This document shows, piece after piece, positions 1-64,000 of a DNA stretch of 64,000 nt. A program made the translations under genes and the position numbers. Each line of letters begins with the position of its first letter. The stretch's first letter is position 1. This DNA comes from a virus, in the IMG/VR virus record IMGVR_UViG_3300046169_000109, positions 1 to 64,000 of that record, one strand, 5' to 3'. The notes under the pieces were generated by a model, which saw only the letters and a program-made list of their open reading frames with translations, searched no databases and was not told where the DNA came from.

Positions 1-423
1 GATGCGTGCTTCGTCTTTCCAAGTACCGCTGATTTCAGGATCGTTGTCTAAAGCATGGTATGCTAGCTCATCTGCTTCTTCTACACTGTTAGCGGTCACA
101 GTGAATGTACGATAGGTAGTCGCAGACATTTCTATTTCGTATGATAGTGGTTTATGCAATTTGTTTGCGACCATATCGTTACGAAAGTCTAAGTCTGCTT
201 GTATATAGTTACTTGATTTATCCCAATAAGCTAATTCAAGTACATCACCGCAGTCTGATTTGATGTTATGTTTTTGGGTCCAAGTAAACCATTCAGCAAG
301 GTCGACTTTTGCGATGTCTAGTAGCCAGTCACTAAGATCTGATTTGCTAGATATTGTACCGTCTAGATTTACATATAATTCGCCTTGAGAACTTATGAAG
401 TGTATAGTATTTTGAATGTTCAT
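1..423 (-). CDS. hypothetical early protein, C-terminus off the left edge
   Basis: The ATG at 423-421 opens a frame that stays open to the window edge, giving 141 N-terminal residues. The start overlaps the stop of the next gene upstream as ATGA, which supports this start and translational coupling. The visible protein is hydrophilic and mixed alpha/beta. Its last part (TVTANSVEEADELAYHAL) resembles the helix that ends many small phage proteins of unknown role. No family is recognised. It belongs to the run of short minus-strand early genes. Confidence 0.8.
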   Translation of the reverse strand, partial: MNIQNTIHFISSQGELYVNLDGTISSKSDLSDWLLDIAKVDLAEWFTWTQKHNIKSDCGDVLELAYWDKSSNYIQADLDFRNDMVANKLHKPLSYEIEMSATTYRTFTVTANSVEEADELAYHALDNDPEISGTWKDEARI

Positions 424-710
424 GATACAGGTTGAATAATTTGTACGGTGTCATTGGTTTCAAGCCAGACATGTGCACCACATGATAGTGGTTTGAATGG
501 GCTGTAGGTTAAACGAAGTGAGTCGTTAACCATTACTTGATAGCCATATGTATTACGGTTGTATTCTTTGACTGTGAATACAGGTTTGAGATCATTAATA
601 GTTATTGAATGACTATTATCGTGAGCTTGTTTAATAAGCTTATTGTTATGTTTGATGTTATGTTGATTAACATGAATTTTTTTGTTGTTAGTATTAGTAA
701 TGCAATTCAT
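420..710 (-). CDS. hypothetical protein, 96 aa
   Basis: Small minus-strand gene with an Asn/His/Lys-rich N-terminus (about residues 1-35) and a more ordered C-terminus. No family recognised. Its ATG lies 2 nt downstream of an AACCACACACC box (713-723) and has no SD. Its stop overlaps the start of the next gene as ATGA. Confidence 0.75.
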   Translation of the reverse strand: MNCITNTNNKKIHVNQHNIKHNNKLIKQAHDNSHSITINDLKPVFTVKEYNRNTYGYQVMVNDSLRLTYSPFKPLSCGAHVWLETNDTVQIIQPVS

Positions 711-712
711 TT

Positions 713-723
713 GGTGTGTGGTT
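713..723 (-). promoter_or_regulatory. CCACACACC box before the gene ending at 420
   Basis: AACCACACACC on the minus strand, 2 nt upstream of the ATG at 710, with no SD. A weak hairpin (about 729-748) lies just upstream. Confidence 0.7.
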
Positions 724-725
724 GA

Positions 726-1073
726 TTATATTGGATAGTCTAATATATATTTGTAGATATCTGTGTTAATTTGATGGTATTTATTATGCTTGTTTGGAGG
801 GTCTACTTGGTAACATGTTACTCCCCAAGTCCATGTGTTAGGATCTGTGTAAACATATTTGTTTGATGAGTCTTGTTTGAGTACGCATACTTCGTCACCG
901 CAGTATATATTGTAATCAATGAAGTTACCGTTGGGTAATTTGTAACTGTCCCAATAGTCGAAGTTGTCGCCATTAGTTTTTACATCAGGGTTAGCAGACA
1001 CTTTTTTGATGTGATTAATAGCTATATCGATTATTTTTTTTTCGATATTTGGAGTGATAGTAAGCGTGCTCAT
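726..1073 (-). CDS. hypothetical protein, 115 aa
   Basis: Unrecognised soluble protein with an aromatic-rich middle (residues 35-95, many Tyr and Trp) that suggests a small beta-rich fold. Its start codon overlaps the end of the 1073-1480 gene by one base, so it is probably translationally coupled; it has no box of its own. Confidence 0.75.
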   Translation of the reverse strand: MSTLTITPNIEKKIIDIAINHIKKVSANPDVKTNGDNFDYWDSYKLPNGNFIDYNIYCGDEVCVLKQDSSNKYVYTDPNTWTWGVTCYQVDPPNKHNKYHQINTDIYKYILDYPI

Positions 1074-1480
1074 TAGGATTGATATTTTTTAGTGAATTCT
1101 TCACATGCTTTATTGAATTCAGCATCTGCATCGTTACCTGATGATGACCAGTCTGCGACAAGTTCGTCTGGTTCATTGCCTAGTATAATTAATGCGTTTA
1201 TACGCATGTGATTTAATACTGTTTGGTCAGCTAGTAGATGTGATGTTCTACCTGTGTCTACTAGTTTAGTGAATGTAACTGCTGATTCATCAACAGACAT
1301 AATATGTTCTAGCGCTTTATTTTTTGCGCTTATTTTTGCTTGTCCAATAGAGGATCCTTTTGGCATTGGTTTGTTGATTACATAGACAGCTTCTCCGTCA
1401 TCGACTGAGCCTATTGTCCAGTTGTTATCTTGCATGGTTAGTAGGAAGTCATTAACGATTGGTTTGTAATTAGTAGTCAT
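1073..1480 (-). CDS. hypothetical protein, 135 aa
   Basis: Unrecognised soluble alpha/beta protein. The start at 1480 lies 3 nt downstream of a CCACACACC box (1484-1494). It overlaps the following gene by one base. Confidence 0.75.
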   Translation of the reverse strand: MTTNYKPIVNDFLLTMQDNNWTIGSVDDGEAVYVINKPMPKGSSIGQAKISAKNKALEHIMSVDESAVTFTKLVDTGRTSHLLADQTVLNHMRINALIILGNEPDELVADWSSSGNDADAEFNKACEEFTKKYQS

Positions 1481-1483
1481 ATT

Positions 1484-1494
1484 GGTGTGTGGTT
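1484..1494 (-). promoter_or_regulatory. CCACACACC box before the gene ending at 1073
   Basis: AACCACACACC on the minus strand, 3 nt upstream of the ATG at 1480; no SD is present. Confidence 0.7.
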
Positions 1495-1504
1495 GATTGA
1501 TTAA

Positions 1505-1678
1505 TTAATAGTCTTGAGATATGCCGGTTGCAGGTTGTGCAGAGTCAAAGGACCAACCTGCTTGTTGCATGATAGTGTTGTGCTCATCTACTTGGAACTC
1601 TTGTATAATTGCTTGGAAGATAACTTCGCCGATTTCTTTGTGGATGCGTTTATATGTGATACAGATTAAGTTGTGCAT
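1505..1678 (-). CDS. small hypothetical protein, 57 aa
   Basis: A 57-residue frame (starts MHNLICITYK, ends GISQDY) exactly fills the gap between its neighbours. A CCACACACC box (1688-1698) lies 9 nt upstream of the ATG, which strongly supports it being a real gene although it is short. No family recognised. Confidence 0.65.
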   Translation of the reverse strand: MHNLICITYKRIHKEIGEVIFQAIIQEFQVDEHNTIMQQAGWSFDSAQPATGISQDY

Positions 1679-1687
1679 GGTAGTTTT

Positions 1688-1698
1688 GGTGTGTGGTT
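1688..1698 (-). promoter_or_regulatory. CCACACACC box before the 57-aa gene
   Basis: AACCACACACC on the minus strand, 9 nt upstream of the ATG at 1678. A CGGTG-TATT-CACCG hairpin (1711-1724) lies 12 nt upstream of the box, inside the end of the preceding gene. The box overlaps that gene's stop codon. Confidence 0.65.
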
Positions 1699-1945
1699 AG
1701 ACTATTTTAACGGTGTATTCACCGCCTGTCGGTTCGCAGTTGAACGAGGTGCCGAAGTATACAAGGTTGTCGATTTTATCAGGGAAACTTTTCATTACTT
1801 TTTCTTTTGTTGTGTTGTGATTGAACAGTAAGTAGTTAAGCCCGTATCGATGCGATTTACCTTTGTTGTTTTTATTTATTGATTTGAATATGGGTCGATT
1901 GAAATTATCGATACCTTCAAATGTTACTGTGTCGTCAATTTTCAT
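1697..1945 (-). CDS. hypothetical protein, 82 aa
   Basis: The start at 1945 (MKIDDTVTFEG) is chosen because it overlaps the preceding stop as ATGA. A start 24 nt earlier is possible. Small beta-rich unknown protein. Its stop codon overlaps the next box. Confidence 0.65.
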   Translation of the reverse strand: MKIDDTVTFEGIDNFNRPIFKSINKNNKGKSHRYGLNYLLFNHNTTKEKVMKSFPDKIDNLVYFGTSFNCEPTGGEYTVKIV

Positions 1946-2142
1946 AGTAATAGGTTTTCGTCTGTGCATGTTTGATAGCTGTCACAAAACCAGGTTTCGT
2001 TTTGATCTTCGTATGATAGATCGAAATCTTTGCACCATTGTTTTATGAATGGTTGGAGTGTTGATTTATCTAGCCAATTTTCGAAGACATATACATCGTC
2101 TTCATCGCTATGCATTCGTATTTTAATAACGGTTATTTTCAT
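1942..2142 (-). CDS. hypothetical protein, 66 aa
   Basis: Acidic small protein, unrecognised. It overlaps the next gene as ATGA. The nearest CCACACACC box (2190-2200) is 47 nt upstream of its ATG, unusually far for this window, so the leader here is atypical. Confidence 0.65.
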   Translation of the reverse strand: MKITVIKIRMHSDEDDVYVFENWLDKSTLQPFIKQWCKDFDLSYEDQNETWFCDSYQTCTDENLLL

Positions 2143-2189
2143 AGTTAATATATGAGCAGTTATTACGACATGCTCAGGTCGTTTGTTAT

Positions 2190-2200
2190 GGTGTGTGGTC
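2190..2200 (-). promoter_or_regulatory. CCACACACC box (variant), 47 nt before a start
   Basis: GACCACACACC on the minus strand, overlapping the stop of the 191-aa gene. No start codon follows closely; the next gene starts at 2142. Confidence 0.5.
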
Positions 2201-2774
2201 AGTCTAATTTTGATGGATTAGTGGAGACATATGATAGTTCGTCTGGATCGATTTTGTCATTTCGTAGCTCCATCAATAGTTGATATGTGGAATGCCAGGA
2301 ATCTGTTTGGTCATATGTGCCACCCATTTCGCTGTATAAGATGTAATCTAGTACGGCGTTTACACATATAGATGTTTGTACTGCTACAGTGTTTGAAGCT
2401 TTGTGATTATGTATATCTTGTATAGCTTCTTGCAGATTATTTCTTGCAGAATCTATGTCTGGTTCTTCGTCGTATAACTCATCGGTATTATTAGATAGCC
2501 AATCAGTTATTTCTTGTTCAACAGTTTTTAATTTATTGATCCAATAATCGAAGTCGTTTTTAGCAGCTTTATGTTGAGGCAAATTATAATCGGTTGATTT
2601 TAGTACTTCTGTTATACTTGCACTGTAGCAAGAGTCTTTTTCACATATTTGTGTATATAGTTTGCGTGCATAATCGTAAGATTCGCACATTTGATAATGA
2701 TCTGTGGTCATCCCTATGTTTTCTTTTTTTGTAGGTTTGGTAGTCCATACTACAAGGTAGGTATTGTTATTCAT
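2199..2774 (-). CDS. hypothetical protein, 191 aa
   Basis: Soluble, mostly helical and acidic, with a Tyr-rich N-terminal part (residues 1-60). The N-terminus (TYLVVWTTKPTKKEN) begins with a beta strand. No family recognised. It sits in the minus-strand early cluster; no box or clear SD is seen at its start. Confidence 0.75.
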   Translation of the reverse strand: MNNNTYLVVWTTKPTKKENIGMTTDHYQMCESYDYARKLYTQICEKDSCYSASITEVLKSTDYNLPQHKAAKNDFDYWINKLKTVEQEITDWLSNNTDELYDEEPDIDSARNNLQEAIQDIHNHKASNTVAVQTSICVNAVLDYILYSEMGGTYDQTDSWHSTYQLLMELRNDKIDPDELSYVSTNPSKLD

Positions 2775-2796
2775 ATGTAGTTATTTGTTATACGAG

Positions 2797-3567
2797 CTAT
2801 GCAGCACGAGTGATGCGATAGTGTGTGATATTATTAGGATTAAGAACGAATGGTTCTTTGCTGCCGATAGCGTCACCTTTGGCACGCAAGCCAATGATAT
2901 GATTACGATGAACAAGATTAGTAAGATCTGATTCGTCACCATCGATAACTTTACGATTAAGAAAAGTAGATGGGAATTGCATATCAAAGACTGCAGAGAT
3001 TGGATGATCATATGTTAATGCACGATCGACACTGCGTTGATAATTAGGTGCGCCAGACCAACTGAACATAAGATGATAGTTGTCTGGAGTGTTATTGAGA
3101 CGACCGCTGAGCTTGGTGTAGTCATAGAACATAATGTCAGGGAATTGCTGAGGGATATTGTATTTAGCATGTTCCCAAACGATGTCGGATATGACATTGA
3201 GACGAACGACAGGTAACTGTGCATTGCGTATGCATAGTTGACTGAAGTTGTGCAATTCTTTCTTGAGTTTAGTTAAGAATGATTGCGGGTCGTTGCGTAG
3301 CCAGTCACGCTTGCGTTCGCGTCCAGTTTTGACATTGGACATTTTGCCACGACCGGCAGACATGAGACAACTGCGTTGGCAGTCGGCTGCGCGTGAGGCT
3401 GGGCATGCCCAGTCGCTAGGTGCAAGGCTAAGGCCTGCAAGTCGGAACTGAGTGACATTGCGGTTCATAGCATTGGATAGATAGGTAAGTAGATTTTTGT
3501 CGTACTTACGATTGGTTTTGCGAATCTTGGTATTAGATTCTGATGTATCAAGTAATTTAGTAGTCAT
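2797..3567 (-). CDS. GP88-like cysteine-containing phage protein, 256 aa
   Basis: Unknown biochemical role. Residues 45-85 contain a cysteine cluster (CPASRAADCQRSC) followed by an Arg/Lys-rich stretch. That layout resembles the GP88 (gene product 88) family of phage proteins, which has a similar N-terminal Cys cluster. The assignment is from memory of the pattern, not a search. The three cysteines could bind a metal or Fe-S group (inference). The gene start overlaps the end of the upstream zinc-motif gene by 11 bp. Confidence 0.6.
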   Translation of the reverse strand: MTTKLLDTSESNTKIRKTNRKYDKNLLTYLSNAMNRNVTQFRLAGLSLAPSDWACPASRAADCQRSCLMSAGRGKMSNVKTGRERKRDWLRNDPQSFLTKLKKELHNFSQLCIRNAQLPVVRLNVISDIVWEHAKYNIPQQFPDIMFYDYTKLSGRLNNTPDNYHLMFSWSGAPNYQRSVDRALTYDHPISAVFDMQFPSTFLNRKVIDGDESDLTNLVHRNHIIGLRAKGDAIGSKEPFVLNPNNITHYRITRAA

Positions 3568-3766
3568 AGTAGTGATTAAGTTGAGTTGAATAAGTAGCTA
3601 TGCATTGAAGGCACGGTTTGCCTGTACTGCCCCATTTATGTACGAGGCAGACAGGACACCGTTCCATACCGTTGCGTTCGTGGTATATACGAGTAGCTTC
3701 TGCGATTTCTTCGGTTGTATGTTTTTTACGATTACGAAGAATTTTGAGCGCTAGATGGTATGACAC
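3557..3766 (-). CDS. small CxxC...CxxC zinc-ribbon-like protein, 69 aa
   Basis: Two CxxC pairs, CPVC (residues 37-40) and CLQC, form a likely zinc ribbon behind a basic helical N-terminus (KILRNRKKHTTEEIAEATRIYHE). It could bind nucleic acid. The start used is GTG at 3766, because no ATG is present before the upstream stop. It overlaps the GP88-like gene by 11 bp. Confidence 0.6.
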   Translation of the reverse strand: MSYHLALKILRNRKKHTTEEIAEATRIYHERNGMERCPVCLVHKWGSTGKPCLQCIATYSTQLNHYYDY

Positions 3767-3775
3767 TTGTACTAT

Positions 3776-4612
3776 TTATGATAGTTGCACTAAGTGTTGG
3801 TTTTGAGCAGCGAGTACATCTTCAGCATCTAAACCGTCGTAATCAAAACCAGGATTGTAACTGGTGTTGAGATGTTCGATAGCATCGGCGCAGTGATTAT
3901 CGAAGATGTTGTGCAAGTTGATTGATTTGCGAACATCGGCACCGTTGTAACCTTTGTAGATTTCTGTAAACGCATTGAACAAAGACCATGCATTGCCTGG
4001 TTCGAATACATCGTGAGAAGGATTTTCGTATTCATCTAGTACTTTGTTGTACTGACCACCAGAGATGGCGAAGTTGTTACGAGTAGCTTTGTTCATGATG
4101 TTAGCGACATCGGACTTATCGAGTTTGGTTATTTTGTAACCATCGTAACGATTAGACTGGATGTTATACGAAGATACTACATCGTTGGTTAATTGGTATA
4201 CGATACGAGGTAAGTCTCGCATGATGTGCGTGGTATGCTGACGACGACAGTTGAATTCACCGGAGAATGCAAGATTATCGCAGACCATGACATTGGATCC
4301 GCCAACAAGTTGAGCACTGAATCGTTGGTTGTGACTGTTGCGAATACCGATGACATTGCGGAATGTACCGTTGTCATAGTCTTCGCGTTCGAGCTTCAGC
4401 ATGGCGAACATGTCATGATGTTTATCGATACCATACTTTTCGCTATGGATATTGAATCCGCATGAGCGAACACTGTCTTTGACTAGGTCAACGAGTGTAT
4501 GGTGATGGACAGGTTTCCAACGCTCGCTTGGATTGATGTCGCGTGTAGGAGCTGCTGGAACTTGTTTGAGTTGATCGTAGGATACTTCTTGTGATTGATT
4601 AATATAGTACAT
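3776..4612 (-). CDS. DUF932-family protein, 278 aa
   Basis: The central block (GIRNSHNQRFSAQLVGGSNV followed by CDNLAFSGEF) is characteristic of DUF932, a family of phage- and plasmid-encoded proteins of unknown function often found near DNA-metabolism genes. The length is normal for the family. The ATG lies 10 nt downstream of a CCACACACC box (4623-4633). It is followed closely by the zinc-motif gene. Confidence 0.8.
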   Translation of the reverse strand: MYYINQSQEVSYDQLKQVPAAPTRDINPSERWKPVHHHTLVDLVKDSVRSCGFNIHSEKYGIDKHHDMFAMLKLEREDYDNGTFRNVIGIRNSHNQRFSAQLVGGSNVMVCDNLAFSGEFNCRRQHTTHIMRDLPRIVYQLTNDVVSSYNIQSNRYDGYKITKLDKSDVANIMNKATRNNFAISGGQYNKVLDEYENPSHDVFEPGNAWSLFNAFTEIYKGYNGADVRKSINLHNIFDNHCADAIEHLNTSYNPGFDYDGLDAEDVLAAQNQHLVQLS

Positions 4613-4622
4613 GATATTTTAT

Positions 4623-4633
4623 GGTGTGTGGTT
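4623..4633 (-). promoter_or_regulatory. CCACACACC box before the DUF932 gene
   Basis: AACCACACACC on the minus strand, 10 nt upstream of the ATG at 4612. The 12 or more bases upstream of the box are also repeated before the box at 5112. Confidence 0.7.
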
Positions 4634-4637
4634 AGTA

Positions 4638-5108
4638 TTAGTTATTAGTTATAATTTCGTCTTCGTCATCTAGATCGAGTTCTAGTTGATCAGCGAGTGT
4701 TTGGAGTAAGTCTGTATATTCTTTAGAATTGTTGAAGTACTCTAGTGCATATTTTATAAGTTGAGTTTGTTCTGTTGTAGTAAACTCATCTTTAAGTTTG
4801 TCGTATATTTCGAATATGTTTAAGTTCCAGTTCCAGCTTTCTATTTCTTCTCTAATTGCAACTGCATCAGATTCCATAGATTCAATTTCTGTTGTAGAAG
4901 AAGGATAATCTGCTCTGCGTACTATAAGTTTTTGTACATTTATATTTGGGTTTATATCTTGCACTATTGCAGGAAAACCTTGGGGGTTTGGTTCGTTATC
5001 TATATAGGATTTTAGTCTGTCTTCTAGTTTGTGTGCTGATAGTAAATCTGGAGCTTCGAAGAGTATGTCATATTTTTGTGTGATTTTAGTTGATATATTG
5101 AATTTCAT
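4638..5108 (-). CDS. hypothetical acidic protein, 156 aa
   Basis: Unrecognised. The first 60 residues are alpha/beta. The rest is strongly acidic and helical, ending DLDDEDEIITNN. Such an acidic helical protein could be a DNA mimic or partner-binding protein, but nothing in the sequence proves this. The ATG lies 3 nt after a CCACACACC box. Confidence 0.75.
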   Translation of the reverse strand: MKFNISTKITQKYDILFEAPDLLSAHKLEDRLKSYIDNEPNPQGFPAIVQDINPNINVQKLIVRRADYPSSTTEIESMESDAVAIREEIESWNWNLNIFEIYDKLKDEFTTTEQTQLIKYALEYFNNSKEYTDLLQTLADQLELDLDDEDEIITNN

Positions 5109-5111
5109 TTT

Positions 5112-5122
5112 GGTGTGTGGTT
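5112..5122 (-). promoter_or_regulatory. CCACACACC box before the 156-aa gene
   Basis: AACCACACACC on the minus strand, 3 nt upstream of the ATG at 5108; no SD is present. Confidence 0.7.
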
Positions 5123-5126
5123 AGTA

Positions 5127-5297
5127 TTAGTTATTAGGTACTTGTTTGTATTTTGCTTGTTTGAGTAGATCTACAAAGTGCAAGTACTGTTGTAAGAAAG
5201 AAAACTTGATTATTTTATTTCTTCTTTCTGTTTCTTGGTATTCGATTACATACTCGCCTGGAGTATCTTTTGTGATTTTGTAGGTTAGTGGTTTCAT
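5127..5297 (-). CDS. small hypothetical protein, 56 aa
   Basis: Starts MKPLTYKITKDTPGEYVIEY and ends KQVPNN. It fills the gap between its neighbours and starts 2 nt after the stop of the upstream gene, so it is probably coupled. The sequence predicts a beta hairpin followed by a helix; no family recognised. Confidence 0.6.
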   Translation of the reverse strand: MKPLTYKITKDTPGEYVIEYQETERRNKIIKFSFLQQYLHFVDLLKQAKYKQVPNN

Positions 5298-5299
5298 AA

Positions 5300-5665
5300 T
5301 TATCTGAGATCGAAGTGATGATCTGTTTTTTGTAATGGTTCTAGATCAATAGCCATGAGTGGATGATATAGAGGTTTTATATCGATTGAGTTTGGTGAGA
5401 TGTCTTTAGACTTATCAGGTGTTAAGCTTTGACATATGAATGTTTCAGAATCGCTGAAGTATAAGCTTAAATGATTATGTACTTTGCGATCTGCATCCCA
5501 CCACGAGATTAGATAGCCGGTATGATTGTCTATTGGTACATCGAAGTTGTCGGCTAAGCAGGCTTCGATGTTTTGCATATCGTTGCGGTGCGCGCGTATG
5601 AATGTATTGTACGGTCGTACAGTGCGATATGGATATATTGTGATAGTACCTATTTGATTTTGCAT
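5300..5665 (-). CDS. hypothetical protein, 121 aa
   Basis: Unrecognised soluble protein with alternating hydrophobic pattern in the first 60 residues. A CCACACACC box (5678-5688) lies 12 nt upstream of the ATG. Confidence 0.7.
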   Translation of the reverse strand: MQNQIGTITIYPYRTVRPYNTFIRAHRNDMQNIEACLADNFDVPIDNHTGYLISWWDADRKVHNHLSLYFSDSETFICQSLTPDKSKDISPNSIDIKPLYHPLMAIDLEPLQKTDHHFDLR

Positions 5666-5677
5666 AGTTAGTATGTT

Positions 5678-5688
5678 GGTGTGTGGTT
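5678..5688 (-). promoter_or_regulatory. CCACACACC box before the 121-aa gene
   Basis: AACCACACACC on the minus strand, 12 nt upstream of the ATG at 5665. It overlaps the stop of the preceding gene. Confidence 0.7.
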
Positions 5689-5915
5689 TATTGTTTAAGA
5701 AGGGAGGATTCTAGGTCGTAGGCTTTGTTAATTACTGCGACTGGTACTTGTATTTGTTTAGTCCAATCGTGATTGCTTAAGCCTTCGTGTTCGGCTGCAC
5801 CGATTGAGCCGATGTATTCTTCACCACGAATAGTTTTTGTTATGGTGATATCTACACGTGGATCATCTCCGAGCTCGGCATCAATGGTGAATCTTTTGTA
5901 TTTGATAGTATTCAT
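5688..5915 (-). CDS. hypothetical protein, 75 aa
   Basis: The start at 5915 (MNTIKYKRFTIDAELGDD) is chosen because it overlaps the preceding stop as ATGA; the upstream in-frame extension lies within that gene. Small beta-rich protein, unrecognised. Confidence 0.65.
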   Translation of the reverse strand: MNTIKYKRFTIDAELGDDPRVDITITKTIRGEEYIGSIGAAEHEGLSNHDWTKQIQVPVAVINKAYDLESSLLKQ

Positions 5916-6310
5916 GATGGTTTGATTTTGAAGCCTTCCCAATAGCTGCATCCGAAGATATTTTCGTAACCATAGTAATTGAGAAGATCGGTTATTTGTT
6001 GTTCGAGCGGTAGTGCACTCCAATCTTTGGCGGAATATCCCATCGTTGAGTGAACAGCTTGTAGGTCAGCCCAATCGTATTCTTTTTGAATATTTATGTC
6101 TGTTTTGATTGTGCAGCGGTCGAAGCGTATGTATTCGTTGTATCCATACTGAGTTCCGTATATGAATAGTATTTCATCATTGGATATTTTATACGCTAAG
6201 CCGTAGTCGAAGAGTGATACATCGAGGCTTGCGTCAGGACCGGTGAATCCTGCTTGTTTAAGTTTTGGTATGCTGTTTAGCGTATTAGTATTTGTATCTA
6301 GTGTTGTCAT
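5912..6310 (-). CDS. hypothetical protein, 132 aa
   Basis: Unrecognised Tyr-rich soluble protein (for example LFIYGTQYGYNEYIRF). It overlaps its neighbours at both ends as ATGA. The box for this gene (6326-6336) lies inside the coding end of the preceding gene, 15 nt upstream of the ATG. Confidence 0.7.
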   Translation of the reverse strand: MTTLDTNTNTLNSIPKLKQAGFTGPDASLDVSLFDYGLAYKISNDEILFIYGTQYGYNEYIRFDRCTIKTDINIQKEYDWADLQAVHSTMGYSAKDWSALPLEQQITDLLNYYGYENIFGCSYWEGFKIKPS

Positions 6311-6525
6311 GATTGTTTTGATGTTGGTGTGTGGCTGCCTTTTATATCTGTTACTCTGAAGTTACCGTCGGGGTAGCACATTTTAGCCATGCGATATGCT
6401 TCGTTATGATCGTCATATTCGTAAGGCACATATTCTTTTTTGCCGGATGGTTCGGAGGGTCCTTTGATGAAGAACCAACCAGATTCTGTAGCGTTATTGA
6501 TGTATACTTGTATTCTGTATTTCAT
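6307..6525 (-). CDS. hypothetical protein, 72 aa (first gene of the minus-strand early operon)
   Basis: Small beta-rich protein, unrecognised. The ATG lies 3 nt after a CCACACACC box (6529-6539), which is itself preceded by a large inverted-repeat structure. Its last residues (GSHTPTSKQS) are encoded by the box of the next gene, an example of the box being read as codons. Confidence 0.7.
   Translation of the reverse strand: MKYRIQVYINNATESGWFFIKGPSEPSGKKEYVPYEYDDHNEAYRMAKMCYPDGNFRVTDIKGSHTPTSKQS
6326..6336 (-). promoter_or_regulatory. CCACACACC box (variant) inside a coding end
   Basis: AGCCACACACC on the minus strand, 15 nt upstream of the ATG at 6310, within the last codons of the 72-aa gene. 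Confidence 0.6.
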
Positions 6526-6528
6526 AGT

Positions 6529-6539
6529 GGTGTGTGGTT
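6529..6539 (-). promoter_or_regulatory. CCACACACC box before the first minus-strand operon gene
   Basis: AACCACACACC on the minus strand, 3 nt upstream of the ATG at 6525. It lies 10 nt downstream (in the sense of transcription) of the branched inverted-repeat structure at 6550-6614. Confidence 0.75.
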
Positions 6540-6549
6540 AGTATTAATT

Positions 6550-6614
6550 GTTCTGTTCCCTGTAATGAATTCATTCATTACACCCCATAAAATGGGGAAA
6601 TAATGGAACAGAAC
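6550..6614. other. three-way-junction (cruciform-like) inverted-repeat element
   Basis: An outer perfect 10-bp inverted repeat (GTTCTGTTCC at 6550-6559, GGAACAGAAC at 6605-6614) encloses two further perfect hairpins. These are TGTAATGAAT-TC-ATTCATTACA (6561-6582) and CCCCAT-AAA-ATGGGG (6583-6597). Together they can form a three-way junction as DNA or RNA. The element lies in the 5' leader of the minus-strand early operon, 10 nt upstream of its box. It could be an RNA regulator, a protein site or a replication-initiation structure. Confidence 0.7.
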
Positions 6615-6621
6615 TTTAATT

Positions 6622-6682
6622 CATTGATATCAATGATAGTAGCTAGCGGATACAAACACGCTTCAATGATAGTAGCTAGCGG
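6622..6682. repeat. palindrome and two 20-bp direct repeats
   Basis: The palindrome ATTGATATCAAT (6622-6633) runs into the first of two identical copies of TCAATGATAGTAGCTAGCGG, at 6630-6649 and 6663-6682 (33-bp period). They lie between the RHH gene and the minus-strand early operon, where an operator or activator site is expected. Confidence 0.7.
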
Positions 6683-6755
6683 CCCGAGCCGATCGAATGC
6701 GGTTGACGGGGGGTGTTTTACAAAGTATTTCGGAAGCTGTATCTGATAGCAACAT
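6663..6755 (-). CDS. possible 30-aa leader peptide
   Basis: ATG at 6755 follows a CCACACACC box by 2 nt and opens a 30-codon frame (starts MLLSDTASEI) ending in the second direct repeat. The start signal is as good as at the larger genes, so it may be a real small gene or a regulatory leader peptide; the product is not recognised. Confidence 0.35.
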   Translation of the reverse strand: MLLSDTASEILCKTPPVNRIRSARAASYYH

Positions 6756-6757
6756 AT

Positions 6758-6768
6758 GGTGTGTGGTT
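6758..6768 (-). promoter_or_regulatory. CCACACACC box before the 30-codon frame
   Basis: AACCACACACC on the minus strand, 2 nt before an ATG and 12 nt after the CTGCAA-loop hairpin at 6781-6806. Confidence 0.7.
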
Positions 6769-6780
6769 AGACTGATGCAC

Positions 6781-6806
6781 GGGGTCAAGCTTGCAGGCTT
6801 GGCCCC
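6781..6806 (-). promoter_or_regulatory. leader hairpin with CTGCAA loop
   Basis: On the minus strand, GGGGCCAAGC and GCTTGACCCC form a 10-bp stem with one mismatch around the loop CTGCAA. The same loop caps the leader hairpins at 9634 and 14803. TTATAA just upstream on the minus strand could be a -10 element. On the plus strand the hairpin is followed by five Ts, so a plus-strand terminator is an alternative. Confidence 0.6.
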
Positions 6807-6822
6807 ATCTTTTTATAACAGA

Positions 6823-7041
6823 TTAGGGGGACATATCGTGTCCATCATCTTGATTTCTGTTACACTTTTCAATGCTGTTGAAATCTTCAAAGCCGTCGGC
6901 AACACGGCGAAGAGCATAGCGTACTAATTGAGAGAACGAGAGATCAAGTTCAACAGCAAGCCGGGCGTATTGCTGTTTTAATTCACGTTCCATGGTTACG
7001 GACACTCTTATGACGTCCGAAGGCCCTTTTTTATTTTTCAT
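6823..7041 (-). CDS. ribbon-helix-helix (Arc/CopG-like) regulator, 72 aa
   Basis: Residues 8-50 fit a ribbon-helix-helix fold: a strand (VIRVSVTMERE), helix A (LKQQYARLAVEL) and helix B (SFSQLVRYALRRVADG). Such proteins are dimeric DNA-binding repressors. It lies in the control region between the divergent early operons and is a candidate to bind the repeats or TGTATA palindromes nearby. Confidence 0.75.
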   Translation of the reverse strand: MKNKKGPSDVIRVSVTMERELKQQYARLAVELDLSFSQLVRYALRRVADGFEDFNSIEKCNRNQDDGHDMSP

Positions 7042-7153
7042 AAGTCAAAGGAAAAAGGTTAAAGGTCAACAGTTGCAAGCGCATACCAACAATCCCACCT
7101 ATGTTATACACTCAACGCACATTCGATTGATACTAGTAGAACATTGCTCGATT

Positions 7154-7426
7154 ATGTATAACATGCCAGCACCACGGAACTATAAGAAAGAGTACAAAGC
7201 GTACCACGCTAAACCAAAGCAAAAGAAGCGAAGGGCACAGCGTAACAGTGCAAGATCAAAGATGGTTAAAGCTGGTCGTGCTCGTAAAGGTGACGGTAAA
7301 GATGTCGATCATAAGAATCGAAATACTGCAGATAATAGATCAAAGAATCTAAGAGTCGTTTCAAAAAGTAAAAATAGAAGTTTCTCCAGGCCTAAGAAGA
7401 AGGCTGCTCCTAAAAAACGAAAGTAA
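7154..7426 (+). CDS. small HNH-like DNA-binding/endonuclease protein, 90 aa
   Basis: A very basic protein. Residues 48-77 (GKDVDHKNRNTADNRSKNLR followed by VVSKSKNRS) match the compact HNH-type motif of phage homing-like nucleases (D-H, N, N spacing). The basic tail (KKKAAPKKRK) would aid DNA binding. Start at 7154 or 7163 (MPAPRNYKK). TATAAC lies directly upstream of the second ATG. Full-length HNH enzymes usually carry an extra DNA-binding domain that is missing here. Confidence 0.65.
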   Translation: MYNMPAPRNYKKEYKAYHAKPKQKKRRAQRNSARSKMVKAGRARKGDGKDVDHKNRNTADNRSKNLRVVSKSKNRSFSRPKKKAAPKKRK

Positions 7427-7585
7427 GTGGACTTAGGTCAAAAGCCGGAGTTCGCAACTCATACGCATGTGTTTGCAGATCACGATAACGGATATGTTCT
7501 TGTCGTGTACTCAAAACTACCTCACATAGACTGGCCGACCACACTCATAATGGTGGCAAAGTCGAAGTTGAGCTGGTTTAAGTAA
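7427..7585 (+). CDS. possible small protein, 52 aa (GTG start)
   Basis: A GTG directly after the HNH-like stop opens a frame coding for a beta-like, aromatic-containing protein (VFADHDNGYVLVVYSKL). There is no clear SD, but the junction with the upstream stop suggests coupling. No family recognised. Confidence 0.4.
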   Translation: MDLGQKPEFATHTHVFADHDNGYVLVVYSKLPHIDWPTTLIMVAKSKLSWFK

Positions 7586-7960
7586 AAAACTACCAAATAG
7601 GGTTCTTTTTTTAATATTTTATTAAAACCATATATGTAAGCGTTTATCAATTAACGACTTACGAAAGAAATATGGTTTTATGGTTTATGGTTTATGGTTG
7701 ACCCTGTGTTGTGGGGGGAGGGTATCCTGGTACCCCTATATATAATATATATATACTCTATAGAATATTAATAATAAAACCATAAAACCATATTGGTGTT
7801 GTAGCTTCGTTGGTAATCAACGACTTATGAAAATGGTTTAACTTTGACCTTCGACCTGAGAACCATATCCGTAGGCTTTTCGAGGACGCATGTTTGCGTG
7901 TACCTGTCGGCATATCGACAGGAGCACCGGCTCGAGGCGCAGGAAGGGGCCTAGAAGGCC
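7586..7960. other. AT-rich iteron region, candidate replication origin
   Basis: A 375-bp stretch without a convincing gene. It holds four near-tandem ATGGTTT/G units (7672, 7680, 7687, 7694), another at 7833, and inverted AAACCAT copies (7625, 7777, 7785). A strongly AT-rich tract (about 7737-7776) lies between them, along with a GGGTA-TCCTGG-TACCC palindrome. A longer pair, AACGACTTA(C/T)GAAA, occurs near 7653 and 7819. CCTGTCG-GCATAT-CGACAGG (about 7900-7922) forms another hairpin. Iterons, a palindrome and an AT tract are typical of origins, but function is not shown. Confidence 0.45.
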
Positions 7961-8242
7961 TCAGGCTGTCTTACGAGGGTCAACACCTAGTTCACGGAGT
8001 CGCGCCTCATATTCAGCCTCTTTTAAAACACGCTCACGCTCTGCCTCTTCGACTTGTTTCATCTTTTCGACCAGAGCCTCGCGAATTATGTCCGAGAGGG
8101 AAGTATTTTCAACCTTCGCACATTGACCTAAGGCTTGGTACATTGACCTTGGGAGTCTGACAGCACAGGTAATATCTTTATGCTCACGATCGAGACCTAG
8201 CGATTTCGAGGGTTTTTTACTAGTATTTTTCGTATTTCTCAT
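7961..8242 (-). CDS. ribbon-helix-helix regulator with coiled-coil tail, 93 aa
   Basis: Start at 8242 (MRNTKNTSKKPSK), 9 nt after a CCACACACC box. An upstream in-frame start at 8281 is less likely because the box would then be coding. A basic N-terminus is followed by an RHH-like region (ITCAVRLPRSMYQALGQCAK then SLSDIIREALVEKM) and a Glu/Arg-rich helix. It is probably a repressor. A TGTATA-N6-TATACA palindrome lies just upstream of its start and suggests autoregulation. Confidence 0.7.
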   Translation of the reverse strand: MRNTKNTSKKPSKSLGLDREHKDITCAVRLPRSMYQALGQCAKVENTSLSDIIREALVEKMKQVEEAERERVLKEAEYEARLRELGVDPRKTA

Positions 8243-8251
8243 AGGGATTTG

Positions 8252-8262
8252 GGTGTGTGGTG
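8252..8262 (-). promoter_or_regulatory. CCACACACC box before an RHH gene
   Basis: CACCACACACC on the minus strand, 9 nt upstream of the ATG at 8242, immediately next to the palindromic operator. Confidence 0.6.
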
Positions 8263-8278
8263 TATAACAATGTATACA
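8261..8278. promoter_or_regulatory. palindromic operator TGTATA-N6-TATACA
   Basis: TGTATAACAATGTATACA is an inverted repeat with 6-bp half sites, next to the start of an RHH repressor gene. A second copy with an 8-bp spacer is at 9591-9610. Confidence 0.6.
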
Positions 8279-8408
8279 CAAAATATAGTGTCACGCAAAA
8301 TATTTTGTAACTTTTTATACTACTGCTAGTGCCCCGCTGTATAATAGTGCACGACAATCGACCCCCAACCAGTTGCATAACAATGCCCCTATAATGTATA
8401 ACAAGTGT

Positions 8409-8558
8409 ATGTCAAAGGATACCCAGTTAAACATCCGAGTTGAATCCTCTTTGGTCGAGGCGTTGAAGAAGCAGGCCGATGCCGAGGTTACTACACCGAG
8501 TCAGCTTGTCCGCAAGGCTGTGACCTTATACCTTCGATCTGCGACCAAAGACCTTTAG
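8409..8558 (+). CDS. minimal ribbon-helix-helix protein, 49 aa
   Basis: Almost the whole protein is an RHH domain: strand TQLNIRVESSLV, helix A EALKKQADAE, helix B SQLVRKAVTLYLR. TATAAT and TGTATAAC sequences lie 10-25 nt upstream. It is the first plus-strand gene after the RHH gene on the minus strand, so the two form a divergent regulator pair. Confidence 0.7.
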   Translation: MSKDTQLNIRVESSLVEALKKQADAEVTTPSQLVRKAVTLYLRSATKDL

Positions 8559-8562
8559 CCTT

Positions 8563-9021
8563 ATGAGCTCAGGCCGAGGACTATTATCTTTTGACCCTGG
8601 AGTATCTGGAGGATGGGCATGGCTTGCGCCTAACAGCACCGATATGGAGGTATATGCCTGGCGAACTGAGGCAGAGTTCCTAGAATTTTTGGAACCGATC
8701 AATCCTGCTGGGTATACTGCGGTCGTCGAAGACGTTCCCGCCTTTGTATCCTCAGTCACCTCGAATGCTAGTTCATTTAAGCTTGGTTATAATTTTGGAT
8801 TTTTGGTTGGGGCCTTGCGCGCCAAGCGTTTCCCGGTTGAGTTGGTTAAGCCTAGGGAGTGGCAGAAAGGGTTGCGAGGATTGAAGCCTAAGATGGGATA
8901 TACTGATCGTAAGCGTACGATTAAGGACAATGCCGCTAGGTTGTATCCGGGGCTGCGGGTGACCAATGCGACAGCTGATGCTGTCATGATCATGGATTGG
9001 AAATTGAATCGCGATGCTTGA
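8563..9021 (+). CDS. RuvC-like Holliday junction resolvase, 152 aa
   Basis: The N-terminus (LLSFDPGVSGGWAWL) has the first acidic residue of the RuvC/RNase H fold at D11. A second acidic strand (AVVEDVP) and a C-terminal acidic helix region (ATADAVMIMDW) provide the remaining metal ligands. Phage members of this family resolve recombination or replication junctions. It follows the RHH gene by 4 nt, at the head of the plus-strand operon. Confidence 0.75.
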   Translation: MSSGRGLLSFDPGVSGGWAWLAPNSTDMEVYAWRTEAEFLEFLEPINPAGYTAVVEDVPAFVSSVTSNASSFKLGYNFGFLVGALRAKRFPVELVKPREWQKGLRGLKPKMGYTDRKRTIKDNAARLYPGLRVTNATADAVMIMDWKLNRDA

Positions 9022-9088
9022 GATCTGGTCGGTTTTATTTTGCGTTCTTTTAGTATCGTTGCTCATAGCTGACATATTATCGGAATGA
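9014..9088 (+). CDS. possible 24-aa membrane peptide
   Basis: ATG overlaps the resolvase stop and the frame ends overlapping the next ATG (ATGATAA), so it links two genes by coupled start and stop. The product is a single hydrophobic helix (VLFCVLLVSLLIADIL). It could be a real small membrane protein or a coupling device. Confidence 0.3.
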   Translation: MLEIWSVLFCVLLVSLLIADILSE

Positions 9089-9294
9089 TAACAGCCGATG
9101 GATTTGACAGTTGTCTTATTGGCAAGGATTCGAAGGACCGAGCGATTTACGATGCGGATGCTATGATAGATACTCTTGTTACCCGGGATGACATGGATCG
9201 CGAGGAGGCTGAGGAATATTTTTGGTATAATATAGATGGGGCTTATATGGGCGAGGATACCCCGATCTATGTATTTTTAAATTATGAGCGATAA
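9085..9294 (+). CDS. hypothetical acidic phage protein, 69 aa
   Basis: Acidic protein with a MDREEAEEYFWYNIDGAYMG motif and a following TPIYVF. I recognise this pattern from small hypothetical proteins of marine phages, but no function is known. It overlaps the next gene by 11 bp. Confidence 0.7.
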   Translation: MITADGFDSCLIGKDSKDRAIYDADAMIDTLVTRDDMDREEAEEYFWYNIDGAYMGEDTPIYVFLNYER

Positions 9295-9538
9295 TATAGT
9301 AGAAGAGTCTAGAATAGATGGGCGTACCGGGCATGAGATTGTTGGATCAATTGATGTCATTCGGATTGATCATGAGGATGGCTCTGCCCGTCCATATCAT
9401 TTGGAATTGGAGATCGATGATGATCTTGCGGGTGATCTTATTAAGTATGGATCTGAAGTATTTTCTGAGGTTGATTTGCTTTCCTCGGGCATACGGGCTG
9501 GATTAATTGAGCGAATTGCTCGTCGGGATTCCGCTTAG
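9284..9538 (+). CDS. hypothetical acidic protein, 84 aa
   Basis: Acidic, probably a beta sheet followed by a C-terminal helix. No family recognised. It is the last gene of the first plus-strand operon, followed by a weak terminator. Confidence 0.65.
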   Translation: MSDNIVEESRIDGRTGHEIVGSIDVIRIDHEDGSARPYHLELEIDDDLAGDLIKYGSEVFSEVDLLSSGIRAGLIERIARRDSA

Positions 9539-9543
9539 ATAGA

Positions 9544-9572
9544 GGGCTTCCGGCCCGCCCCTACATTTTTTT
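9544..9572 (+). terminator. weak rho-independent terminator
   Basis: GGGC-TTCCG-GCCC is followed nine bases later by a run of seven Ts. The stem is short, so this is tentative; its position at the end of an operon and before a new promoter supports it. Confidence 0.4.
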
Positions 9573-9590
9573 GAATAAATGTTTGACGGA

Positions 9591-9675
9591 TGTATAACAT
9601 TGAGTATACATTGGTTGAACATGCATGAGGCATGCCCCGGCTGCAACCGGGCAAAATTAATAACCCACACACCAT
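9591..9675 (+). promoter_or_regulatory. structured leader: TGTATAAC element, CTGCAA hairpin and box
   Basis: In order: TGTATAAC (-10-like), which is also half of a TGTATA-N8-TATACA palindrome (9591-9610); a hairpin CCCGG-CTGCAA-CCGGG (9636-9651); then an AACCCACACACC box (9662-9673) 2 nt before the ATG at 9676. There is no SD. The same order recurs at 14783-14844. Confidence 0.7.
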
Positions 9676-10023
9676 ATGAAAATTGAAAAAGTAAACGACG
9701 AAGTCGTAGAGATAACGCTAAACGGTTGGATATATACTATTGACGACAGTACGGGCGAAAAGATTGTAAGCCGCTGGCCTGCCGGCGATGACGAAAGCAC
9801 CGATAAGGAAAAGGATAACTACTTCGCCCAGTGGGTTGAGTACGGGCACCATGTCCCCGGTTTCTACCGGCTGGAAGATGGTGTAATCGAGCTCACCGAA
9901 GAGATGAAGACTGGCTGGGGCGATACGGAGGAGAATGCTTGGCGGGCTGTAGAGAGTACGCTTGGCCAATCCAAAGGAGTTAAGGCTCTCTACGGCGACA
10001 AACCTGAGGAGGCTGTAGTATGA
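9676..10023 (+). CDS. hypothetical acidic protein, 115 aa
   Basis: First gene of the second plus-strand operon, expressed from the structured leader described above. A predicted beta-sheet N-terminus (VVEITLNGWIYTIDDSTG) is followed by acidic helices. No family recognised. It overlaps the next gene as ATGA. Confidence 0.7.
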   Translation: MKIEKVNDEVVEITLNGWIYTIDDSTGEKIVSRWPAGDDESTDKEKDNYFAQWVEYGHHVPGFYRLEDGVIELTEEMKTGWGDTEENAWRAVESTLGQSKGVKALYGDKPEEAVV

Positions 10024-10265
10024 GCGAGAAATTCATAAAGCTTACGAACTCCAGCCAACGACCTTTGGCTGTTAACCCGAGGCATATTGCCATGGTCCTG
10101 CCGGTCAATATTCCAGATGATAAGAATAAGGCTGGGGTAAAGAGCACGATAATATTTTCGGGCATGCCTGTAGCTATGCTTGATACTGCGAAGGTTGTCC
10201 GTCCTGAGATGGTCAATGTTTTAGAATCCTATGACGAGGTCATGAACCTCATCGATGCGTCATGA
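10020..10265 (+). CDS. hypothetical protein, 81 aa
   Basis: Small beta-rich protein (KFIKLTNSSQRPLAVNPRHI). An in-gene SD (GGAGG) precedes the ATG by about 7 nt. Tightly coupled to both neighbours; unknown role. Confidence 0.65.
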   Translation: MSEKFIKLTNSSQRPLAVNPRHIAMVLPVNIPDDKNKAGVKSTIIFSGMPVAMLDTAKVVRPEMVNVLESYDEVMNLIDAS

Positions 10266-10576
10266 GCGACTTAAAATTATACAGAGTGCAAGATTGCACC
10301 GAACATTATGTCGAGTGGTACGGTACTCATTTTCAAGCGAGGCAGAGAGCACGTGAGATGGTTGGGCTGCGCAACAGTCAACCTGTTGCCGACATCGTTG
10401 ACATATTCGAATGCCTTGTGTCTCGCAAAAAAGAACACTTGCTGATCAGCCTTAATTACGGGGGCTGGCACGGAGAGGAAGAGAAAGTCGATGAAGTAAA
10501 CCAAGACGGGTTTGTATCTCTTCTGAACTGGACAACCGCAGGCCCAGGTAAGCCGCCAATAGGGAGGGTGTCATGA
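10262..10576 (+). CDS. hypothetical protein, 104 aa
   Basis: Unrecognised alpha/beta protein (LYRVQDCTEHYVEWYGTHFQ). ATGA overlaps occur at both ends. No SD is seen, so translation is probably coupled. Confidence 0.65.
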   Translation: MSDLKLYRVQDCTEHYVEWYGTHFQARQRAREMVGLRNSQPVADIVDIFECLVSRKKEHLLISLNYGGWHGEEEKVDEVNQDGFVSLLNWTTAGPGKPPIGRVS

Positions 10577-10710
10577 GATATTTAATATTATCCCTCGTCC
10601 TTTTACTTTCGTCCTGCGTCCATCGGCCGGAGGCAAAGCTCCGAGCTTGTTTAGCCTGTCCGGATTTAGGTCATGGCCCCTGCCCTTTTGAATGTGGAGG
10701 TATGTCATGA
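10573..10710 (+). CDS. small lipoprotein, 45 aa
   Basis: Starts MRYLILSLVLLLSSC, a typical type II signal peptide with lipobox LSSC and lipidation at Cys15. The mature part is 31 residues with four more cysteines (RACLACPDLGHGPCPFECGG). It overlaps both neighbours as ATGA. A Cys-rich lipoprotein in an early operon could act at the envelope, for example in superinfection exclusion or as an outer spanin, but neither is shown. Confidence 0.6.
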   Translation: MRYLILSLVLLLSSCVHRPEAKLRACLACPDLGHGPCPFECGGMS

Positions 10711-11234
10711 GCGATTATTCAGTACCCGGAGCAGGCACACCTCGCTGGTGGGACCATAGACCAATTAAGTGGCAGGAGTCTCAGGCATTTGTCGCGAAGC
10801 ACCACCGGCATAGCAAGCCGTTGAAGCGTCATAAGTTTAGTATCGGCATGTACGATTACTCCACCAGAAACTGGGACTTGATTGGCGTAGTAACTGTTGA
10901 CAACTGCTCATCTGCATGGAGCAAGCATTATGACCATGCCGAGATTCGCAGACTGTGCGTCTTGCCTAATAAACCTAACCTTGCGTCCAAACTCCTGCGA
11001 CTTGCGACCGATGCCTGCGTAGCCATGGGCATGCAGAAGATAGTCAGCTATACCAAGCCGCATGAGTCTGGGTCTAGTCTTCAGGCTGTTGGGTATCATT
11101 TGGATCAGCGAGATGACGAGCGCGAGCTCTTTCGTTGGATCTATGTTCCTGACAGGGGCGAATTTCGCGATTACCGAGAGCAGAAGGCCCGGGCTAAGAC
11201 AAAAAGATTATTGAGGAAGGAGGCAGTAGCATGA
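10707..11234 (+). CDS. XF1762-like / GNAT-fold acyltransferase, 175 aa
   Basis: The pattern FVAKHHRHSKPLKRHKFSIG, then VVTVDN, EIRRLCV, LLRLATDACVAMGMQKIVSY and ESGSSLQAVGY matches the phage XF1762-type branch of GNAT-fold proteins, in which the acyl-CoA site is formed around the middle helix. The substrate is unknown. Start at 10707 is set by a good SD (GGAGG, 6-7 nt upstream) and an ATGA overlap with the lipoprotein gene. Confidence 0.7.
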   Translation: MSDYSVPGAGTPRWWDHRPIKWQESQAFVAKHHRHSKPLKRHKFSIGMYDYSTRNWDLIGVVTVDNCSSAWSKHYDHAEIRRLCVLPNKPNLASKLLRLATDACVAMGMQKIVSYTKPHESGSSLQAVGYHLDQRDDERELFRWIYVPDRGEFRDYREQKARAKTKRLLRKEAVA

Positions 11235-11416
11235 GCGAGGATCTTTATACCGATCGGGAATATAACCTTATTCTCATGCGTCTTGAGCGTTGGCTTGACG
11301 AGCTATCGGCCAAGGGCCCTGGGCATGTATCCGAGGTCTATAAGCAAATGGCACGGATCATCGATAATGATCGTGAGCCCTGCATAGATTTCGATCACCA
11401 AAAAAATTACAAATAG
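11231..11416 (+). CDS. small hypothetical protein, 61 aa
   Basis: Helical, charged protein with a clear SD (GGAGG) before the ATG. Its last codons lie in an A-rich sequence repeated after the next gene (11399 and 12350). No family recognised. Confidence 0.65.
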   Translation: MSEDLYTDREYNLILMRLERWLDELSAKGPGHVSEVYKQMARIIDNDREPCIDFDHQKNYK

Positions 11417-11421
11417 AAATA
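11399..11421 (+). repeat. A-rich 23-bp direct repeat, copy 1
   Basis: A 23-bp sequence (CA7 followed by TTACAAATAGAAATA) is identical at 11399-11421 and 12350-12372, flanking the ParB-like gene. Each copy sits directly in front of a start codon region, so it may be an A-rich translation leader or a duplication scar. Confidence 0.7.
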
Positions 11422-11442
11422 TAAATATAAGAGGAACACCAC

Positions 11443-12345
11443 ATGATAACTAATATACAACCACACACCAAAAGAAAAACGGACTCAGCGAGTAGCTCCA
11501 TAGAACCAAGCGATTATCTATACGATCCTAAGGCAGGTTTTTATGCCGAAATATCCACGATTCATCCGATACAGGCCAAGAGATTACTGGACGGACAGAT
11601 TAAGAACAGGAAAGTAAGCAATGCTTCTGTAAAAAAATATGCCGAAGCAATGTCAGCACTTAAATGGGTACTCAATGGAGCACCGATTATTTTTGCCAAC
11701 GGCGTATTGATTGATGGTCAGCATAGATTGCATGCGTGCATTAAAAGTCGTGTGCCTTTGAAAACACTTATTATTAAAGTCGCAGATGAATCTGTTTTTA
11801 CCACATTGGACACCGGAAAGAAGCGTAGTAATTCAGATGTTATATCTGTCACGGAACCTAAAGGAGCTGTCACACTGGTCGCTGCTATTGATATTGTAGC
11901 GAAAGTAGATCACGATGGTAAGCTTGTCGGTAATGGGGCTGGTTCTCGGTTAAACATTCCTACCTACGAGATCGAGGGCTATGTAAAGAAGTACAGCTTT
12001 ATGGAGACCAGCGTCGAAGAGACATTAGCGTGGTCTAAAAAATTAAAGGTTAAGAAATCTTCCTTGGCAGCTTTGCACTATATACTTTCGCAGGCCGCGT
12101 CGAACCCACAAGAGGTTGAGCAATTTCTTGGGGAGGTCTTCGGGACATATACCGCTTCTGTAGGTAGTGCGACGGCAGTGTTTAAGGATGCGATTGTTAA
12201 AGGGTTAATTTCAAAAACGATAAACAAAACTCCGGGCTGGCTTATTCGTGCAGGTATTCTCGCATGGAATGCGTGGAGACAGGGCAAGAAACTTCAGCGG
12301 TTACATGTTGGCAGCAGCCCAATCATCCCCACCCCCGTTTCTTAA
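11443..12345 (+). CDS. ParB-like nuclease-fold protein, 300 aa
   Basis: Residues 38-100 contain the ParB/Srx-like features IHPIQAKRLLDGQI, GAPIIFANGVLIDGQHRLHA (DGQHR at 91-95) and a following beta strand (LKTLIIKV), typical of phage ParB-superfamily proteins. The C-terminal two thirds are helical. Members may bind DNA or hydrolyse CTP or DNA; the role here is unknown. The ATG has an SD (GAGGA). A CCACACACC box lies inside codons 6-9. The gene is flanked by a 23-bp direct repeat. Confidence 0.65.
   Translation: MITNIQPHTKRKTDSASSSIEPSDYLYDPKAGFYAEISTIHPIQAKRLLDGQIKNRKVSNASVKKYAEAMSALKWVLNGAPIIFANGVLIDGQHRLHACIKSRVPLKTLIIKVADESVFTTLDTGKKRSNSDVISVTEPKGAVTLVAAIDIVAKVDHDGKLVGNGAGSRLNIPTYEIEGYVKKYSFMETSVEETLAWSKKLKVKKSSLAALHYILSQAASNPQEVEQFLGEVFGTYTASVGSATAVFKDAIVKGLISKTINKTPGWLIRAGILAWNAWRQGKKLQRLHVGSSPIIPTPVS
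11459..11469 (+). promoter_or_regulatory. CCACACACC box inside the ParB-like gene
   Basis: AACCACACACC lies 13 nt downstream of the ATG rather than upstream of it, in codons 6-9. This gene also has an SD. Confidence 0.5.
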
Positions 12346-12349
12346 TCAT

Positions 12350-12372
12350 CAAAAAAATTACAAATAGAAATA
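12350..12372 (+). repeat. A-rich 23-bp direct repeat, copy 2
   Basis: Perfect copy of 11399-11421, ending 4 nt before the ATG at 12377, where it takes the place of an SD. Confidence 0.7.
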
Positions 12373-12376
12373 GAAA

Positions 12377-12610
12377 ATGAAAATGTCGGCGGAAATATTA
12401 GAAAATAAAGTGGAGCAGCTGGAGGTTGCATTGGACGGGCTTCTTGATCGCATGAATGCGTTCGAGACTCGATTAAAAAAGGCAACCTCGGGGAGCGCGC
12501 TTTATGTCGATGCTGACCGGGCGCTTGTATCTTCTCGTCCTGCTGATCTCGATTACATTCGTAGCGAGATTCGTAAAGGGAGCACACGCTTTCAAGAGCG
12601 TACAGTATAA
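12377..12610 (+). CDS. small coiled-coil protein, 77 aa
   Basis: Residues 3-36 form a clear heptad-repeat coiled coil (ILENKVEQLEVALDGLLDRM). The remainder is charged. It probably oligomerises; function unknown. No SD; the A-rich repeat is its leader. Confidence 0.65.
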   Translation: MKMSAEILENKVEQLEVALDGLLDRMNAFETRLKKATSGSALYVDADRALVSSRPADLDYIRSEIRKGSTRFQERTV

Positions 12611-12613
12611 CCA

Positions 12614-12820
12614 ATGAATTGTCCTAAGTGTGGAACAGATACCTATACCAAAGAAACCCGTCGGCCAGCCAATAAGCGGTATACCCGACGACGTCGTTCA
12701 TGCCCTTCTTGCGGATGCAGGTTTACTACGAAAGAAATACCCGCGGAAGAATTCAAAGTCATCATGCAAGAAGTCCAAAGACTCCGAAAAGCGTACCAAA
12801 AAGCTCAAGCCGCAGCCTAA
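12614..12820 (+). CDS. NrdR-like zinc-ribbon protein, 68 aa
   Basis: MNCPKCGTDTYTKETRRP and RRRRSCPSCGCRFTTKE match the N-terminal zinc ribbon of NrdR-type regulators: C3 and C6 pair with C30 and C33, and basic residues lie between. The ATP-cone domain of full NrdR is absent. Probably a DNA-binding protein. A different protein is read in another frame from inside this gene. Confidence 0.65.
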   Translation: MNCPKCGTDTYTKETRRPANKRYTRRRRSCPSCGCRFTTKEIPAEEFKVIMQEVQRLRKAYQKAQAAA

Positions 12821-13175
12821 ATCTCAGGATGAATTGCGTACTCGTATTGAATCTCAATTTGATTTCGATGCTACCGATGCTGATCAGCGATTGCGCGAGT
12901 TCATGCTTCGTGAGCGTACACTGCTCGAGAAAGATGGTAGTGAAAGCCTGTACGAACCTAATGAGAATCGCAGCTATACTCTTGAAGAGATTGGCACCGT
13001 CATGGGGGTTACCCGTGAGCGTGTTCGTCAGATTGAAGAGGCTGCGCTTCGTAAATTATGGCGGCTTATTCGAAGCATTAATATGCGCGAGGATTTAGAG
13101 GAGTCGGATTGGATAAACGGATTAACAGAACATAAAGGCGATGACCCAACAGTCTACTACCCCGACTCTGTTTGA
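12630..13175 (+). CDS. sigma-70 region 4-like protein, up to 181 aa
   Basis: Residues 116-147 (SYTLEEIGTVMGVTRERVRQ then IEEAALRKLWRLI) are a clear sigma-70 region 4.2 helix-turn-helix, which in sigma factors contacts the -35 element. It could recruit host RNA polymerase to phage promoters, or act as a replication-linked regulator. The start is uncertain: the only early ATG in frame is at 12630, inside the zinc-ribbon gene, giving 191 bp of dual coding. A TTG near 12835 would avoid the overlap. It overlaps the helicase start by 35 bp. Confidence 0.65.
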   Translation: MEQIPIPKKPVGQPISGIPDDVVHALLADAGLLRKKYPRKNSKSSCKKSKDSEKRTKKLKPQPKSQDELRTRIESQFDFDATDADQRLREFMLRERTLLEKDGSESLYEPNENRSYTLEEIGTVMGVTRERVRQIEEAALRKLWRLIRSINMREDLEESDWINGLTEHKGDDPTVYYPDSV

Positions 13176-14457
13176 TTGGCAGATTTTTCATGCGAAAGTC
13201 TTAATGACTTCGCTGCTTAATCATGGCTATGCTAAGGATGGATCTGATACCGGAACCGGTAAGACATTTGTCGCGCTTTATTTGGCTAAGAAGATGGGTC
13301 TTACGCCCTTCGTCCTTTGTCCTAAGTCCGTTGTCCCGAGCTGGAAAGATACGATGCTTAGCTATGGCTATAAGCCTACTGATCAGCATGCCTATACCTA
13401 CGAGAAAATGATTCGTGGAAGCACCGAGTTTTATGACGGGTCTAAATGGTTGCTCAATCCCAAGAAGGCGCTTGTCATATTTGATGAGGATCATCGATGC
13501 AAAGGGAATAAATCCAAGAATGCAAAGATGATGATCGCGGCAAAGACTGCTGGCTTAAATATACTTTGTCTAGGTGCGACTAGTTGTACCAATCCTACAG
13601 AGATGAGAGCACTGGGTTATGTTCTCGATCTGCATGATGATAAGGGTTGGTGGCGTTGGTCGCTTAAAAATGGTTGTAAGCGTGGATTGTTTGGAGGCCT
13701 TGAGTTCAAAGGATCCAAAACAGTTCTCAAACGCTTACATGATCATATATATAAGAATGGTGCTCGGGGGAGCAGGATCAAAATTGCAGACCTGCCCCCC
13801 GGTGCCTTTCCTAACTCTAATATCATTGCCCAGGGATATGATATTTCCGGCCGTGCTGATATTGATTTGATCTATAATGATTTGAAGGCTGAATTGGCTG
13901 AGCTCGAAGGTAAGAAATATACTGATACTGATAATCCATTGGTTGCTCAGCTTCGTGCTCGTCAGGAGATTGAATTGTTAAAGGTTCCATTATTTGAAGA
14001 GCTTGCCCGGGATGCGTATGAGTCTGGAAACAGCGTAGCAATCTTTGTAAATTTTCGTGAGACCATGGAAGTTCTGCTTCGTCGGCTTGCTGGTCTTTGC
14101 GAGATCCGAATGATTCATGGCGGACAGACAGAGACTGAGCGTGAGCTTCAATGCTTAGGATTTCAAAATGATGCTGCCCGAATCATGATATGTACCGTTC
14201 AGGCGGGAGGAACTGGTGTTTCATTGCACGATATAAATGGCAATCATCCTCGGGTATCTTTGATATCCCCTACCTTTTCTGCGATTGATTTCAAACAGAC
14301 TCTTGGACGGATTCATCGAGCCGGAGCTAAGAGCCCTGCGGTTCAAAAGATTGTATTTGCGGAAGGAACAGTTGAGATGCGCGTCTGCAAATTGGTTAAG
14401 CGTAAGCTCGATAATTTAGATCTCATTAATGATGATGAGCTCAACCCGATCCTGTAG
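13141..14457 (+). CDS. SF2 (SNF2/DEAD-like) helicase, 438 aa
   Basis: Walker A SDTGTGKT ends at K41-T42, motif II is DEDH (115-118), and motif VI is QTLGRIHRAG (from Q386). The helicase C-domain has VQAGGTGVSLHD. Phage SNF2-like helicases of this size commonly sit beside DUF2800 nuclease, family A polymerase and primase genes, as here. The role is probably remodelling or unwinding during replication or recombination. Start set by ATG at 13141, overlapping the sigma-like gene. Confidence 0.85.
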   Translation: MTQQSTTPTLFDWQIFHAKVLMTSLLNHGYAKDGSDTGTGKTFVALYLAKKMGLTPFVLCPKSVVPSWKDTMLSYGYKPTDQHAYTYEKMIRGSTEFYDGSKWLLNPKKALVIFDEDHRCKGNKSKNAKMMIAAKTAGLNILCLGATSCTNPTEMRALGYVLDLHDDKGWWRWSLKNGCKRGLFGGLEFKGSKTVLKRLHDHIYKNGARGSRIKIADLPPGAFPNSNIIAQGYDISGRADIDLIYNDLKAELAELEGKKYTDTDNPLVAQLRARQEIELLKVPLFEELARDAYESGNSVAIFVNFRETMEVLLRRLAGLCEIRMIHGGQTETERELQCLGFQNDAARIMICTVQAGGTGVSLHDINGNHPRVSLISPTFSAIDFKQTLGRIHRAGAKSPAVQKIVFAEGTVEMRVCKLVKRKLDNLDLINDDELNPIL

Positions 14458-14492
14458 CACTTTGCTACACTTCTGATATCATGAAACACCTT

Positions 14493-14568
14493 GGGGCCAT
14501 AGCTCAGTTGGAAGAGCGCCTGATTTGCATTCAGGAGGTCGTCGGTTCGATCCCGTCTGGCTCCACCA
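14493..14568 (+). tRNA. tRNA-Ala (anticodon TGC), CCA encoded
   Basis: A 76-nt cloverleaf with acceptor stem GGGGCCA/TGGCTCC, D arm AGCTCAGTTGGAAGAGC, anticodon loop TTTGCAT and T arm GTCGGTTCGATCCCG; CCA is encoded at 14566-14568. Confidence 0.93.
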
Positions 14569-14579
14569 AATTTAAATTC

Positions 14580-14655
14580 GCTCCCGTAGCTCAGTTGGTA
14601 GAGCACATCCATGGTAAGGATGGGGTCATCAGTTCGAATCTGATCGGGAGCTCCA
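14580..14655 (+). tRNA. tRNA-Thr (anticodon GGT), CCA encoded
   Basis: A 76-nt cloverleaf with acceptor GCTCCCG/CGGGAGC, D arm AGCTCAGTTGGTAGAGC, anticodon loop ATGGTAA and TTCGAAT in the T loop; CCA encoded. It lies 11 nt after tRNA-Ala, so the two are probably cotranscribed. Confidence 0.93.
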
Positions 14656-14782
14656 TTATTAAATTATGAAATATAAAATATACCACCTAATTAAAAAACT
14701 TTTAACCTTCAGCCGTCGACTTTTGGCCAAAGAAGAAAAACCTTTAGAAAGACCCTTTTTATAATTGCATTTGTTCTGCATA

Positions 14783-14844
14783 TGTATAACACTTAACAAA
14801 TCGCCTGGCTGCAACTGGGCAAAACCTAAAAACCACACACCATT
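14783..14844 (+). promoter_or_regulatory. structured leader: TGTATAAC element, CTGCAA hairpin and box
   Basis: TGTATAAC (from 14783) is followed by GCCTGGCTGCAACTGGGC (14803-14820), a stem with G-U pairs around the loop CTGCAA. The AACCACACACC box (14831-14841) then lies 3 nt before the ATG at 14845. The arrangement and loop match the leader at 9591-9675, although the stems differ. The rest of the 190-bp gap after the tRNAs holds only a doubtful 32-codon frame (14666-14764). Confidence 0.7.
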
Positions 14845-15183
14845 ATGAGATTTAATCCAGATTTTTTTGAACCATCTGAAGAGCCTGAAGAAGTTGGCTT
14901 GGATGAATTATTAGTCGAGAGTAAGAACCGGGTAATAGATACCCTGAGCGAATTACCTGACGAGCACAAGGAGCAGCTTGAAGAGCTACGGACTCGCATC
15001 AATGAGATGACCGAGCACGAAGAAAAGATTAAACCTGAGCGCGATGGCGCGGTTACTTATACTGCTTTTCAAGAACTTCAAATCATGCATTTGCAGCAAG
15101 AGGTTAAACAGATCCACGGCATGCTTTTAATGCTGGCCAAAGCAATAGATAGTAAACGCGACAAAGACGGGGAGGCTAAATAG
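14845..15183 (+). CDS. hypothetical coiled-coil protein, 112 aa
   Basis: Acidic N-terminus, then long helices (residues 25-105) with heptad character (LQIMHLQQEVKQIHGMLLML). No family recognised. First gene of the third plus-strand operon, behind a structured leader without SD. Confidence 0.65.
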   Translation: MRFNPDFFEPSEEPEEVGLDELLVESKNRVIDTLSELPDEHKEQLEELRTRINEMTEHEEKIKPERDGAVTYTAFQELQIMHLQQEVKQIHGMLLMLAKAIDSKRDKDGEAK

Positions 15184-15438
15184 ATGACTATGGATGCGGA
15201 AAAAAAGGCGGAGTTATTAGAGATCATGAAGGGCGATGTTCCGGTCATTCGAATTGGTAAGACTTGGGATGAAATGTTCACCCATATGGATCTTGAAATG
15301 GAGGATGATACCAAGGCCATGCTCGTAGAATGGGGCAAAGAGGTTGCTACCGATGATGAATATGCGGAGATCGCTATTCGTCGCGGGCTTGAGGAGTTTG
15401 TTGAGAAGGAGAATGCGAGCGATGAAGATAGCAATTGA
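15184..15438 (+). CDS. hypothetical acidic protein, 84 aa
   Basis: Acidic helical protein, unrecognised. A good SD (GGGGAGG) precedes the ATG. It overlaps the next gene by 17 bp. Confidence 0.65.
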   Translation: MTMDAEKKAELLEIMKGDVPVIRIGKTWDEMFTHMDLEMEDDTKAMLVEWGKEVATDDEYAEIAIRRGLEEFVEKENASDEDSN

Positions 15439-15613
15439 GAATCTAGGTGCTGAATTTAGTGCGGATATCGCAGATGACTGCACCCTTGATCAGGTCCTAA
15501 TTGCTTTGAAAGGTTTGCTTGTGGCCGCCGGCTTTCATCCTGTGACTGTCGACCAAGAAATAATCCCCAATGACTGGGCAATATCGGAGGTATTTAATAG
15601 TGAGCAGTCCTGA
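15422..15613 (+). CDS. hypothetical protein, 63 aa
   Basis: Start at 15422 (MKIAIENLGAEFSADIADDC) is chosen over an upstream in-frame ATG, which would lie deep inside the previous gene. Unrecognised. Its end overlaps the nuclease N-terminal gene by 14 bp. Confidence 0.6.
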   Translation: MKIAIENLGAEFSADIADDCTLDQVLIALKGLLVAAGFHPVTVDQEIIPNDWAISEVFNSEQS

Positions 15614-15872
15614 AGAACATCATGAGCTCGGGCCGAGCACATTAAAATATGTAGAGATCTGCCCGAGCTATAGAAGCAGTAATGAGACCAACATATTTGC
15701 TGAGGAAGGTACGATGCTTCACTCGGCTGCAGAGACTGGAAATATGGATGGTTTAAACGATGAGCAGATTCGATTGGTCGTATCCTGCCTTGATTATATT
15801 CAACCCTTGGAGGATGTCGCAGATGATATCTATAAAGAATTACGAACAACCATTCGTCATGGAGGAGAGTAA
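15600..15872 (+). CDS. DUF2800/Cas4-like nuclease, N-terminal part (separate gene), 90 aa
   Basis: GTG start at 15600 is supported by an SD (GGAGG, 9 nt upstream). The sequence LGPSTLKYVEICPSY and EEGTMLHSAAE is the usual N-terminus of DUF2800 (RecB/Cas4-type) nucleases: C21 is the first Fe-S cysteine and H41 the catalytic His of motif I. The frame stops after the second helix and first strand (YKELRTTIRHGGE), before the DxK catalytic part. That part is encoded by a second gene at 16046. In most phages both are one protein of about 370 residues. Confidence 0.7.
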   Translation: MSSPEEHHELGPSTLKYVEICPSYRSSNETNIFAEEGTMLHSAAETGNMDGLNDEQIRLVVSCLDYIQPLEDVADDIYKELRTTIRHGGE

Positions 15873-15874
15873 CG

Positions 15875-16012
15875 ATGAGTATCGACTTGTCCTTCTCTTT
15901 GATCGAAGTCCTGTGTTGGCTTCTGGGGCTGTACGGCGCAGTGACGGGCTTTATATTAATACTCCTGACGATGTGCTACCTGTGTACGCATTCAAAATGG
16001 AAAAAGAATTAA
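15875..16012 (+). CDS. small membrane protein lying between two nuclease halves, 45 aa
   Basis: ATG at 15875 has a strong SD (GGAGGA, 8 nt upstream) and starts 2 nt after the N-terminal nuclease stop. The product has a hydrophobic helix (LIEVLCWLLGLYGAVTGFIL and ILLTMCYLC) and a basic tail (HSKWKKN), so it is probably a membrane protein with a single span or hairpin. A second frame (15859-16053) is also open across the same bases and encodes a soluble-looking 64-residue peptide without SD; either could be the true product. Confidence 0.5.
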   Translation: MSIDLSFSLIEVLCWLLGLYGAVTGFILILLTMCYLCTHSKWKKN

Positions 16013-16045
16013 TGAGATTATTAAAAGATAACCTGGAGGCTTGGT

Positions 16046-16891
16046 ATGAGTAGCGACAAGATATTCGGAACAGTTGATCGAGTAATCATTAAAGGTACTC
16101 ATGTTGACTTGGTTGATTTTAAATTCGGCGTTGGAGAAATTGACGATGCTGATGTGAACATACAGGGGCAGGCGTATCTTCTTGGGGTCATGGATAAATT
16201 CCCAGAGTTACAGACTGCCACGGTTCATTTTATAATACCGCGCCGTGATGAGGTATTGACTCATGATTATAGCCGTTCGGACATGGAAGATATTCGACTG
16301 CGCATAAACATGATAGTTGAAAAGGCTGAGCTTGAGACCGCCGAAGCGATACCTAATACCGAGGGCTGTAGGTACTGTAAGCACAAACTTTCATGCCCTG
16401 CCCTATCTGAAAAGATGTTACCTCTTGCTAAGAAATATAGCGCGAGTGTTGAAGATTTTGAGATGAGCCTTTGGGACAGTTACAGCCCGGAAAATGTTGA
16501 GAATCCTGTCGTCCTAGCCAAGATGCTCAATGTCGCACAGGTTGTAGATAAATGGCAGGCTGCTGCAAAGAAACAGGCAACAAAATTGGCTGTCGAACAG
16601 GGTGAAGAGATTCCAGGTTATGATCTACATTATCGAACTGCCAGTCTGAAGATTGAAGATACTCAAGGTGCTTACGATGCGGTTGAACACTTACTAAGCC
16701 CTGAAGAATTCATGAATGCTTGTGACATTAGTTTGCCCAAGCTTGCTAAGAAATATTCAGAGAAACTACCTCGCGGGGAGAAGAAGACAGCCCGGGGAAC
16801 AATAGAATCCAGCCTTGAAGAGTCTGGCATATTGCCGCCTGAGGAAGATCGGGACAGGAGTCCATATTTACGGAAAAGCAGAAACCTTTAG
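16046..16891 (+). CDS. DUF2800/Cas4-like nuclease, C-terminal part (separate gene), 281 aa
   Basis: ATG with a strong SD (GGAGG, 6 nt upstream). FGTVDRV gives D11, VDFKFG gives the D24-x-K26 motif, and IQGQAYLLG the motif IV glutamine (Q40 or Q42). The cysteine cluster CRYCKHKLSC (about 107-116) would complete a Cas4-type Fe-S site whose first Cys is in the 15600 gene. Helical C-terminus. It is probably a recombination or DNA-end-processing exonuclease working with the helicase and polymerase. Confidence 0.75.
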   Translation: MSSDKIFGTVDRVIIKGTHVDLVDFKFGVGEIDDADVNIQGQAYLLGVMDKFPELQTATVHFIIPRRDEVLTHDYSRSDMEDIRLRINMIVEKAELETAEAIPNTEGCRYCKHKLSCPALSEKMLPLAKKYSASVEDFEMSLWDSYSPENVENPVVLAKMLNVAQVVDKWQAAAKKQATKLAVEQGEEIPGYDLHYRTASLKIEDTQGAYDAVEHLLSPEEFMNACDISLPKLAKKYSEKLPRGEKKTARGTIESSLEESGILPPEEDRDRSPYLRKSRNL

Positions 16892-16904
16892 TTTTGGCTT
16901 TCGT

Positions 16905-16957
16905 GTATAACATTTCACATACAAACATATAACAATAAAAATAAGGAGATATAATAA
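16905..16957 (+). promoter_or_regulatory. candidate promoter and SD before the 238-aa gene
   Basis: TGTATAAC lies about 50 nt before the ATG, a second TATAAC about 30 nt before it, and AAGGAGAT is a good SD 9 nt upstream of the ATG at 16958. This leader uses an SD and has no CCACACACC box. Confidence 0.5.
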
Positions 16958-17674
16958 ATGGCTAAAACAGCATTATCAGAAACACAGTCCGAAGAGGCTG
17001 CATTAACAAACGCGAGCGGTGACATCATTGAGGGCAGTCCTACTGCATCATTAACGATTCAGCCCGGCGCGGGATTGGTGGGGGACTTCGATGCGAGTGA
17101 TATAAGTTTTCCAAAGCTTCAAATCGCTCAGGGTGTTGGCGCACTTTCTGAGACATTCAAGAAAGGAACCATCGTTCTGGATGGCGAGTTCGATATTAGT
17201 AACGGCACGGAGGATGTAGAGATTACAATCTGCCGTATTGGTAAGATGTTTGAAGAAAACATCGAGTGGGACTCCGGAGAAATCCCTCGGATCTTCAATT
17301 CTAAGGCAGAGGTACTCGAAGCAGATCCGGAAGCAACCTTTGTCTGGGCGGATGGAACTCCTGCTAGCTGGAAACCAATCGCTGATGCGTTGGTATGCAT
17401 CAAGGGCGAGGATCCAACAAACTTCCCATTCGAATTTGGCGGAAATAATTACGCCTTCGCAATCTGGAGAATTAAGGGAACTGCATACAAGCATGCAGCG
17501 GTACCGATTTTTACAGCTGCAAAGATGTACTACCGAGACGGCATCAATGTCGGATCGTTTCAGCTTACGACTCAGAAGGTCAAGGCCGGTAACAATGTCG
17601 TCCACGCTCCTAAGCTTCGCAAGGGATCACGGCACGACAAGAAGTTCGTAGAGTGGCTCAAGGATTTTAGCTGA
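16958..17674 (+). CDS. putative single-stranded DNA-binding-type protein, 238 aa
   Basis: The family is not certain. A disordered N-terminus (to about residue 45) precedes a beta-rich domain (FPKLQIAQGVGALSETFKKG then TIVLDGEFDI) and a basic C-terminus (LRKGSRHDKKFVEWLKDFS). Its position between the DUF2800 nuclease and the family A polymerase is where many phages encode a single-strand binding protein (DUF2815 type), so that role is inferred from context, not from a motif. It has its own SD. Confidence 0.5.
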   Translation: MAKTALSETQSEEAALTNASGDIIEGSPTASLTIQPGAGLVGDFDASDISFPKLQIAQGVGALSETFKKGTIVLDGEFDISNGTEDVEITICRIGKMFEENIEWDSGEIPRIFNSKAEVLEADPEATFVWADGTPASWKPIADALVCIKGEDPTNFPFEFGGNNYAFAIWRIKGTAYKHAAVPIFTAAKMYYRDGINVGSFQLTTQKVKAGNNVVHAPKLRKGSRHDKKFVEWLKDFS

Positions 17675-17698
17675 TTCATAGGACAGCTAATCTCATGT

Positions 17699-17744
17699 GG
17701 TGTGAGAATACGGAGGGCGGGGCAATCCCCTGCCCTCCCACACC
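17699..17744 (+). promoter_or_regulatory. strong leader hairpin before the polymerase gene
   Basis: GGAGGGC and GGGG pair with CCCC and GCCCTCC around loop CAAT (17712-17738). The outer GGTGTG (17699-17704) can pair with CACACC (17739-17744). The same GGTGTG could instead pair with the ACACACC of the box at 17756-17766, so two alternative folds are possible. A terminator is another reading, but there is no T run. Confidence 0.6.
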
Positions 17745-17755
17745 GCGGAGCTTAT

Positions 17756-17766
17756 AACCACACACC
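17756..17766 (+). promoter_or_regulatory. CCACACACC box before DNA polymerase
   Basis: AACCACACACC, 15 nt upstream of the ATG at 17782 and 11 nt after the hairpin; no SD is present. Confidence 0.7.
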
Positions 17767-17781
17767 AAAATCACACCACAA

Positions 17782-19683
17782 ATGAGTAATCAAAAATTTG
17801 CAGCATTAGACTTCGAGACATTTTATTCGAAGGACTATAGCATACAGGGAAGCAGCACATATCAGTATGTGCATCACCCAGAATTCGACGCCTATCTAGT
17901 TTCAATATGGAGTCCCGAACATAGCTATGTCGGGAGAACTGATGAATTTAAAGATTGGAAGAAGTTCGATGGGTACACTTTTATCGCGCACAATGCGTCA
18001 TTCGATCAGCGCTGTTTCGAGCGTTGCGTAGAGCTAGGCATCATTCCAGACATTGATGTTTCATGGGTCTGTACCGCTGACATGTGCGTATATTTTCAGT
18101 ATCAAAGAAACCTAAAAGGTTCAGCCAAAGAGATTCTTGGAGTATCCATGGACAAGGAAGTCCGCAATAACATGAAGGGCAAGACCTGGGATGACATGAT
18201 TGCCATGGATGAAAGCAAAGCTGTTCTTCAGTACGCCCTGGACGATGCGAAATACACCTACGAGATCTGGGAAAAGCTGTGGCCCCTTTGGCCTGAGACC
18301 GAAAGGCTTTTGTCCCATCAAACACGGACAATGGCTTATCGCGGATTACCTGTAGATTTAAAGAAGGTTGAGGAAGGTATAGACAAGCTTGAAGGGCATC
18401 TTTTTGAGGCCAAGACCAGTCTTCCATGGTACGGAGAGATCGATCCGGACACCAAGAAGGAGTATGTAGTATATTCCAAAAAGGCTATGGCGATTGAATG
18501 CCGCAAGGCTGGTGTAGAACCTCCTAAGAGCCTAGCGAAGGACAGCGAAGAGCTAGCCAATTGGATCAAAGAGCATGGAGATAAGCTCACCTTTGTATCT
18601 GCGATGCAAAATTATAATCGCATTAACATGCACTTGCAGCGGACCAAATCTGTTAAGGATAGATTAACTGACGAAGGTCGCATGAGTTATAATCTGAAAT
18701 ATTTCGGAGCAGATGCTACCGGAAGATGGAGCGGAGATGCTGGGTTTAATGTACAGAATATGCCACGGGATACTAAATACGGAGTTAACATTCGTAATGT
18801 CGTTAGTCCTGCCAAAGGAAAGACCTTAGTCATATCTGATTTATCTCAAATCGAGCCGAGATTGACTGCATTCCTCGCTGGCGATGATGATTTCCTTGAG
18901 CTCGTATCCAAAGGCATGAGCCCATATGAAGCGCACGCTCGTCAGACCATGGGATGGACTGGTGGAAAATTAAAGGACGAAGATCCTGAGCTCTATCTTT
19001 TGGCTAAGGTTCGTGTTCTTCAACTTGGATACGGGAGTGGATGGTTTAAATTTGCCGAGACAGTTAAGGCATATGGACAGACACAGATTCTAGACTCCAG
19101 CTTTAGTCGTCAGGATGAATTAAGATTTCAGGAATTTGCCAAGAAGTATCAGCCGGGCAAGTTCTCGGCCTATTCTAACTTAAGTGCAGACGAGCGACGC
19201 CAATGGGTTAATGCTTATATACAGGTTCAAGATTTCCGGGATAAAAACCCAAAGATTACATCTTCTTGGAAGAATTTAGATAAGCGTCTGAAGACGGCTG
19301 CTAATGAAGGTGATGATTTTAAAATAGAAATCCCGAGCGGACGGACATTAAATTATTTTCGCTGTCGTCATGAACCGGACGGGGTGACCTGTGCAACCCA
19401 GAAGGGAAGCATCAGACGGACAAAAATGTACGGTGCTAACCTGTTCCAAAATTCTGTCCAAGCGCTTGCGAGGGACTGCTTCGGGTTCATTCTAAAAAAT
19501 CTCTACGATGGTGGGTATGACGTTGTTTTGCACGTCCATGATGAAGTTGTCGTAGAGGTAGAGGGGGAGAACGCTGAGGAGATAAAAAACGAAATTCAAA
19601 AAATCATGATGACCGGGCCGGAGTGGATGAAAGATGTACCACTCAGCAGCGATGCGATCATCTCAAAGGAGTACACGAAATGA
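17782..19683 (+). CDS. DNA polymerase, family A, with 3'-5' exonuclease, 633 aa
   Basis: The exonuclease domain has DFET (10-13) and HNASFDQ (from 70, D75). In the polymerase domain, motif A is DLSQIEPRL (from D353), motif B has K409 with YG at 417-418 (KVRVLQLGYG), and motif C is HDEVV (586-590). All are intact. It replicates the phage genome together with the helicase, the primase-helicase and probably the 238-aa protein. Its stop overlaps the dNMP kinase start as ATGA. Length is normal for phage enzymes that lack the 5' nuclease. Confidence 0.95.
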   Translation: MSNQKFAALDFETFYSKDYSIQGSSTYQYVHHPEFDAYLVSIWSPEHSYVGRTDEFKDWKKFDGYTFIAHNASFDQRCFERCVELGIIPDIDVSWVCTADMCVYFQYQRNLKGSAKEILGVSMDKEVRNNMKGKTWDDMIAMDESKAVLQYALDDAKYTYEIWEKLWPLWPETERLLSHQTRTMAYRGLPVDLKKVEEGIDKLEGHLFEAKTSLPWYGEIDPDTKKEYVVYSKKAMAIECRKAGVEPPKSLAKDSEELANWIKEHGDKLTFVSAMQNYNRINMHLQRTKSVKDRLTDEGRMSYNLKYFGADATGRWSGDAGFNVQNMPRDTKYGVNIRNVVSPAKGKTLVISDLSQIEPRLTAFLAGDDDFLELVSKGMSPYEAHARQTMGWTGGKLKDEDPELYLLAKVRVLQLGYGSGWFKFAETVKAYGQTQILDSSFSRQDELRFQEFAKKYQPGKFSAYSNLSADERRQWVNAYIQVQDFRDKNPKITSSWKNLDKRLKTAANEGDDFKIEIPSGRTLNYFRCRHEPDGVTCATQKGSIRRTKMYGANLFQNSVQALARDCFGFILKNLYDGGYDVVLHVHDEVVVEVEGENAEEIKNEIQKIMMTGPEWMKDVPLSSDAIISKEYTK

Positions 19684-20228
19684 TTATAGGATTAGCTGGT
19701 GGAAAAGGGTGTGGAAAAAGTTCTGTCGCACGAATACTTGAACGCAAATACGGTTACGAAATTCTTAGCTTTGCGAGTCCTATTAAGGAGATGCTCAAAG
19801 CCATGGGTCTTCGCGATTCTGAGCTTAATGATCCGGTATTAAAAGAAATCAAGCTTGATGAGTATGGGAAGAGCCCACGCGAAATCATGCAGCTTCTTGG
19901 TACTGAGTTCGCGAGGAATATGATTGCACAGGATGTGTGGATTACCGCGATGAGAAGACGGATAAACCCGCATGTAAAAACAGTAATCGATGATGTTCGC
20001 TTCGATAATGAGGCGGAGTTCATACGAGAGGTCGGCGGTACAATTCTTGAAGTCAGGCGGACTAAACTAGACGAGAACAATGATACTCACATATCCGAGG
20101 CGGGAGTGTCTGAGAATTTTATACACGGAACAATTAATAACTTAAGCTGCTACGAGACCGATCTTGAATTGGAAGTGGACAGCAAAATCGAAGAGGTGGA
20201 AACATATGGACTTATTTACAATACCTAA
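19680..20228 (+). CDS. deoxynucleoside monophosphate kinase, 182 aa
   Basis: The P-loop GGKGCGKSS lies at residues 7-15. The segment IDDVRFDNEAEFIREVGGTI fits the phage deoxynucleotide monophosphate kinase family (T4 gp1-like), which phosphorylates dNMPs to supply replication. Start at 19680 overlaps the polymerase stop and has a GGAG SD. It overlaps the primase gene by 23 bp. Confidence 0.8.
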   Translation: MIIGLAGGKGCGKSSVARILERKYGYEILSFASPIKEMLKAMGLRDSELNDPVLKEIKLDEYGKSPREIMQLLGTEFARNMIAQDVWITAMRRRINPHVKTVIDDVRFDNEAEFIREVGGTILEVRRTKLDENNDTHISEAGVSENFIHGTINNLSCYETDLELEVDSKIEEVETYGLIYNT

Positions 20229-22313
20229 CCTAAGCGCTAGCCAAGTATCAAAGCGCAAACCATGGGAGGTTGATTTTGAACTCCCAGAATTTAGGGATAG
20301 CAACGAATATAAACAATGGGCGGCCAGGCCGAGCACAAGGTATCTAGCTTATAGTACCTGTGAAGGCATTGACCCTAACCAGCGAGTATCGAGCAATAAC
20401 CCGGTCAGATTTTTGCACGGGGTGTCAGCCGATTGGGATGCTAGATTTACGGATGAACAGTTTGAAGAGATTGTCCGCCGATTGATCGATCATGAATACC
20501 CAGTCAATTATATCAGCCGAAGCTATTCCGGAGGCATCCATGCGGTTTGGTTTTTCGAGTCCCCCTTATTCATGCACGGTGCTCAGAGCAACACACGATT
20601 CCTGAAGCGTTTGGCCAAAGAACTGAAGCTTGAGGGCAGAGACGCGATTGCTCGGGGCTTTGATCTAGGAAACTTTGAAAAGCAGCATTATCTTCTGCAT
20701 GGTGGAGATTGGCGACCTGTCAGTCCTAAGTCACGGATCAGTGCAGACATGCTACATTTCTGGCAGTATGAAACATCTAAGTCTGCAGACTTTCGCGGAC
20801 AAGGTCCTGAGATTCCATTGAACACCGTATTCGAAGAGGTTCAACGGGCTTGGCCTGACCATCAATGGCCTGGAGAATTTGTGGAAGGTTCCCGTGGCCC
20901 AACCTTTTGGGATCCAGGCGGACAGCATAAGACTACTAATTCTGCGATCGTACGGGATACAGGCATGCAAGTATTCAACATGGCGAAAGGTTTCTATACC
21001 TGGAGCGAGGTTCTGAGCCCTGCATTTGTTCGTCAGTTTGAAGTTGGACGGATTGGTAAAGCGATTGATGGCTATTGGTTCGATGGGAAAAACTATTATG
21101 TTCAAGACGGGTCTGGTGGATTCTTTGTAAATAATAAGGAAGAATGCCTTCTAGACCTTCAATGCCGAAACGATCTTAGCTCACGCCCCGGGCGCAATGA
21201 GAATGTATCCGAAAGCAAGCGAGCACTGCACTCAATCATCACTGGTAAACGAGTAGAGGCTGGACTTCCTTTTTGTTTTATTAAGAGCCCGATAGTAACC
21301 CATGAAAACCGTAGGTATTTCAACACGGCACGGGTACAACCTATTACTCCAACCGATTTCGAGGTTACTCCCGAAAAGGATTTTCCCGAGATCTGGAAAT
21401 GGATGAATTACATGCTCGGAGATGAGCAGATTAATCATGAGCTGGATTGGTTAGCCTACTCGTATTCAAATGCTCATGCTGGAAAGCCTAAGCGTGGGCC
21501 ATGCACACTTTCCTTGTAGGTCCACCTAACTGCGGAAAGACCTTTTTTCAATACGCAGGTTCTTGGAAAGTTATTTGGTGGCGGTATCAAGGCATCAGAT
21601 TATTTAACCGGTAAATCAGAATGGACAGAGCATTTGTTTGAGTATGGTGCTTGGCTCGTAGACGACGAGGCTCCGAGCGCGAGTAATGCTATGCACACAG
21701 CATTTACAGCAAAGCTAAAGGAGCACTATCGCCGAATGACACATTTCCTTATCAATGGTAAGTTTAAGAAGTCAGGGTCGTGTATTCTGGCGTGGGCGGA
21801 TTAGCTGCACATTGAATGATGACCCGGTATCGATGCGCCTTCTTCCTGATTTGGACATGAGCATCAAGGACAAGCTCATGGTCTTCAAATGTCCGTGACT
21901 GGTTATGACTTTCTTTCCCGGAATTAAAGGATGTTATCTCTAAAGAGCTTCCGGCCTTTGCCCGTTGGCTTCTGGACTACGAGATTCCGGAAGAGCGCTT
22001 TGATGTGCGTTTCGGAGTCCAAGCATACATCAATCCGGGCCTTGAAGCTATTGCGAAGGCTGACAGTCGCTACAGTCATATCATCGAGATCCTAGCCATG
22101 TTTAGAGCTACTTTAGGCGATGATGCATGGGAAGGAACTTGTTCCGAGCTCATGGTTGTCCTGTCGGCTAATGAAAATAATCGAGTACTCTTAAAGGAGC
22201 TCAACCCGAAGAAACTTGGGTGGGGGCTTAGTCACATGACATCAAAAGGCTTTGATTGGGTTGGACGGAGTGATCAGGTTCAATACGGTTGGAAGATCTT
22301 CGGCAATGGCTAA
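20206..22313 (+). pseudogene. primase-helicase (AEP primase plus SF3/D5-like helicase), frame broken by clustered single-base indels
   Basis: The N-terminal part (20206-21519) is intact to residue 437. It has an archaeo-eukaryotic-primase-like DWD (D76, D78) and an SGGIHAVWF motif. The SF3-type Walker A (GPPNCGKT) lies at about 21519-21542 in another frame, and the C-terminus (22005-22313) in a third. Six one-base changes restore one frame: GGG at 21496 short by one, T6 at 21543 long, GGG at 21775 long, AAA at 21887 long, TT at 21903 long, GG at 21920 short. Most are in homopolymers, so sequencing error is likely, but real decay is possible. If corrected the enzyme is about 700 residues and essential for replication. 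Confidence 0.75.
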
Positions 22314-22839
22314 GAGCGAAATGAAAGCGCTCGGCACTTTGTTCGAGCAGAGGTTCGTGCTCAAATGTCTTGAGCACGGGCTTCACCCGTTTAGCCCGAT
22401 CGAGGAAGGTTTGCCTCAGGACATGCTAGTCATGAACCCGGCGAACGAGGTTCTTCGGATTCAGATCAAAGGGACTAAGACACCCGTTAAGCAGTGGAAG
22501 ACTGCTCGGTATAAAATCACCGCGGGCACCGGGAACAGCAGCAAGAAAGCGATCGATTGCGATCGTATCGATATTGTTGTAGCTCATGTCGATCCTGACA
22601 TATGGTACATCGTTCCATGCCCCGAGCTTAAGTCGGTTAGCATGTGGCTCTACCCTACTGCCGAAAACTCTGTTGGTCAGTACGAACGCTTTAGAGATCG
22701 GTGGGATTTATTAACGGGGCACGGAGAAATAGCCGTTACGACGCAAGCGGACACGCACGGTTTCCTCGGAGACACCGAGAATGCCTGCTATGATAGTTGG
22801 ACTGAGACCGGCCTCGAATCGAGCGAAGATCATATTTGA
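22306..22839 (+). CDS. PD-(D/E)XK endonuclease-like protein, 177 aa
   Basis: The pattern LGTLFEQRFVLKCLEHG, then PQDMLVMN and LRIQIKGT matches the PD-(D/E)XK fold of archaeal-resolvase-like nucleases (PDDEXK_5 type): the helix Glu, the strand D and the QxK pair. It overlaps the helicase stop by 8 bp, so it is in the replication operon. Its 3' end overlaps a minus-strand gene by 129 bp (22711-22839). Confidence 0.7.
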   Translation: MAKSEMKALGTLFEQRFVLKCLEHGLHPFSPIEEGLPQDMLVMNPANEVLRIQIKGTKTPVKQWKTARYKITAGTGNSSKKAIDCDRIDIVVAHVDPDIWYIVPCPELKSVSMWLYPTAENSVGQYERFRDRWDLLTGHGEIAVTTQADTHGFLGDTENACYDSWTETGLESSEDHI

Positions 22840-23022
22840 ATAGAACCGCATTCGCTTTTTCATTTTCTTTTGATCAGCCAGGAATAGATATCCTTTTTTC
22901 CTAGGCTTTTGAGACTCTGGGGTCTCTAAAGAAAACGCCGCCCGAACTTCATCTGCTGAAAGCCCTAGTTTGTCTAGGACCTTACTGGGCTCAGGACTTC
23001 TCTGCTTCTTCTTTTTCGGCAT
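22711..23022 (-). CDS. helix-turn-helix DNA-binding protein, 103 aa
   Basis: Start at 23022 (MPKKKKQRSPEPSKV) is chosen because the upstream extension lies in the preceding gene. A basic N-terminus, a helical middle and a C-terminal HTH (FEAGLSPTIIAGILGVSEET then VRVRLRRNGYF) are present. A repressor or excisionase-like role in the lysogeny switch is inferred from its place next to attP and the integrase. The 3' half overlaps the plus-strand nuclease end. Confidence 0.6.
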   Translation of the reverse strand: MPKKKKQRSPEPSKVLDKLGLSADEVRAAFSLETPESQKPRKKGYLFLADQKKMKKRMRFYSNMIFARFEAGLSPTIIAGILGVSEETVRVRLRRNGYFSVPR

Positions 23023-23269
23023 CGATTCTAAAAGCTGTAGATACCGATTGTTTGGCGGGGAATTCAACAACTCCTTCCGACCAGATATCAGTGCTTGCTT
23101 TATCAAATTCGAAATGCACCCGAAAAATAATATCGGCAGTCATTTCATTTTCTAATGCACACAATCGAACCTGTGGAATTAACTCCTCAGCAATCTCTTT
23201 TGCCTGCAAAGATACAGCGTTTAACATGTCGTTTTCACTAGCCTTTTGAGCTTCTAACCAATCCTTCAT
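22991..23269 (-). CDS. hypothetical protein, 92 aa, lysogeny region
   Basis: Soluble alpha/beta protein of unknown family. A strong SD (GGAGG on the minus strand) precedes the ATG at 23269. It overlaps the HTH gene by 32 bp and forms an operon with it, reading away from the attP region. Confidence 0.6.
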   Translation of the reverse strand: MKDWLEAQKASENDMLNAVSLQAKEIAEELIPQVRLCALENEMTADIIFRVHFEFDKASTDIWSEGVVEFPAKQSVSTAFRIDAEKEEAEKS

Positions 23270-23293
23270 AGTCCCTCCATTTTTGTTGCAGTG

Positions 23294-23310
23294 GTCACAA
23301 AGTCGCTACA
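23294..23310 (+). repeat. integrase arm-type repeat, copy 1 (candidate)
   Basis: GTCACAAAGTCGCTACA, identical to 23515-23531. The two copies flank the tRNA-Leu-like core, as arm-type integrase sites flank attP cores. Confidence 0.55.
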
Positions 23311-23377
23311 TTATGACCATTTCAACGAGTATAACATTGCATCACACCACTGTCAACTTGCTGAATATCAACAACTT

Positions 23378-23417
23378 GCCCGGATGGCGGAATTGGTAGA
23401 CGCGCTGGATTCAAAAT
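23378..23417 (+). other. attP-like core: 5' half of tRNA-Leu (CAA)
   Basis: 40 nt match the 5' acceptor strand, D arm and anticodon arm of a bacterial tRNA-Leu, through the anticodon (TTCAAAA, CAA). The sequence then diverges and no 3' half follows, so this is not a working tRNA. Integrases often use tRNA genes as attB; this is the likely crossover identity block. Confidence 0.65.
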
Positions 23418-23426
23418 TTGATATAA

Positions 23427-23495
23427 AGCACTAGTTGTAGGGGGTTTATGCGAAAACCCTAGACAAAATGCAGAGAAGACACAAAATGTAGTGCT
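23427..23495 (+). promoter_or_regulatory. inverted-repeat leader before the integrase
   Basis: Outer AGCACTA (23427-23433) and TAGTGCT (23489-23495) enclose a GGGTTT-ATGCGA-AAACCC hairpin (23442-23459). The structure ends directly at the ATG, so it could hide the start codon and control integrase translation. Confidence 0.5.
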
Positions 23496-24659
23496 ATGAA
23501 CCACACACCAAGTAGTCACAAAGTCGCTACAGCACTTCGAGCAAAATCGAGAACTGGTACGCGAATCTATAAACGCAGCAAAAATGGAGGCTGGAATTTC
23601 AAGACCAAAGCGAATGGAAAAGTAAGATATTTCCCGCTCGGGATTGATAAGTCCCAAGCACTTGCTTTGGCCGATCAGATACGAGCACATTTAATACTTC
23701 ACCCGTTTCGAGATGTGCAAGCGATGTTTAATAAAAAAGCATTCGCGTTGACCAAGCCTAAACCTCCGACCTTAGGCCAATGTCTTGAGGCCTTAGCCAT
23801 GAATCAAGTATCCGCAGGAATTACCGATACGACCCTGACTGGATATAGACAGGCTATTACTCGGTTGATTAAACAAGTCATCGGAAAAGTTCCGGACGGC
23901 AGTTTTGATCTGTCCCTAATCGACGAGGATTTTATCCGAGAATATAAAAACCAAGCGCTTTCGGGCATTAGGGATGAGTCAAAGATCGCGAGTCGTAAGC
24001 GGACGGTCAACAGTCTCATGCGTCAGGTTAAGGCTGTGTTTGCCCGGCCTAAAATATTCAAGGATTTCGATATGGAGTTTGTCGAATCTATTAGATCTGA
24101 AGAGTTTTACACGAAGCTTAAAAAGCAGTACCGGTTACCACCAGAAAGTCTGATAAGTAAAACTTTTCAGTTATTTGAAGAGTCGGTTGGCGATGTTTAT
24201 ACCATGCTCGGGCTCAGTCTACATTTTGGATTGCGTAGAAACGAGGCGTTTCATTGTCGTAGAGATTGGTTTGATTTAGATGGCGATCGCGCTCGTATAA
24301 CTGTGGCGTCTGACAGAGACTTCAGACCGAAAGGTGGGCACGAAGGTTTTACTCTGGGGAGCAAGGTAATAGCCAAATCAATTCTTAATAAGGCACCGGG
24401 CGACGATCTATTAATTACAACCCGAGCGGATTATGGACGGGTGCTCTTTGACGATTTAATTAAAAAGCTTCGAGCTATTGGCTGGGAAAGATTGAGCCCG
24501 CTGCATGAACTTAGAAAACTGTTTGGTTCTTATATAGCTACAACTGAAGGTATTTACATGTCCCAAAAATTCTTGAGGCATGCTGATGCGAGTACCACTA
24601 ACGACAGCTACGCGGATGTAATGGCCAACGATAAGATAAAAAACTTATGGGCTGCCTGA
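23496..24659 (+). CDS. int: tyrosine recombinase integrase, 387 aa
   Basis: Catalytic residues are seen: R247 (GLRRNE), H337-x-x-R340 (HELR), H362 (FLRHADAST) and nucleophile Y372 (NDSYADV). A phage-type N-terminal core-binding domain spans about 90-190. It would catalyse insertion at the host tRNA-Leu gene. The codons after ATG (MNHTPSS) are made by a CCACACACC box, and codons 7-12 contain the second 17-bp arm-type repeat, so the start overlaps regulatory DNA. No SD. Confidence 0.9.
   Translation: MNHTPSSHKVATALRAKSRTGTRIYKRSKNGGWNFKTKANGKVRYFPLGIDKSQALALADQIRAHLILHPFRDVQAMFNKKAFALTKPKPPTLGQCLEALAMNQVSAGITDTTLTGYRQAITRLIKQVIGKVPDGSFDLSLIDEDFIREYKNQALSGIRDESKIASRKRTVNSLMRQVKAVFARPKIFKDFDMEFVESIRSEEFYTKLKKQYRLPPESLISKTFQLFEESVGDVYTMLGLSLHFGLRRNEAFHCRRDWFDLDGDRARITVASDRDFRPKGGHEGFTLGSKVIAKSILNKAPGDDLLITTRADYGRVLFDDLIKKLRAIGWERLSPLHELRKLFGSYIATTEGIYMSQKFLRHADASTTNDSYADVMANDKIKNLWAA
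23499..23509 (+). promoter_or_regulatory. CCACACACC box at the integrase start
   Basis: AACCACACACC directly follows the ATG (codons 2-5), unlike most others, which precede it. There is no SD. Confidence 0.6.
23515..23531 (+). repeat. integrase arm-type repeat, copy 2 (candidate)
   Basis: Second exact copy of GTCACAAAGTCGCTACA, inside the first codons of the integrase gene. Confidence 0.55.
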
Positions 24660-24773
24660 CCAAATAATCGTTAATTTGATTAGCATAAACATGATGTCTA
24701 GGATTGCTTCGCGCTCTAGAAAAAACATGACCATCACGACAATCCAATAGACTTCGCGTTGGACATTGTGCAT
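24645..24773 (-). CDS. possible small membrane protein, 42 aa
   Basis: The ATG is 2 nt after the stop of the 24776 gene and the frame ends inside the 3' end of the integrase gene. The product is mostly hydrophobic (YWIVVMVMFFL and DIMFMLIKLTIIW). It fills the gap between convergent operons. No SD. Confidence 0.35.
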   Translation of the reverse strand: MHNVQREVYWIVVMVMFFLEREAILDIMFMLIKLTIIWSGSP

Positions 24774-24775
24774 CG

Positions 24776-25456
24776 CTAGAAAGATTTGCCGAGGTTGTAC
24801 CCCACTGCCATTTCACGCATAGCCCATGGATAACCGCTATGGGTAGCTACAAACATTTTTATTTTAAACCTTCTACCTCGCAGATTGGTAAATACTTTTA
24901 CGATCTCTTTGATCGGTCCTTTGTACTGCCCAGAAACTTTGCCTGAATCGTTTTGAATGTATAGCCAAGCATGCCCGATTGAGTTTGTGTGGAATGAAAG
25001 GTCTATTCTATAAACTTCTTTCTCCGCAGATTCAGATCCGAAGTGCATCCAGTTTGTTTCCGCTATCGAAAGGTAGCAGTCTTTAAACCATAAAGGGTTA
25101 GATATAGTCCCTACCCCCGTACTAGCTTCTTCGAAAGGGTTAGATAAATGTTTACCTCGGTACAAAAACGAACCGTCTTTAGTGGCTACGATTCCAGTTT
25201 GTGTATAAGGATCAAAGTTAAGGTTTGTATCGATAGGGTCTGACACCTCTGGAAAGACTGGATCGTTTAAATCAAGCAGGTCAGTTTTTAAAACCTCGTG
25301 GTCTTCTGAAATGCTGTAGATTTCAGAGGAGTTGTCCTTTATAGCGAGAGCGGTGACATCGAGCGGAAAAGGTCCTGCAAGTGAACTAGTCCGTTCGGTA
25401 AAACAGTAGGCTTTATATTTTGACGGTTTGGCCGCAGCTTCAATTGAATCGCTCAT
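24776..25456 (-). CDS. tail-associated structural protein (putative), 226 aa
   Basis: Unrecognised beta-rich protein (RIDLSFHTNSIGHAWLYIQN). It is the last sizeable gene of the late operon, directly after the nozzle-like protein and a small CxxC protein, and overlaps the latter as ATGA. A virion role is inferred only from position. Confidence 0.6.
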   Translation of the reverse strand: MSDSIEAAAKPSKYKAYCFTERTSSLAGPFPLDVTALAIKDNSSEIYSISEDHEVLKTDLLDLNDPVFPEVSDPIDTNLNFDPYTQTGIVATKDGSFLYRGKHLSNPFEEASTGVGTISNPLWFKDCYLSIAETNWMHFGSESAEKEVYRIDLSFHTNSIGHAWLYIQNDSGKVSGQYKGPIKEIVKVFTNLRGRRFKIKMFVATHSGYPWAMREMAVGYNLGKSF

Positions 25457-25608
25457 TTGTATGGAAAGTATTTGTTAAGGGTCGCCTGTCTTCGCTTGCA
25501 ACCTCCGCATTGTCGTATACCTAGCTTGTCGGTTACTTTTTTAATCGAGTCTCCAAGACCTTTTGATTTCTCGGGCTCGGGTTTAGGTTTTTCGTTTTCT
25601 TTGTTCAT
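25453..25608 (-). CDS. small CGGCKRR-motif phage protein, 51 aa
   Basis: Starts MNKENEKPKPEPEKSKGLGD and ends in a CGGCKRRQATLNKYFPY motif. The same motif (GI..CGGCKKR...LNK.FP) recurs in small phage proteins near tail genes. It may bind metal through CxxC. It overlaps its neighbours by 1 bp and as ATGA. Confidence 0.65.
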   Translation of the reverse strand: MNKENEKPKPEPEKSKGLGDSIKKVTDKLGIRQCGGCKRRQATLNKYFPYK

Positions 25609-28583
25609 TATTCGCAGTCGCATTGAGTTTTAACGCCCATGTCTGGTCCGATGTATATACAATCTATATCATAATCGAAAGTTATGTCATCGCATGGATC
25701 AGATCCGCCCGACCCGCAATCTGCTTGGCACTCTGCGCAGCTTGAATATGTGCCCATTTGCATACCATCTTCTACACACTCACCGTCTACGCAGTTAAAA
25801 GTAGCCTCTTCTTTCCAGTCTTCGCACTCCTGGAGTGTATCGAAGTCTCCCAAGGCTGACCCTCCATCGCTTACACACTCACAATTTTCTAATATGTACT
25901 TGTGCACGGAACCCGGGTTGTCAGCGCCGGGGCGAACGTCAACAAAGCCCGCTTTTACGGTTATGTATGCTGAATGGTCAGTTACTAAAAGAGTTAGATC
26001 CGTAGGGTTATCTAATGCGCCTCCAACAAGTTGAACCTCTCCTGCAGGCGTACCAAGTCTCTCGGCTTCTGAAGTAGTGTTTAGATGCTTAACATCCCAG
26101 CTAGTAAACCCCCAACCTTCGTTAGCCACCGCGGACACGGTGTAAGCGGATCCATTCATAAAATGTCCGTTATCATTCCTTACGAGAATACCTGGATAAT
26201 ATACAGAATTAAGATGCCCGTTCCTCCCACCAATTTGAATTTCCTGGGCTCCAACATTGTGCGACACACCACTTTTTTGACCTGTAGTCCCATAGTTTCT
26301 AATTTCTTCAACGGTGATTAAACCTCCAGGATCGCTGTACCCGAGATCATCACCTTGCCAACCTTTAAACTCGTTAGAATTAGTATTTTCCTCAGATATT
26401 TCTACGACTATATATTTACTGTTGGCGTCAGGGGTAAAGTCATCCTCCTCTTCAATTATAGATGCGTCTAAATTTGTAGGTCCTAAGTAAGGAGGTACGG
26501 GGTTGTCAGACCACATAATGTCTACTTGAGCATTCTGATTAAAGTGCAGCCCTTCTATATGCGTTCCGTAGTACCAACGGTTTGTGCTATCCCAGTAAGG
26601 ATCGTTACCTGGGTTAAATGTTACTTCTTGCGGCACATAAAATTTCTCAAAATATCCTGTTGCACCAACATGATTTGTTTCTGCAGTTACATTTAAAGTA
26701 ATAATGTCCCCCGCACTTGAGTTAAGAGAGTACGCTGTTAAAAACGATCCCGTACTACTAAGAGTAACATTTTCATAAGATGCATAACCTGACTTAGATG
26801 AGAAATTATTAGTCATAACATTCTCAACACGGGCGTTGAACGGGCCAATTTTTTCGATTGCCGACAGCCCTGTAGGCCCTTCATTCGGAGCTAGTATTTC
26901 TACCGCTAAATTTGTAGGTCCGACTTCTGGAGCTAAAACTTCTGCCGCTAAGTTTGTAGGCCCTGCTTCCGGAGGTAAAACTTCGGCGTCTAAATTTGTA
27001 GGTCCTGCTTCCGGAGGGAGAATTTCTACCTGTAAATTTGTAGGTCCAACTTCTGGAGGTAAAACTTCAGCATCTAGATTTGTAGGTCCGACTTCCGGAG
27101 GTAAAACTTCAGCATCTAAATTTGTAGGTCCGACTTCTGGAGGGAGAATTTCTGCATGTAAGTTTGTAGGTCCGACTTCTGGAGGGAGAATTTCTGCCTG
27201 TAAATTTGTAGGTCCTTCTACCGGCTCCAATAATTCAGCCAGCAAGTTTGTAGGTCCAACCTCTGGCGGGAGAATTTCAGCATATAAATTTATAGGTCCG
27301 ACTTCTGGAGGTATGATTGAGGCAGTGAGTTCGACTGGTCCAACCTTTGGAGCTAAAACTTCAGCCTCTAAATTTGTAGGTCCAAACTCTGGCGGAATTA
27401 TTAACGCCTCTAGATTAGTAGGTCCGAAAAACGGGGCTAGTATACGAGCTATTAAATTCCTAGGTGCCCGCAATGGGGTTCTCGGTATTAGGTCAAAAGT
27501 TTTTTTTTCCTCTGACTCTACAAAGAACCAATACATACCGGTCTGCGGAGCGTATACAGCAAAAGACTTAGTAAGATCTGTAGGGTGTTCGTGCTCCCAC
27601 ACACCCTTACTTTTCCAATTAGCCTGATCCTCATCTGCTCTACTTCTTAAATCCTCCGACCCACGACTTGCGGCCTCATCCTTGTATACTTGGCCATCGT
27701 GCCCTACCCAATAAGTCAAAGATCCAGATGCACGGGAAACAACTTTTGAATTTACGGCTGCTGAGAAATTTGTAGCTGGTGCTTGTTCAACACGATATCC
27801 AGTATTTGCTTGGTCTGGAGCTGGTGCATAGAGAAGATGACATCCTTTGTCCGTATGTACTACTACCTGATCTCCACGGGTTGAAAGTGCTGTTATCTTG
27901 CTCGCATTCGAACCTAAAATGTCGACAGTCGAAAGAACGCCTCTGTTATAAGTTGTATCCTCAGTACTGTAAGGAGTATCTCTATATGGAGAGGTTAACC
28001 CAGCAGGTTCTGATATGTATACGGTTAATGGTTTATCTGGATTACCTGCTGCAAAGATTGTTTTTTTAGGGCCTTGTACAAAGAACTGGCATTTTGGAAA
28101 CCTCGACCATTCTTGACTGTATAAACTTTCGTCTGGAAAAACTTCAAAAGTATCGTCTGGGCCTTTACCTACAAATATCGATTCATTACTCCCATCTCCG
28201 ACGGCATAAAGTTTATTACCTATTGGAGTAATATTTGCAGGACCTTCGGTATAAAGCGATGGATCTTCAAAGATAAATTCTTCCTGTTCAGTGAAATATT
28301 CTAACTCTGTATGCTCGGTCGTTAATAGCGCTATATCGTGTACTTCATTCTGTCGGGATACAAAGACTACGGAATTCCCCAATCCATCATCAGCGGATGA
28401 TATTTTATTTTGGTCGCCATCTGCGACATATTGAACATCTCCGACTTTTTTCCACACAGGACCGCTACGCAAACCGCCCGGCCCATGCGGTAAGCAACCT
28501 TCGACTAAACGAAGGGAGCCGCGATCGGCGTCATCGCGATGCGCTTCGATCCCGGTGAAGGATGGTATCCGGAAAAACCTCAC
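25608..28583 (-). CDS. nozzle/stabilisation-type tail protein with 14-residue repeat region, 991 aa
   Basis: GTG start at 28583. Residues 1-370 look like the beta-propeller tail protein of podoviruses (P22 gp10 / T7 gp12-like): SRQNEVHDIALL, KTIFAAGNPDKPLTVYISEP and YWVGHDGQVYKD blades. Then fourteen 14-residue units GPTNLxAEvLPPEV follow (about 370-570), ending in GPFNARVENV. The C-terminus has Ig-like strands and a Cys-rich region (about 900-990, with CVDGEC, CAECQADC). The repeat and Cys-rich parts are unusual for a nozzle protein and may be a receptor-facing extension. Confidence 0.6.
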   Translation of the reverse strand: MRFFRIPSFTGIEAHRDDADRGSLRLVEGCLPHGPGGLRSGPVWKKVGDVQYVADGDQNKISSADDGLGNSVVFVSRQNEVHDIALLTTEHTELEYFTEQEEFIFEDPSLYTEGPANITPIGNKLYAVGDGSNESIFVGKGPDDTFEVFPDESLYSQEWSRFPKCQFFVQGPKKTIFAAGNPDKPLTVYISEPAGLTSPYRDTPYSTEDTTYNRGVLSTVDILGSNASKITALSTRGDQVVVHTDKGCHLLYAPAPDQANTGYRVEQAPATNFSAAVNSKVVSRASGSLTYWVGHDGQVYKDEAASRGSEDLRSRADEDQANWKSKGVWEHEHPTDLTKSFAVYAPQTGMYWFFVESEEKKTFDLIPRTPLRAPRNLIARILAPFFGPTNLEALIIPPEFGPTNLEAEVLAPKVGPVELTASIIPPEVGPINLYAEILPPEVGPTNLLAELLEPVEGPTNLQAEILPPEVGPTNLHAEILPPEVGPTNLDAEVLPPEVGPTNLDAEVLPPEVGPTNLQVEILPPEAGPTNLDAEVLPPEAGPTNLAAEVLAPEVGPTNLAVEILAPNEGPTGLSAIEKIGPFNARVENVMTNNFSSKSGYASYENVTLSSTGSFLTAYSLNSSAGDIITLNVTAETNHVGATGYFEKFYVPQEVTFNPGNDPYWDSTNRWYYGTHIEGLHFNQNAQVDIMWSDNPVPPYLGPTNLDASIIEEEDDFTPDANSKYIVVEISEENTNSNEFKGWQGDDLGYSDPGGLITVEEIRNYGTTGQKSGVSHNVGAQEIQIGGRNGHLNSVYYPGILVRNDNGHFMNGSAYTVSAVANEGWGFTSWDVKHLNTTSEAERLGTPAGEVQLVGGALDNPTDLTLLVTDHSAYITVKAGFVDVRPGADNPGSVHKYILENCECVSDGGSALGDFDTLQECEDWKEEATFNCVDGECVEDGMQMGTYSSCAECQADCGSGGSDPCDDITFDYDIDCIYIGPDMGVKTQCDCE
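26860..27475 (-). repeat. tandem 42-bp coding repeats (GPTNLxAEVLPPEV)
   Basis: About 14 in-frame 42-bp units with high DNA similarity; several adjacent units differ by few bases. They encode a Pro/Gly-rich 14-residue repeat. Units of this kind can gain or lose copies by slippage or recombination. Confidence 0.8.
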
Positions 28584-28628
28584 CGCCTTATACTCTCCGC
28601 TTTCTCATTGTGTAGCAATCGCTTGGCA

Positions 28629-31600
28629 TTATGAGCATTGATTAATTGTCTCCTCTACCGAGTATGTATGTGGAGTATTATATAACAAAGCACCCATCGG
28701 GTATGTCCCTAACGTTTTAGAGGGATTATTTTGCGGATCCGCCCAACCAAGCCCGGTCCTATCCCAGGCCAAGAGACTTTTATAGTACTGTTGACCCTGA
28801 TGCGCGCCTGAATAAGTCAGATTACGCAAGCTGTTATCGATGTTATCTTCTAGAATTCGAGTATCGGTTTCAAAATTAGTCATATATTTATGACCATAAA
28901 GAGAATCCCCGTATATAGCCATACTCCAACGATTCCAAGTGTATGTACCTCTACCAGCTACGAACTTATTCATTGTAGGGTCTTCCGGATCAATCGTTAG
29001 ATACCTTTGTTCTCCATTTTTGCTTATATAAAGCACCCTATCCTCGTAAATTTCTTCTAAAAGCCAGACATGTTCTATATCATTATGCAGCTTAAGATAA
29101 TGAGTCTCCATGGAAATATTGGAATATTTCATAAAATGACTATATGGGGACAATCCCTTATAAGGATTATCCGTCCATGTAAGTTCAACAAGGCATGCAG
29201 GAACGGTGCCTCCAGGTGTATATGTAAACGAATTAGTTCCGTCAAATCCTTCATATGGATCAATTGTAGTATTACAAAATAGAGGGAGGGAGGGCGGCTT
29301 TGGGGTGCATGAGTTAAATATTCCGAATGCCGAGTAATCTAGATTACCGCTTATTAGAGGATATACAGGGACTTCTTGATTTGGATTAACTTGTGGATTT
29401 GCCCAAGTATTTCCTGAACTAGATCGATCCCAGACCGCGAGACTTTTATAGTAGTTTTGACCCGCAGGTAGATTATCCAAGCTACTGTGGGGGGAATTTT
29501 CTATGATTCGATTACCCGATTTAAAATTACTGACATATTTAAGCCCCCAGGTGGATCCCCCGAGGTGCCCCACACTCCAATGATTCCAAGTGTATGTACC
29601 TTTTAATCCTGCGAATTTATTCATTGTAGAATCGTTCGGATCAATCGTTACAAACCTTTGTTCTCCGTTATTGTTTATATAAAGCACCCTATCCTCGTAA
29701 ATTTCTTTTAAAAACCAGTAGACATGATCATCCCATTCAGCTGAAAATTTATCAAAGTCAGGACTGATGTTTGAGTAATTAGATACACTGTTGGGGTGCG
29801 AAGTGTTGTAATCAGGATTATCCGTCCATGTAAGTTCAACAAGGCACCCCGGAATTACGCCATTAGGTATATACTCGCTCGAGCCCGCATTGTTAGTACC
29901 GTCGAATCCCAAATAAGGGTCGCGAGTAGTATTACAAAATAGAGGGAGGGAGGGCGGCTCTGAACTAGGATCAGGTGCAATGCAATAAGCACTGACATCT
30001 CTTCCACCTGACAGGCCGAACCATCTTAGATTAATAACATCTTCACCCGCAACCGTTCCTGTGTCTCTCCGAATAATATTTTTTTGAAAAGCATACCACA
30101 AAGGGTGCGAGTTAAATATGATCCCCCTGTCTGTCGTCGTACTGTTTGGATCCTTAAGAACGCGCAACGGTTGCCCATCATCAGTATATACATTATCTCC
30201 TGAGATTACATCCATATGATGGTCCTTGAGCTCCTGTGTTACACGGGTAACAGAACTAGCTGACTTACCCCAATAATGTCTACCATCAAAACTTTCCCTT
30301 AATGTGCTACTGTTCTTAGTTAGGTTGGTCGTCCATCCATATTCTTCGGTAAATATATGAGCGCCATAAAATCCGTAGAATATATCACCAATTCGATTTC
30401 CCTGAGCGTCGTAGTATGGTTCAAATGTAGAAAATATAATATCGGTTGATGGATCTCTGAAATTTACTACTCCGGCTGTTAATCCATAGGAGTATGTAAC
30501 TTTTGTTTCGCTATGAACTTTATGAAGTCTCCAAGATATATAATTTCTTTCTCCAAACCATTCGGTCTGCTGACTATCTCCTGGCAATACGATCCCGGTT
30601 TTTGTCTTCCACATAAGATCCCATCCCTTAGGATTCGCGGGTTTATATAAAGTTTCTATTATAGTTTCTGGGATCTTTCCAGGATTTGAGTTCCAAGTGC
30701 TTGGAAAAATACCTCCGCTAAACGCGGTTTTACCCGCACACAAAACTACAAGATTAGTATTGGTTACTGGCTCGGGTAGATCTTCCACCGTTAAATCGGG
30801 ATCGTCATTTATAGCATCCCCAAGTTCATCAAGTAGGTCGTCGTACTCGTTATCTTCTGTGCTTATTGGTTGAGTATTAGAACATCCATTAAGCGAGTTT
30901 TTTTGAAGCTCTAAACCAGAGAGAATAGATTGATCAGTTTCTCCAGGCTTAATCATTGTAACCTCTCTGATAGCTAGTTTCTGAACACCTGCAGAAGTTG
31001 TAACCGAGTAGTAGATTTGGTAAGTTTCACTGACATATGCATCACCGTTAAAAAATACATTGTCAGATGATACACTAATGGACTCCCCACCACTTTCTCT
31101 CTGTACAAATATTTTTAAATCGTAATCAGTCCCCTCAATATTATAGCCTGCGTCTTTGGTAATATGTGAACCGCTTTCTGCATAATCCACCCCTGCATAT
31201 ATAGGTACTGTACCGTCTTCTGGATACTCCACATATAGTCTTGGGCAGCCGTACAATTCAAGCAAGGTCGGGCCTGCTTCTATAATAACCGTTCTAGTAG
31301 CAAACCCTATACGCTTACTATTGGATACCGCGTAGTAGAGGATAGAATAATTTCCTGTTGGTTGGGACGACCAACTATTTTCCTCTACAGAGGACACAGT
31401 TTTAACAGCTAAATTTGACCCCTCGCTACTTAGCTCGTTTGGACGACTAAGGGCATACGCACCTGGATCTACAAATTCTTGGCCCTGAATAATAGTTTCT
31501 ACACTATCTCCATACAGATAGACTATAGGTTCTGGCGAATCATCTAAAGAACCCGCATCAGATACTGTAACTAGCCTAGACTCAGTTATAGATTCAAATG

Positions 31601-31757
31601 GCTCAGGTTTTAAGTGTGTATATGTAATTACATACTCGCCAGGAGTTGTAACATCCACGGTACCGTTTACATATGTGGTAAAACCTTCTTTTCTTGGGGC
31701 TTGTTCCTTATAGTTTCCGCCCTGAGGTACAACAGTTTCGTAATCGTAGTTTGGCAT
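28629..31757 (-). CDS. Ig-like tail or adhesin protein, 1042 aa
   Basis: Residues 1-300 hold several bacterial Ig-like repeats of the DUF5011 kind (TPGEYVITYT, GQEFVDPGAYAL, YAGVDYAESGSHI), as in surface adhesins. The C-terminal half has two tandem copies of about 220 residues, each with PSLPLFCNTT and GFDGTN. A 34-bp stretch is identical at 29266-29299 and 29926-29959, exactly 660 bp apart. It is probably a virion adhesin or fibre. No enzyme motif seen. Confidence 0.6.
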   Translation of the reverse strand: MPNYDYETVVPQGGNYKEQAPRKEGFTTYVNGTVDVTTPGEYVITYTHLKPEPFESITESRLVTVSDAGSLDDSPEPIVYLYGDSVETIIQGQEFVDPGAYALSRPNELSSEGSNLAVKTVSSVEENSWSSQPTGNYSILYYAVSNSKRIGFATRTVIIEAGPTLLELYGCPRLYVEYPEDGTVPIYAGVDYAESGSHITKDAGYNIEGTDYDLKIFVQRESGGESISVSSDNVFFNGDAYVSETYQIYYSVTTSAGVQKLAIREVTMIKPGETDQSILSGLELQKNSLNGCSNTQPISTEDNEYDDLLDELGDAINDDPDLTVEDLPEPVTNTNLVVLCAGKTAFSGGIFPSTWNSNPGKIPETIIETLYKPANPKGWDLMWKTKTGIVLPGDSQQTEWFGERNYISWRLHKVHSETKVTYSYGLTAGVVNFRDPSTDIIFSTFEPYYDAQGNRIGDIFYGFYGAHIFTEEYGWTTNLTKNSSTLRESFDGRHYWGKSASSVTRVTQELKDHHMDVISGDNVYTDDGQPLRVLKDPNSTTTDRGIIFNSHPLWYAFQKNIIRRDTGTVAGEDVINLRWFGLSGGRDVSAYCIAPDPSSEPPSLPLFCNTTRDPYLGFDGTNNAGSSEYIPNGVIPGCLVELTWTDNPDYNTSHPNSVSNYSNISPDFDKFSAEWDDHVYWFLKEIYEDRVLYINNNGEQRFVTIDPNDSTMNKFAGLKGTYTWNHWSVGHLGGSTWGLKYVSNFKSGNRIIENSPHSSLDNLPAGQNYYKSLAVWDRSSSGNTWANPQVNPNQEVPVYPLISGNLDYSAFGIFNSCTPKPPSLPLFCNTTIDPYEGFDGTNSFTYTPGGTVPACLVELTWTDNPYKGLSPYSHFMKYSNISMETHYLKLHNDIEHVWLLEEIYEDRVLYISKNGEQRYLTIDPEDPTMNKFVAGRGTYTWNRWSMAIYGDSLYGHKYMTNFETDTRILEDNIDNSLRNLTYSGAHQGQQYYKSLLAWDRTGLGWADPQNNPSKTLGTYPMGALLYNTPHTYSVEETINQCS
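29266..29959 (-). repeat. 660-bp tandem domain duplication
   Basis: 34-bp identical sequences at 29266-29299 and 29926-29959 mark a 660-bp period; flanking codons are also similar (DPY.GFDGTN, GCLVELTWTDNP). Confidence 0.75.
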
Positions 31758-31758
31758 A

Positions 31759-34620
31759 TTATTGCGAAGTTAATCGAAGTTCCCATGTGCTTGTGCCCGG
31801 ATCATATTTCTGATTAATATGAACAGTTAGCCCGGTAGATCCTTGAGGTATTTCAAGAGTAAATAAGAACGGCTCGCCCTCTCCTGCGAATACAGCCGGT
31901 TCTAGACCGTAGAGAATATCGCCACTTGAATCTATAAACGCAAAATCACCGTGACCATTATTCAGGTCGTGCTTTAAAAAATACACATTAACCAATGTGG
32001 TGCTTTGTGTTTTTGCGTAGTTTATGGTGTCGGCAAAAGGGGTAGAATCTCCGTTTGCTTGGTAGTCTATTTGAGCCGTTAATGAACATTCGCCAAGCGG
32101 GGGGTTTTCCGTATTCCCAGGTGCCGTAGATTGAATAGAAACCCCGTTGTAATCTCCTGATCTGCTATCGACATAAAATTCCTGACCGATAGGTAAATTG
32201 TTAACTTGATACTCAGGAACATTTATACCTACGGCATCTAATTTAGAAACTACACGCCCATTATTAGTGCATATTACAGTTCTATCGTCTCCTTGCCCAG
32301 GGATGTATACATGTTCGGAAACAAAAGTCCAACATCTCGAACCATCTTCTAATGTAGTTTCGCGGTACCTTCTGAATGAATGTTCAAACCGTACAGCATT
32401 ACAGACATCGTACGGATCTTTCTCAGCATAATAAATATTATTTTCCGGAATTAGAACATTGTTTACATAAAAATTATCAACTTTTTTTCCACCAACTTTT
32501 TCAGCCTTTAAATGGCCATCATTCGTATAAAATTGGTTTTGTAGATCCGCACCAGCCGGAATTGATTCATGAGACGATTCAAGATTAAAGCAAAAGTCTC
32601 CGTTTTCATATGCCGACTCTGTATACACCCAAATATTTGAAGGTCTGTAGGAAAGAATTAACTCTTCAGTCTCGCAGCCTGAACCACATGAAGAATCAAA
32701 AAACTCACCCGCAGGGTCTGGTTGACAACCATATTCTGGATGGCACCCATACTTTAAATCTGCTCCCGGTACATTTATAGGGCCTTTTGCTTCAGTTTTC
32801 GAATCTCCGACTGCTGTCTCCGTAACCAATCCGTTCTTAATAGTAAGAGTAACATCTTGATAGGTGTAATCTATGTAGTATCTAGCATCCCCTGTTTTCT
32901 CAGATTCGTAGATTACATCGTATGTTCCACGAACAGATATGTCGGTTAGCTTTGTAGCCTCTGCAGTTCCGTTGTTATTAGATGCATCTAAAGATAGCCC
33001 GCTTATACGAGTGTACGACGGGTTAGAGAGTGATACAGCTATGCCGTCCGTAAAATTAATCAGAGCGTCGCTGCTTGAAAAAATGCTTACGCTTTTTTCG
33101 TAAAACGCGGACGGTGTCCCGCTATTTACAGATGCTTTAAATAGGTCAGGCGTGTAGTCTTCACTCGTTCCATCGGGAAGCTCAGGACCGGAACCGGAAC
33201 CGCTGGGTATATCGAATGTTACACTGGGCCCAGCAGCAGTAACCGGGCTGACTTTATGCGTTAGTAGCCCAGAGGAGTAGTTAGCCGTCAGTGTTGTGAT
33301 TTGTGTACCTATAGAAACGGTAAATTTTTCACCATCTCCAGTAACGGCAGCGCTCATTTGCGATAGCGCAGATGTATCTAAAGTATCAGAATCAGCAATT
33401 CCATCCGCGGCGGCCTCAGTAATAACAGGGAGAAATACTGTGCTTCCGTCTTCTACATCTAGCGTTTCGGCTAACTCATCTGCATTTGTGTCATAGACAT
33501 CTAAATTAAAAGTTCCACCAATGCTTACAGCAGATCCTAGACTAATTTTTGCGGTAGTTACGAAATTAGAGCCTAAGCTAGGGGTGCCTTCTTTAAGCAA
33601 AGAGAGGTCAAAGGTTTCGCCTGATATACTTACGGTTTCAAGGTTACCGCACTCACTGTTCGACAAGGTTAAGTTTTTAGATACGAAAAGGTCTGACTCA
33701 AATCCGTGCGTATTTAGATTTTTCTTATCAGCTTCAAAATTCAACGGATTCTTTTTTTGGTCTAAGTGATATCGGCTAAGCTCTTGGGATAGTTGTACAA
33801 GCTGAGTTTTATAGCCTGCGTTGTTTTTACTTAGGGTGTCAGACAGCCCCTTAGCTAAATTAGAGCTGCTTGTATTAGCGCTCTTTCGAATAGAAGCCTC
33901 AGTCAATAAACCGTCAGCGTTTGACATATCTGGAGATGCCACATCTCCAATGCTCGCGTAATTTCCGTTGGTCGAAGACCCGCTAGACGCCTCAAATATA
34001 GAGGGGAGAACAACGGTTTCTGCAGGCTCACCAGAGCATTCGCATGAGCTCCACACAAATATTTCATAGTTTCCAACAGGTGCAGAGATAAGTTCCTCGT
34101 CCTCGCTAGGTGGCTCGGTAGATCCAGGATGAACCAGTGTATTATAGGCTAGTCCTATATATCTACATATTTTCTTAGGGGGCTCAGGCTCCTCCGGCTC
34201 GCTACCCTCTTCCGGCTCCTCGGCTACAGGTTCCCGGCATAATAAAATAAGAACATCTCCATTGTTTACTTGCTGGCTGGTACCGTACCTGTCTGCAGCT
34301 CCCTGGACAAAGGCATCACGCGCAAGGTCGCGGGTCATATCCTCGCAGGACTCTGGAGCTATCCAATGAGTCTTAAAGCTCGGCCCACTGGTCGTTTGAA
34401 CAGATATAAAATCTGAGGAATCTGTAGATTCATCATCATCAAAATCTTCGCCCTCCGACTCAAGACCTGCGAGCTCACGGCTTTTAAAATCGTCTATTAC
34501 CCTACGGACATCGTCCTCGAAGAACATGTCCTCATTTTCAAGCTCCAGGCTTTCAACCTGCGAGCTTAAGGCCGCGAGCTTAGACTCTAGCTCTTCAAAC
34601 TTTTGATCATCCTCCAACAT
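31759..34620 (-). CDS. large structural protein with N-terminal coiled coil, 953 aa
   Basis: Residues 8-60 form a coiled coil (ELESKLAALSSQVESLELEN). A Glu/Pro-rich linker (EEPEEGSEPEEPEPP) and long beta-rich regions follow. It is probably a virion fibre or adhesin, next to the Ig-like gene. No family recognised. The start overlaps the upstream gene by 14 bp. Confidence 0.55.
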   Translation of the reverse strand: MLEDDQKFEELESKLAALSSQVESLELENEDMFFEDDVRRVIDDFKSRELAGLESEGEDFDDDESTDSSDFISVQTTSGPSFKTHWIAPESCEDMTRDLARDAFVQGAADRYGTSQQVNNGDVLILLCREPVAEEPEEGSEPEEPEPPKKICRYIGLAYNTLVHPGSTEPPSEDEELISAPVGNYEIFVWSSCECSGEPAETVVLPSIFEASSGSSTNGNYASIGDVASPDMSNADGLLTEASIRKSANTSSSNLAKGLSDTLSKNNAGYKTQLVQLSQELSRYHLDQKKNPLNFEADKKNLNTHGFESDLFVSKNLTLSNSECGNLETVSISGETFDLSLLKEGTPSLGSNFVTTAKISLGSAVSIGGTFNLDVYDTNADELAETLDVEDGSTVFLPVITEAAADGIADSDTLDTSALSQMSAAVTGDGEKFTVSIGTQITTLTANYSSGLLTHKVSPVTAAGPSVTFDIPSGSGSGPELPDGTSEDYTPDLFKASVNSGTPSAFYEKSVSIFSSSDALINFTDGIAVSLSNPSYTRISGLSLDASNNNGTAEATKLTDISVRGTYDVIYESEKTGDARYYIDYTYQDVTLTIKNGLVTETAVGDSKTEAKGPINVPGADLKYGCHPEYGCQPDPAGEFFDSSCGSGCETEELILSYRPSNIWVYTESAYENGDFCFNLESSHESIPAGADLQNQFYTNDGHLKAEKVGGKKVDNFYVNNVLIPENNIYYAEKDPYDVCNAVRFEHSFRRYRETTLEDGSRCWTFVSEHVYIPGQGDDRTVICTNNGRVVSKLDAVGINVPEYQVNNLPIGQEFYVDSRSGDYNGVSIQSTAPGNTENPPLGECSLTAQIDYQANGDSTPFADTINYAKTQSTTLVNVYFLKHDLNNGHGDFAFIDSSGDILYGLEPAVFAGEGEPFLFTLEIPQGSTGLTVHINQKYDPGTSTWELRLTSQ

Positions 34621-35893
34621 ATGTAATGGCTACCTTCCAGATCTTCTCAGATCCTTTTGAAAATAGTGGAGCGATTGCTGTTTTTGTTTGGCCGAAAGTA
34701 CCTGAGCTGGAGGAAAAACTGTAAGAGCTTTTAGTAGAAGTCCAAGAGATATTTCCTTTTATAGATTTAACTAAGGTACCCTTAAAATTTACAAGATCTG
34801 AATCGTTAAAAGCCTTAATACTTGAGAACTCCTTTGTTGGAGTTGCATCGAAATCTAAAATAAGAGAGTTTCCTGAAAGAGTACCGACGCTCTTACCATC
34901 TAAAGTTAAAGAGCTTTTATTGTTCCACACACTATTTTTGCTAAGGCTCCTAAAATGGGTGCTAATGTCGGCTTTATCGGTAACTGTAAAGTCGTAGCCT
35001 ACAGAAGGAGAAAATTTCACCGACGCCGAGCCTCCACTAATCTCCGCGAGATCCGATGGGATTGAATTGGCTCGCACAAAAAAGTTATAGGTCATTGCCC
35101 GAGTCGTGTAGCTTACAGATCCCGATGACGCGATAGATTCGACTAAGTGCAGACCTTGCGCATCAAAATCAACTACGTTGACAGTCCTCGATCTCGATCT
35201 ACCCCCGCTCCCGGTCCCAAGCTGCCAATATGGTGCGGCGTGGGTAACCCATTCGACAGTCCATACATCTAGGCCGGATCCTGCCTGAGTCATTACAGAA
35301 TATCCTTCCATCCAGTCTCCAGAGCTTGCATGGCTCCCGGCAAATGCTCCAAGGGTACCCGACCCGACCTGCGGAGTCTCAGCGAATCCGTGATCAGAAT
35401 TCGCATTATCAACATTGTAATTCTTTGACCCTGGCGTAGCCGATCTTATCCATGCGGGAGCATATTCCCATGGATCTTCCGCATAGGTAGTAGCTTGGCT
35501 AGGATGCTTAGCCCACAAGGTTCCATACCCGAGAGTTGCATGATTATTACGAAGAACAGCAAATCGTTTGCGCACACGGATCAAATCATTGGTCTGTGTA
35601 TACGCCTCTTGAATCGCGCTATTATTAATCTGTAAGAATTCGCGGACAAGATATGCTTTATCTAATGTCCCGTTCGCAGGAGCGAGAGTCTGTTCGATTA
35701 AATAGTAATCAAGAAATTCTTCGTCGGCTGTACCCGCCTCAAGAAATAATGGATTTGTTGCGTCGTTTATTCCTGCGAGTGTAGCTCGCGGGCCTTGTAC
35801 GACATAGCGACGAGATACTTTGCTAAACCCGGTACGCTTATCAGAAGATACCTGCGGACGGCCGAGCAGCCTGATTGTCAGGTCTCTGCTCAT
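34607..35893 (-). CDS. virion structural protein (putative), 428 aa
   Basis: A beta-rich, Ser/Gly-rich protein. Residues 1-130 (RRYVVQGPRATLAGINDATN and RVRKRFAVLRNN) look like a particle-attachment domain. No family recognised. It lies between the adaptor-like gene and the fibre-like genes. Confidence 0.55.
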   Translation of the reverse strand: MSRDLTIRLLGRPQVSSDKRTGFSKVSRRYVVQGPRATLAGINDATNPLFLEAGTADEEFLDYYLIEQTLAPANGTLDKAYLVREFLQINNSAIQEAYTQTNDLIRVRKRFAVLRNNHATLGYGTLWAKHPSQATTYAEDPWEYAPAWIRSATPGSKNYNVDNANSDHGFAETPQVGSGTLGAFAGSHASSGDWMEGYSVMTQAGSGLDVWTVEWVTHAAPYWQLGTGSGGRSRSRTVNVVDFDAQGLHLVESIASSGSVSYTTRAMTYNFFVRANSIPSDLAEISGGSASVKFSPSVGYDFTVTDKADISTHFRSLSKNSVWNNKSSLTLDGKSVGTLSGNSLILDFDATPTKEFSSIKAFNDSDLVNFKGTLVKSIKGNISWTSTKSSYSFSSSSGTFGQTKTAIAPLFSKGSEKIWKVAITYVGG

Positions 35894-35897
35894 ATAC

Positions 35898-36650
35898 TTA
35901 CCAACCAGGTCTCTTGGTTAAACGGAGTGAACCTTTATGCTTTTGAGGTGAGACCAAAGTCCTAAGTCTTTTCCTAGCCTCCTCCCCTATTCGCATTAAG
36001 ACTTCACGATTGTCTCCGTTGTACCTTGGATCCGCGAGCATCTTAGCCTGTGCGATAGGAAATAATATATCCCATACAGTATCAGACGGCATGCGCGGTT
36101 CATCGGTATCAAGCTCTAGGTCGGAAGGTAATACATTAGCAAAGAATTCAACCTCATATGCTTTATCAGGAACTGGATAAAGGTATAAGCGAGGGATAAC
36201 TTTTCCATCATCCCCCTGATTCCGGCTATCTAAATAGTACCAGATTGGACGACCGACCTCAGGTTCATTATCTTTAAATTGTGGAAAGTTTAAACCTCTC
36301 CCGCTCGGTGCTCGAAAGTCCCAACTAAATATTGATCTAGCTCGAATCTCATCCTCCGGTCCTTTCATTGGAGAGAGCGGTCCCTCGCCAAGAAGCTCAG
36401 GAATCTTATCAACAGATACAATATTTGATGATAGTTCTACCCCTGGAACACCTTCTGGAAATGATACTTCGAATCGTTTTTGAGCCCACATAGGACGCTT
36501 TCCATCAATAGGAAGGTAGCATTCGCGATATGCTTGATTTACGCACATCCCGACACGCTTCTGGTCAATAGGTGGGAGATCAGAAACTTCGCTCGCACCC
36601 AGCATGGACGCAAGCTGATCTTTTAGATCTAAATATGTAATGGCGGCCAT
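35898..36650 (-). CDS. head-tail adaptor-like protein, 250 aa
   Basis: Helical N-terminus (TYLDLKDQLASMLG, DQKRVGMCVNQAYRECY) and a DTVWDILFPIAQAKMLADPR helix near the C-terminus match podovirus adaptor-type proteins that sit under the portal. Its place downstream of the capsid and before the tail proteins supports this. Confidence is moderate because no search was possible. Confidence 0.55.
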   Translation of the reverse strand: MAAITYLDLKDQLASMLGASEVSDLPPIDQKRVGMCVNQAYRECYLPIDGKRPMWAQKRFEVSFPEGVPGVELSSNIVSVDKIPELLGEGPLSPMKGPEDEIRARSIFSWDFRAPSGRGLNFPQFKDNEPEVGRPIWYYLDSRNQGDDGKVIPRLYLYPVPDKAYEVEFFANVLPSDLELDTDEPRMPSDTVWDILFPIAQAKMLADPRYNGDNREVLMRIGEEARKRLRTLVSPQKHKGSLRLTKRPGW

Positions 36651-36659
36651 TGTAACATA

Positions 36660-37013
36660 TTACGCAGGCTGTATTTCTTTCTCTACCGGTTGCTTTGCCG
36701 CCTTACGACCTTTGGCCTTTGGCTTTTGGGCTTTGGCCTCAGCCTCATCCATTGATTGTTTAATCATTCCCTCTTTCACGATCTGAGATTCTGGAATCTC
36801 GGGAGCGAGCCAAACGGAAAAGAACATAGTTTTATAAAGTCTTCCCTGAGTCCTAAAGATATCGTCTACCTCTTTTTGATTCTTTGGCTCATAGGCATAG
36901 TGTCTAATTTCCTTGTCCCAGATAAAATTGTATCGGACTTGGCTCATTCCTTTTACACGAATTGAGGGCGTTGTACCCATTTGATCTCTCTTACCAATAA
37001 TTATAATTTTCAT
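36660..37013 (-). CDS. hypothetical late protein, 117 aa
   Basis: Beta-rich first 75 residues, then a helical tail rich in Lys/Ala (AEAKAQKPKAKGRKAAKQP), which could contact DNA. It follows a strong terminator after the capsid gene. Unrecognised. Confidence 0.6.
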   Translation of the reverse strand: MKIIIIGKRDQMGTTPSIRVKGMSQVRYNFIWDKEIRHYAYEPKNQKEVDDIFRTQGRLYKTMFFSVWLAPEIPESQIVKEGMIKQSMDEAEAKAQKPKAKGRKAAKQPVEKEIQPA

Positions 37014-37030
37014 GACTTTATTTGTTATAT

Positions 37031-37065
37031 AAAAAGCCCCCCGCCCAATATTCAGGACGGGGGGC
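37031..37065 (-). terminator. strong rho-independent terminator after the capsid gene
   Basis: On the minus strand, GCCCCCCG and CGGGGGGC form a stem (37036-37065) followed by TTTTT (37035-37031). It would limit transcription from the abundant capsid mRNA into the tail genes. Confidence 0.8.
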
Positions 37066-37112
37066 CAAGTTTTAGGGTTGGATTGTAAAAATCCTAGCCG
37101 GCATAGATCTGA

Positions 37113-38564
37113 CTATTGCGCGAGGGACAAGCCAGGAACCTGACGAACAACCTCGATGAGTTGTACGGAAGGAACGCGACCACGTGTGTCCTTGCGAGCA
37201 GCCATACCATAGACGGACTGAACACCAACAGCGCTCAAATGAGCTTCGTTGCCGGAGTTAGCGAAGTCGTCGTAATGGAAGATTTGCTCACCGTAGATCT
37301 TGCCTTTAGCGAAGTACATAGCGTCTTTACCCATCGCAAGTGCGTATCCGATAGGAGTTCCGATCGAATTAGCTTGTACGAACAAGGAACCTTCTGCGAA
37401 TGCGTCGCCAGTCTTGGTTCCGAATCCTGCGTCGGTCAAAGTACCGGTGCTGCTAACAGTAGCTGCAGATGCTTCATAGCTGTACAATTTGTACTCACCG
37501 CTTTGTGCGTCGATACCTAGAACATAATGAGTTCCGGAATCTACTGCGAAGGTTTCTCCTCCACCACCAGGGATGTTAATGGATACACCACGGAAGTTAG
37601 CCATGTAGTCTCCGTCAGTTCCACCAATTCCACCGGTCGCGTCAGCGATTGCAGCGAAGTTGTAGAAGGTAGGAAGTAATGGAGAACCTTGGCGTCCACG
37701 AGCGGTGTCGATAAGAACATTATGGTTAGCAATTATGTTGTTGTCCCATTTAGCATAGCTTCCGGAAAACAATTTGTTCTCTGGCCCACGGCTGTCGGCT
37801 TGAGTAATTGCTTCCAAGTAATCGGGATCAGAACGCAATGGGCGTAAGCATGCGTCTGGTGCGAAGAACAAGTAACCAGGAATTTCTTGGTTTTCGTCTC
37901 CACCAGTGTTCATTGGCTCAGCGCCATTGGCGATAAGTGCTTGCTTAGCTTCTTGGATGATGTCGGTGCTTAATCCGTCAACATATTTAAGCTCGCTGCC
38001 TGCTCCTGTTCCGTATCCGGAAAGAACATTTGAAGATCCTTTAGCGGTGCAGATTTGACGCAATGCATATTGAATTTGGTCTTGCTCGGTACGGGACATC
38101 CACTCGGACATGACTTCAGCTGAAAGCTGGTCAATGGTCTTACCGGTGAATCTCATAAGTTTCAGGACTTGGGTCCAGGAAACAGCGTGACGAACGAGAT
38201 CGATTTCAACGGAGAATGTTCCGAAATCAAGTGTGTCAGTAGCATTCTTTAAGATTTCTTCACCACGTACACCTTGTCCACGGATAGGAGCAACAGTTGT
38301 GAAAGTAATCTTGTCAGATCCGCCTGCGCTAAGATCGCGTTTTTCAGTGATTGGTTTACCGCTTCCTTCGCCGCCGATGAACTTTGCGAATACGTTTTTC
38401 TCTCTAGCGTCGCGAGTTACAAGCTCGGACCAGAGGCGTGAGCGCAAGTCGGAATTAGGACCATCAAGAAGATCTTGATAGGAAGTAGTGTTAGTTACCA
38501 AATCAACATTAGCAGCTGGGCTACTGAATGGGTTTGGAGATGCTGGGATTTGTTTTTCAGCCAT
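37113..38564 (-). CDS. major capsid protein (N4-gp56/DUF4043-like), 483 aa
   Basis: The N-terminus has the DUF4043/N4-gp56 pattern: KPITEKRDLSAGGSDKITF, then GQGVRGEEILKNATDTLDFG and VEIDLVRHAVSWTQ, followed by the long helix SAEVMSEWMSRTEQDQIQYA. These proteins form the HK97-fold shell. It lies after a Gln/Glu-rich scaffold gene and is followed by a strong terminator. The leader is A/T-rich without an SD. Confidence 0.85.
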   Translation of the reverse strand: MAEKQIPASPNPFSSPAANVDLVTNTTSYQDLLDGPNSDLRSRLWSELVTRDAREKNVFAKFIGGEGSGKPITEKRDLSAGGSDKITFTTVAPIRGQGVRGEEILKNATDTLDFGTFSVEIDLVRHAVSWTQVLKLMRFTGKTIDQLSAEVMSEWMSRTEQDQIQYALRQICTAKGSSNVLSGYGTGAGSELKYVDGLSTDIIQEAKQALIANGAEPMNTGGDENQEIPGYLFFAPDACLRPLRSDPDYLEAITQADSRGPENKLFSGSYAKWDNNIIANHNVLIDTARGRQGSPLLPTFYNFAAIADATGGIGGTDGDYMANFRGVSINIPGGGGETFAVDSGTHYVLGIDAQSGEYKLYSYEASAATVSSTGTLTDAGFGTKTGDAFAEGSLFVQANSIGTPIGYALAMGKDAMYFAKGKIYGEQIFHYDDFANSGNEAHLSAVGVQSVYGMAARKDTRGRVPSVQLIEVVRQVPGLSLAQ

Positions 38565-38602
38565 TTTATTTATTTATTTAAGATTAGGTTTAGTACTCCT
38601 AA

Positions 38603-39667
38603 CTACCTTCTTGGCTGTGCTCCTCCAGCGGATCCTAATAGCGAATAAATATCTTTAGTATTCATATTGGGAAGCTGTTGGAGTAAACCTTCGGAAGTAG
38701 CTGGAGCGTTTACAGGTTGTGCCGTAGTCCCAGTCGTCAATACTCTGGCTTGTGTACCCATTTGCGGAGCGGTTTGCTGAGGAATCTGAGGAGCTGGAGC
38801 GGGCTCGGGCTGAGCTTGTTGCGCCTGCTGCATCGGATTAATCGAAGCAAATTCGCTGGCTATGAGTTCTGGCCATCGTGGTGATTCAAAGACTGCGGCG
38901 TAGTCGGGGTCGGACTGAGCCTGCGATACGAAATCGTCGAACTGCTTACGATAAACGGATTGTTTATCCTGCAACTGAGGAAATCGATTGTAGACTCGGT
39001 CACGGCTTTCCATCGCTTTAGAACGATGGGAGTTATAAACTTGCTGGTCTCTTTCTTGCTCCATTTGCTGTTTACGGAGAGTCAAGTTTTGCAGCTGAAG
39101 TTCTTTTTTCATGATATCACGCTGAAGCCTAAGTGCTTCGGTGGTCTCAAGATCTTCCGCTGCTTTCTCAACTGATCCTTCAAGCTCCAGAATGGATGCG
39201 CGAATTTCGTCAGCTTGTTTGTCTATACCATTGATTGGGTCGGGCTCGGTCGCCTCGACTTGCTCCTGATTTGGTGAAATAGGTTGAGATACAGGCTCGG
39301 CAGTTTGTCCGTAAATTATTCGGGATGCGTCGGCGAAGGATCCTCCAAAGCCCTCAGACCTATAAAGGTCGATGACTTGTTGGTCTAACTCGTTACGGGG
39401 ACGGATTCGTCTCTTCCCGAGTTTTTCTTCTTCGGTCTCTTCAATCTCGGACTCAGGGGCTGCTGCCTCCGCTTCCGGCTGAAGTTCTTCAACTTGCGAC
39501 TCTTGGCCTTGGGTCTCCGGGATTTGCTCCTCGGCTACGGGCTGCGGGTCGTTAGTCTCCGGCGTTACTCCTAATGCATTGCGAATATCGTCGGTTGACG
39601 CGTCTTCGATGCTGAACTGTTCCTCTTCAATTTGCGGGGAGTTAACCTCCGCGGTAGATGTTTCCAT
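38603..39667 (-). CDS. scaffold-like protein, 354 aa
   Basis: Very Glu/Gln/Pro-rich with low-complexity ends and a long helix (about 150-270, LRLQRDIMKKELQLQNLTLR), typical of phage scaffolds, which are acidic and coiled and lie directly upstream of the capsid gene. A protease domain is not apparent. Confidence 0.7.
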   Translation of the reverse strand: METSTAEVNSPQIEEEQFSIEDASTDDIRNALGVTPETNDPQPVAEEQIPETQGQESQVEELQPEAEAAAPESEIEETEEEKLGKRRIRPRNELDQQVIDLYRSEGFGGSFADASRIIYGQTAEPVSQPISPNQEQVEATEPDPINGIDKQADEIRASILELEGSVEKAAEDLETTEALRLQRDIMKKELQLQNLTLRKQQMEQERDQQVYNSHRSKAMESRDRVYNRFPQLQDKQSVYRKQFDDFVSQAQSDPDYAAVFESPRWPELIASEFASINPMQQAQQAQPEPAPAPQIPQQTAPQMGTQARVLTTGTTAQPVNAPATSEGLLQQLPNMNTKDIYSLLGSAGGAQPRR

Positions 39668-39719
39668 ACCGCGAAGATATACAGTGGGTTACAACAATGT
39701 AACCGGTTGGAAACGGAAA

Positions 39720-39854
39720 TTATCCGTAAGTACCTTTTTTGACAGGCTTCTTCTCGCCCTTCTTAGCTTTTCCTTTTTCAGATAAGCAGGTTCTAAATTT
39801 TGCGCACAGAGCTTTCTTTTTTTCTGGGCAGCCTTCGCAATGTTTAAATGCCAT
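39720..39854 (-). CDS. small Cys/Lys-rich protein, 44 aa
   Basis: Starts MAFKHCEGCPEKKKALCAKF and ends in a Lys-rich tail. Four Cys (C6, C9, C17, C23) could bind zinc. It lies between the holin-like gene and the scaffold. Unknown function. Confidence 0.55.
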   Translation of the reverse strand: MAFKHCEGCPEKKKALCAKFRTCLSEKGKAKKGEKKPVKKGTYG

Positions 39855-39857
39855 AAC

Positions 39858-40022
39858 TTATTCCTTATTCCTCAGTAAATTTATTAGTTTTGTAACCATA
39901 TATACAGTAGTTACTACACCGCATATGCAAGCGATTGCCTCGTTCCATTGACCGATAGAAATCGTGGCGACTGTGCCGGTCCACCCTAGTATTGCTGCGT
40001 TGTCCGTAATCATTGTTATCAT
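39858..40022 (-). CDS. holin-like membrane protein, 54 aa
   Basis: Start at 40022 overlaps the lipoprotein stop as ATGA. Two hydrophobic segments (residues 8-24 and 29-46) and a basic tail (KLINLLRNKE) fit a class II holin. Its pairing with a lipoprotein that has a C-terminal membrane segment supports a lysis cassette. No endolysin is recognised nearby. Confidence 0.55.
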   Translation of the reverse strand: MITMITDNAAILGWTGTVATISIGQWNEAIACICGVVTTVYMVTKLINLLRNKE

Positions 40023-40456
40023 GTGTCGAAAAAACTGTTTGTACTTTTCTTTATGTTTTGTACGAGCTTCCGCCCGTGCCAGAAATTGAATACCACGTAG
40101 AGCCCCATCGCCAGGGCTGCGATCATTAGGATGTCGTACACCCCATTTATCATCTTCTCGAACCATCCGCGTTCTTCTTTGAGTTTAAGCTCTACCAATT
40201 TTGATACATCTCCTTCGCTCAAAGCTTTGAGCTTCTCAGCTTGGGACTGTACTGTATCGCTTTCTTTTATTATCTGTCCAGCGGCAGCTCCAAGGCCAGC
40301 TCCAGCAAATGCTGTTCCCGGCCCGCCGATTGCGCCTACGCCTCCACCAACAGCACCTAAAGCCGTGGGTGCAAAGGTCTTCATGCTGCAAGACGAAGTC
40401 ATGGCTGCGATTACATATATCGCAACAAGGACTAGAACTGTTGTAAATATTCGCAT
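40019..40456 (-). CDS. candidate unimolecular spanin (lipoprotein plus C-terminal TM), 145 aa
   Basis: Signal peptide with lipobox MTSSC and Cys23, a Gly-rich zipper region (33-60), a charged helical linker (60-105) and a C-terminal membrane helix (107-126), then a basic end. An outer-membrane lipid anchor at the N-terminus together with an inner-membrane anchor at the C-terminus is the plan of T1 gp11-type u-spanins, which fuse the membranes in lysis. It is directly next to a holin-like gene. Alternative: a Gly-zipper envelope protein. Confidence 0.55.
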   Translation of the reverse strand: MRIFTTVLVLVAIYVIAAMTSSCSMKTFAPTALGAVGGGVGAIGGPGTAFAGAGLGAAAGQIIKESDTVQSQAEKLKALSEGDVSKLVELKLKEERGWFEKMINGVYDILMIAALAMGLYVVFNFWHGRKLVQNIKKSTNSFFDT

Positions 40457-40462
40457 AGATGA

Positions 40463-40493
40463 AAAGGGGCCGGAGAGATAGCCCTCCGACCCC
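40463..40493 (-). terminator. rho-independent terminator after the fibre gene
   Basis: On the minus strand, GGGG-T-CGGAG pairs with CTCCG-G-CCCC around GGCTATCT, followed by TTTTC. It lies between the tail fibre gene and the lipoprotein gene. Confidence 0.65.
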
Positions 40494-40533
40494 CGTTCAA
40501 GTCATGAATGTCTGGTAGTGTAGGGAGGAAGTT

Positions 40534-41655
40534 TTATCCGAGAGCGGCTACAAACTCTGCCAAGGAACCAAGGTTGTCAGATCCGATGAATACATCGTTA
40601 ACTTTGATGTCCATAAGCTCAGCGCTTGAGTCGTCACCAGAGATGTCGGTCGAGGAAGCAGTAGCTGAAGTTTTGTAACATACGAATTTGTCTTCACCTT
40701 CGTCGAATACCAATGCAACATTGTCCTCGGAGCTTCCGCGCTCCATGATCAATCCAACATCGTTTCCGTTGTTAGCGCTGTCTGCAGCTCCGTCATTAAG
40801 AAGCATGATCGAGTCCTTAACTTGGGAGTTAACAGTTTCGAGACTGGTGGTGGTACCTTGAACGGTAAGGTTACCGCTAAGAACTAAATCAGTTCCGTTA
40901 ACAGCTCCGGTAAAGCTTGCACCAGATAAGTTTGCTTTTGCAGCGTCTAATGCAGCGTCAGCGTTTGAACGAAGAGTAGCTTCACCAGATACAGCAGTCT
41001 GACGATCAGCGATTTCAGATGCAAGGTTAGTAGTAAGAGTAGCGTCAGCAGCAATACGAGCGGCTTCTTCAGTGTCAATTTCACCTTGAAGTGCGGTATC
41101 AGCAGATGCACGTGCGGTAGCTTCACCAGTTACTGCAGTCTGGCGGTCGGAAATTTCCGATGCGAGATTGGTAGTAAGAGTAGCGTCTGCTGCAATACGA
41201 GCAGTTTCTTCAGCGTCAACATTACCTTGAAGTGCGGTATCAGCTGCAGCTCTTGCGGTAGCTTCACCAGTTACTGCGGTCTGACGATCAGAGATTTCAG
41301 ATGCGAGATTAGTAGTAAGAGTAGCGTCAGCTGCAATTCTTGCTGCTTCTTCGGTATCAATTTCTCCTTGAAGAGCGGTATCAGCCGAGGTTCTTGCGCT
41401 AGCTTCAGAAGATACAGCTGCGATACGCGCGGTTTCCTCGGAGGAAATAGCGGTAGCATTTGCTGCTTCAGCAGTACGAGCTGCGGAAGCTTCTGCGTCG
41501 ATGTTAGCTTGTAAGGTTGTGTTTGCTGATCCACGAGCCGCTGCTTCAGCAGCGATTGCTGCTTCTCTTGCGGTTGCTTCAGCCTCGACATTAGCTTGAA
41601 CGCCGTCGACCTTAGTTTTTACGGATGCACCGATTTGTGAAAGAATGTTTGACAT
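40534..41655 (-). CDS. coiled-coil tail fibre protein with 47-residue repeats, 373 aa
   Basis: The first 240 residues are long Ala-rich coiled coil with three about 47-residue repeats (ALQGEIDTEEAARIAADATL then TTNLASEISDRQTAVTGEA). The C-terminal domain (NLSGASFTGAVNGTDLVLSG, VGLIMERGS) resembles many phage fibre knobs or attachment tips. It probably forms a trimeric shaft. Its leader holds a CCAACCGGTTGAG-like element. Confidence 0.75.
   Translation of the reverse strand: MSNILSQIGASVKTKVDGVQANVEAEATAREAAIAAEAAARGSANTTLQANIDAEASAARTAEAANATAISSEETARIAAVSSEASARTSADTALQGEIDTEEAARIAADATLTTNLASEISDRQTAVTGEATARAAADTALQGNVDAEETARIAADATLTTNLASEISDRQTAVTGEATARASADTALQGEIDTEEAARIAADATLTTNLASEIADRQTAVSGEATLRSNADAALDAAKANLSGASFTGAVNGTDLVLSGNLTVQGTTTSLETVNSQVKDSIMLLNDGAADSANNGNDVGLIMERGSSEDNVALVFDEGEDKFVCYKTSATASSTDISGDDSSAELMDIKVNDVFIGSDNLGSLAEFVAALG
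40970..41395 (-). repeat. three 141-bp coding repeats in the fibre shaft
   Basis: Three successive 47-codon units with high DNA similarity encode the Ala-rich coiled-coil shaft; copy number could change by recombination. Confidence 0.7.
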
Positions 41656-41755
41656 AGTATGTATATATTCTGGGTTATTTTTGGTTTAGTTAAAAAAGGG
41701 TTTTAGTTTCCTCGCCCTTAACTTTGTGCTCTTATAATCTTACCTCTTGCCCGCT

Positions 41756-41791
41756 TTCTCAATCGGTTGGTCAACTTTTCCAACCGGTCGC
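41756..41791 (-). promoter_or_regulatory. late element with inverted repeat (CCAACCGATTGAGAA)
   Basis: On the minus strand AAAAGTTGACCAACCGATTG then AGAA. A second CCAACCGGT lies inverted on the plus strand (41780-41788). Related sequences occur at 39701, 45729 and 47521 near late genes. It sits between the fibre gene and the plus-strand HTH gene, so it may control both. Confidence 0.5.
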
Positions 41792-41822
41792 AAGAAGCGC
41801 TCATGACCGTTACTAATCGGAA

Positions 41823-42005
41823 ATGGTTGCAAAAGAATTTCGATATCTTTCACCAAGAATCATTAGGGAGCGTATGGATGTATCATCCGGAACGGTTCGT
41901 CGATGGGCGAAACAATATGGATGGGAACGAAAACTTGTTAATTCTCGTGTCATTCGATATCTCGCAAACGATGTAGAAAATAGTCTGGGGGTATCCTTTG
42001 AGTAA
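41823..42005 (+). CDS. small helix-turn-helix protein, 60 aa
   Basis: The sequence RERMDVSSGTVRRWAKQYGW is a clear HTH of the excisionase or small-terminase type. It is one of only two plus-strand genes inside the late minus-strand block and lies divergently from the fibre gene. A DNA-packaging (terminase small subunit) or regulatory role is possible. Confidence 0.6.
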   Translation: MVAKEFRYLSPRIIRERMDVSSGTVRRWAKQYGWERKLVNSRVIRYLANDVENSLGVSFE

Positions 42006-42204
42006 CCTGGCCAGCGCGATTGGTTCCGCGGTTCGTGTCTCAAATGAGCACAACCGTGGATTGGTTAAAGTAGTAGATACAGAAGCAAATATACTTACCC
42101 GGGAGAATGATCCCATTGGCTCGATCGCTCTATCGAGCGACACCAATAAGCTATATATCTATCTCGGATCCAGCTCCTGGGGAGCGATCGCTATTACGGT
42201 TTAG
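41998..42204 (+). CDS. small fibre-like protein, 68 aa (TTG start)
   Basis: TTG start overlaps the end of the HTH gene. The unit ILTRENDPIGSIALSSDTNK with YLGSSSW resembles the SGDPKGTVAVASDTSAVYYY repeat of the 45188 gene and the C-terminus of the 46066 gene. It therefore looks like a structural module on the wrong strand relative to its relatives. Confidence 0.55.
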   Translation: MSNLASAIGSAVRVSNEHNRGLVKVVDTEANILTRENDPIGSIALSSDTNKLYIYLGSSSWGAIAITV

Positions 42205-42470
42205 ATAGGCTCTTCTTGAGGCTTTGCCCAGGAAGGATCGTGATCTACAAGCTCGGATGAATCAAAATGCTGGTCGCATTTCCATTTTCCTTCAGTTATA
42301 ACCGGAAAAATAAATAGCCCATAATCTGCATGTTCTGAATTATCAATCATGCGAGATTCTGCATACCTAACAGTTCCTGCACTGTCTGGGATAGAAAGAA
42401 GAGATTTTACTTCCAGTTCTTTTGCAGAGAATTCTTCTGGGGTGTTAAGTAATTTATATTTTGTTGCCAC
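42201..42470 (-). CDS. fibre-associated small protein A, 89 aa
   Basis: Paralogue of the 44067 gene (shared pattern FGLFIMPVxTGEWKxxQHFD, SSLxDxDPxW). It directly follows a LamG fibre gene, so it may be a fibre chaperone or attachment factor. Its stop overlaps the plus-strand 41998 gene stop. Confidence 0.6.
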   Translation of the reverse strand: MATKYKLLNTPEEFSAKELEVKSLLSIPDSAGTVRYAESRMIDNSEHADYGLFIFPVITEGKWKCDQHFDSSELVDHDPSWAKPQEEPI

Positions 42471-42500
42471 AGTATTTAAGGTTGGAATTTATGTTAAGAT

Positions 42501-44054
42501 TTATATGTATAGTAATGGATTAACCCTAGCGGTTGGTTGATTTGCTGCCGTTGATTGCGTTGCATGATTTCCATTTCCGGATGCGTCAGTAATTTGAGAT
42601 ATTCCGGTCTGTCCATCGGTTAAGCTGTCATCTTCTCCCATGCGGAGATATGCAACAGGGCTTAAGCTTAAATCATTTACAATATGAGCTCCGCGAGTTG
42701 CGGCTAGAGAGGATACCTCGGATGCGGATAAGGCAGTGTTGAAAATAGCTGCGTCATCTATATCGCCGACAAAATAGTTATAACCAGCCGTTGCACCTAT
42801 AATGAGGTCGTGGGCAGTAGCATTTATAGAGATTCCCGTAAACGAATCTTCAGGGACTCCATTAACATAGAACTGAGCGGTACTTCCTGAAACAGTAACA
42901 GCAACATGATACCATGTACCCGTTGCTAATGTTGTAGTTGTATTGTATACCCAAACACCTCCTGAATGGCCTAAACCAACCTGACCACTAGAATTGTTGA
43001 TTATAAATTGGTAATTCATGGAACCGCCTACCTGTCGCTTTGTATATATAGCGTTGTAGCTGGTTGTTGCTGTTCTATTCACCCAAGCGGACAAAGTTAT
43101 ATCCCCCGAAATGTTAACAGAACTATTTTGAGATACGCTTAAATAGTCGTTGCCACCATCAAAGCTAAGCGATGTAGTAGACAGGGCATGTGCTTTGAAT
43201 GTAGGCTGGCTACTTGCAGTTCCTTGAGTTGCATGATTTCCATTTCCGCTGGAATCAGTAATGGTTGCGATGGATCCGCCAGCCGAGGCTGAATCTTCGT
43301 CCCCCATTCTCCAATAGCCTTTAAGATTGGATGTTCGGTCGGTATTGTATGATGATGCAGATTTTAAACTTGTAGGCTTACCGTTTGGAGCAGTTCCGTT
43401 GTAAATTTTTGCTACATCGGGGGTGGATAGAGCAGTATTAAAGATTGCGCAATCATCTAGAAGACCTTTAAAGGTGCTAGCTCCTACTCCTGAACCAACA
43501 CCACCCCATTTTGGAGTGCCGCTTAAAGAGTAATTATTGCTATCCGAACCAGTCGCTACACTTGATCCGTTCAAATATAAAGTAGCGGAACCGCTTGATC
43601 GGGTGTAAACAACATGATACCATTGGTTCGTGTTTAGCGTTGTTTCGTAGGTTACTATTCTACTACTTCCAGCCCAAATATACAGTTTATATCCGGCATT
43701 TGGACTGATAAACAACCCGGGTAGTAAGTCTCCATCACTCGGTCTAAAGTCCACCACTGATCGGTAGCCTGAAATTACCTCAGGATTAAACCACGCACTA
43801 AAGGAAAAATCAGAAGTTCCAAAAGAAAAATCTGTAGAAGCTGGCACACTTAAATGATCACCAGCACCATCAAAGCTTGCGCCCCAGCGGTTTTCAAAGG
43901 CGACCGCGCCGGTGCCGTCGGAATCGAGCTCGATCCATGCGCCTGCGGTTGCATTCCAGACAAGCATCTTATTTGTGCTAGTCTCGAAATATGCTTTTCC
44001 GTCGGCGTGAGAACTGCCGGACGGGCGGTTATCTGTTGTTTGAAGTGTTGCCAT
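42501..44054 (-). CDS. LamG-domain tail fibre, 517 aa
   Basis: Two concanavalin/laminin-G-like domains (for example FDGAGDHLSVPASTDFSFGT and SFDGGNDYLSVSQNSSVNIS), each with TWYHVAVTV-type strands. Such domains bind sugars on fibre tips. The N-terminus (ATLQTTDNRPSGSSHADGKA) is an attachment module. It is followed by a small paralogous protein gene. Confidence 0.75.
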   Translation of the reverse strand: MATLQTTDNRPSGSSHADGKAYFETSTNKMLVWNATAGAWIELDSDGTGAVAFENRWGASFDGAGDHLSVPASTDFSFGTSDFSFSAWFNPEVISGYRSVVDFRPSDGDLLPGLFISPNAGYKLYIWAGSSRIVTYETTLNTNQWYHVVYTRSSGSATLYLNGSSVATGSDSNNYSLSGTPKWGGVGSGVGASTFKGLLDDCAIFNTALSTPDVAKIYNGTAPNGKPTSLKSASSYNTDRTSNLKGYWRMGDEDSASAGGSIATITDSSGNGNHATQGTASSQPTFKAHALSTTSLSFDGGNDYLSVSQNSSVNISGDITLSAWVNRTATTSYNAIYTKRQVGGSMNYQFIINNSSGQVGLGHSGGVWVYNTTTTLATGTWYHVAVTVSGSTAQFYVNGVPEDSFTGISINATAHDLIIGATAGYNYFVGDIDDAAIFNTALSASEVSSLAATRGAHIVNDLSLSPVAYLRMGEDDSLTDGQTGISQITDASGNGNHATQSTAANQPTARVNPLLYI

Positions 44055-44066
44055 GGTCTAGAGGGG

Positions 44067-44324
44067 TTATTTGCTTATCAACCAATCAGGGTCGAAATCA
44101 ATTAATGAGCTAGAGTCAAAATGTTGTGAGGTTTTCCATTCGCCTGTCATGACTACTGGCATTATAAACTTACCAAATTCTATGTGATCTGGATTGTTTA
44201 CCGCGGCAGAGCTTGCGTAAACGGTATTACCTTTATCATCAGGTAAACCTAGAGCAGTCATAATCTGAGAATGCTTTGAAGAAAAAGATTCTTCTGAATC
44301 GAGAAGTATATATTTTTTATGCAT
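44067..44324 (-). CDS. fibre-associated small protein B, 85 aa
   Basis: Paralogue of the 42201 gene. It lies directly after the second LamG fibre gene. Together the two pairs form a duplicated cassette. Confidence 0.6.
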   Translation of the reverse strand: MHKKYILLDSEESFSSKHSQIMTALGLPDDKGNTVYASSAAVNNPDHIEFGKFIMPVVMTGEWKTSQHFDSSSLIDFDPDWLISK

Positions 44325-45178
44325 TATACTAAAATTGTTTCTCCGGTTAAGTCTAAGTATGAAGGCTTATCAGTGACTGATGCAGCAGATAGAGCGGTGC
44401 CAGTTGCAGGCGATGCGTTAGGTACTGAGGCAATATCATCTCCAGAGGTCACAGACTCCCCGTCTCCAAACCTAGCGTACATAGATGGGCTATAATCGCT
44501 TAAGCTGGAAGGTTTACCGCTGCCGTATATGTCAGAAGCATCCTGCGCACTAAGAACAGAAGTAAAAAATGCAAACTCATCGGCACACCCATTAAAGTAT
44601 GTACCTGCAGAACCTGCTCTGAAAGCTGTTTCAAAATACCAGTCGTCATTGTCTGCGTAAGTACTTGCTGCGGGTTGTCCGTTAACATATAGCTTTAAAT
44701 CAGTTCCGTCTCCAGTAATCGTGATGTTGTACCAAGAACCATTTGTAAATGATACAGGTGAAACCATACGTTGATAAGTTCTGCCTGATCCTCCGCCTTG
44801 ACCTGACGGCCACATTCTTATTGAAACTGCGGACGAGTCGAAATACAAAGCATATAAATTTGTACCGTAACCCCAAATATAGTGGTCAGTGCCTGACATA
44901 GGTTTAACCCATGTCGAGAAACTTTTGTTCCCGGATATCGTGTACGACCCGCCATTAGGTACAAAGTACGAGTTATTAGTTAAGTCTACACCTAAACTAT
45001 TTTCGAAACCTTCTGCCGCACCATCGCTTGTAAATTTTTTCCAGCGATTTATCCCGCTAGCATCGGCGTTAGTACAAAGATAAAGGGAGTTATTACCCGT
45101 ATTAAGAACAAGATCCCCGTCAATTGGGCTAAGACCGGCAATTGCGGTTTCGTTCGCGTATGTATTTATATCGCTCAT
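44324..45178 (-). CDS. LamG-domain tail fibre, 284 aa
   Basis: One laminin-G-like domain (TISGNKSFSTWVKPMSGTDH and WYNITITGDGTDLKLYVNGQ) and an N-terminal attachment region. Related to the 517-residue fibre. It abuts its small partner gene by one base. Confidence 0.7.
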   Translation of the reverse strand: MSDINTYANETAIAGLSPIDGDLVLNTGNNSLYLCTNADASGINRWKKFTSDGAAEGFENSLGVDLTNNSYFVPNGGSYTISGNKSFSTWVKPMSGTDHYIWGYGTNLYALYFDSSAVSIRMWPSGQGGGSGRTYQRMVSPVSFTNGSWYNITITGDGTDLKLYVNGQPAASTYADNDDWYFETAFRAGSAGTYFNGCADEFAFFTSVLSAQDASDIYGSGKPSSLSDYSPSMYARFGDGESVTSGDDIASVPNASPATGTALSAASVTDKPSYLDLTGETILV

Positions 45179-45187
45179 TCTAAAGTA

Positions 45188-45700
45188 TTATGCTTCGGGT
45201 TGATATTCGTGCCATGCGGATCCGTCGAAGATGTATAGCTTGTCGGTATCCGTTCCGTACATCACCGTACCAGTAGCATCTCCTTCGCGCGACCGGATGT
45301 TTGATTCTGTATCGCCAGAAATATTAAGCGTTAGTGCAGCTGCTATGCTGTCCGCTTGAATGTTTGCAATGTCGGATAATATCCAGACTCCTGCATAATA
45401 ATATACTGCGCTGGTATCGCTAGCTACTGCAACGGTACCTTTCGGGTCGCCACTACGCGCTTGGATATTTTCTGCGGTATCAAAGATCGAAACGGTAACA
45501 TCAGCAGTACTTGCTACAAAGTCTCCATAATTTCCAATAGCAGATTCAAGAGTAGTTACTTGACTGCTAGTCGCTACATGGTTTGCGGCCGTAGGTTCGG
45601 GGACAATTAAAGGACCGGTAAGAGTACCACCGGCAAGATTTAATTTTTCTCCGAGCTTTCCGCTTAAAGAGGTTCCTAAGGCTTCTAAAATGCTGGGCAT
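45188..45700 (-). CDS. fibre or baseplate-like protein, 170 aa
   Basis: Starts with LGTSLSGKLGEKLNLAGGTL, typical of phage fibre N-terminal regions. Two copies of the module NIQARSGDPKGTVAVASDTS / NIRSREGDATGTVMYGTDTD follow, related to the plus-strand 41998 gene. Probable virion protein. Confidence 0.6.
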   Translation of the reverse strand: MPSILEALGTSLSGKLGEKLNLAGGTLTGPLIVPEPTAANHVATSSQVTTLESAIGNYGDFVASTADVTVSIFDTAENIQARSGDPKGTVAVASDTSAVYYYAGVWILSDIANIQADSIAAALTLNISGDTESNIRSREGDATGTVMYGTDTDKLYIFDGSAWHEYQPEA

Positions 45701-45753
45701 GTTCTATATATTCCTTGTTATGTAAGTCTTCTCAATCGGATGGATGAACTTTT

Positions 45754-46059
45754 TTACGGTACTTGAACTGCAGAAATATTTGAGGGGCCTGCGGCTGGTT
45801 TCGGACCGTTCAGCGCATCCAAAAATGATCCAAGGTCCAGACTGTCAGCAACTTCCTTCAAAGTATCCATCTCTTCAGGTGCGCCAGATGTAATGTTTTC
45901 CACGTTTGTAGTGTTAGTCTCAACTTTTTCTTCAAGCTCAACCATTTCAGATTTTAGTAAATATAAATCTTTTACTCGGCCGACAGAAGATCCGGAAGAT
46001 GTTATAGTATTCTCGTTATCGTTCTCTCCGGCGGAATTAAATATTTTTATGTCTCCCAT
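45754..46059 (-). CDS. small fibre or adaptor protein, 101 aa
   Basis: Coiled-coil and helical regions (EMVELEEKVETNTTNVENIT, MDTLKEVADSLDLGSFLDAL) typical of tail-fibre connectors, and a C-terminal GPSNISAVQVP unit like those in the repeat proteins. Unrecognised otherwise. Confidence 0.55.
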   Translation of the reverse strand: MGDIKIFNSAGENDNENTITSSGSSVGRVKDLYLLKSEMVELEEKVETNTTNVENITSGAPEEMDTLKEVADSLDLGSFLDALNGPKPAAGPSNISAVQVP

Positions 46060-46065
46060 AGGGAA

Positions 46066-46944
46066 TTACTCTCCTTTAGGAACTCGGTGCCACTCAGCAG
46101 TGTCACTTTTATATATAAACAAGTACGGGACATCTTTAGCGTAAGCAATATGTCCACTCTCTTCGGTGGCTGCGCTAAGCAGATCCTCTTGTGTGTCGTA
46201 AATATCTATATTAAGCGTAGCTTTACCCGCAGATAGACCTGTTGGGCCATTAGCCGGAGCATTAACGCTTGCGCCTAACCCAGTGGGGCCGTTAGCCGGA
46301 GCATTAACGTTTGCGGCAAGGGTTGTTGGGCCGCTGGACGGAGCAGTAAACACTTCAGCAGCGTTTAAGCCTGTAGGACCATTAGCCGGAGCATTAACGC
46401 TTGCGGCTAGAGTTGTTGGGCCGGAAACAGGTGCGTCTGGAATTCCTTCAAATGCATTTAAGCCTGTAGGACCGTTAGCCGGAGGAAGTAATTCAGCATC
46501 TAACACCGTTGGGCCATTAGCCGGAGCGTTGACGGATGCATCTAAGCTAGTCGGACCGTTAGACGGAGCGACAATTGATGCGGCTAAAGAGCTAGGGCCA
46601 GAGACCGGAGCGGGAAGAACTTCGGCAGCTAAAAGATTGGTAGGGCCAGAGACCGGAGGAACAATAGGTCCAAAGGTAGGGATCTCCGCACCAGGTTTTC
46701 CAACAACGCTTGAGCGATAAACCCTTCCATATGTATCCTTAAATCCATCCCCATCCGAATCAAAGTATACCGCTTTTAAACTACCCCCAAAGCGCTGATT
46801 CTGATCGTGCTCACGCTCAAGACTTTTGAACTTTTTAGAGTCCCGCTTAAGTGCAGTTCGATTAATTGAACCTGCAACTGCCCTGGCCTTTCGATGATCC
46901 GAACGGTTAGCTTTAGCCTTCTGAACTTTTTTAGAATAGCTCAT
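46066..46944 (-). CDS. repeat-containing virion protein, 292 aa
   Basis: A basic N-terminus is followed by about nine GPTxLxAxVNAPAN-type units (about residues 95-230), of the same kind as in the 991-residue protein. The C-terminal module (EESGHIAYAKDVPYLFIYKS) resembles the small fibre-like modules. Function unknown. It overlaps the upstream 56-aa gene as ATGA. Confidence 0.6.
   Translation of the reverse strand: MSYSKKVQKAKANRSDHRKARAVAGSINRTALKRDSKKFKSLEREHDQNQRFGGSLKAVYFDSDGDGFKDTYGRVYRSSVVGKPGAEIPTFGPIVPPVSGPTNLLAAEVLPAPVSGPSSLAASIVAPSNGPTSLDASVNAPANGPTVLDAELLPPANGPTGLNAFEGIPDAPVSGPTTLAASVNAPANGPTGLNAAEVFTAPSSGPTTLAANVNAPANGPTGLGASVNAPANGPTGLSAGKATLNIDIYDTQEDLLSAATEESGHIAYAKDVPYLFIYKSDTAEWHRVPKGE
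46230..46690 (-). repeat. tandem GPTxLxAxVNAPAN coding repeats
   Basis: About ten Pro/Gly units of 12-20 residues, with strong similarity at DNA level; same repeat class as at 26860-27475 in another gene. Confidence 0.7.
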
Positions 46945-47111
46945 TTTAAAGGCGCAGGCATACCAGGTTTCGACCCTTGGCTTTCGGCCTTCGACTGTAG
47001 ATCAACGGGTATAGGCCGAGCTACTAAAGTAATAGGTTTCGGGTCGTTAGCCTTGGGCTCGCGGGCAGGTACCGAAGTGACCTTGGAGCCCCATCTTGAG
47101 ACGAGGGGCAT
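46941..47111 (-). CDS. small Pro-rich protein, 56 aa
   Basis: Starts MPLVSRWGSKVTSVPAREPK and is rich in Pro, Lys and Ala. ATGA overlap with the next gene supports it. No family recognised. Confidence 0.55.
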   Translation of the reverse strand: MPLVSRWGSKVTSVPAREPKANDPKPITLVARPIPVDLQSKAESQGSKPGMPAPLK

Positions 47112-47124
47112 AGGTCAAAGGGTG

Positions 47125-47463
47125 TTAGGTTACGGGAAGCATGAAGACGGCTGTGTCGTCTTGAACTTTAAAGCCGCCTTGGTTTTTTGCTGCGATACCG
47201 AAGTGATAATTTACCGCAGACCCAGTCCCAACTATTGAATGAGCTGATGTTATGGAAGTCTTAGTAAGATCAGTGACGCTTTCAATAAGATCTAATCCTT
47301 GAGAAGATGCGCTTGCTCCGCCGTGAATTGCGTCGAGCTTAGCTTGAAGAGCTGCTGCGTCGGAGAAGTGACCTGATGAGGTACCGTCACACACGTATAC
47401 TTCGTAAGAATCGATATCGGTTGAACCTGTTACAGGTGTCCAAGTTACATTTATATTAGCCAT
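47125..47463 (-). CDS. fibronectin-III-like protein, 112 aa
   Basis: NINVTWTPVTGSTDIDSYEV and TDLTKTSITSAHSIVGTGSA are an FN3 domain, frequent on phage structural proteins. It is a single-domain protein and may decorate the particle. Confidence 0.65.
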   Translation of the reverse strand: MANINVTWTPVTGSTDIDSYEVYVCDGTSSGHFSDAAALQAKLDAIHGGASASSQGLDLIESVTDLTKTSITSAHSIVGTGSAVNYHFGIAAKNQGGFKVQDDTAVFMLPVT

Positions 47464-47523
47464 AGTAAAAAGATTTTAGTGTTGGGTTATGTAAGAATAA
47501 AATATGTGCGTGCGTTACAGCGC

Positions 47524-47814
47524 TCAACCGGTTGGGTTTCTCTTAACCCTGAATAGCTCGGGGTGGCTAACCTTACGATTCTTAGCTTCGATCTTTAATA
47601 CTTTCTCCGCAAGAGCCAGAGGCGATAAGCCCTCAAGTGCGTTAATGATCGATTTAATCTGGATAGTTTCCTCCGGCTTGGTATCTGAGTCCAGCATGCG
47701 GGCGAGGTATCGAGCTCTTTCCTTTTGAAAGCGTTTTTCCAAATGGATAAAAGCTTCATCAACCGTTAATTTTTTTATGTCCGCGAGTTGATCGAAGACT
47801 ACAAGATCGGTCAT
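47524..47814 (-). CDS. hypothetical late protein, 96 aa
   Basis: Helical (LADIKKLTVDEAFIHLEKRF) and basic at the C-terminus. No family recognised. It overlaps the next gene as ATGA. Lies between the portal and the FN3-like gene, so probably virion-related. Confidence 0.6.
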   Translation of the reverse strand: MTDLVVFDQLADIKKLTVDEAFIHLEKRFQKERARYLARMLDSDTKPEETIQIKSIINALEGLSPLALAEKVLKIEAKNRKVSHPELFRVKRNPTG

Positions 47815-48014
47815 TCTACAGACTCTGCGCGCTTAACTTTAGAAATCTTTCCAGCAACCCCATCAAAGGATACTCCGAGAGAGGCTCCATATTTTGGATA
47901 CCCCGATCCGAACTGTTGCTCGACGGTTTCGTGTTTAGCACTAATCCTACGCTCGATCGCACGGGTTTGCTCGATTCTTGGCTCTTTGGTTTTTCCGTTT
48001 TTGTACTTTCTCAT
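47811..48014 (-). CDS. hypothetical late protein, 67 aa
   Basis: Basic protein (KYKNGKTKEPRIEQTRAIER). Starts 7 nt after the portal stop. Unknown; may be a connector accessory protein. Confidence 0.55.
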   Translation of the reverse strand: MRKYKNGKTKEPRIEQTRAIERRISAKHETVEQQFGSGYPKYGASLGVSFDGVAGKISKVKRAESVE

Positions 48015-48020
48015 AAATAT

Positions 48021-50048
48021 TTATTGTTGATATTGGTTCATTCCTTGAGGGTTACTATTACCCATACCACTAGCTACTGCAGATACACCATCCCTTGGAG
48101 CTGGGCTTTCCCCACCCTCTCCTTGTGCGGCATTGTCACCAAGCATTTTGGCAATCTCTGCTTCGCTCTTCGGATCGGCAGGAGCTTCTGGAGGTAAGAA
48201 TTCATCGGTCTTCTCGAATCCCATAGCATCAAGAATGCGTTTAAGCATGGGACGCATGAAAGGACGCATCTCTGGAGGTGATTGGAAGTATCTGTCCTGG
48301 GTCTGCAAAGCAAGATTTGCTTTTTCAATAGCCCGTTGACCTTGGTCCTGCGACAGCATGACTCGAACATTTATTCCGATATCACGAATTGCTTCCGGGG
48401 ACATCACGCCAAAGGCACGAACATCACCTTCCATATATTCAAATACTTCTTCCTCATCGATCGTGGCCATCGTTACCTGAACGAGCTTGGTCAAATGCTC
48501 TTCAAAACCACGAACAATTCGACGCATCCAACGACGACCAATCTTACTCGCCTCTCTGAGTGTTGCCTCGACACCTGTTGCAGTATTTGCCGGAGCTAAT
48601 GCCTGATAATCTCCCTGTGCCATGTTGGATACGCCCAACCAGAGCTGGACAATTCCAAATACAAAATCAATCAAGTCTTGTGTTCTTACATCGACATTGG
48701 GGACAGCGGCAAAGTTTATAAAGTCATCAATACTATATTGATCCTTTAATTCAAAAATCTTTCCAGCGTGCAGCTCTACATCTTCAGGCTCGTCTTCTAC
48801 AGCTTGAGCATTAATTCCAATGATCGGATTAGCAGCGAGTTCATTGCGATAGCTCTGAGAATTAAATTGGCGGTCTACATATTCTTGGAAGCTGCGAATT
48901 CTTTCGGGCAAACTACTTCCACACCACTTGTTTCTTTCTTTCCCGATGGAAACTGCGGTGTAAGGAACTTTGTTATCAGGAGTTAGTTTTGCAACATATT
49001 CATAGTAGATAGGCTTTTCAGTCTCGGTATCTATAAAGATGCAAAATTCCTGAGGTGCCCCAGTGCCAAGAACATCCCGTTTAATCCAACATTCAATAAT
49101 CGGAACGACTGGATTTTCATCGGAATCAAAAGATAGATTTTCTTTTCTCTCCTCGTTTTCTTCGACCTCCGACCTTGGATTTGCATCCTTCTTCATGAGG
49201 TTTAAGTATTCAGGAAATGTGATCCAGTCCCGATTCATGAACATGTCACGAACCCATTTTAAATCTTTGTCGTACAATTCTACAACGATGTCAGCCTCGT
49301 CCACAGATTCTGCGGTCGATGGGCAAAGGAAACGGTCTGAGTCTATGACCTCCGACCTTGGACCTCTGTACTTTACCTGCTGGGTTGGTACCCCTTGCGG
49401 GAGAGGTTGAAACTCGTGTACCCCTGGGATCATTTGGAAGCTAGGATCGGTCGCAAGTCGAAGCTCTGTTTCTCCGGTCAAAGGATTCATCTCGGGAATG
49501 AATTGAGATTCTCCTTCAATGATTGGTCCTTCTCCTGGTATCTCTTCAAATGCACCTGTTTGATTGTTGAACAATCCATTTCTTTCATAGTCATACCAAA
49601 CGGATATATCTTCGCGGTATGTAGATTTAAGAACTAATGCACGCTGAATAAATAAATGAAGATATGATTCTTCAAGACGCTCGCGTGTCTTTGCTTGATC
49701 CTCAATCTTCCAATTAAAATACTTGTCGTATCCCTCGGCCGTCTCCAAGTCGCTCGCTCCTTGGGCTTCAAATTTAAAGTAGGGACTCGTCCCGGTTATT
49801 TCGTCCTCCGCACGGGCCATGAAATGATCTACGACAAGAGATGTCATGGGTACCGAAAGATTTGAATGACTGAATATACCGTCGTAATCTATGCGGTCTG
49901 TGCGGTCATTATGATACGTTTTCCAAGAGATCTTATCGGTCTCAATACGTTCGCGGTTATCCTCCTTAAGTTGCCTTACCCGTTCGAGCGTGTACTCAAC
50001 GAGTTTTTCTTCCTGCTTTTTATTTAACTTAAGATTTGATTCCTTCAT
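48021..50048 (-). CDS. portal protein, 675 aa
   Basis: Length and pattern fit large podovirus portals: an N-terminal helical region (NKKQEEKLVEYTLERVRQLK then EDN), the wing-type segment SNLSVPMTSLVVDHFMARAE, a stem region and a C-terminal helix with TGVEATLREASKIGRRWMRR. A Gln/Pro-rich tail ends it. The portal forms the dodecameric DNA entry channel. It lies directly after the giant protein gene. Confidence 0.75.
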   Translation of the reverse strand: MKESNLKLNKKQEEKLVEYTLERVRQLKEDNRERIETDKISWKTYHNDRTDRIDYDGIFSHSNLSVPMTSLVVDHFMARAEDEITGTSPYFKFEAQGASDLETAEGYDKYFNWKIEDQAKTRERLEESYLHLFIQRALVLKSTYREDISVWYDYERNGLFNNQTGAFEEIPGEGPIIEGESQFIPEMNPLTGETELRLATDPSFQMIPGVHEFQPLPQGVPTQQVKYRGPRSEVIDSDRFLCPSTAESVDEADIVVELYDKDLKWVRDMFMNRDWITFPEYLNLMKKDANPRSEVEENEERKENLSFDSDENPVVPIIECWIKRDVLGTGAPQEFCIFIDTETEKPIYYEYVAKLTPDNKVPYTAVSIGKERNKWCGSSLPERIRSFQEYVDRQFNSQSYRNELAANPIIGINAQAVEDEPEDVELHAGKIFELKDQYSIDDFINFAAVPNVDVRTQDLIDFVFGIVQLWLGVSNMAQGDYQALAPANTATGVEATLREASKIGRRWMRRIVRGFEEHLTKLVQVTMATIDEEEVFEYMEGDVRAFGVMSPEAIRDIGINVRVMLSQDQGQRAIEKANLALQTQDRYFQSPPEMRPFMRPMLKRILDAMGFEKTDEFLPPEAPADPKSEAEIAKMLGDNAAQGEGGESPAPRDGVSAVASGMGNSNPQGMNQYQQ

Positions 50049-50054
50049 ACACTG

Positions 50055-53000
50055 TTATGAAATTCCGAGAGCCTGAGCTTTTTTAATGACCGCGACGTAT
50101 GCAGCATGTTCCTTTTTTTCTAGGTCCGCAATGCGTTGCAATTTCTGATCTTGGGTAAAAGCTTTGGAAGATTCTATCTTAGATTTCTGTGCTCGAATCT
50201 TAGACTTTAGTGCGTCTGCATATTTTACAGAGCTCGATAATGTAAGCAGATCTTTCATTTCCTGCTGTGTATACGCATATTCTTTGGGCCCGGCTACTTT
50301 TGCCGCTTTAACTGCACGCTCAGCTGTCTTGTTTGCAGTGCGAATTTGATAGTATGTATTCTTGGTACTAGCGTTAGAGGTAGATGAGCGGTAGAACCTG
50401 TTTGTTATAGGCATCTTGTTCGCATCAAACTTACCGTAGTCTTCAGATGTTCCGGGTAAACCTGGCCATAGCAACCCACCAAATGCGGCATTTAATATCT
50501 GACCTGGACCACCGCTATAGCCTAATAAAAGATGCTCTATTTGGCTACCGGAAATATCCCACTTCATATCAGAATCATCCAAGCTCTTTAAAGGATCCGC
50601 TCCAAAAATACCTGAGAAAGACCCTTTTACCTGATCACTTCCGCCCATGAACTCATTTATACTTTTTGATAGAGCATTCCAATGCTCCTGCGTTCTTTTC
50701 GGATCCATCATATGAGCAGGCTTGGGGGCTTCGAATGGGCGGTCTTCCATCCGTATAGGTGCATCCATGAAATTTTTATTAGCCGATAATTCATAGAAAG
50801 GTTTTACCGGTGTGGGTATAAAAGCAGTACCCAGACCAGCGCCCCCTACAGGATTGAAAGAATTAAGGGTGGCGGCCATATTTCGAGAAATGAAATCCAT
50901 AGGCCCAGATCCACCTCGGCCCATAGCATATTTTGCGAATACATCCATCGCTGTTTGTCCCATCGTCCAGAACATATTGTAGCCTAACGCCAATGGAATT
51001 CCGACATACCCGGTATTCTCTTTGCCAGGCATACTAATTAAAGCAGTGGTATCCCTTCGATAAGATGATATGCGATCATATCCTGGCTCGTCTTCGTCCT
51101 CATCGTCGTCAATTAAACGATTAAATAAATTCACAAGCATAGAGGCTAGTACTATGCCACCTATTAAATTACGGCTGCCCTTGAGCCCTCTCTTGTGAAA
51201 TGTCTGAATCATACGATCCATAGAGTTCATAGACGCTCCGAAAAATACAAAGAATGCACCAAAAGTCTGAGTCATTGTTCCCTTCTGATTGAAGTCCACG
51301 GTTACATTTCTTGAAATATTCGCTGCTTCATGCACAGTCCTACCGTTCTCAATAGCAGACCAAAAAGCTGACATCCGGACGGTGTTTTCTACAGCGGTAT
51401 TGATGGAATCAAATGTATCGACTGCATGTCTTAACATATTCCTTTCAGACTTTTTATTTTTCTTACCTTTTTTCTGCATCTTCTGCAGATCTTCGATCAT
51501 CTCGGTAACTGGTTTATTTCGGAAGTAACCAACCTTTGCGCCTGCTTGAACCGCAAATTGATACATCTTTTCGTAATCCTTATTTGCGAGAATCTTCTTT
51601 GCATACTCGTTAGCTTCTTTTCTGTCGGTTGGGAAATCGTCTAGTAATGTGGCTTCCCCCCTAGCCTTTCTTTGCTCGACATTAAGAATACCACCCATGA
51701 AGCCTTTGAGGCGTTTGTAAGAGAAAACATTTTTGGCGAACTCTTTTTTATCATCCTCGGTAAGGTGAATGTACGCGGTTTGTAAATCTCTGAAGAAGTT
51801 GGGAATAAGGAACGCAGGGTTTTTTGATGTAAACATACTCGCCATAAAACGAGTCACTGCGTTTACCCCACTGAGAAATTTAGGAAGAGTTTCGTATCGG
51901 AGATTTTTTACCGAGGATGCAAAGCGCATACCGCGCTCATTATTCTGCATCTCAATATAAAAAGGCTCCCCGTTCTTGCGGTAGGTAAATACAAGCGGGT
52001 TGTTTTGAAACTCCCTGTTTATCTCCCGGCGAGCCATGACTAAACCGTCAATTTTCTGGTCACCTACAACCAGCTTTTCTGTTTTTATTTCGTAATGCTT
52101 TTTAACATCCACCCTGCGAAACTCTTTCTTGAATACGGCATCTTTACCCTCAAATAGTTCGCGTGCGGCTTCTATTATAGTGGGGTCTTTTTCGATCTTA
52201 TTAAGAATGTCTTTTCCGCCTGGTATACTGTTCAAGTCTAATAAAGGAAGAGAATCTCCGACTACTTCTTTGCCGTGGTAAGCTACCGTGCGCAATATTT
52301 CAAACGCCGTGCCGAATGCATTTGAGACCGTGTTCTTTTGACCCAAAATAGCACCCTCATAATATTGAGACTGTGCAACGGGGAAAACCATTTTAGGGTC
52401 TGGAGCAACGGCATTTTCACCAAGCCTACCGAACGATCCTTTAAATAAGAATTTATGTTTAGGCATATCCCACGCCCGACCGGCAGCGGTACTTGATTTG
52501 CCACCTATTTCATAGGCACGCTCATTATCAAACAGAGTTTGCGTTTCACCCTCGAATCCTTGCATCGGTGCATAAGAATATGCGTTATCTGCTCCGTTAA
52601 ACTGGTACATGAAAGCAGACCCGCCTTGCTTTTTCCAATCAAAGGATGAACTAGCTGTCACCATGGCAAGCTCTTCATTAATGCCCCCGTCCTGGTCGTT
52701 TTTCATTAAACCGTTTGCGGACCGGTGCCTTAGCCCCTCCCGGTTAAACTCGTAGAATTTTTGTAAAGGATTTCTTTCGTCTTTAAGAAAGGCTAAGAAG
52801 TTTTTGTCTTTCTCCATGGTCTGGACAACTTCAATTGCAAGCTCGGTAGATACGCCGCTCATACGATCACCATTCTTATCAATCATCTCCTGAATGGCTT
52901 CTTTATGCTCGTCTTTTGCATCCTTCAGATATTCGAGATATAACTTTTTGATGTGGTCGTTACGACTGGGAGCAGCGCGGGCGATTAAATACTTACCCCA

Positions 53001-56000
53001 CTGCTCATTTGTTATGCCGTGATCTGCAAGCGCATCTTCAATAGGCTCGATAAAGCGGAGATGGGCCTGACGAACGACCTCGTCCGTTTTACCAAAGTAT
53101 TGCTGCCAAAGACCTTTGACATCCAGCGCATCAAGCAAGCCCTTATCTTCAATACCCAAGTCCTTCAGTGCATTGGATATGATCCTAGTAGATGGGCGAG
53201 CACTGTCCAAAGCAGCCGCGATGACGCCATCTTTGCTAAAGCTTTCTTTATGCTTAGCAAAATAGTTTTTTAAGTCCTGCCTGCCGGACTCCCCTAAACC
53301 AAACTTATTGGCTAGGCTTGTTAGTATCCTTGTGGCCCCGATCGAATCATCAGATATTCCAGAGGATAAAGAACTGGTGCCAGGATCCATGACTCGGACC
53401 TTGAGCTTCGGGTAGTTAGGATGTTGCTTGAGGTCTTTGGCCCATTTGTAAATTAAGTACTTCTGAGCAGGAGGCATGGGCATATCAAACGCATTCCAAA
53501 AGACTTCGTCTGTGCGGAACTCACGCATAATCTTTTCAAGAGAAAGTGCTTTGCCGTCTTTCTTAAGATTAAACAGTTTCTGATTTGTTTCAGTGCCGGA
53601 TAATGCTTGGGATATTTTATCGTTTAAAGGATCTAGCGTGAAATCAGGACCTCTGAAAGATACAGGATCGTTTAATTTTATGTCCTCGATCTTATCAATC
53701 TGCTTGGAGTCTACAGCTTCGCCACTTACACCATCACCCTTTTGAACACCTTTAAAACCGCTGTCATCAGTTTCCATATTATCAAGAACACCTTCAGGGG
53801 CATCCTCTCTAATGAAGTCTTCGATGGAATTATCGATCGTGTTTCGCTGCAGAACATTTGTTGCATTCGAAGAGTTTTTTGATGTCTCAGTTTCATCAAA
53901 CCCACGACCGTCGGCCAGACGCACGCGGCCTGCATCGTAAACCGCTTGGATAATAGGTTTAACCTGCTTAACCGCAGTATCAATATCGGGCACTCCATTG
54001 CTCCACAATGTATTAGTCTCTGATATTTGAGTACTCTTACCACTATCTAATACAACAGTTCTACGCACCTCCTCGGATAAGTTCTTCCATCCTGACTTTT
54101 TGGGATTCTTTGAAGCTACAAAAGTTGGGTCTTCTTTAATATTAAGCAGCTTATACGCTTCCTTAATAAAATCTGCCCATACATATGGGACGATGCCTCC
54201 AGCAGGTCCGCCAGGGAGTTGCTTATAATTGTCACCATTAACCTCAGACGATGGCTCGTATTGAAGAGATAGAACGGCTTTCTTTAATGCATTATCTGAT
54301 TTGGGATTGAACTTCTTGGTCTTGATCTGACTAAGTAAATACTCAACAAATTGAACAGGGCTTACCGAGTTGCCCGAGGATATCCCAGAAGTAGCTTGTG
54401 CATCCATCAAAGCGACTTGTTGGCGGGCACGGCTTTCAATTTCTGGATTATCAATCAAGAACTGATCACGAGCACGAGATTCTAAATTCTTAGGAAGTAC
54501 ATGACCGTTACCCTTCTTCCACAAACCTTTTACTCTTTTGACCTTCAGCTTTTTACCGTCGGGCTTTGTGATTTCATATGCGGGAATGTCCTGATACTTC
54601 TCGCTGTTAAATTCTTCAGCCAATGCTTTTTCCATGGCCTGAGACCTTTTATTTTCCAAGCTCCTAGCAATGTCCGGGCTCATCTGCTCAGAACCAGAAC
54701 CTGTACCAAAAGTTGTACGACTTGGTGAAAAGTCTTCGGCTCGGGATGCAGCGAAAAGGTCGAGAACTGCGATTCCTTGGTCGGCGGACCCACGGGCAAA
54801 TGATCCGTGCCCTTTACCAGATTTTACTGTTTGTGTATCAAGCTCGCCCAAGGCAAAGAATTCATACTCATCAGGAGATGCAACATCTGCACCCCACGCC
54901 TTTGCTGCTTGTGTAGTCTCCTCAGCAATCTTTTCAGAAACAACTTCTTCAAACTCAGACTTTGCTTTGTCTCTAAGATCTTCGTACTTCTTTTTTGCTT
55001 CCTCGTAGGCATCTTCAACACCTTCTATTTTTCGAAGCTCTTTAGCTATAAATAGACGGCGCTCATCCGCAGTTAATTTATTCCAAGCTTGCAGGTCGCC
55101 AGTCCATCCAGGTTCAGATTTTGATTCATCAGGCTTCCTGCGGTTTGCAACGCCCATATCCTCGGCAATATCAGACTCCCAAATATCAGTGATCTTATCG
55201 ATCGCATCCAACTTTTCTTTGTAGAATAAGAACTCTGTCAATGTCTCAGTCCACTGCTTACCACCATGGATCTTAGCGAAATATCCACCGGTCTCTTCTC
55301 CTTGAAATGCACCGATCTCATCGTAGTCAAAGTACAAGGCTGCGAGTTTTTGCCTAAGACCAGGTATCCGTGCTCCTTTTACATCTTTGCCGGGCTTTAT
55401 TGCACCGGTTGTTTCGAGCTCGTCGTCGTATCCATTAAGCATGCGCTCTATACGGGCACGCTCCTTTGGATCATCCGTTTTTTCTAGAAGCTGCTCATAT
55501 TCGGCAATGTCCTTAGCAATCTCAGATGCTCGTAATTCTAAAATCTGGTGGTACCTTTGCTGCTTAGATCCCCGAAAATCACGATCGTCCAATATCTCAA
55601 GCCCGCGACCGGTAGCCAATTCATAGACTGCCATTTCAGAAAGCATAACTCGGTCGATGTCTCCATTTACCAAATCGCGATAATTTTTACCTGCTTTCTT
55701 ATCCATCTCCCGCAATCTGAAGAGCATCATACTTGCAATAGGTGTACCCTTTTCAGACTGGAAAAATAGTCGGTCCTTGTCCGTATATCGGTTGGTTCCT
55801 ACACCCTCCGGCATAGCGACTGATGCACGCACAGCATCAAGCATATTGACATATTCCTGAACTGTTTTGCCACCGAACCAACTCAGCTTGTCCGTAAGCT
55901 TCCTACCATTTATAAACGGATTGAATGCCTGGGTTTTATCGATGCCTGAGCCAAGGGCGGTTGGGTCCTGTTGGTCTGATTGGGATTCAACAAAGGAATC

Positions 56001-59000
56001 CATTGCATTTAAAGACTCTTCAAGAAGCGTGCGACCTTTTGAGTCAAAATTTAAAATGCTCGATATAGCATCTAGAATTTCAGAAAATAATGACTTATTA
56101 CTTCCAGAATCTGATTCTACTTTGGTTAAAAAGTTCTGCAGCTCTTTATCAGTGTAAAGCATAGCCAAAAACTCATCAAACCGAGTTAGGTAGTTTGGTA
56201 TTTGTTTTTCTGTAATAGGGTTACCGAAGGAATCTTGCTTTGGTCTGATTGATTTATCTGACATCCACCCTGCTCTGGCTTTTTTCCAAGCGTCATACAG
56301 CTTCTGCATGTTTTTATCTGAGAAGGTAACCGTACTGCCTTTGCGTATGTAATTAGTAGACTCTGGTACCGTTATCGCATGCATAAGCTCGTGCAATAAT
56401 GTTAAACCTGTTCCACCTGGGTATATAACAACCCCTCCTATTTCAGCATCTTTTTTGTAAAAATATGTGCCGCGGTCTTTAGAATTTGAGTCGTTAATAA
56501 AACCTACTCTTAAATTTTTAATTTTATTAGACTTCTTAAGTCTTGAAGCTAATGCTTTTTCAAGCTCACTACCTGTGTTTATTAGGATGTCTAAAGCATC
56601 CCCAGAAGATATACCACCCTGCGCTTTTTGTTTTGTACCATCATACTTTGACACCTCTGACCGGCTCTTAATAAGAGCTTTTTCTTTCAAAGATGAAACA
56701 GGGTCTGCAGAAATGACATTACCGTCCTTGCCCTGGATCTCGTCTATTTGAGCGGTTTCGGGCTCTGGCGATTTCTCCGAATCCTCTGTTTTCGCCTTAG
56801 CCTTAGCCTTAGCCTTAGCCTTAGCCTTAGCCTTGGGCTGAGTATTAGAACCCTCCCACAGTCTCCAGTTTGTATATTTGAATAGATAAGACTGGCTGTC
56901 GGATACACCACCAACTTCTTCCCACCTACCTTTTTTCTTATGCCAAATAGCTGTGTCTCTTCCGCTACTAGCCAGCTGGCCAAGTGTGTACTTCTCAAAA
57001 TTCTCGGTTTTGAAACCACCATTTTCTTTTGTCGGAGCTCTTCCGGGGCCAACATATTTGTAATAGTTGAAATGCGGGACATCCTTCCAATCGATTGTTG
57101 TTTTCTCTGGCTCGATCGCATGCAGATATTGCTTGAGCATCTTGAGCTTTTTATTGATGTCTGCTAGCTCAGCCTTCTGCTCTTTTGTAAGCTCAGTCTT
57201 TTTGGGCTCTTCCTTTGTTGCTTCGGGCTTGGCTTTAGTCTCCTCCTGCTTGGCCGGCGCCGGCGCCTTCGTCTTGGCTGGTGCTTTTGTCTTGGCCGAT
57301 TGCTTGGGCGCTCCTTGATTAAGGTTTTGCTTATACTGAATAAACTTTGGGTTTAAGCCCTTCTCCTTTTCCGCAACCGCTTTTGCTGCTTTATACTCTT
57401 TAGCTAGATACTTGTGGTACTTGTCGTTATACCGCTGAATGTAGTCACCCTCTTTTTTATCTTTTGAACCTTTTGCACTTCGTTCAGCAGATTTTTTCGG
57501 TCCGAATTTAGAACCGTCCCACTCGCGATATTGTACTTTGTTACCAAAGCGGTTAATTACTACTACGATCTTGTGGGAATATTTGTAGTCTTTAGCTTGC
57601 TTAGCTCCAAGAGCTGTCGGGTTGAGAATAGCTTCTTTCGATCTTTCAAGCTCAGCAATACGGGTACTTATCGCCCCGGTTGCAAATTCTACACGCTGTT
57701 CATATTCAACAAATGCTTGGCGTACCATCTCAGCACTGGCGGCTTTTAAGCTGGATACATCAGCTAATCCAACACCAGCAAGAGCACTCGAAAAGATAGC
57801 GCTGTCCTGCAATGCATTGAGATCCATGATCTCAGCAATGATCTGGCCATAGGAAATATCCCCTTCCTGACCATTGGTCTCCTCTAAAAGTTTTTTCTTC
57901 GCTTCTTCAGCACGCTTCTCAAAAGCTTTCTGATCGAGCACAAGCTTGCTCATAGCAGTAACTTTTTCAGATACTGTCTTTAGCTTTTCACGCTCAGCAG
58001 CATAGAATTCTTTTTGTGCTTTCTCAGCAGCTTCTCGGGTATCAAATTTTTGGGCTGGGCCACTGCGACGAGTACCAGGAAGTCGAGTGGTTAAAGAAAA
58101 CTTTCCACTACTCTCTTTGATGTTTGCAGAGGGTAAAAGATTCTGAACCTCGTTAATACTAGATATAACACGATCTTCCTGAGATACTACCGCTTCGCCA
58201 CGCTTTGCACGGTTAGTAATTTCGCGAGCGACACCCTCAGGAGAATCATCTTTAACAGGTTTTTCTTTAGGCAGATTTTGTGCGCGGGTAGCTTCTTTCT
58301 TAGCGCTAGCTAATTGCTCCCTACTTGATTTTGCCCTTTTGCGACTCTCAACAACCTTCTTACCAATTCTCTTTCTTTCGACACGGTCCTTCGATGTTTT
58401 AAATTGTTTCTCAACACTAGAAAGTTCGCTCTCTACCTCTTTTAAATTTTCTTTTGCCGACGCGACCCGTTTATCTTTATCTAAGATATCGACGACATTT
58501 TCGGTCTTTGTTTCGCTCTCTTTATTTAAAAGCTGCTCAGCACCACGCTCAGCATCTTTGCCTTTCAGAGTTTTATAAACCTCACCGGTGGCAACATCAT
58601 CCCCAAGACTTACCCGGTTAGCTACGATGTTTTCTTGGACATTACCGAGCTCAGTATCAGTATAAGCAGACATCTCGGTAGGTAAGAGCTTTTTACCCAG
58701 AATCTTGTTTACTCCTTCAGCAATCTTCTTTGCTTGGGCCTCACCTTGAACACCTTTAATTACTGCAATTTTACGCATTAAGGAGTTCAATGCTTCCTCA
58801 TCACCCATTTGCTGAATAGGTGTCTCTTTAGCAAAGAACTCCTGAGCCATGCCCGGGCGTTCATGATAGTATTGACCAAAGCTGGGCCCGGTATCTTTTG
58901 AGAAACCGTTGGGCGTAAAACCCATTTTACCAAGGATCAATTGATTAAGATCAAACTGTTGCTCTTTTGATCCGCCAGTTGATTCACCACCGGTAAAGCG

Positions 59001-61976
59001 CTCGATCGATGGGTGGATAACTTTAGTTAAAAAGTTTTGATACTCAGTTTTAACCGCAGAATCAACATTGCGACCAGCAAGAAGACTAGCCCATTGATAA
59101 GAAAACCACTCTTCCGCGCGTACCATAGGAGTCATACGCTTAGCATTCCAAGCACGATCAACCTGTGATTTTTGAGACTCATCAAGCTGGCTGTACTTAG
59201 CGTCAGGTACTTTTAATGTGTATTGAGAAAATGCATCTTTTTGAGCATCTACACCGACAGCTTCATAGATCTCCATAAGCTGATCCTGAGAAATCATCAG
59301 CTCGCGAGCAAGGTGACCAGCTTCGTGTAAAAATACACCTAATGGATCTTGGCCAATTTTATTGCGGTTTAAATAGATCGCATAAGTACCGGTTTCATTA
59401 TCCTTATGGAAAGATCCTTCCATCTCTTTATCCGCAAATGGTGTGCGGTCAGCAACGACGAGTTTTAATTTACTCATCACTTCAGGATTCAATGCATAGA
59501 ACCGAGACATTAAATCGGTAAGGACTGCGGTTGCATTCTTCTTATCCTCCGCATTGGCATAGTTGCCCTCATTGATGACATGAGCGGCTGCACCCTGTGC
59601 ATTTTTGTATGAGCTAAACTGGTTCCTAAAACCTGCGAGGTTTACAACACCGGTCTGTCCAGACTCTGTGTTTTTTACCTCCTCATAGTCAAAAGGTGTG
59701 TTGCTTACATCAATCTTAGTCGTCGGAGATACTTGATAGGCAGCACCCGCTAAACCTGGCCCGAGACCGATGATACCTTCAGCAGCAATAGCATTGGTAT
59801 CCCACGCTTCGCCAGGTTCTTTACTCCACGCCTGACCAACAAATTCACCAGCCATACCAAGGGTAGCATCGGCCGCGATATCAGCAGCGGCATTACCCGC
59901 ACGCTGGAATTTTGTAAATTTAGGAGCTGTAGCTTGAGACCTTTTCCATGCAGCTGCATCTAGGAGCTTTCCTCCCTTGATCGAGCCTCCGACATGATTC
60001 ATAGCGCCTGATATGCGACCACCAAGCATACCTGACATAGCATCAAATAATGCAATAGGTACGCCCTTCTTAAGAGCACGGTCTTTTATCTTTTCCCGAA
60101 CGGATTCATTATTCCATGCAGCTGCAAAGACCTTCGGGTTTTGCCAATCAACACCCAGCTTTTGCATGCCTTCTAATACCATACCGGAATATTCAAGGAC
60201 TAAGGATGCAACACCCCAATTCAATCGAGCAGCAACACCGGCAGATCCTAACGCTCCGCCAGGAATAGGAGTAAGCGCTCCTGCGACGGCTGCGGTAGTG
60301 ATTGTCTTAGCACCCGTTCTTAAATACGCGGGGAGGAAAGATGCCATAGACTCCGTAAATAGCTCAGGAATAGCACCGGTATTTTCAAATAATAAATTAC
60401 TTATCGAATCCCAAAGACCTTTGGATTGATAGGATTGAAACTTTTGAGATGCAGAACCCACAGGAATCTCTCCAAACTCCGAAGCGGCCTGTATGAATTT
60501 TTCAATGTCCGATTGATCAGCAGCATTAAGGAAAAAGTCGCTCGCGTATTTACTCATTTCATTGAGTTTGAGACCGCGATCTACACTGTCTCCCATGCGT
60601 GCGAAAAAGCCCTTCTTTTCATTCTGCTCAACAAGCTCGTCAGTAAGTCCAAACTCTGCAGCTAACCCAAGAGATTTAGTAAAGACTGCCTGAGCCTCAT
60701 CCATCTTCTTCTTAAGAGCTGGGTCCTGATTACCAGCAAGCCATTTAATCTGTTCATTTTCGTAATTTAAATAAGCTCCACGGGTAGCCTCTAAAATTTT
60801 AGCAACTTGCAAGCGCTCATCACCACCAAGTGCGAGAAAGGCTTGCTCGATAGGTACACCTCGATATTCCTCGATACCCATCTTTTTCATTTCACCGATA
60901 TCGAGCAAATCGACATCGCTACGGCTCATGCCTATAGGTCGGCCATCGAGCAATCCAGATTGTGAAAATAATATACCTTTGTCCCGAAGCTTGCGTTCTT
61001 TGGCGATATGCTCGCGACGAGACAATATGCCCTGCGTATCTCCGCGCATGGCTGCAGATAATCTTTCGGACTGACGCTTTTGATTACTACCGCTTAAATT
61101 ATCAATCGGTACACTTGTTCGTGGATCAGTCTTATCCAAATTGGATAATCCAAACCCGCTGTACATAGGTTCCTCAAAATCAAAACTGTCTAAGTAAGCA
61201 TTTAAATCTTTATTCTTACCTGTAGACTTGCGACCTGATTTTGCGGCTTTTGACAATCGGCCCTGTGGAGTATTACCTCTGGCCTTAAGCTCTTCATCGA
61301 GTACTTGTTTCGCAGGTAATGGGATGTTAGTTAGCTGCTCAAGCCGTTTAATTTTATCGTTCTTATATGTATCCGCTATACCCGTATAATGGTCACGCTC
61401 TGACCTAAACCTGCGATACTGATCACGCAGACCGTTAGGGCTGCTCCATACCTGAAAACCTTTTAGAGTTTCTCCAGCCCTAATCTTTTCATCAGATGCT
61501 CCGAGCCATCCATCTTCTTGCTGGCTAGTAGCCAAAAGATTTTGTTCCATCTCATCAAGTGCAGAGATAAAACCTTCGTCATCATCAAAGTCTCCAAACC
61601 CTCCAACACTTTCAAAAAATGGTTTGAGCTTATTGCTCATGAAATCGTCGTAATTCGACTTTCTCTTGCTAGCTATTTGATTAGCTGAGCTAGCATAGCT
61701 GTTTATATATTTATAATCCTCTTTTGCTTTGTCATATGTATCAAGCTCATCATCTGAGAATACATTAAAACTCTGCTGAGCAGGTGTCTGCTGAGGCTGT
61801 TCGTAATATTGAGGCTGAGCAAAAGTCTGTGGGTCTTGCTGAATCGGACCACCAAAAGGCTGGTAAGGCTTTGGGCTAGGTTTACTTAAGAACTTACTAA
61901 GTCCAAATGAATCGTCGTTTCCTTCGGGCTTATAATCGTCTGCTCCGAGATCAAGACCTGGAAAATTATCAGGCAT
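50055..61976 (-). CDS. giant polyvalent virion protein, 3973 aa
   Basis: A very long protein with a Gln/Pro-rich N-terminus and two zinc-protease motifs, HEAGH (884-888) and HELMH (1862-1866). An Ala/Lys repeat (about 1720-1735) and long helical linkers follow. About residues 3370-3600 contain NPAFLIPNFFRDLQTAYIHL and a hydrophobic segment (IGGIVLASMLVNLFNRLI), resembling the LPD38-type domain of polyvalent proteins. Such proteins are packaged and injected with DNA, combining enzyme domains. An N4-type virion RNA polymerase was considered but no polymerase motif was seen. Confidence 0.7.
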   Translation of the reverse strand: MPDNFPGLDLGADDYKPEGNDDSFGLSKFLSKPSPKPYQPFGGPIQQDPQTFAQPQYYEQPQQTPAQQSFNVFSDDELDTYDKAKEDYKYINSYASSANQIASKRKSNYDDFMSNKLKPFFESVGGFGDFDDDEGFISALDEMEQNLLATSQQEDGWLGASDEKIRAGETLKGFQVWSSPNGLRDQYRRFRSERDHYTGIADTYKNDKIKRLEQLTNIPLPAKQVLDEELKARGNTPQGRLSKAAKSGRKSTGKNKDLNAYLDSFDFEEPMYSGFGLSNLDKTDPRTSVPIDNLSGSNQKRQSERLSAAMRGDTQGILSRREHIAKERKLRDKGILFSQSGLLDGRPIGMSRSDVDLLDIGEMKKMGIEEYRGVPIEQAFLALGGDERLQVAKILEATRGAYLNYENEQIKWLAGNQDPALKKKMDEAQAVFTKSLGLAAEFGLTDELVEQNEKKGFFARMGDSVDRGLKLNEMSKYASDFFLNAADQSDIEKFIQAASEFGEIPVGSASQKFQSYQSKGLWDSISNLLFENTGAIPELFTESMASFLPAYLRTGAKTITTAAVAGALTPIPGGALGSAGVAARLNWGVASLVLEYSGMVLEGMQKLGVDWQNPKVFAAAWNNESVREKIKDRALKKGVPIALFDAMSGMLGGRISGAMNHVGGSIKGGKLLDAAAWKRSQATAPKFTKFQRAGNAAADIAADATLGMAGEFVGQAWSKEPGEAWDTNAIAAEGIIGLGPGLAGAAYQVSPTTKIDVSNTPFDYEEVKNTESGQTGVVNLAGFRNQFSSYKNAQGAAAHVINEGNYANAEDKKNATAVLTDLMSRFYALNPEVMSKLKLVVADRTPFADKEMEGSFHKDNETGTYAIYLNRNKIGQDPLGVFLHEAGHLARELMISQDQLMEIYEAVGVDAQKDAFSQYTLKVPDAKYSQLDESQKSQVDRAWNAKRMTPMVRAEEWFSYQWASLLAGRNVDSAVKTEYQNFLTKVIHPSIERFTGGESTGGSKEQQFDLNQLILGKMGFTPNGFSKDTGPSFGQYYHERPGMAQEFFAKETPIQQMGDEEALNSLMRKIAVIKGVQGEAQAKKIAEGVNKILGKKLLPTEMSAYTDTELGNVQENIVANRVSLGDDVATGEVYKTLKGKDAERGAEQLLNKESETKTENVVDILDKDKRVASAKENLKEVESELSSVEKQFKTSKDRVERKRIGKKVVESRKRAKSSREQLASAKKEATRAQNLPKEKPVKDDSPEGVAREITNRAKRGEAVVSQEDRVISSINEVQNLLPSANIKESSGKFSLTTRLPGTRRSGPAQKFDTREAAEKAQKEFYAAEREKLKTVSEKVTAMSKLVLDQKAFEKRAEEAKKKLLEETNGQEGDISYGQIIAEIMDLNALQDSAIFSSALAGVGLADVSSLKAASAEMVRQAFVEYEQRVEFATGAISTRIAELERSKEAILNPTALGAKQAKDYKYSHKIVVVINRFGNKVQYREWDGSKFGPKKSAERSAKGSKDKKEGDYIQRYNDKYHKYLAKEYKAAKAVAEKEKGLNPKFIQYKQNLNQGAPKQSAKTKAPAKTKAPAPAKQEETKAKPEATKEEPKKTELTKEQKAELADINKKLKMLKQYLHAIEPEKTTIDWKDVPHFNYYKYVGPGRAPTKENGGFKTENFEKYTLGQLASSGRDTAIWHKKKGRWEEVGGVSDSQSYLFKYTNWRLWEGSNTQPKAKAKAKAKAKAKAKTEDSEKSPEPETAQIDEIQGKDGNVISADPVSSLKEKALIKSRSEVSKYDGTKQKAQGGISSGDALDILINTGSELEKALASRLKKSNKIKNLRVGFINDSNSKDRGTYFYKKDAEIGGVVIYPGGTGLTLLHELMHAITVPESTNYIRKGSTVTFSDKNMQKLYDAWKKARAGWMSDKSIRPKQDSFGNPITEKQIPNYLTRFDEFLAMLYTDKELQNFLTKVESDSGSNKSLFSEILDAISSILNFDSKGRTLLEESLNAMDSFVESQSDQQDPTALGSGIDKTQAFNPFINGRKLTDKLSWFGGKTVQEYVNMLDAVRASVAMPEGVGTNRYTDKDRLFFQSEKGTPIASMMLFRLREMDKKAGKNYRDLVNGDIDRVMLSEMAVYELATGRGLEILDDRDFRGSKQQRYHQILELRASEIAKDIAEYEQLLEKTDDPKERARIERMLNGYDDELETTGAIKPGKDVKGARIPGLRQKLAALYFDYDEIGAFQGEETGGYFAKIHGGKQWTETLTEFLFYKEKLDAIDKITDIWESDIAEDMGVANRRKPDESKSEPGWTGDLQAWNKLTADERRLFIAKELRKIEGVEDAYEEAKKKYEDLRDKAKSEFEEVVSEKIAEETTQAAKAWGADVASPDEYEFFALGELDTQTVKSGKGHGSFARGSADQGIAVLDLFAASRAEDFSPSRTTFGTGSGSEQMSPDIARSLENKRSQAMEKALAEEFNSEKYQDIPAYEITKPDGKKLKVKRVKGLWKKGNGHVLPKNLESRARDQFLIDNPEIESRARQQVALMDAQATSGISSGNSVSPVQFVEYLLSQIKTKKFNPKSDNALKKAVLSLQYEPSSEVNGDNYKQLPGGPAGGIVPYVWADFIKEAYKLLNIKEDPTFVASKNPKKSGWKNLSEEVRRTVVLDSGKSTQISETNTLWSNGVPDIDTAVKQVKPIIQAVYDAGRVRLADGRGFDETETSKNSSNATNVLQRNTIDNSIEDFIREDAPEGVLDNMETDDSGFKGVQKGDGVSGEAVDSKQIDKIEDIKLNDPVSFRGPDFTLDPLNDKISQALSGTETNQKLFNLKKDGKALSLEKIMREFRTDEVFWNAFDMPMPPAQKYLIYKWAKDLKQHPNYPKLKVRVMDPGTSSLSSGISDDSIGATRILTSLANKFGLGESGRQDLKNYFAKHKESFSKDGVIAAALDSARPSTRIISNALKDLGIEDKGLLDALDVKGLWQQYFGKTDEVVRQAHLRFIEPIEDALADHGITNEQWGKYLIARAAPSRNDHIKKLYLEYLKDAKDEHKEAIQEMIDKNGDRMSGVSTELAIEVVQTMEKDKNFLAFLKDERNPLQKFYEFNREGLRHRSANGLMKNDQDGGINEELAMVTASSSFDWKKQGGSAFMYQFNGADNAYSYAPMQGFEGETQTLFDNERAYEIGGKSSTAAGRAWDMPKHKFLFKGSFGRLGENAVAPDPKMVFPVAQSQYYEGAILGQKNTVSNAFGTAFEILRTVAYHGKEVVGDSLPLLDLNSIPGGKDILNKIEKDPTIIEAARELFEGKDAVFKKEFRRVDVKKHYEIKTEKLVVGDQKIDGLVMARREINREFQNNPLVFTYRKNGEPFYIEMQNNERGMRFASSVKNLRYETLPKFLSGVNAVTRFMASMFTSKNPAFLIPNFFRDLQTAYIHLTEDDKKEFAKNVFSYKRLKGFMGGILNVEQRKARGEATLLDDFPTDRKEANEYAKKILANKDYEKMYQFAVQAGAKVGYFRNKPVTEMIEDLQKMQKKGKKNKKSERNMLRHAVDTFDSINTAVENTVRMSAFWSAIENGRTVHEAANISRNVTVDFNQKGTMTQTFGAFFVFFGASMNSMDRMIQTFHKRGLKGSRNLIGGIVLASMLVNLFNRLIDDDEDEDEPGYDRISSYRRDTTALISMPGKENTGYVGIPLALGYNMFWTMGQTAMDVFAKYAMGRGGSGPMDFISRNMAATLNSFNPVGGAGLGTAFIPTPVKPFYELSANKNFMDAPIRMEDRPFEAPKPAHMMDPKRTQEHWNALSKSINEFMGGSDQVKGSFSGIFGADPLKSLDDSDMKWDISGSQIEHLLLGYSGGPGQILNAAFGGLLWPGLPGTSEDYGKFDANKMPITNRFYRSSTSNASTKNTYYQIRTANKTAERAVKAAKVAGPKEYAYTQQEMKDLLTLSSSVKYADALKSKIRAQKSKIESSKAFTQDQKLQRIADLEKKEHAAYVAVIKKAQALGIS
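56784..56838 (-). repeat. hexanucleotide repeat (Lys-Ala codons)
   Basis: About eight CTTAGC-type hexamers encode alternating Lys-Ala in the giant protein; likely to vary in length by slippage. Confidence 0.75.
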
Positions 61977-61991
61977 GTCAAAAGACTCAGG

Positions 61992-64000
61992 TTACGAGCC
62001 GAAGTAATTAGTGTAATACGGAGATTTTTTTGAAGCTGTTACGAATTGCTGCTGTCTACGCTTACGCTCATCTTCTTCCTCGCTTGAGTCCATTATGTCT
62101 TGAAAAGGATCTCCAGATTTAGAGTTATTTATACCCTGCATAACGACTGAGCGCTCTTTCATTGCTTGAGGGCTGCGGGGATCGTGCATAACCCCATAAG
62201 TACCGTCGTTTCGTTTACCGTAGGTTGGTGCGGTCTGGTTGTGATAAGCTTTGGTGTCCGCAATATTCTGAGCCTTAGATTTTTGCATGTTGGTCAGTTG
62301 AATCTGAGAATTAAGCTGGTTAATCCGTTTCGCTTCATCCAGGTCGCGCATAGATTTGATCTCGTTGTAATCTTGCTGTGCATTTTCAGCGGTATATGCA
62401 GGTTTGGATTTGAACGGGTCTTGCGGAGGAAGTACTGATTCCGGCTCGTCCAAAGTAGGCTGCTTTGGGAACCTTTCATTAGCCGTCATCTCTACGGGCA
62501 TACCCGGAGGGGGTTGGATCATGTAGTTCTTTTTACGCATCACATCATGAACGCTGGGTGCGTTTAATGTGGCGAGTCTGTCATTTTTAAACTTATCGTG
62601 AACCGTGGGAGTGGGAGCCGGTTCTTGATTTGGGCGAGGCGCTGACTCAGCTTGAGATGCAAGTCTGTCGGCATTAATCTCCTGCTGTCTGTCCTGCATT
62701 CTTTGATCCATCAAAGCTTTTCTCTCGCGAGATTTTTCTCCGTACCGAGACTGCCAATCATCATAGGCTTTATCAGCGTTAGCTCTTCTTTCTAATTTTG
62801 CTGTTCTGTCGGCATTAATCTCCTGCTCGTTGTCTTGAGCCCTTTTCACCGCGTTGTCATAGAAAGCGTTTGCCGCTGCAGCTGGATCTTCCATGCTTAC
62901 GGGAGCCGGAGCAGGAGCCGGAGCCGGAGCAGGAGCCTGCGCCATAGGAGCTTGAGGAGCCGGAGCAGGAGCCGGAGCCGGAGCAGGAGCCTGCGCCATA
63001 GGAGCTTGAGGAGCCGGAGCCTGCGCCATAGGAGCTTGAGGAGCTGCGGCTGCTGGCTCGTCTAAATTTATTTTGCCAAGATTTAAAGCCTGTACGAACT
63101 TGATCTTCTCTTGATCAGTCCAATTATTCGGGCCTTTTTTAGCCATTTCATGCTCTGGATTATTTACGGTCCATTGCATCATATTCTCAAAATTATTATC
63201 GACCGTAGACCGGCGATCGCGACCCATACGAGTTAACTCTCTTTGGTTTTCGCGAGCGGCGTCTGCGACAAATGCACGAGAATCCATGTCGAGATCCTGT
63301 TTAGCCCGCATTCTTGCGTCGCTATAATTTCTGAAAGGTTTTTCCCGACCTGCTACATCTAAAAAACGGTCGGTTTGTGCGGTTACTCCTTCGGTTCCAA
63401 ATAAGAAAGGATCGTTCTGGGCTTGCGCATTTTGCATGCGAAGCATGCGGGCTTCGGGATCTCGGTCGAGTGCAATTGCCTGGGCTTGAGCTTTCTGCTC
63501 TTCCTTTTCGGCACGCATCCGCTCAAATTCTTTTTTATCTTCTCTGTCTTTTTTCTCTTCGTCAGATTCCTCAGACTTTATCCCTGCTTCTTCTTGCGCT
63601 TGCTCCTTCCTCCAAGGCTCCGCGTATGTGCCGTTGGCTAGAGGTACGAAGCCGTAGGGTCCGTATAAAAACTGCTTGAAACCACTTTCGACAGTACCGT
63701 TCCAAGGCATCTTATCGGCTAGTGATCTAATCGCAGCGGCACCAAAGCTATCCCCCGCTTCTGTTATAATTTCTTGAACTCCTTTACCTCCACTAACCAC
63801 TTTTTTGTAGTGATCAAAAGCTCGGAAAAGATCCTGATCGCTTCCCAGAGCTTTACCAAATGCTTCGTGAGCTACCCTGTCGCCGTCTATATCAGCGGGT
63901 AAGAAGGGACCTCTTTCGTATAACTCCGAAAATCCTCCAGATCTGCTTCCGTCAGGCTGTTTCTGGCCAAGATCGAGCTCTCTAAGCTCTTCAACTATTT
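61992..64000 (-). CDS. large virion protein, partial (start off the right edge)
   Basis: The frame is open past the window end, so the true start lies beyond 64000; a GTG at 63800 is only an internal candidate. At least 669 residues. The N-terminal visible part (FRAFDHYKKVVSGGKGVQEI) is followed by a charged helical region, a low-complexity Pro-Ala region (about 62,890-63,060, PAPAPAPAPQAPMAQ) and a helical C-terminus. Its place before the giant gene suggests an internal virion protein. No enzyme motif seen. Confidence 0.65.
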   Translation of the reverse strand, partial: IVEELRELDLGQKQPDGSRSGGFSELYERGPFLPADIDGDRVAHEAFGKALGSDQDLFRAFDHYKKVVSGGKGVQEIITEAGDSFGAAAIRSLADKMPWNGTVESGFKQFLYGPYGFVPLANGTYAEPWRKEQAQEEAGIKSEESDEEKKDREDKKEFERMRAEKEEQKAQAQAIALDRDPEARMLRMQNAQAQNDPFLFGTEGVTAQTDRFLDVAGREKPFRNYSDARMRAKQDLDMDSRAFVADAARENQRELTRMGRDRRSTVDNNFENMMQWTVNNPEHEMAKKGPNNWTDQEKIKFVQALNLGKINLDEPAAAAPQAPMAQAPAPQAPMAQAPAPAPAPAPAPQAPMAQAPAPAPAPAPAPVSMEDPAAAANAFYDNAVKRAQDNEQEINADRTAKLERRANADKAYDDWQSRYGEKSRERKALMDQRMQDRQQEINADRLASQAESAPRPNQEPAPTPTVHDKFKNDRLATLNAPSVHDVMRKKNYMIQPPPGMPVEMTANERFPKQPTLDEPESVLPPQDPFKSKPAYTAENAQQDYNEIKSMRDLDEAKRINQLNSQIQLTNMQKSKAQNIADTKAYHNQTAPTYGKRNDGTYGVMHDPRSPQAMKERSVVMQGINNSKSGDPFQDIMDSSEEEDERKRRQQQFVTASKKSPYYTNYFGS
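62890..63060 (-). repeat. Pro-Ala low-complexity coding repeats
   Basis: Repeated APAPAPAPQAPMAQ codons, including two near-identical blocks; unstable in copy number. Confidence 0.75.

Follow-up and report, generated by a model that had tools for sequence, protein, structure and literature searches.

A predicted phage DUF2800-family exonuclease divided between two genes, with a conserved small gene at the break

Results

The viral DNA analysed here (the window; 64,000 nucleotides, positions 1 to 64,000 of IMG/VR record IMGVR_UViG_3300046169_000109) carries a nuclease of the DUF2800 family in two separate genes, N and C, with a small conserved gene, M, between them. We consider it likely that the two products assemble into one two-chain PD-(D/E)XK recombination exonuclease of the RecB/AddB/Cas4 type, which would be closed by pairing of strands β1 and β2 across the chain junction, with that junction acting as a gene slot.

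Layout and family assignment of the divided nuclease

Both nuclease reading frames proposed in a preliminary description of this DNA are present (Table 1), and an SD-like GGAGG lies ahead of N and ahead of C, as had been suggested. In the window M shares 14 nt with N and 8 nt with C, its start ATG lying within the His-Gly codons that close the N half, and N, M and C are read in successive frames, each one frame further on. The gene order of the duf2800-gp2.5-polA module has been described previously (PMC8093625). The product found in the window at the place of the Gp2.5/DUF2815 partner is without a family match of its own in Pfam and PHROGs.

Table 1 Features of the nuclease locus and its neighbours in the window.
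Feature	Position	Strand	Description
Phrog_62 DNA helicase	13141..14457	+	
N half of predicted DUF2800/RecB-type nuclease	15600..15872	+	90 aa, GTG start; helices and strand 1
N-half Cys21	15660-15662		
N-half His41	15720-15722		
Middle gene M	15859..16053	+	64 aa; conserved protein of unknown family
Hydrophobic ORF	15875..16012	+	45 aa; probably a single membrane helix; lies within M in the +1 frame
C half of predicted nuclease	16046..16891	+	281 aa; strand 2 onward
C-half residues			D11, D24, K26, Q40, Y44, Cys108, Cys111, Cys117
238-aa protein	16958..17674	+	At the Gp2.5/DUF2815 partner place of the duf2800-gp2.5-polA module
DNA polymerase A	17782..19683	+	With 3'-5' exonuclease domain; module partner

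The C half matches DUF2800 (PF10926; E 1.4e-22, 80.9 bits against a cut-off of 21) and the phrog_69 exonuclease family (E 2.7e-30). The N half alone falls under the family cut-offs, with E 0.21 (11.2 bits) for DUF2800 and E 0.013 in PHROGs; because the Pfam model misses it, phages of this kind would be annotated with a truncated nuclease. The proposal that the two genes are parts of one nuclease agrees with their alignment to a single-chain relative, L077, on which both halves match end to end. N is 59% identical to L077 residues 3-83 (81 residues) and C is 46% identical to residues 110-335, while the single chain itself scores 77.6 bits against DUF2800. Together N and C amount to 371 aa, as compared with 372 aa and 378 aa for the single-chain DUF2800 proteins of Pseudoalteromonas phage PHS21 and Vibrio phage LP.1, respectively; the DUF2800 protein of a Ruminococcus phage (NatCom_2329) is also a single chain, of 376 aa.

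The expected set of H, D, DxK and QxxxY residues is complete, with H on N and the others on C. Four conserved Cys residues follow the Cas4-type pattern, the first (N half) being remote from the three others (C half). In a 39-row alignment (22 rows for N and 23 for C) none of the ten active-site and Fe-S residues varies, which upholds the earlier assignment of the catalytic His and first Cys to N, and of D, DxK, Gln and the other three Cys to C. The four invariant Cys residues suggest that an Fe-S cluster may be bound. Of the earlier picture of a two-gene nuclease, the division of residues between chains therefore stands, in a conserved split under purifying selection; we infer that the two products act as a single enzyme and share an Fe-S site.

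Matches to Cas4 are weak (E 2.3e-4), and Cas4 proper was rejected as an identity because DUF2800 far outscores the Cas4 profiles. No CRISPR neighbourhood was seen at the window locus. The product is best described as a DUF2800/RecB-type PD-(D/E)XK nuclease and a predicted exonuclease. As it is encoded by two genes rather than as a single polypeptide in the window and some 40 relatives, we class it as a split derivative of the DUF2800 family. Strong purifying selection acts on both halves (pairwise dN/dS in the window clade, where dS is measurable, is ~0.03-0.1 for N and 0.04-0.06 for C).

The position of the break was assessed on an AlphaFold model of L077, which is of moderate confidence (pLDDT 79, pTM 0.67). 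Strands are predicted at residues 74-84 and 109-120, with the loop between them at pLDDT ~55-66. This succession of strand 1, loop and strand 2 would put the window's break between strands 1 and 2 of the core sheet, in agreement with the earlier suggestion of a split in the loop before the FGTVD strand. A PDB profile search with the nuclease gave no sequence-level match, so a fold search was used; the nearest solved folds for the L077 model were RecE, AdnA, Cas4 SSO0001 and MGME1 (E 6e-5 to 8e-4), and TM-scores for the PDB fold matches were low (0.27-0.47). The L077 gene (L077:2174-3193) ends ~50 residues earlier than that of another relative, L075, with a stop after ..VSSYLPC, and a frameshift near its end is possible.

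Conservation of the split

The order N-M-C is common to the window and ~40 independent viral contigs from many metagenomes, with C-half identities of 47-99%; the phages of this split family are mostly marine. A first scan of viral contigs returned 32 relatives, and in all 26 of those with complete upstream sequence N, the middle gene and C occupy three successive frames. A wider scan and a match in a genome collection added 14 more N-M-C loci, down to 47% identity (L056-L059, L062, L064, L065, L067-L069, L071, L078, L098 and L134). The genome-collection scan gave a single relative, also N-M-C. Its 14-kb contig had been assigned to a Rickettsiales MAG by binning, which does not identify the host. 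Other phages with the same split, to which the preliminary description had looked for support, are thus found in ~40 contigs. Nor are the relatives uniformly insert-free single genes: the close ones are all split and carry an insert, and single chains occur among the distant ones.

We give next to no credence to a broken gene or an assembly artefact. The window does carry a cluster of indels elsewhere, in which eight single-base insertions relative to L001 (21500-21892) break a primase/helicase-like gene (from 20164), which L001 has as one open frame; the cause is either local sequence error or recent decay. At the nuclease locus, however, ~40 contigs agree, both halves are under selection, and the DNA of L001, the 99% relative of the window, differs by 6% around the locus with no indel across 15412-16924. 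The concordant contigs and the lack of an indel against L001 exclude an assembly error.

Two relatives depart from the N-M-C arrangement. L075 is split but has no M, and its C start (ATGATGGAC) sits where M begins in other loci, so M is not needed for the split; as this is a single contig, L075 might be a frameshift error. In L077, which is a single chain, a loop of 24 residues occupies the split site. The C-half tree needs two changes in group A, either one split followed by re-fusion in L077 or two splits, and long branches meet there. Two other candidates were discarded as split loci: the Manatee Spring phage L133, which has a short C half by annotation, reads as a single chain, and in L095 an 883-aa ORF contains both halves.

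The gene between the halves

The inserted gene had been described as a 45-aa membrane ORF, with a second open frame kept across the same region. The second frame is real, and it is this frame, M, rather than the membrane ORF, that is the conserved insert gene; M is present in all N-M-C relatives, so the primacy given to the membrane ORF was not borne out. Across relatives M encodes 60-82 aa. It starts within the (His or Tyr)-Gly/Asp/Glu/Ala codons (xATGx) at which strand 1 of N closes, in most loci from a few to ~14 nt ahead of the N stop, and its overlap with C is 4-29 nt among the loci compared. M is under purifying selection (dN/dS ~0.04-0.3 outside the window clade, where dS is measurable). 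An IEGxIRQST[DE]NP motif near its start has been lost in the window clade. AlphaFold predicts a disordered start, followed by a small four-strand body and a C-terminal helix (pLDDT ~90). We see no convincing match for the M family in Pfam, PHROGs, PADLOC, or PDB sequence or structure searches; PDB matches to designed propellers (over a 25-residue stretch only) and to Hfq/SH3-like barrels were rejected as unconvincing. Searches that included Pfam and PHROGs gave no homing endonuclease match for M, nor was there one for the insert genes of the sister group described below.

The successive frames of N, M and C are such that two +1 shifts, from N to M and from M to C, would connect them, and the halves could in principle also be joined in expression by ribosome bypass, an intron or an intein. 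We regard any such joining as very unlikely, and these readings were rejected. Stops, overlaps and junction sequences all vary, with no conserved slippery or landing site, and C retains its own ATG, often with an SD-like sequence. No Rfam match of any kind, and so none to a self-splicing intron, was found in 15400-16300 up to E 1, and the gap encodes a selected protein. In the sister group, moreover, the gap spans 322-1006 nt and holds one to several genes.

A more substantial alternative, though one we hold to be the less probable, is that M is a third nuclease subunit, providing in trans an insert domain at the strand 1-2 turn. The distribution of M would suit such a role, as each N-M-C locus contains a single match to its profile, with none at any other place in the loci or the window, and a scan with the M alignment returned 25 contigs that were all N-M-C (25/25). 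M is also kept across 47-99% C-half identity, including in L098, L069 and L067, and overlaps the genes on both sides. The nuclease nevertheless occurs without M in L075 and in the single-chain L077, in the sister group a gap of this kind is filled by unrelated genes, and M evolves faster than C (mean column identity 44-46% versus 78%). Because L075 and L077 lack M and the sister group has other genes, we lean towards M as cargo in a tolerant slot rather than a subunit.

The overlapping hydrophobic reading frame

An SD-like GGAGGAG precedes the membrane ORF, whose frame is open in no loci other than the window, L001-L005 and L009. The idea of a split around a small membrane gene therefore holds in one clade, where that frame is overprinted on M, and fails as a description of the general insert. 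Within this clade the ORF is probably a real overprinted gene, as several weak tests favour. When codons are redrawn with the M protein held fixed, an equally long and hydrophobic ORF arises in ~1% of cases per sequence, or in 1-9% if the codons in common with a relative are fixed as well. Substitutions in M fall on first and third codon positions at 26:26 in the window clade, versus 96:192 in other clades (Fisher P 0.027), and the synonymous rate of M is depressed there relative to C.

It is possible, if not our preferred explanation, that the ORF is a chance by-product of M codons and no gene at all. It is absent outside one clade, its start and SD-like sequence can arise from the EES/DG codons of M, and an open frame by itself often arises in shuffles (P 0.11-0.37). 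A by-product would not readily account for a frame that four diverged lineages have both open and hydrophobic (codon shuffles give P ~0.01-0.09 for each), and the shift of substitutions from third to first codon positions and the lowered synonymous rate also speak against it. A different open hydrophobic +1 frame, of 63 codons and unlike the window's membrane ORF, lies inside M in L012 (4772-5014) and L014 (1776-2018). Between these two loci, synonymous change is 9/72 in M and 96/243 in C.

A second split in a helicase-fused sister group

Relatives at ~37% identity have a helicase with the entire nuclease fused at its C-terminus, as in the 814-aa ORF of L083, which gives profile matches to DUF2800 and helicase domains. 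One-chain proteins of ~815-880 aa comprising a helicase and a complete DUF2800 nuclease are found in L083 (866-3310), L084-L086, L088, L090-L092, L095 and L096. The arrangement parallels the helicase-nuclease fusions AddB and Dna2.

A second split is seen in L079-L082, L087, L089, L093, L094 and L097. Here the helicase ORF stops after the N half (..GYVGQIIRRKTGV, then the stop codon), and the C half is a separate gene that restarts ahead of strand 1 (MTTIAKDLREIRVKIDLGSGRSTFGTCD), so that the sister-group break would lie just before strand 1. The gap of 322-1006 nt contains 1-4 small unrelated genes with ATGA-type overlaps. These vary among members (coiled-coil-like, HTH and Cys-rich products), and the gap resembles a slot in which cargo genes are exchanged. 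On the C-half tree the second-split loci group as a single clade (93/96) that is nested inside the helicase-fused group and lies apart from the window's group. Given this separate clade and a break on the other side of strand 1, the second split is, on the sequence evidence, an independent event, one strand earlier than that of the window.

Other features of the window

A 62-aa ORF at 14481-14669 (..AQLEERLICIQEVVGSIPSGSTKF..) is a false ORF over genes for tRNA-Ala (14493-14568) and tRNA-Thr (14580-14655). The region 23300-23500 reads LARMAELVDALDSKFDIKH, as false ORFs over tRNA genes or their fragments typically do, and lies just before an integrase gene (23496-24659). It is a possible attachment site, and from this position before the integrase the phage is probably temperate. 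The window also encodes a Mom-like DNA modification protein (10692-11234; phrog_1384, E 4e-20) and, in the structural region, a single ORF of 3973 aa on the minus strand (50055-61976).

Discussion

In the mechanism that we propose, N, M and C would be translated in turn, probably with translational coupling. The N chain, bearing the helices, His, Cys1 and strand 1, would dock on the C chain by pairing of strand 1 with strand 2, and docking would restore, across two chains, both the active site and an Fe-S site of four Cys. The turn between these strands may tolerate a break, and the gap may then have become a slot for a small gene. In the window's phage family the slot would hold M, vertically kept, with the second hydrophobic ORF added in the window clade. 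The duf2800-gp2.5-polA context (PMC8093625) suggests that the nuclease may make ends for single-strand annealing recombination.

A wider reading, about which we are rather more doubtful than confident, is that the strand 1-2 turn is a recurrent and evolvable gene slot. The enzyme would have been cut at least two times and would act as an obligate heterodimer with a cross-chain active site and Fe-S cluster. The small genes inside (M, the overprinted membrane peptide and the exchanging cargo of the sister group) would be translation-coupled to both halves, possibly controlling assembly.

The divided nuclease shares its catalytic residues, QxxxY motif, four Cys residues, total length and place ahead of DNA polymerase A with the DUF2800/phrog_69 exonucleases. 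Those are one chain in the four named phages examined, whereas the window has two chains and a gene between. The nuclease domains of Cas4, AddB and AdnA have the same motif order, with Cys1 far from Cys2-4, and provide the best solved folds, but they too are single chains. Split phage enzymes are known, namely NrdA of Aeromonas phage Aeh1, the T4 topoisomerase gp60/39 and the phage 25 polymerase 43A/43B, and of these Aeh1 NrdA and 43A/43B are functional as two-piece enzymes (PMC2988022). As in the window, a contiguous enzyme gene has been cut into polypeptides with foreign sequence between. The cause or occupant in those cases is a homing endonuclease or an untranslated spacer, whereas the window gap holds a conserved small gene; the sister group's other split, with its changing small genes, is a further difference. 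A search of part of the literature turned up no description of a DUF2800 or Cas4-like nuclease in split form. What would be new relative to known split enzymes is a composite active site together with a composite Fe-S site, recurrent splitting, and a gap with no mobile element in it.

If this interpretation is correct, these phages encode a natural split PD-(D/E)XK nuclease with its active-site and Fe-S residues on different chains, for which many diverged split versions and a natural single-chain form are available for comparison. The two independent neighbouring splits, one with fixed and the other with changing gap genes, would offer a test of how genes settle within the gene for a replication/recombination enzyme without a homing endonuclease.
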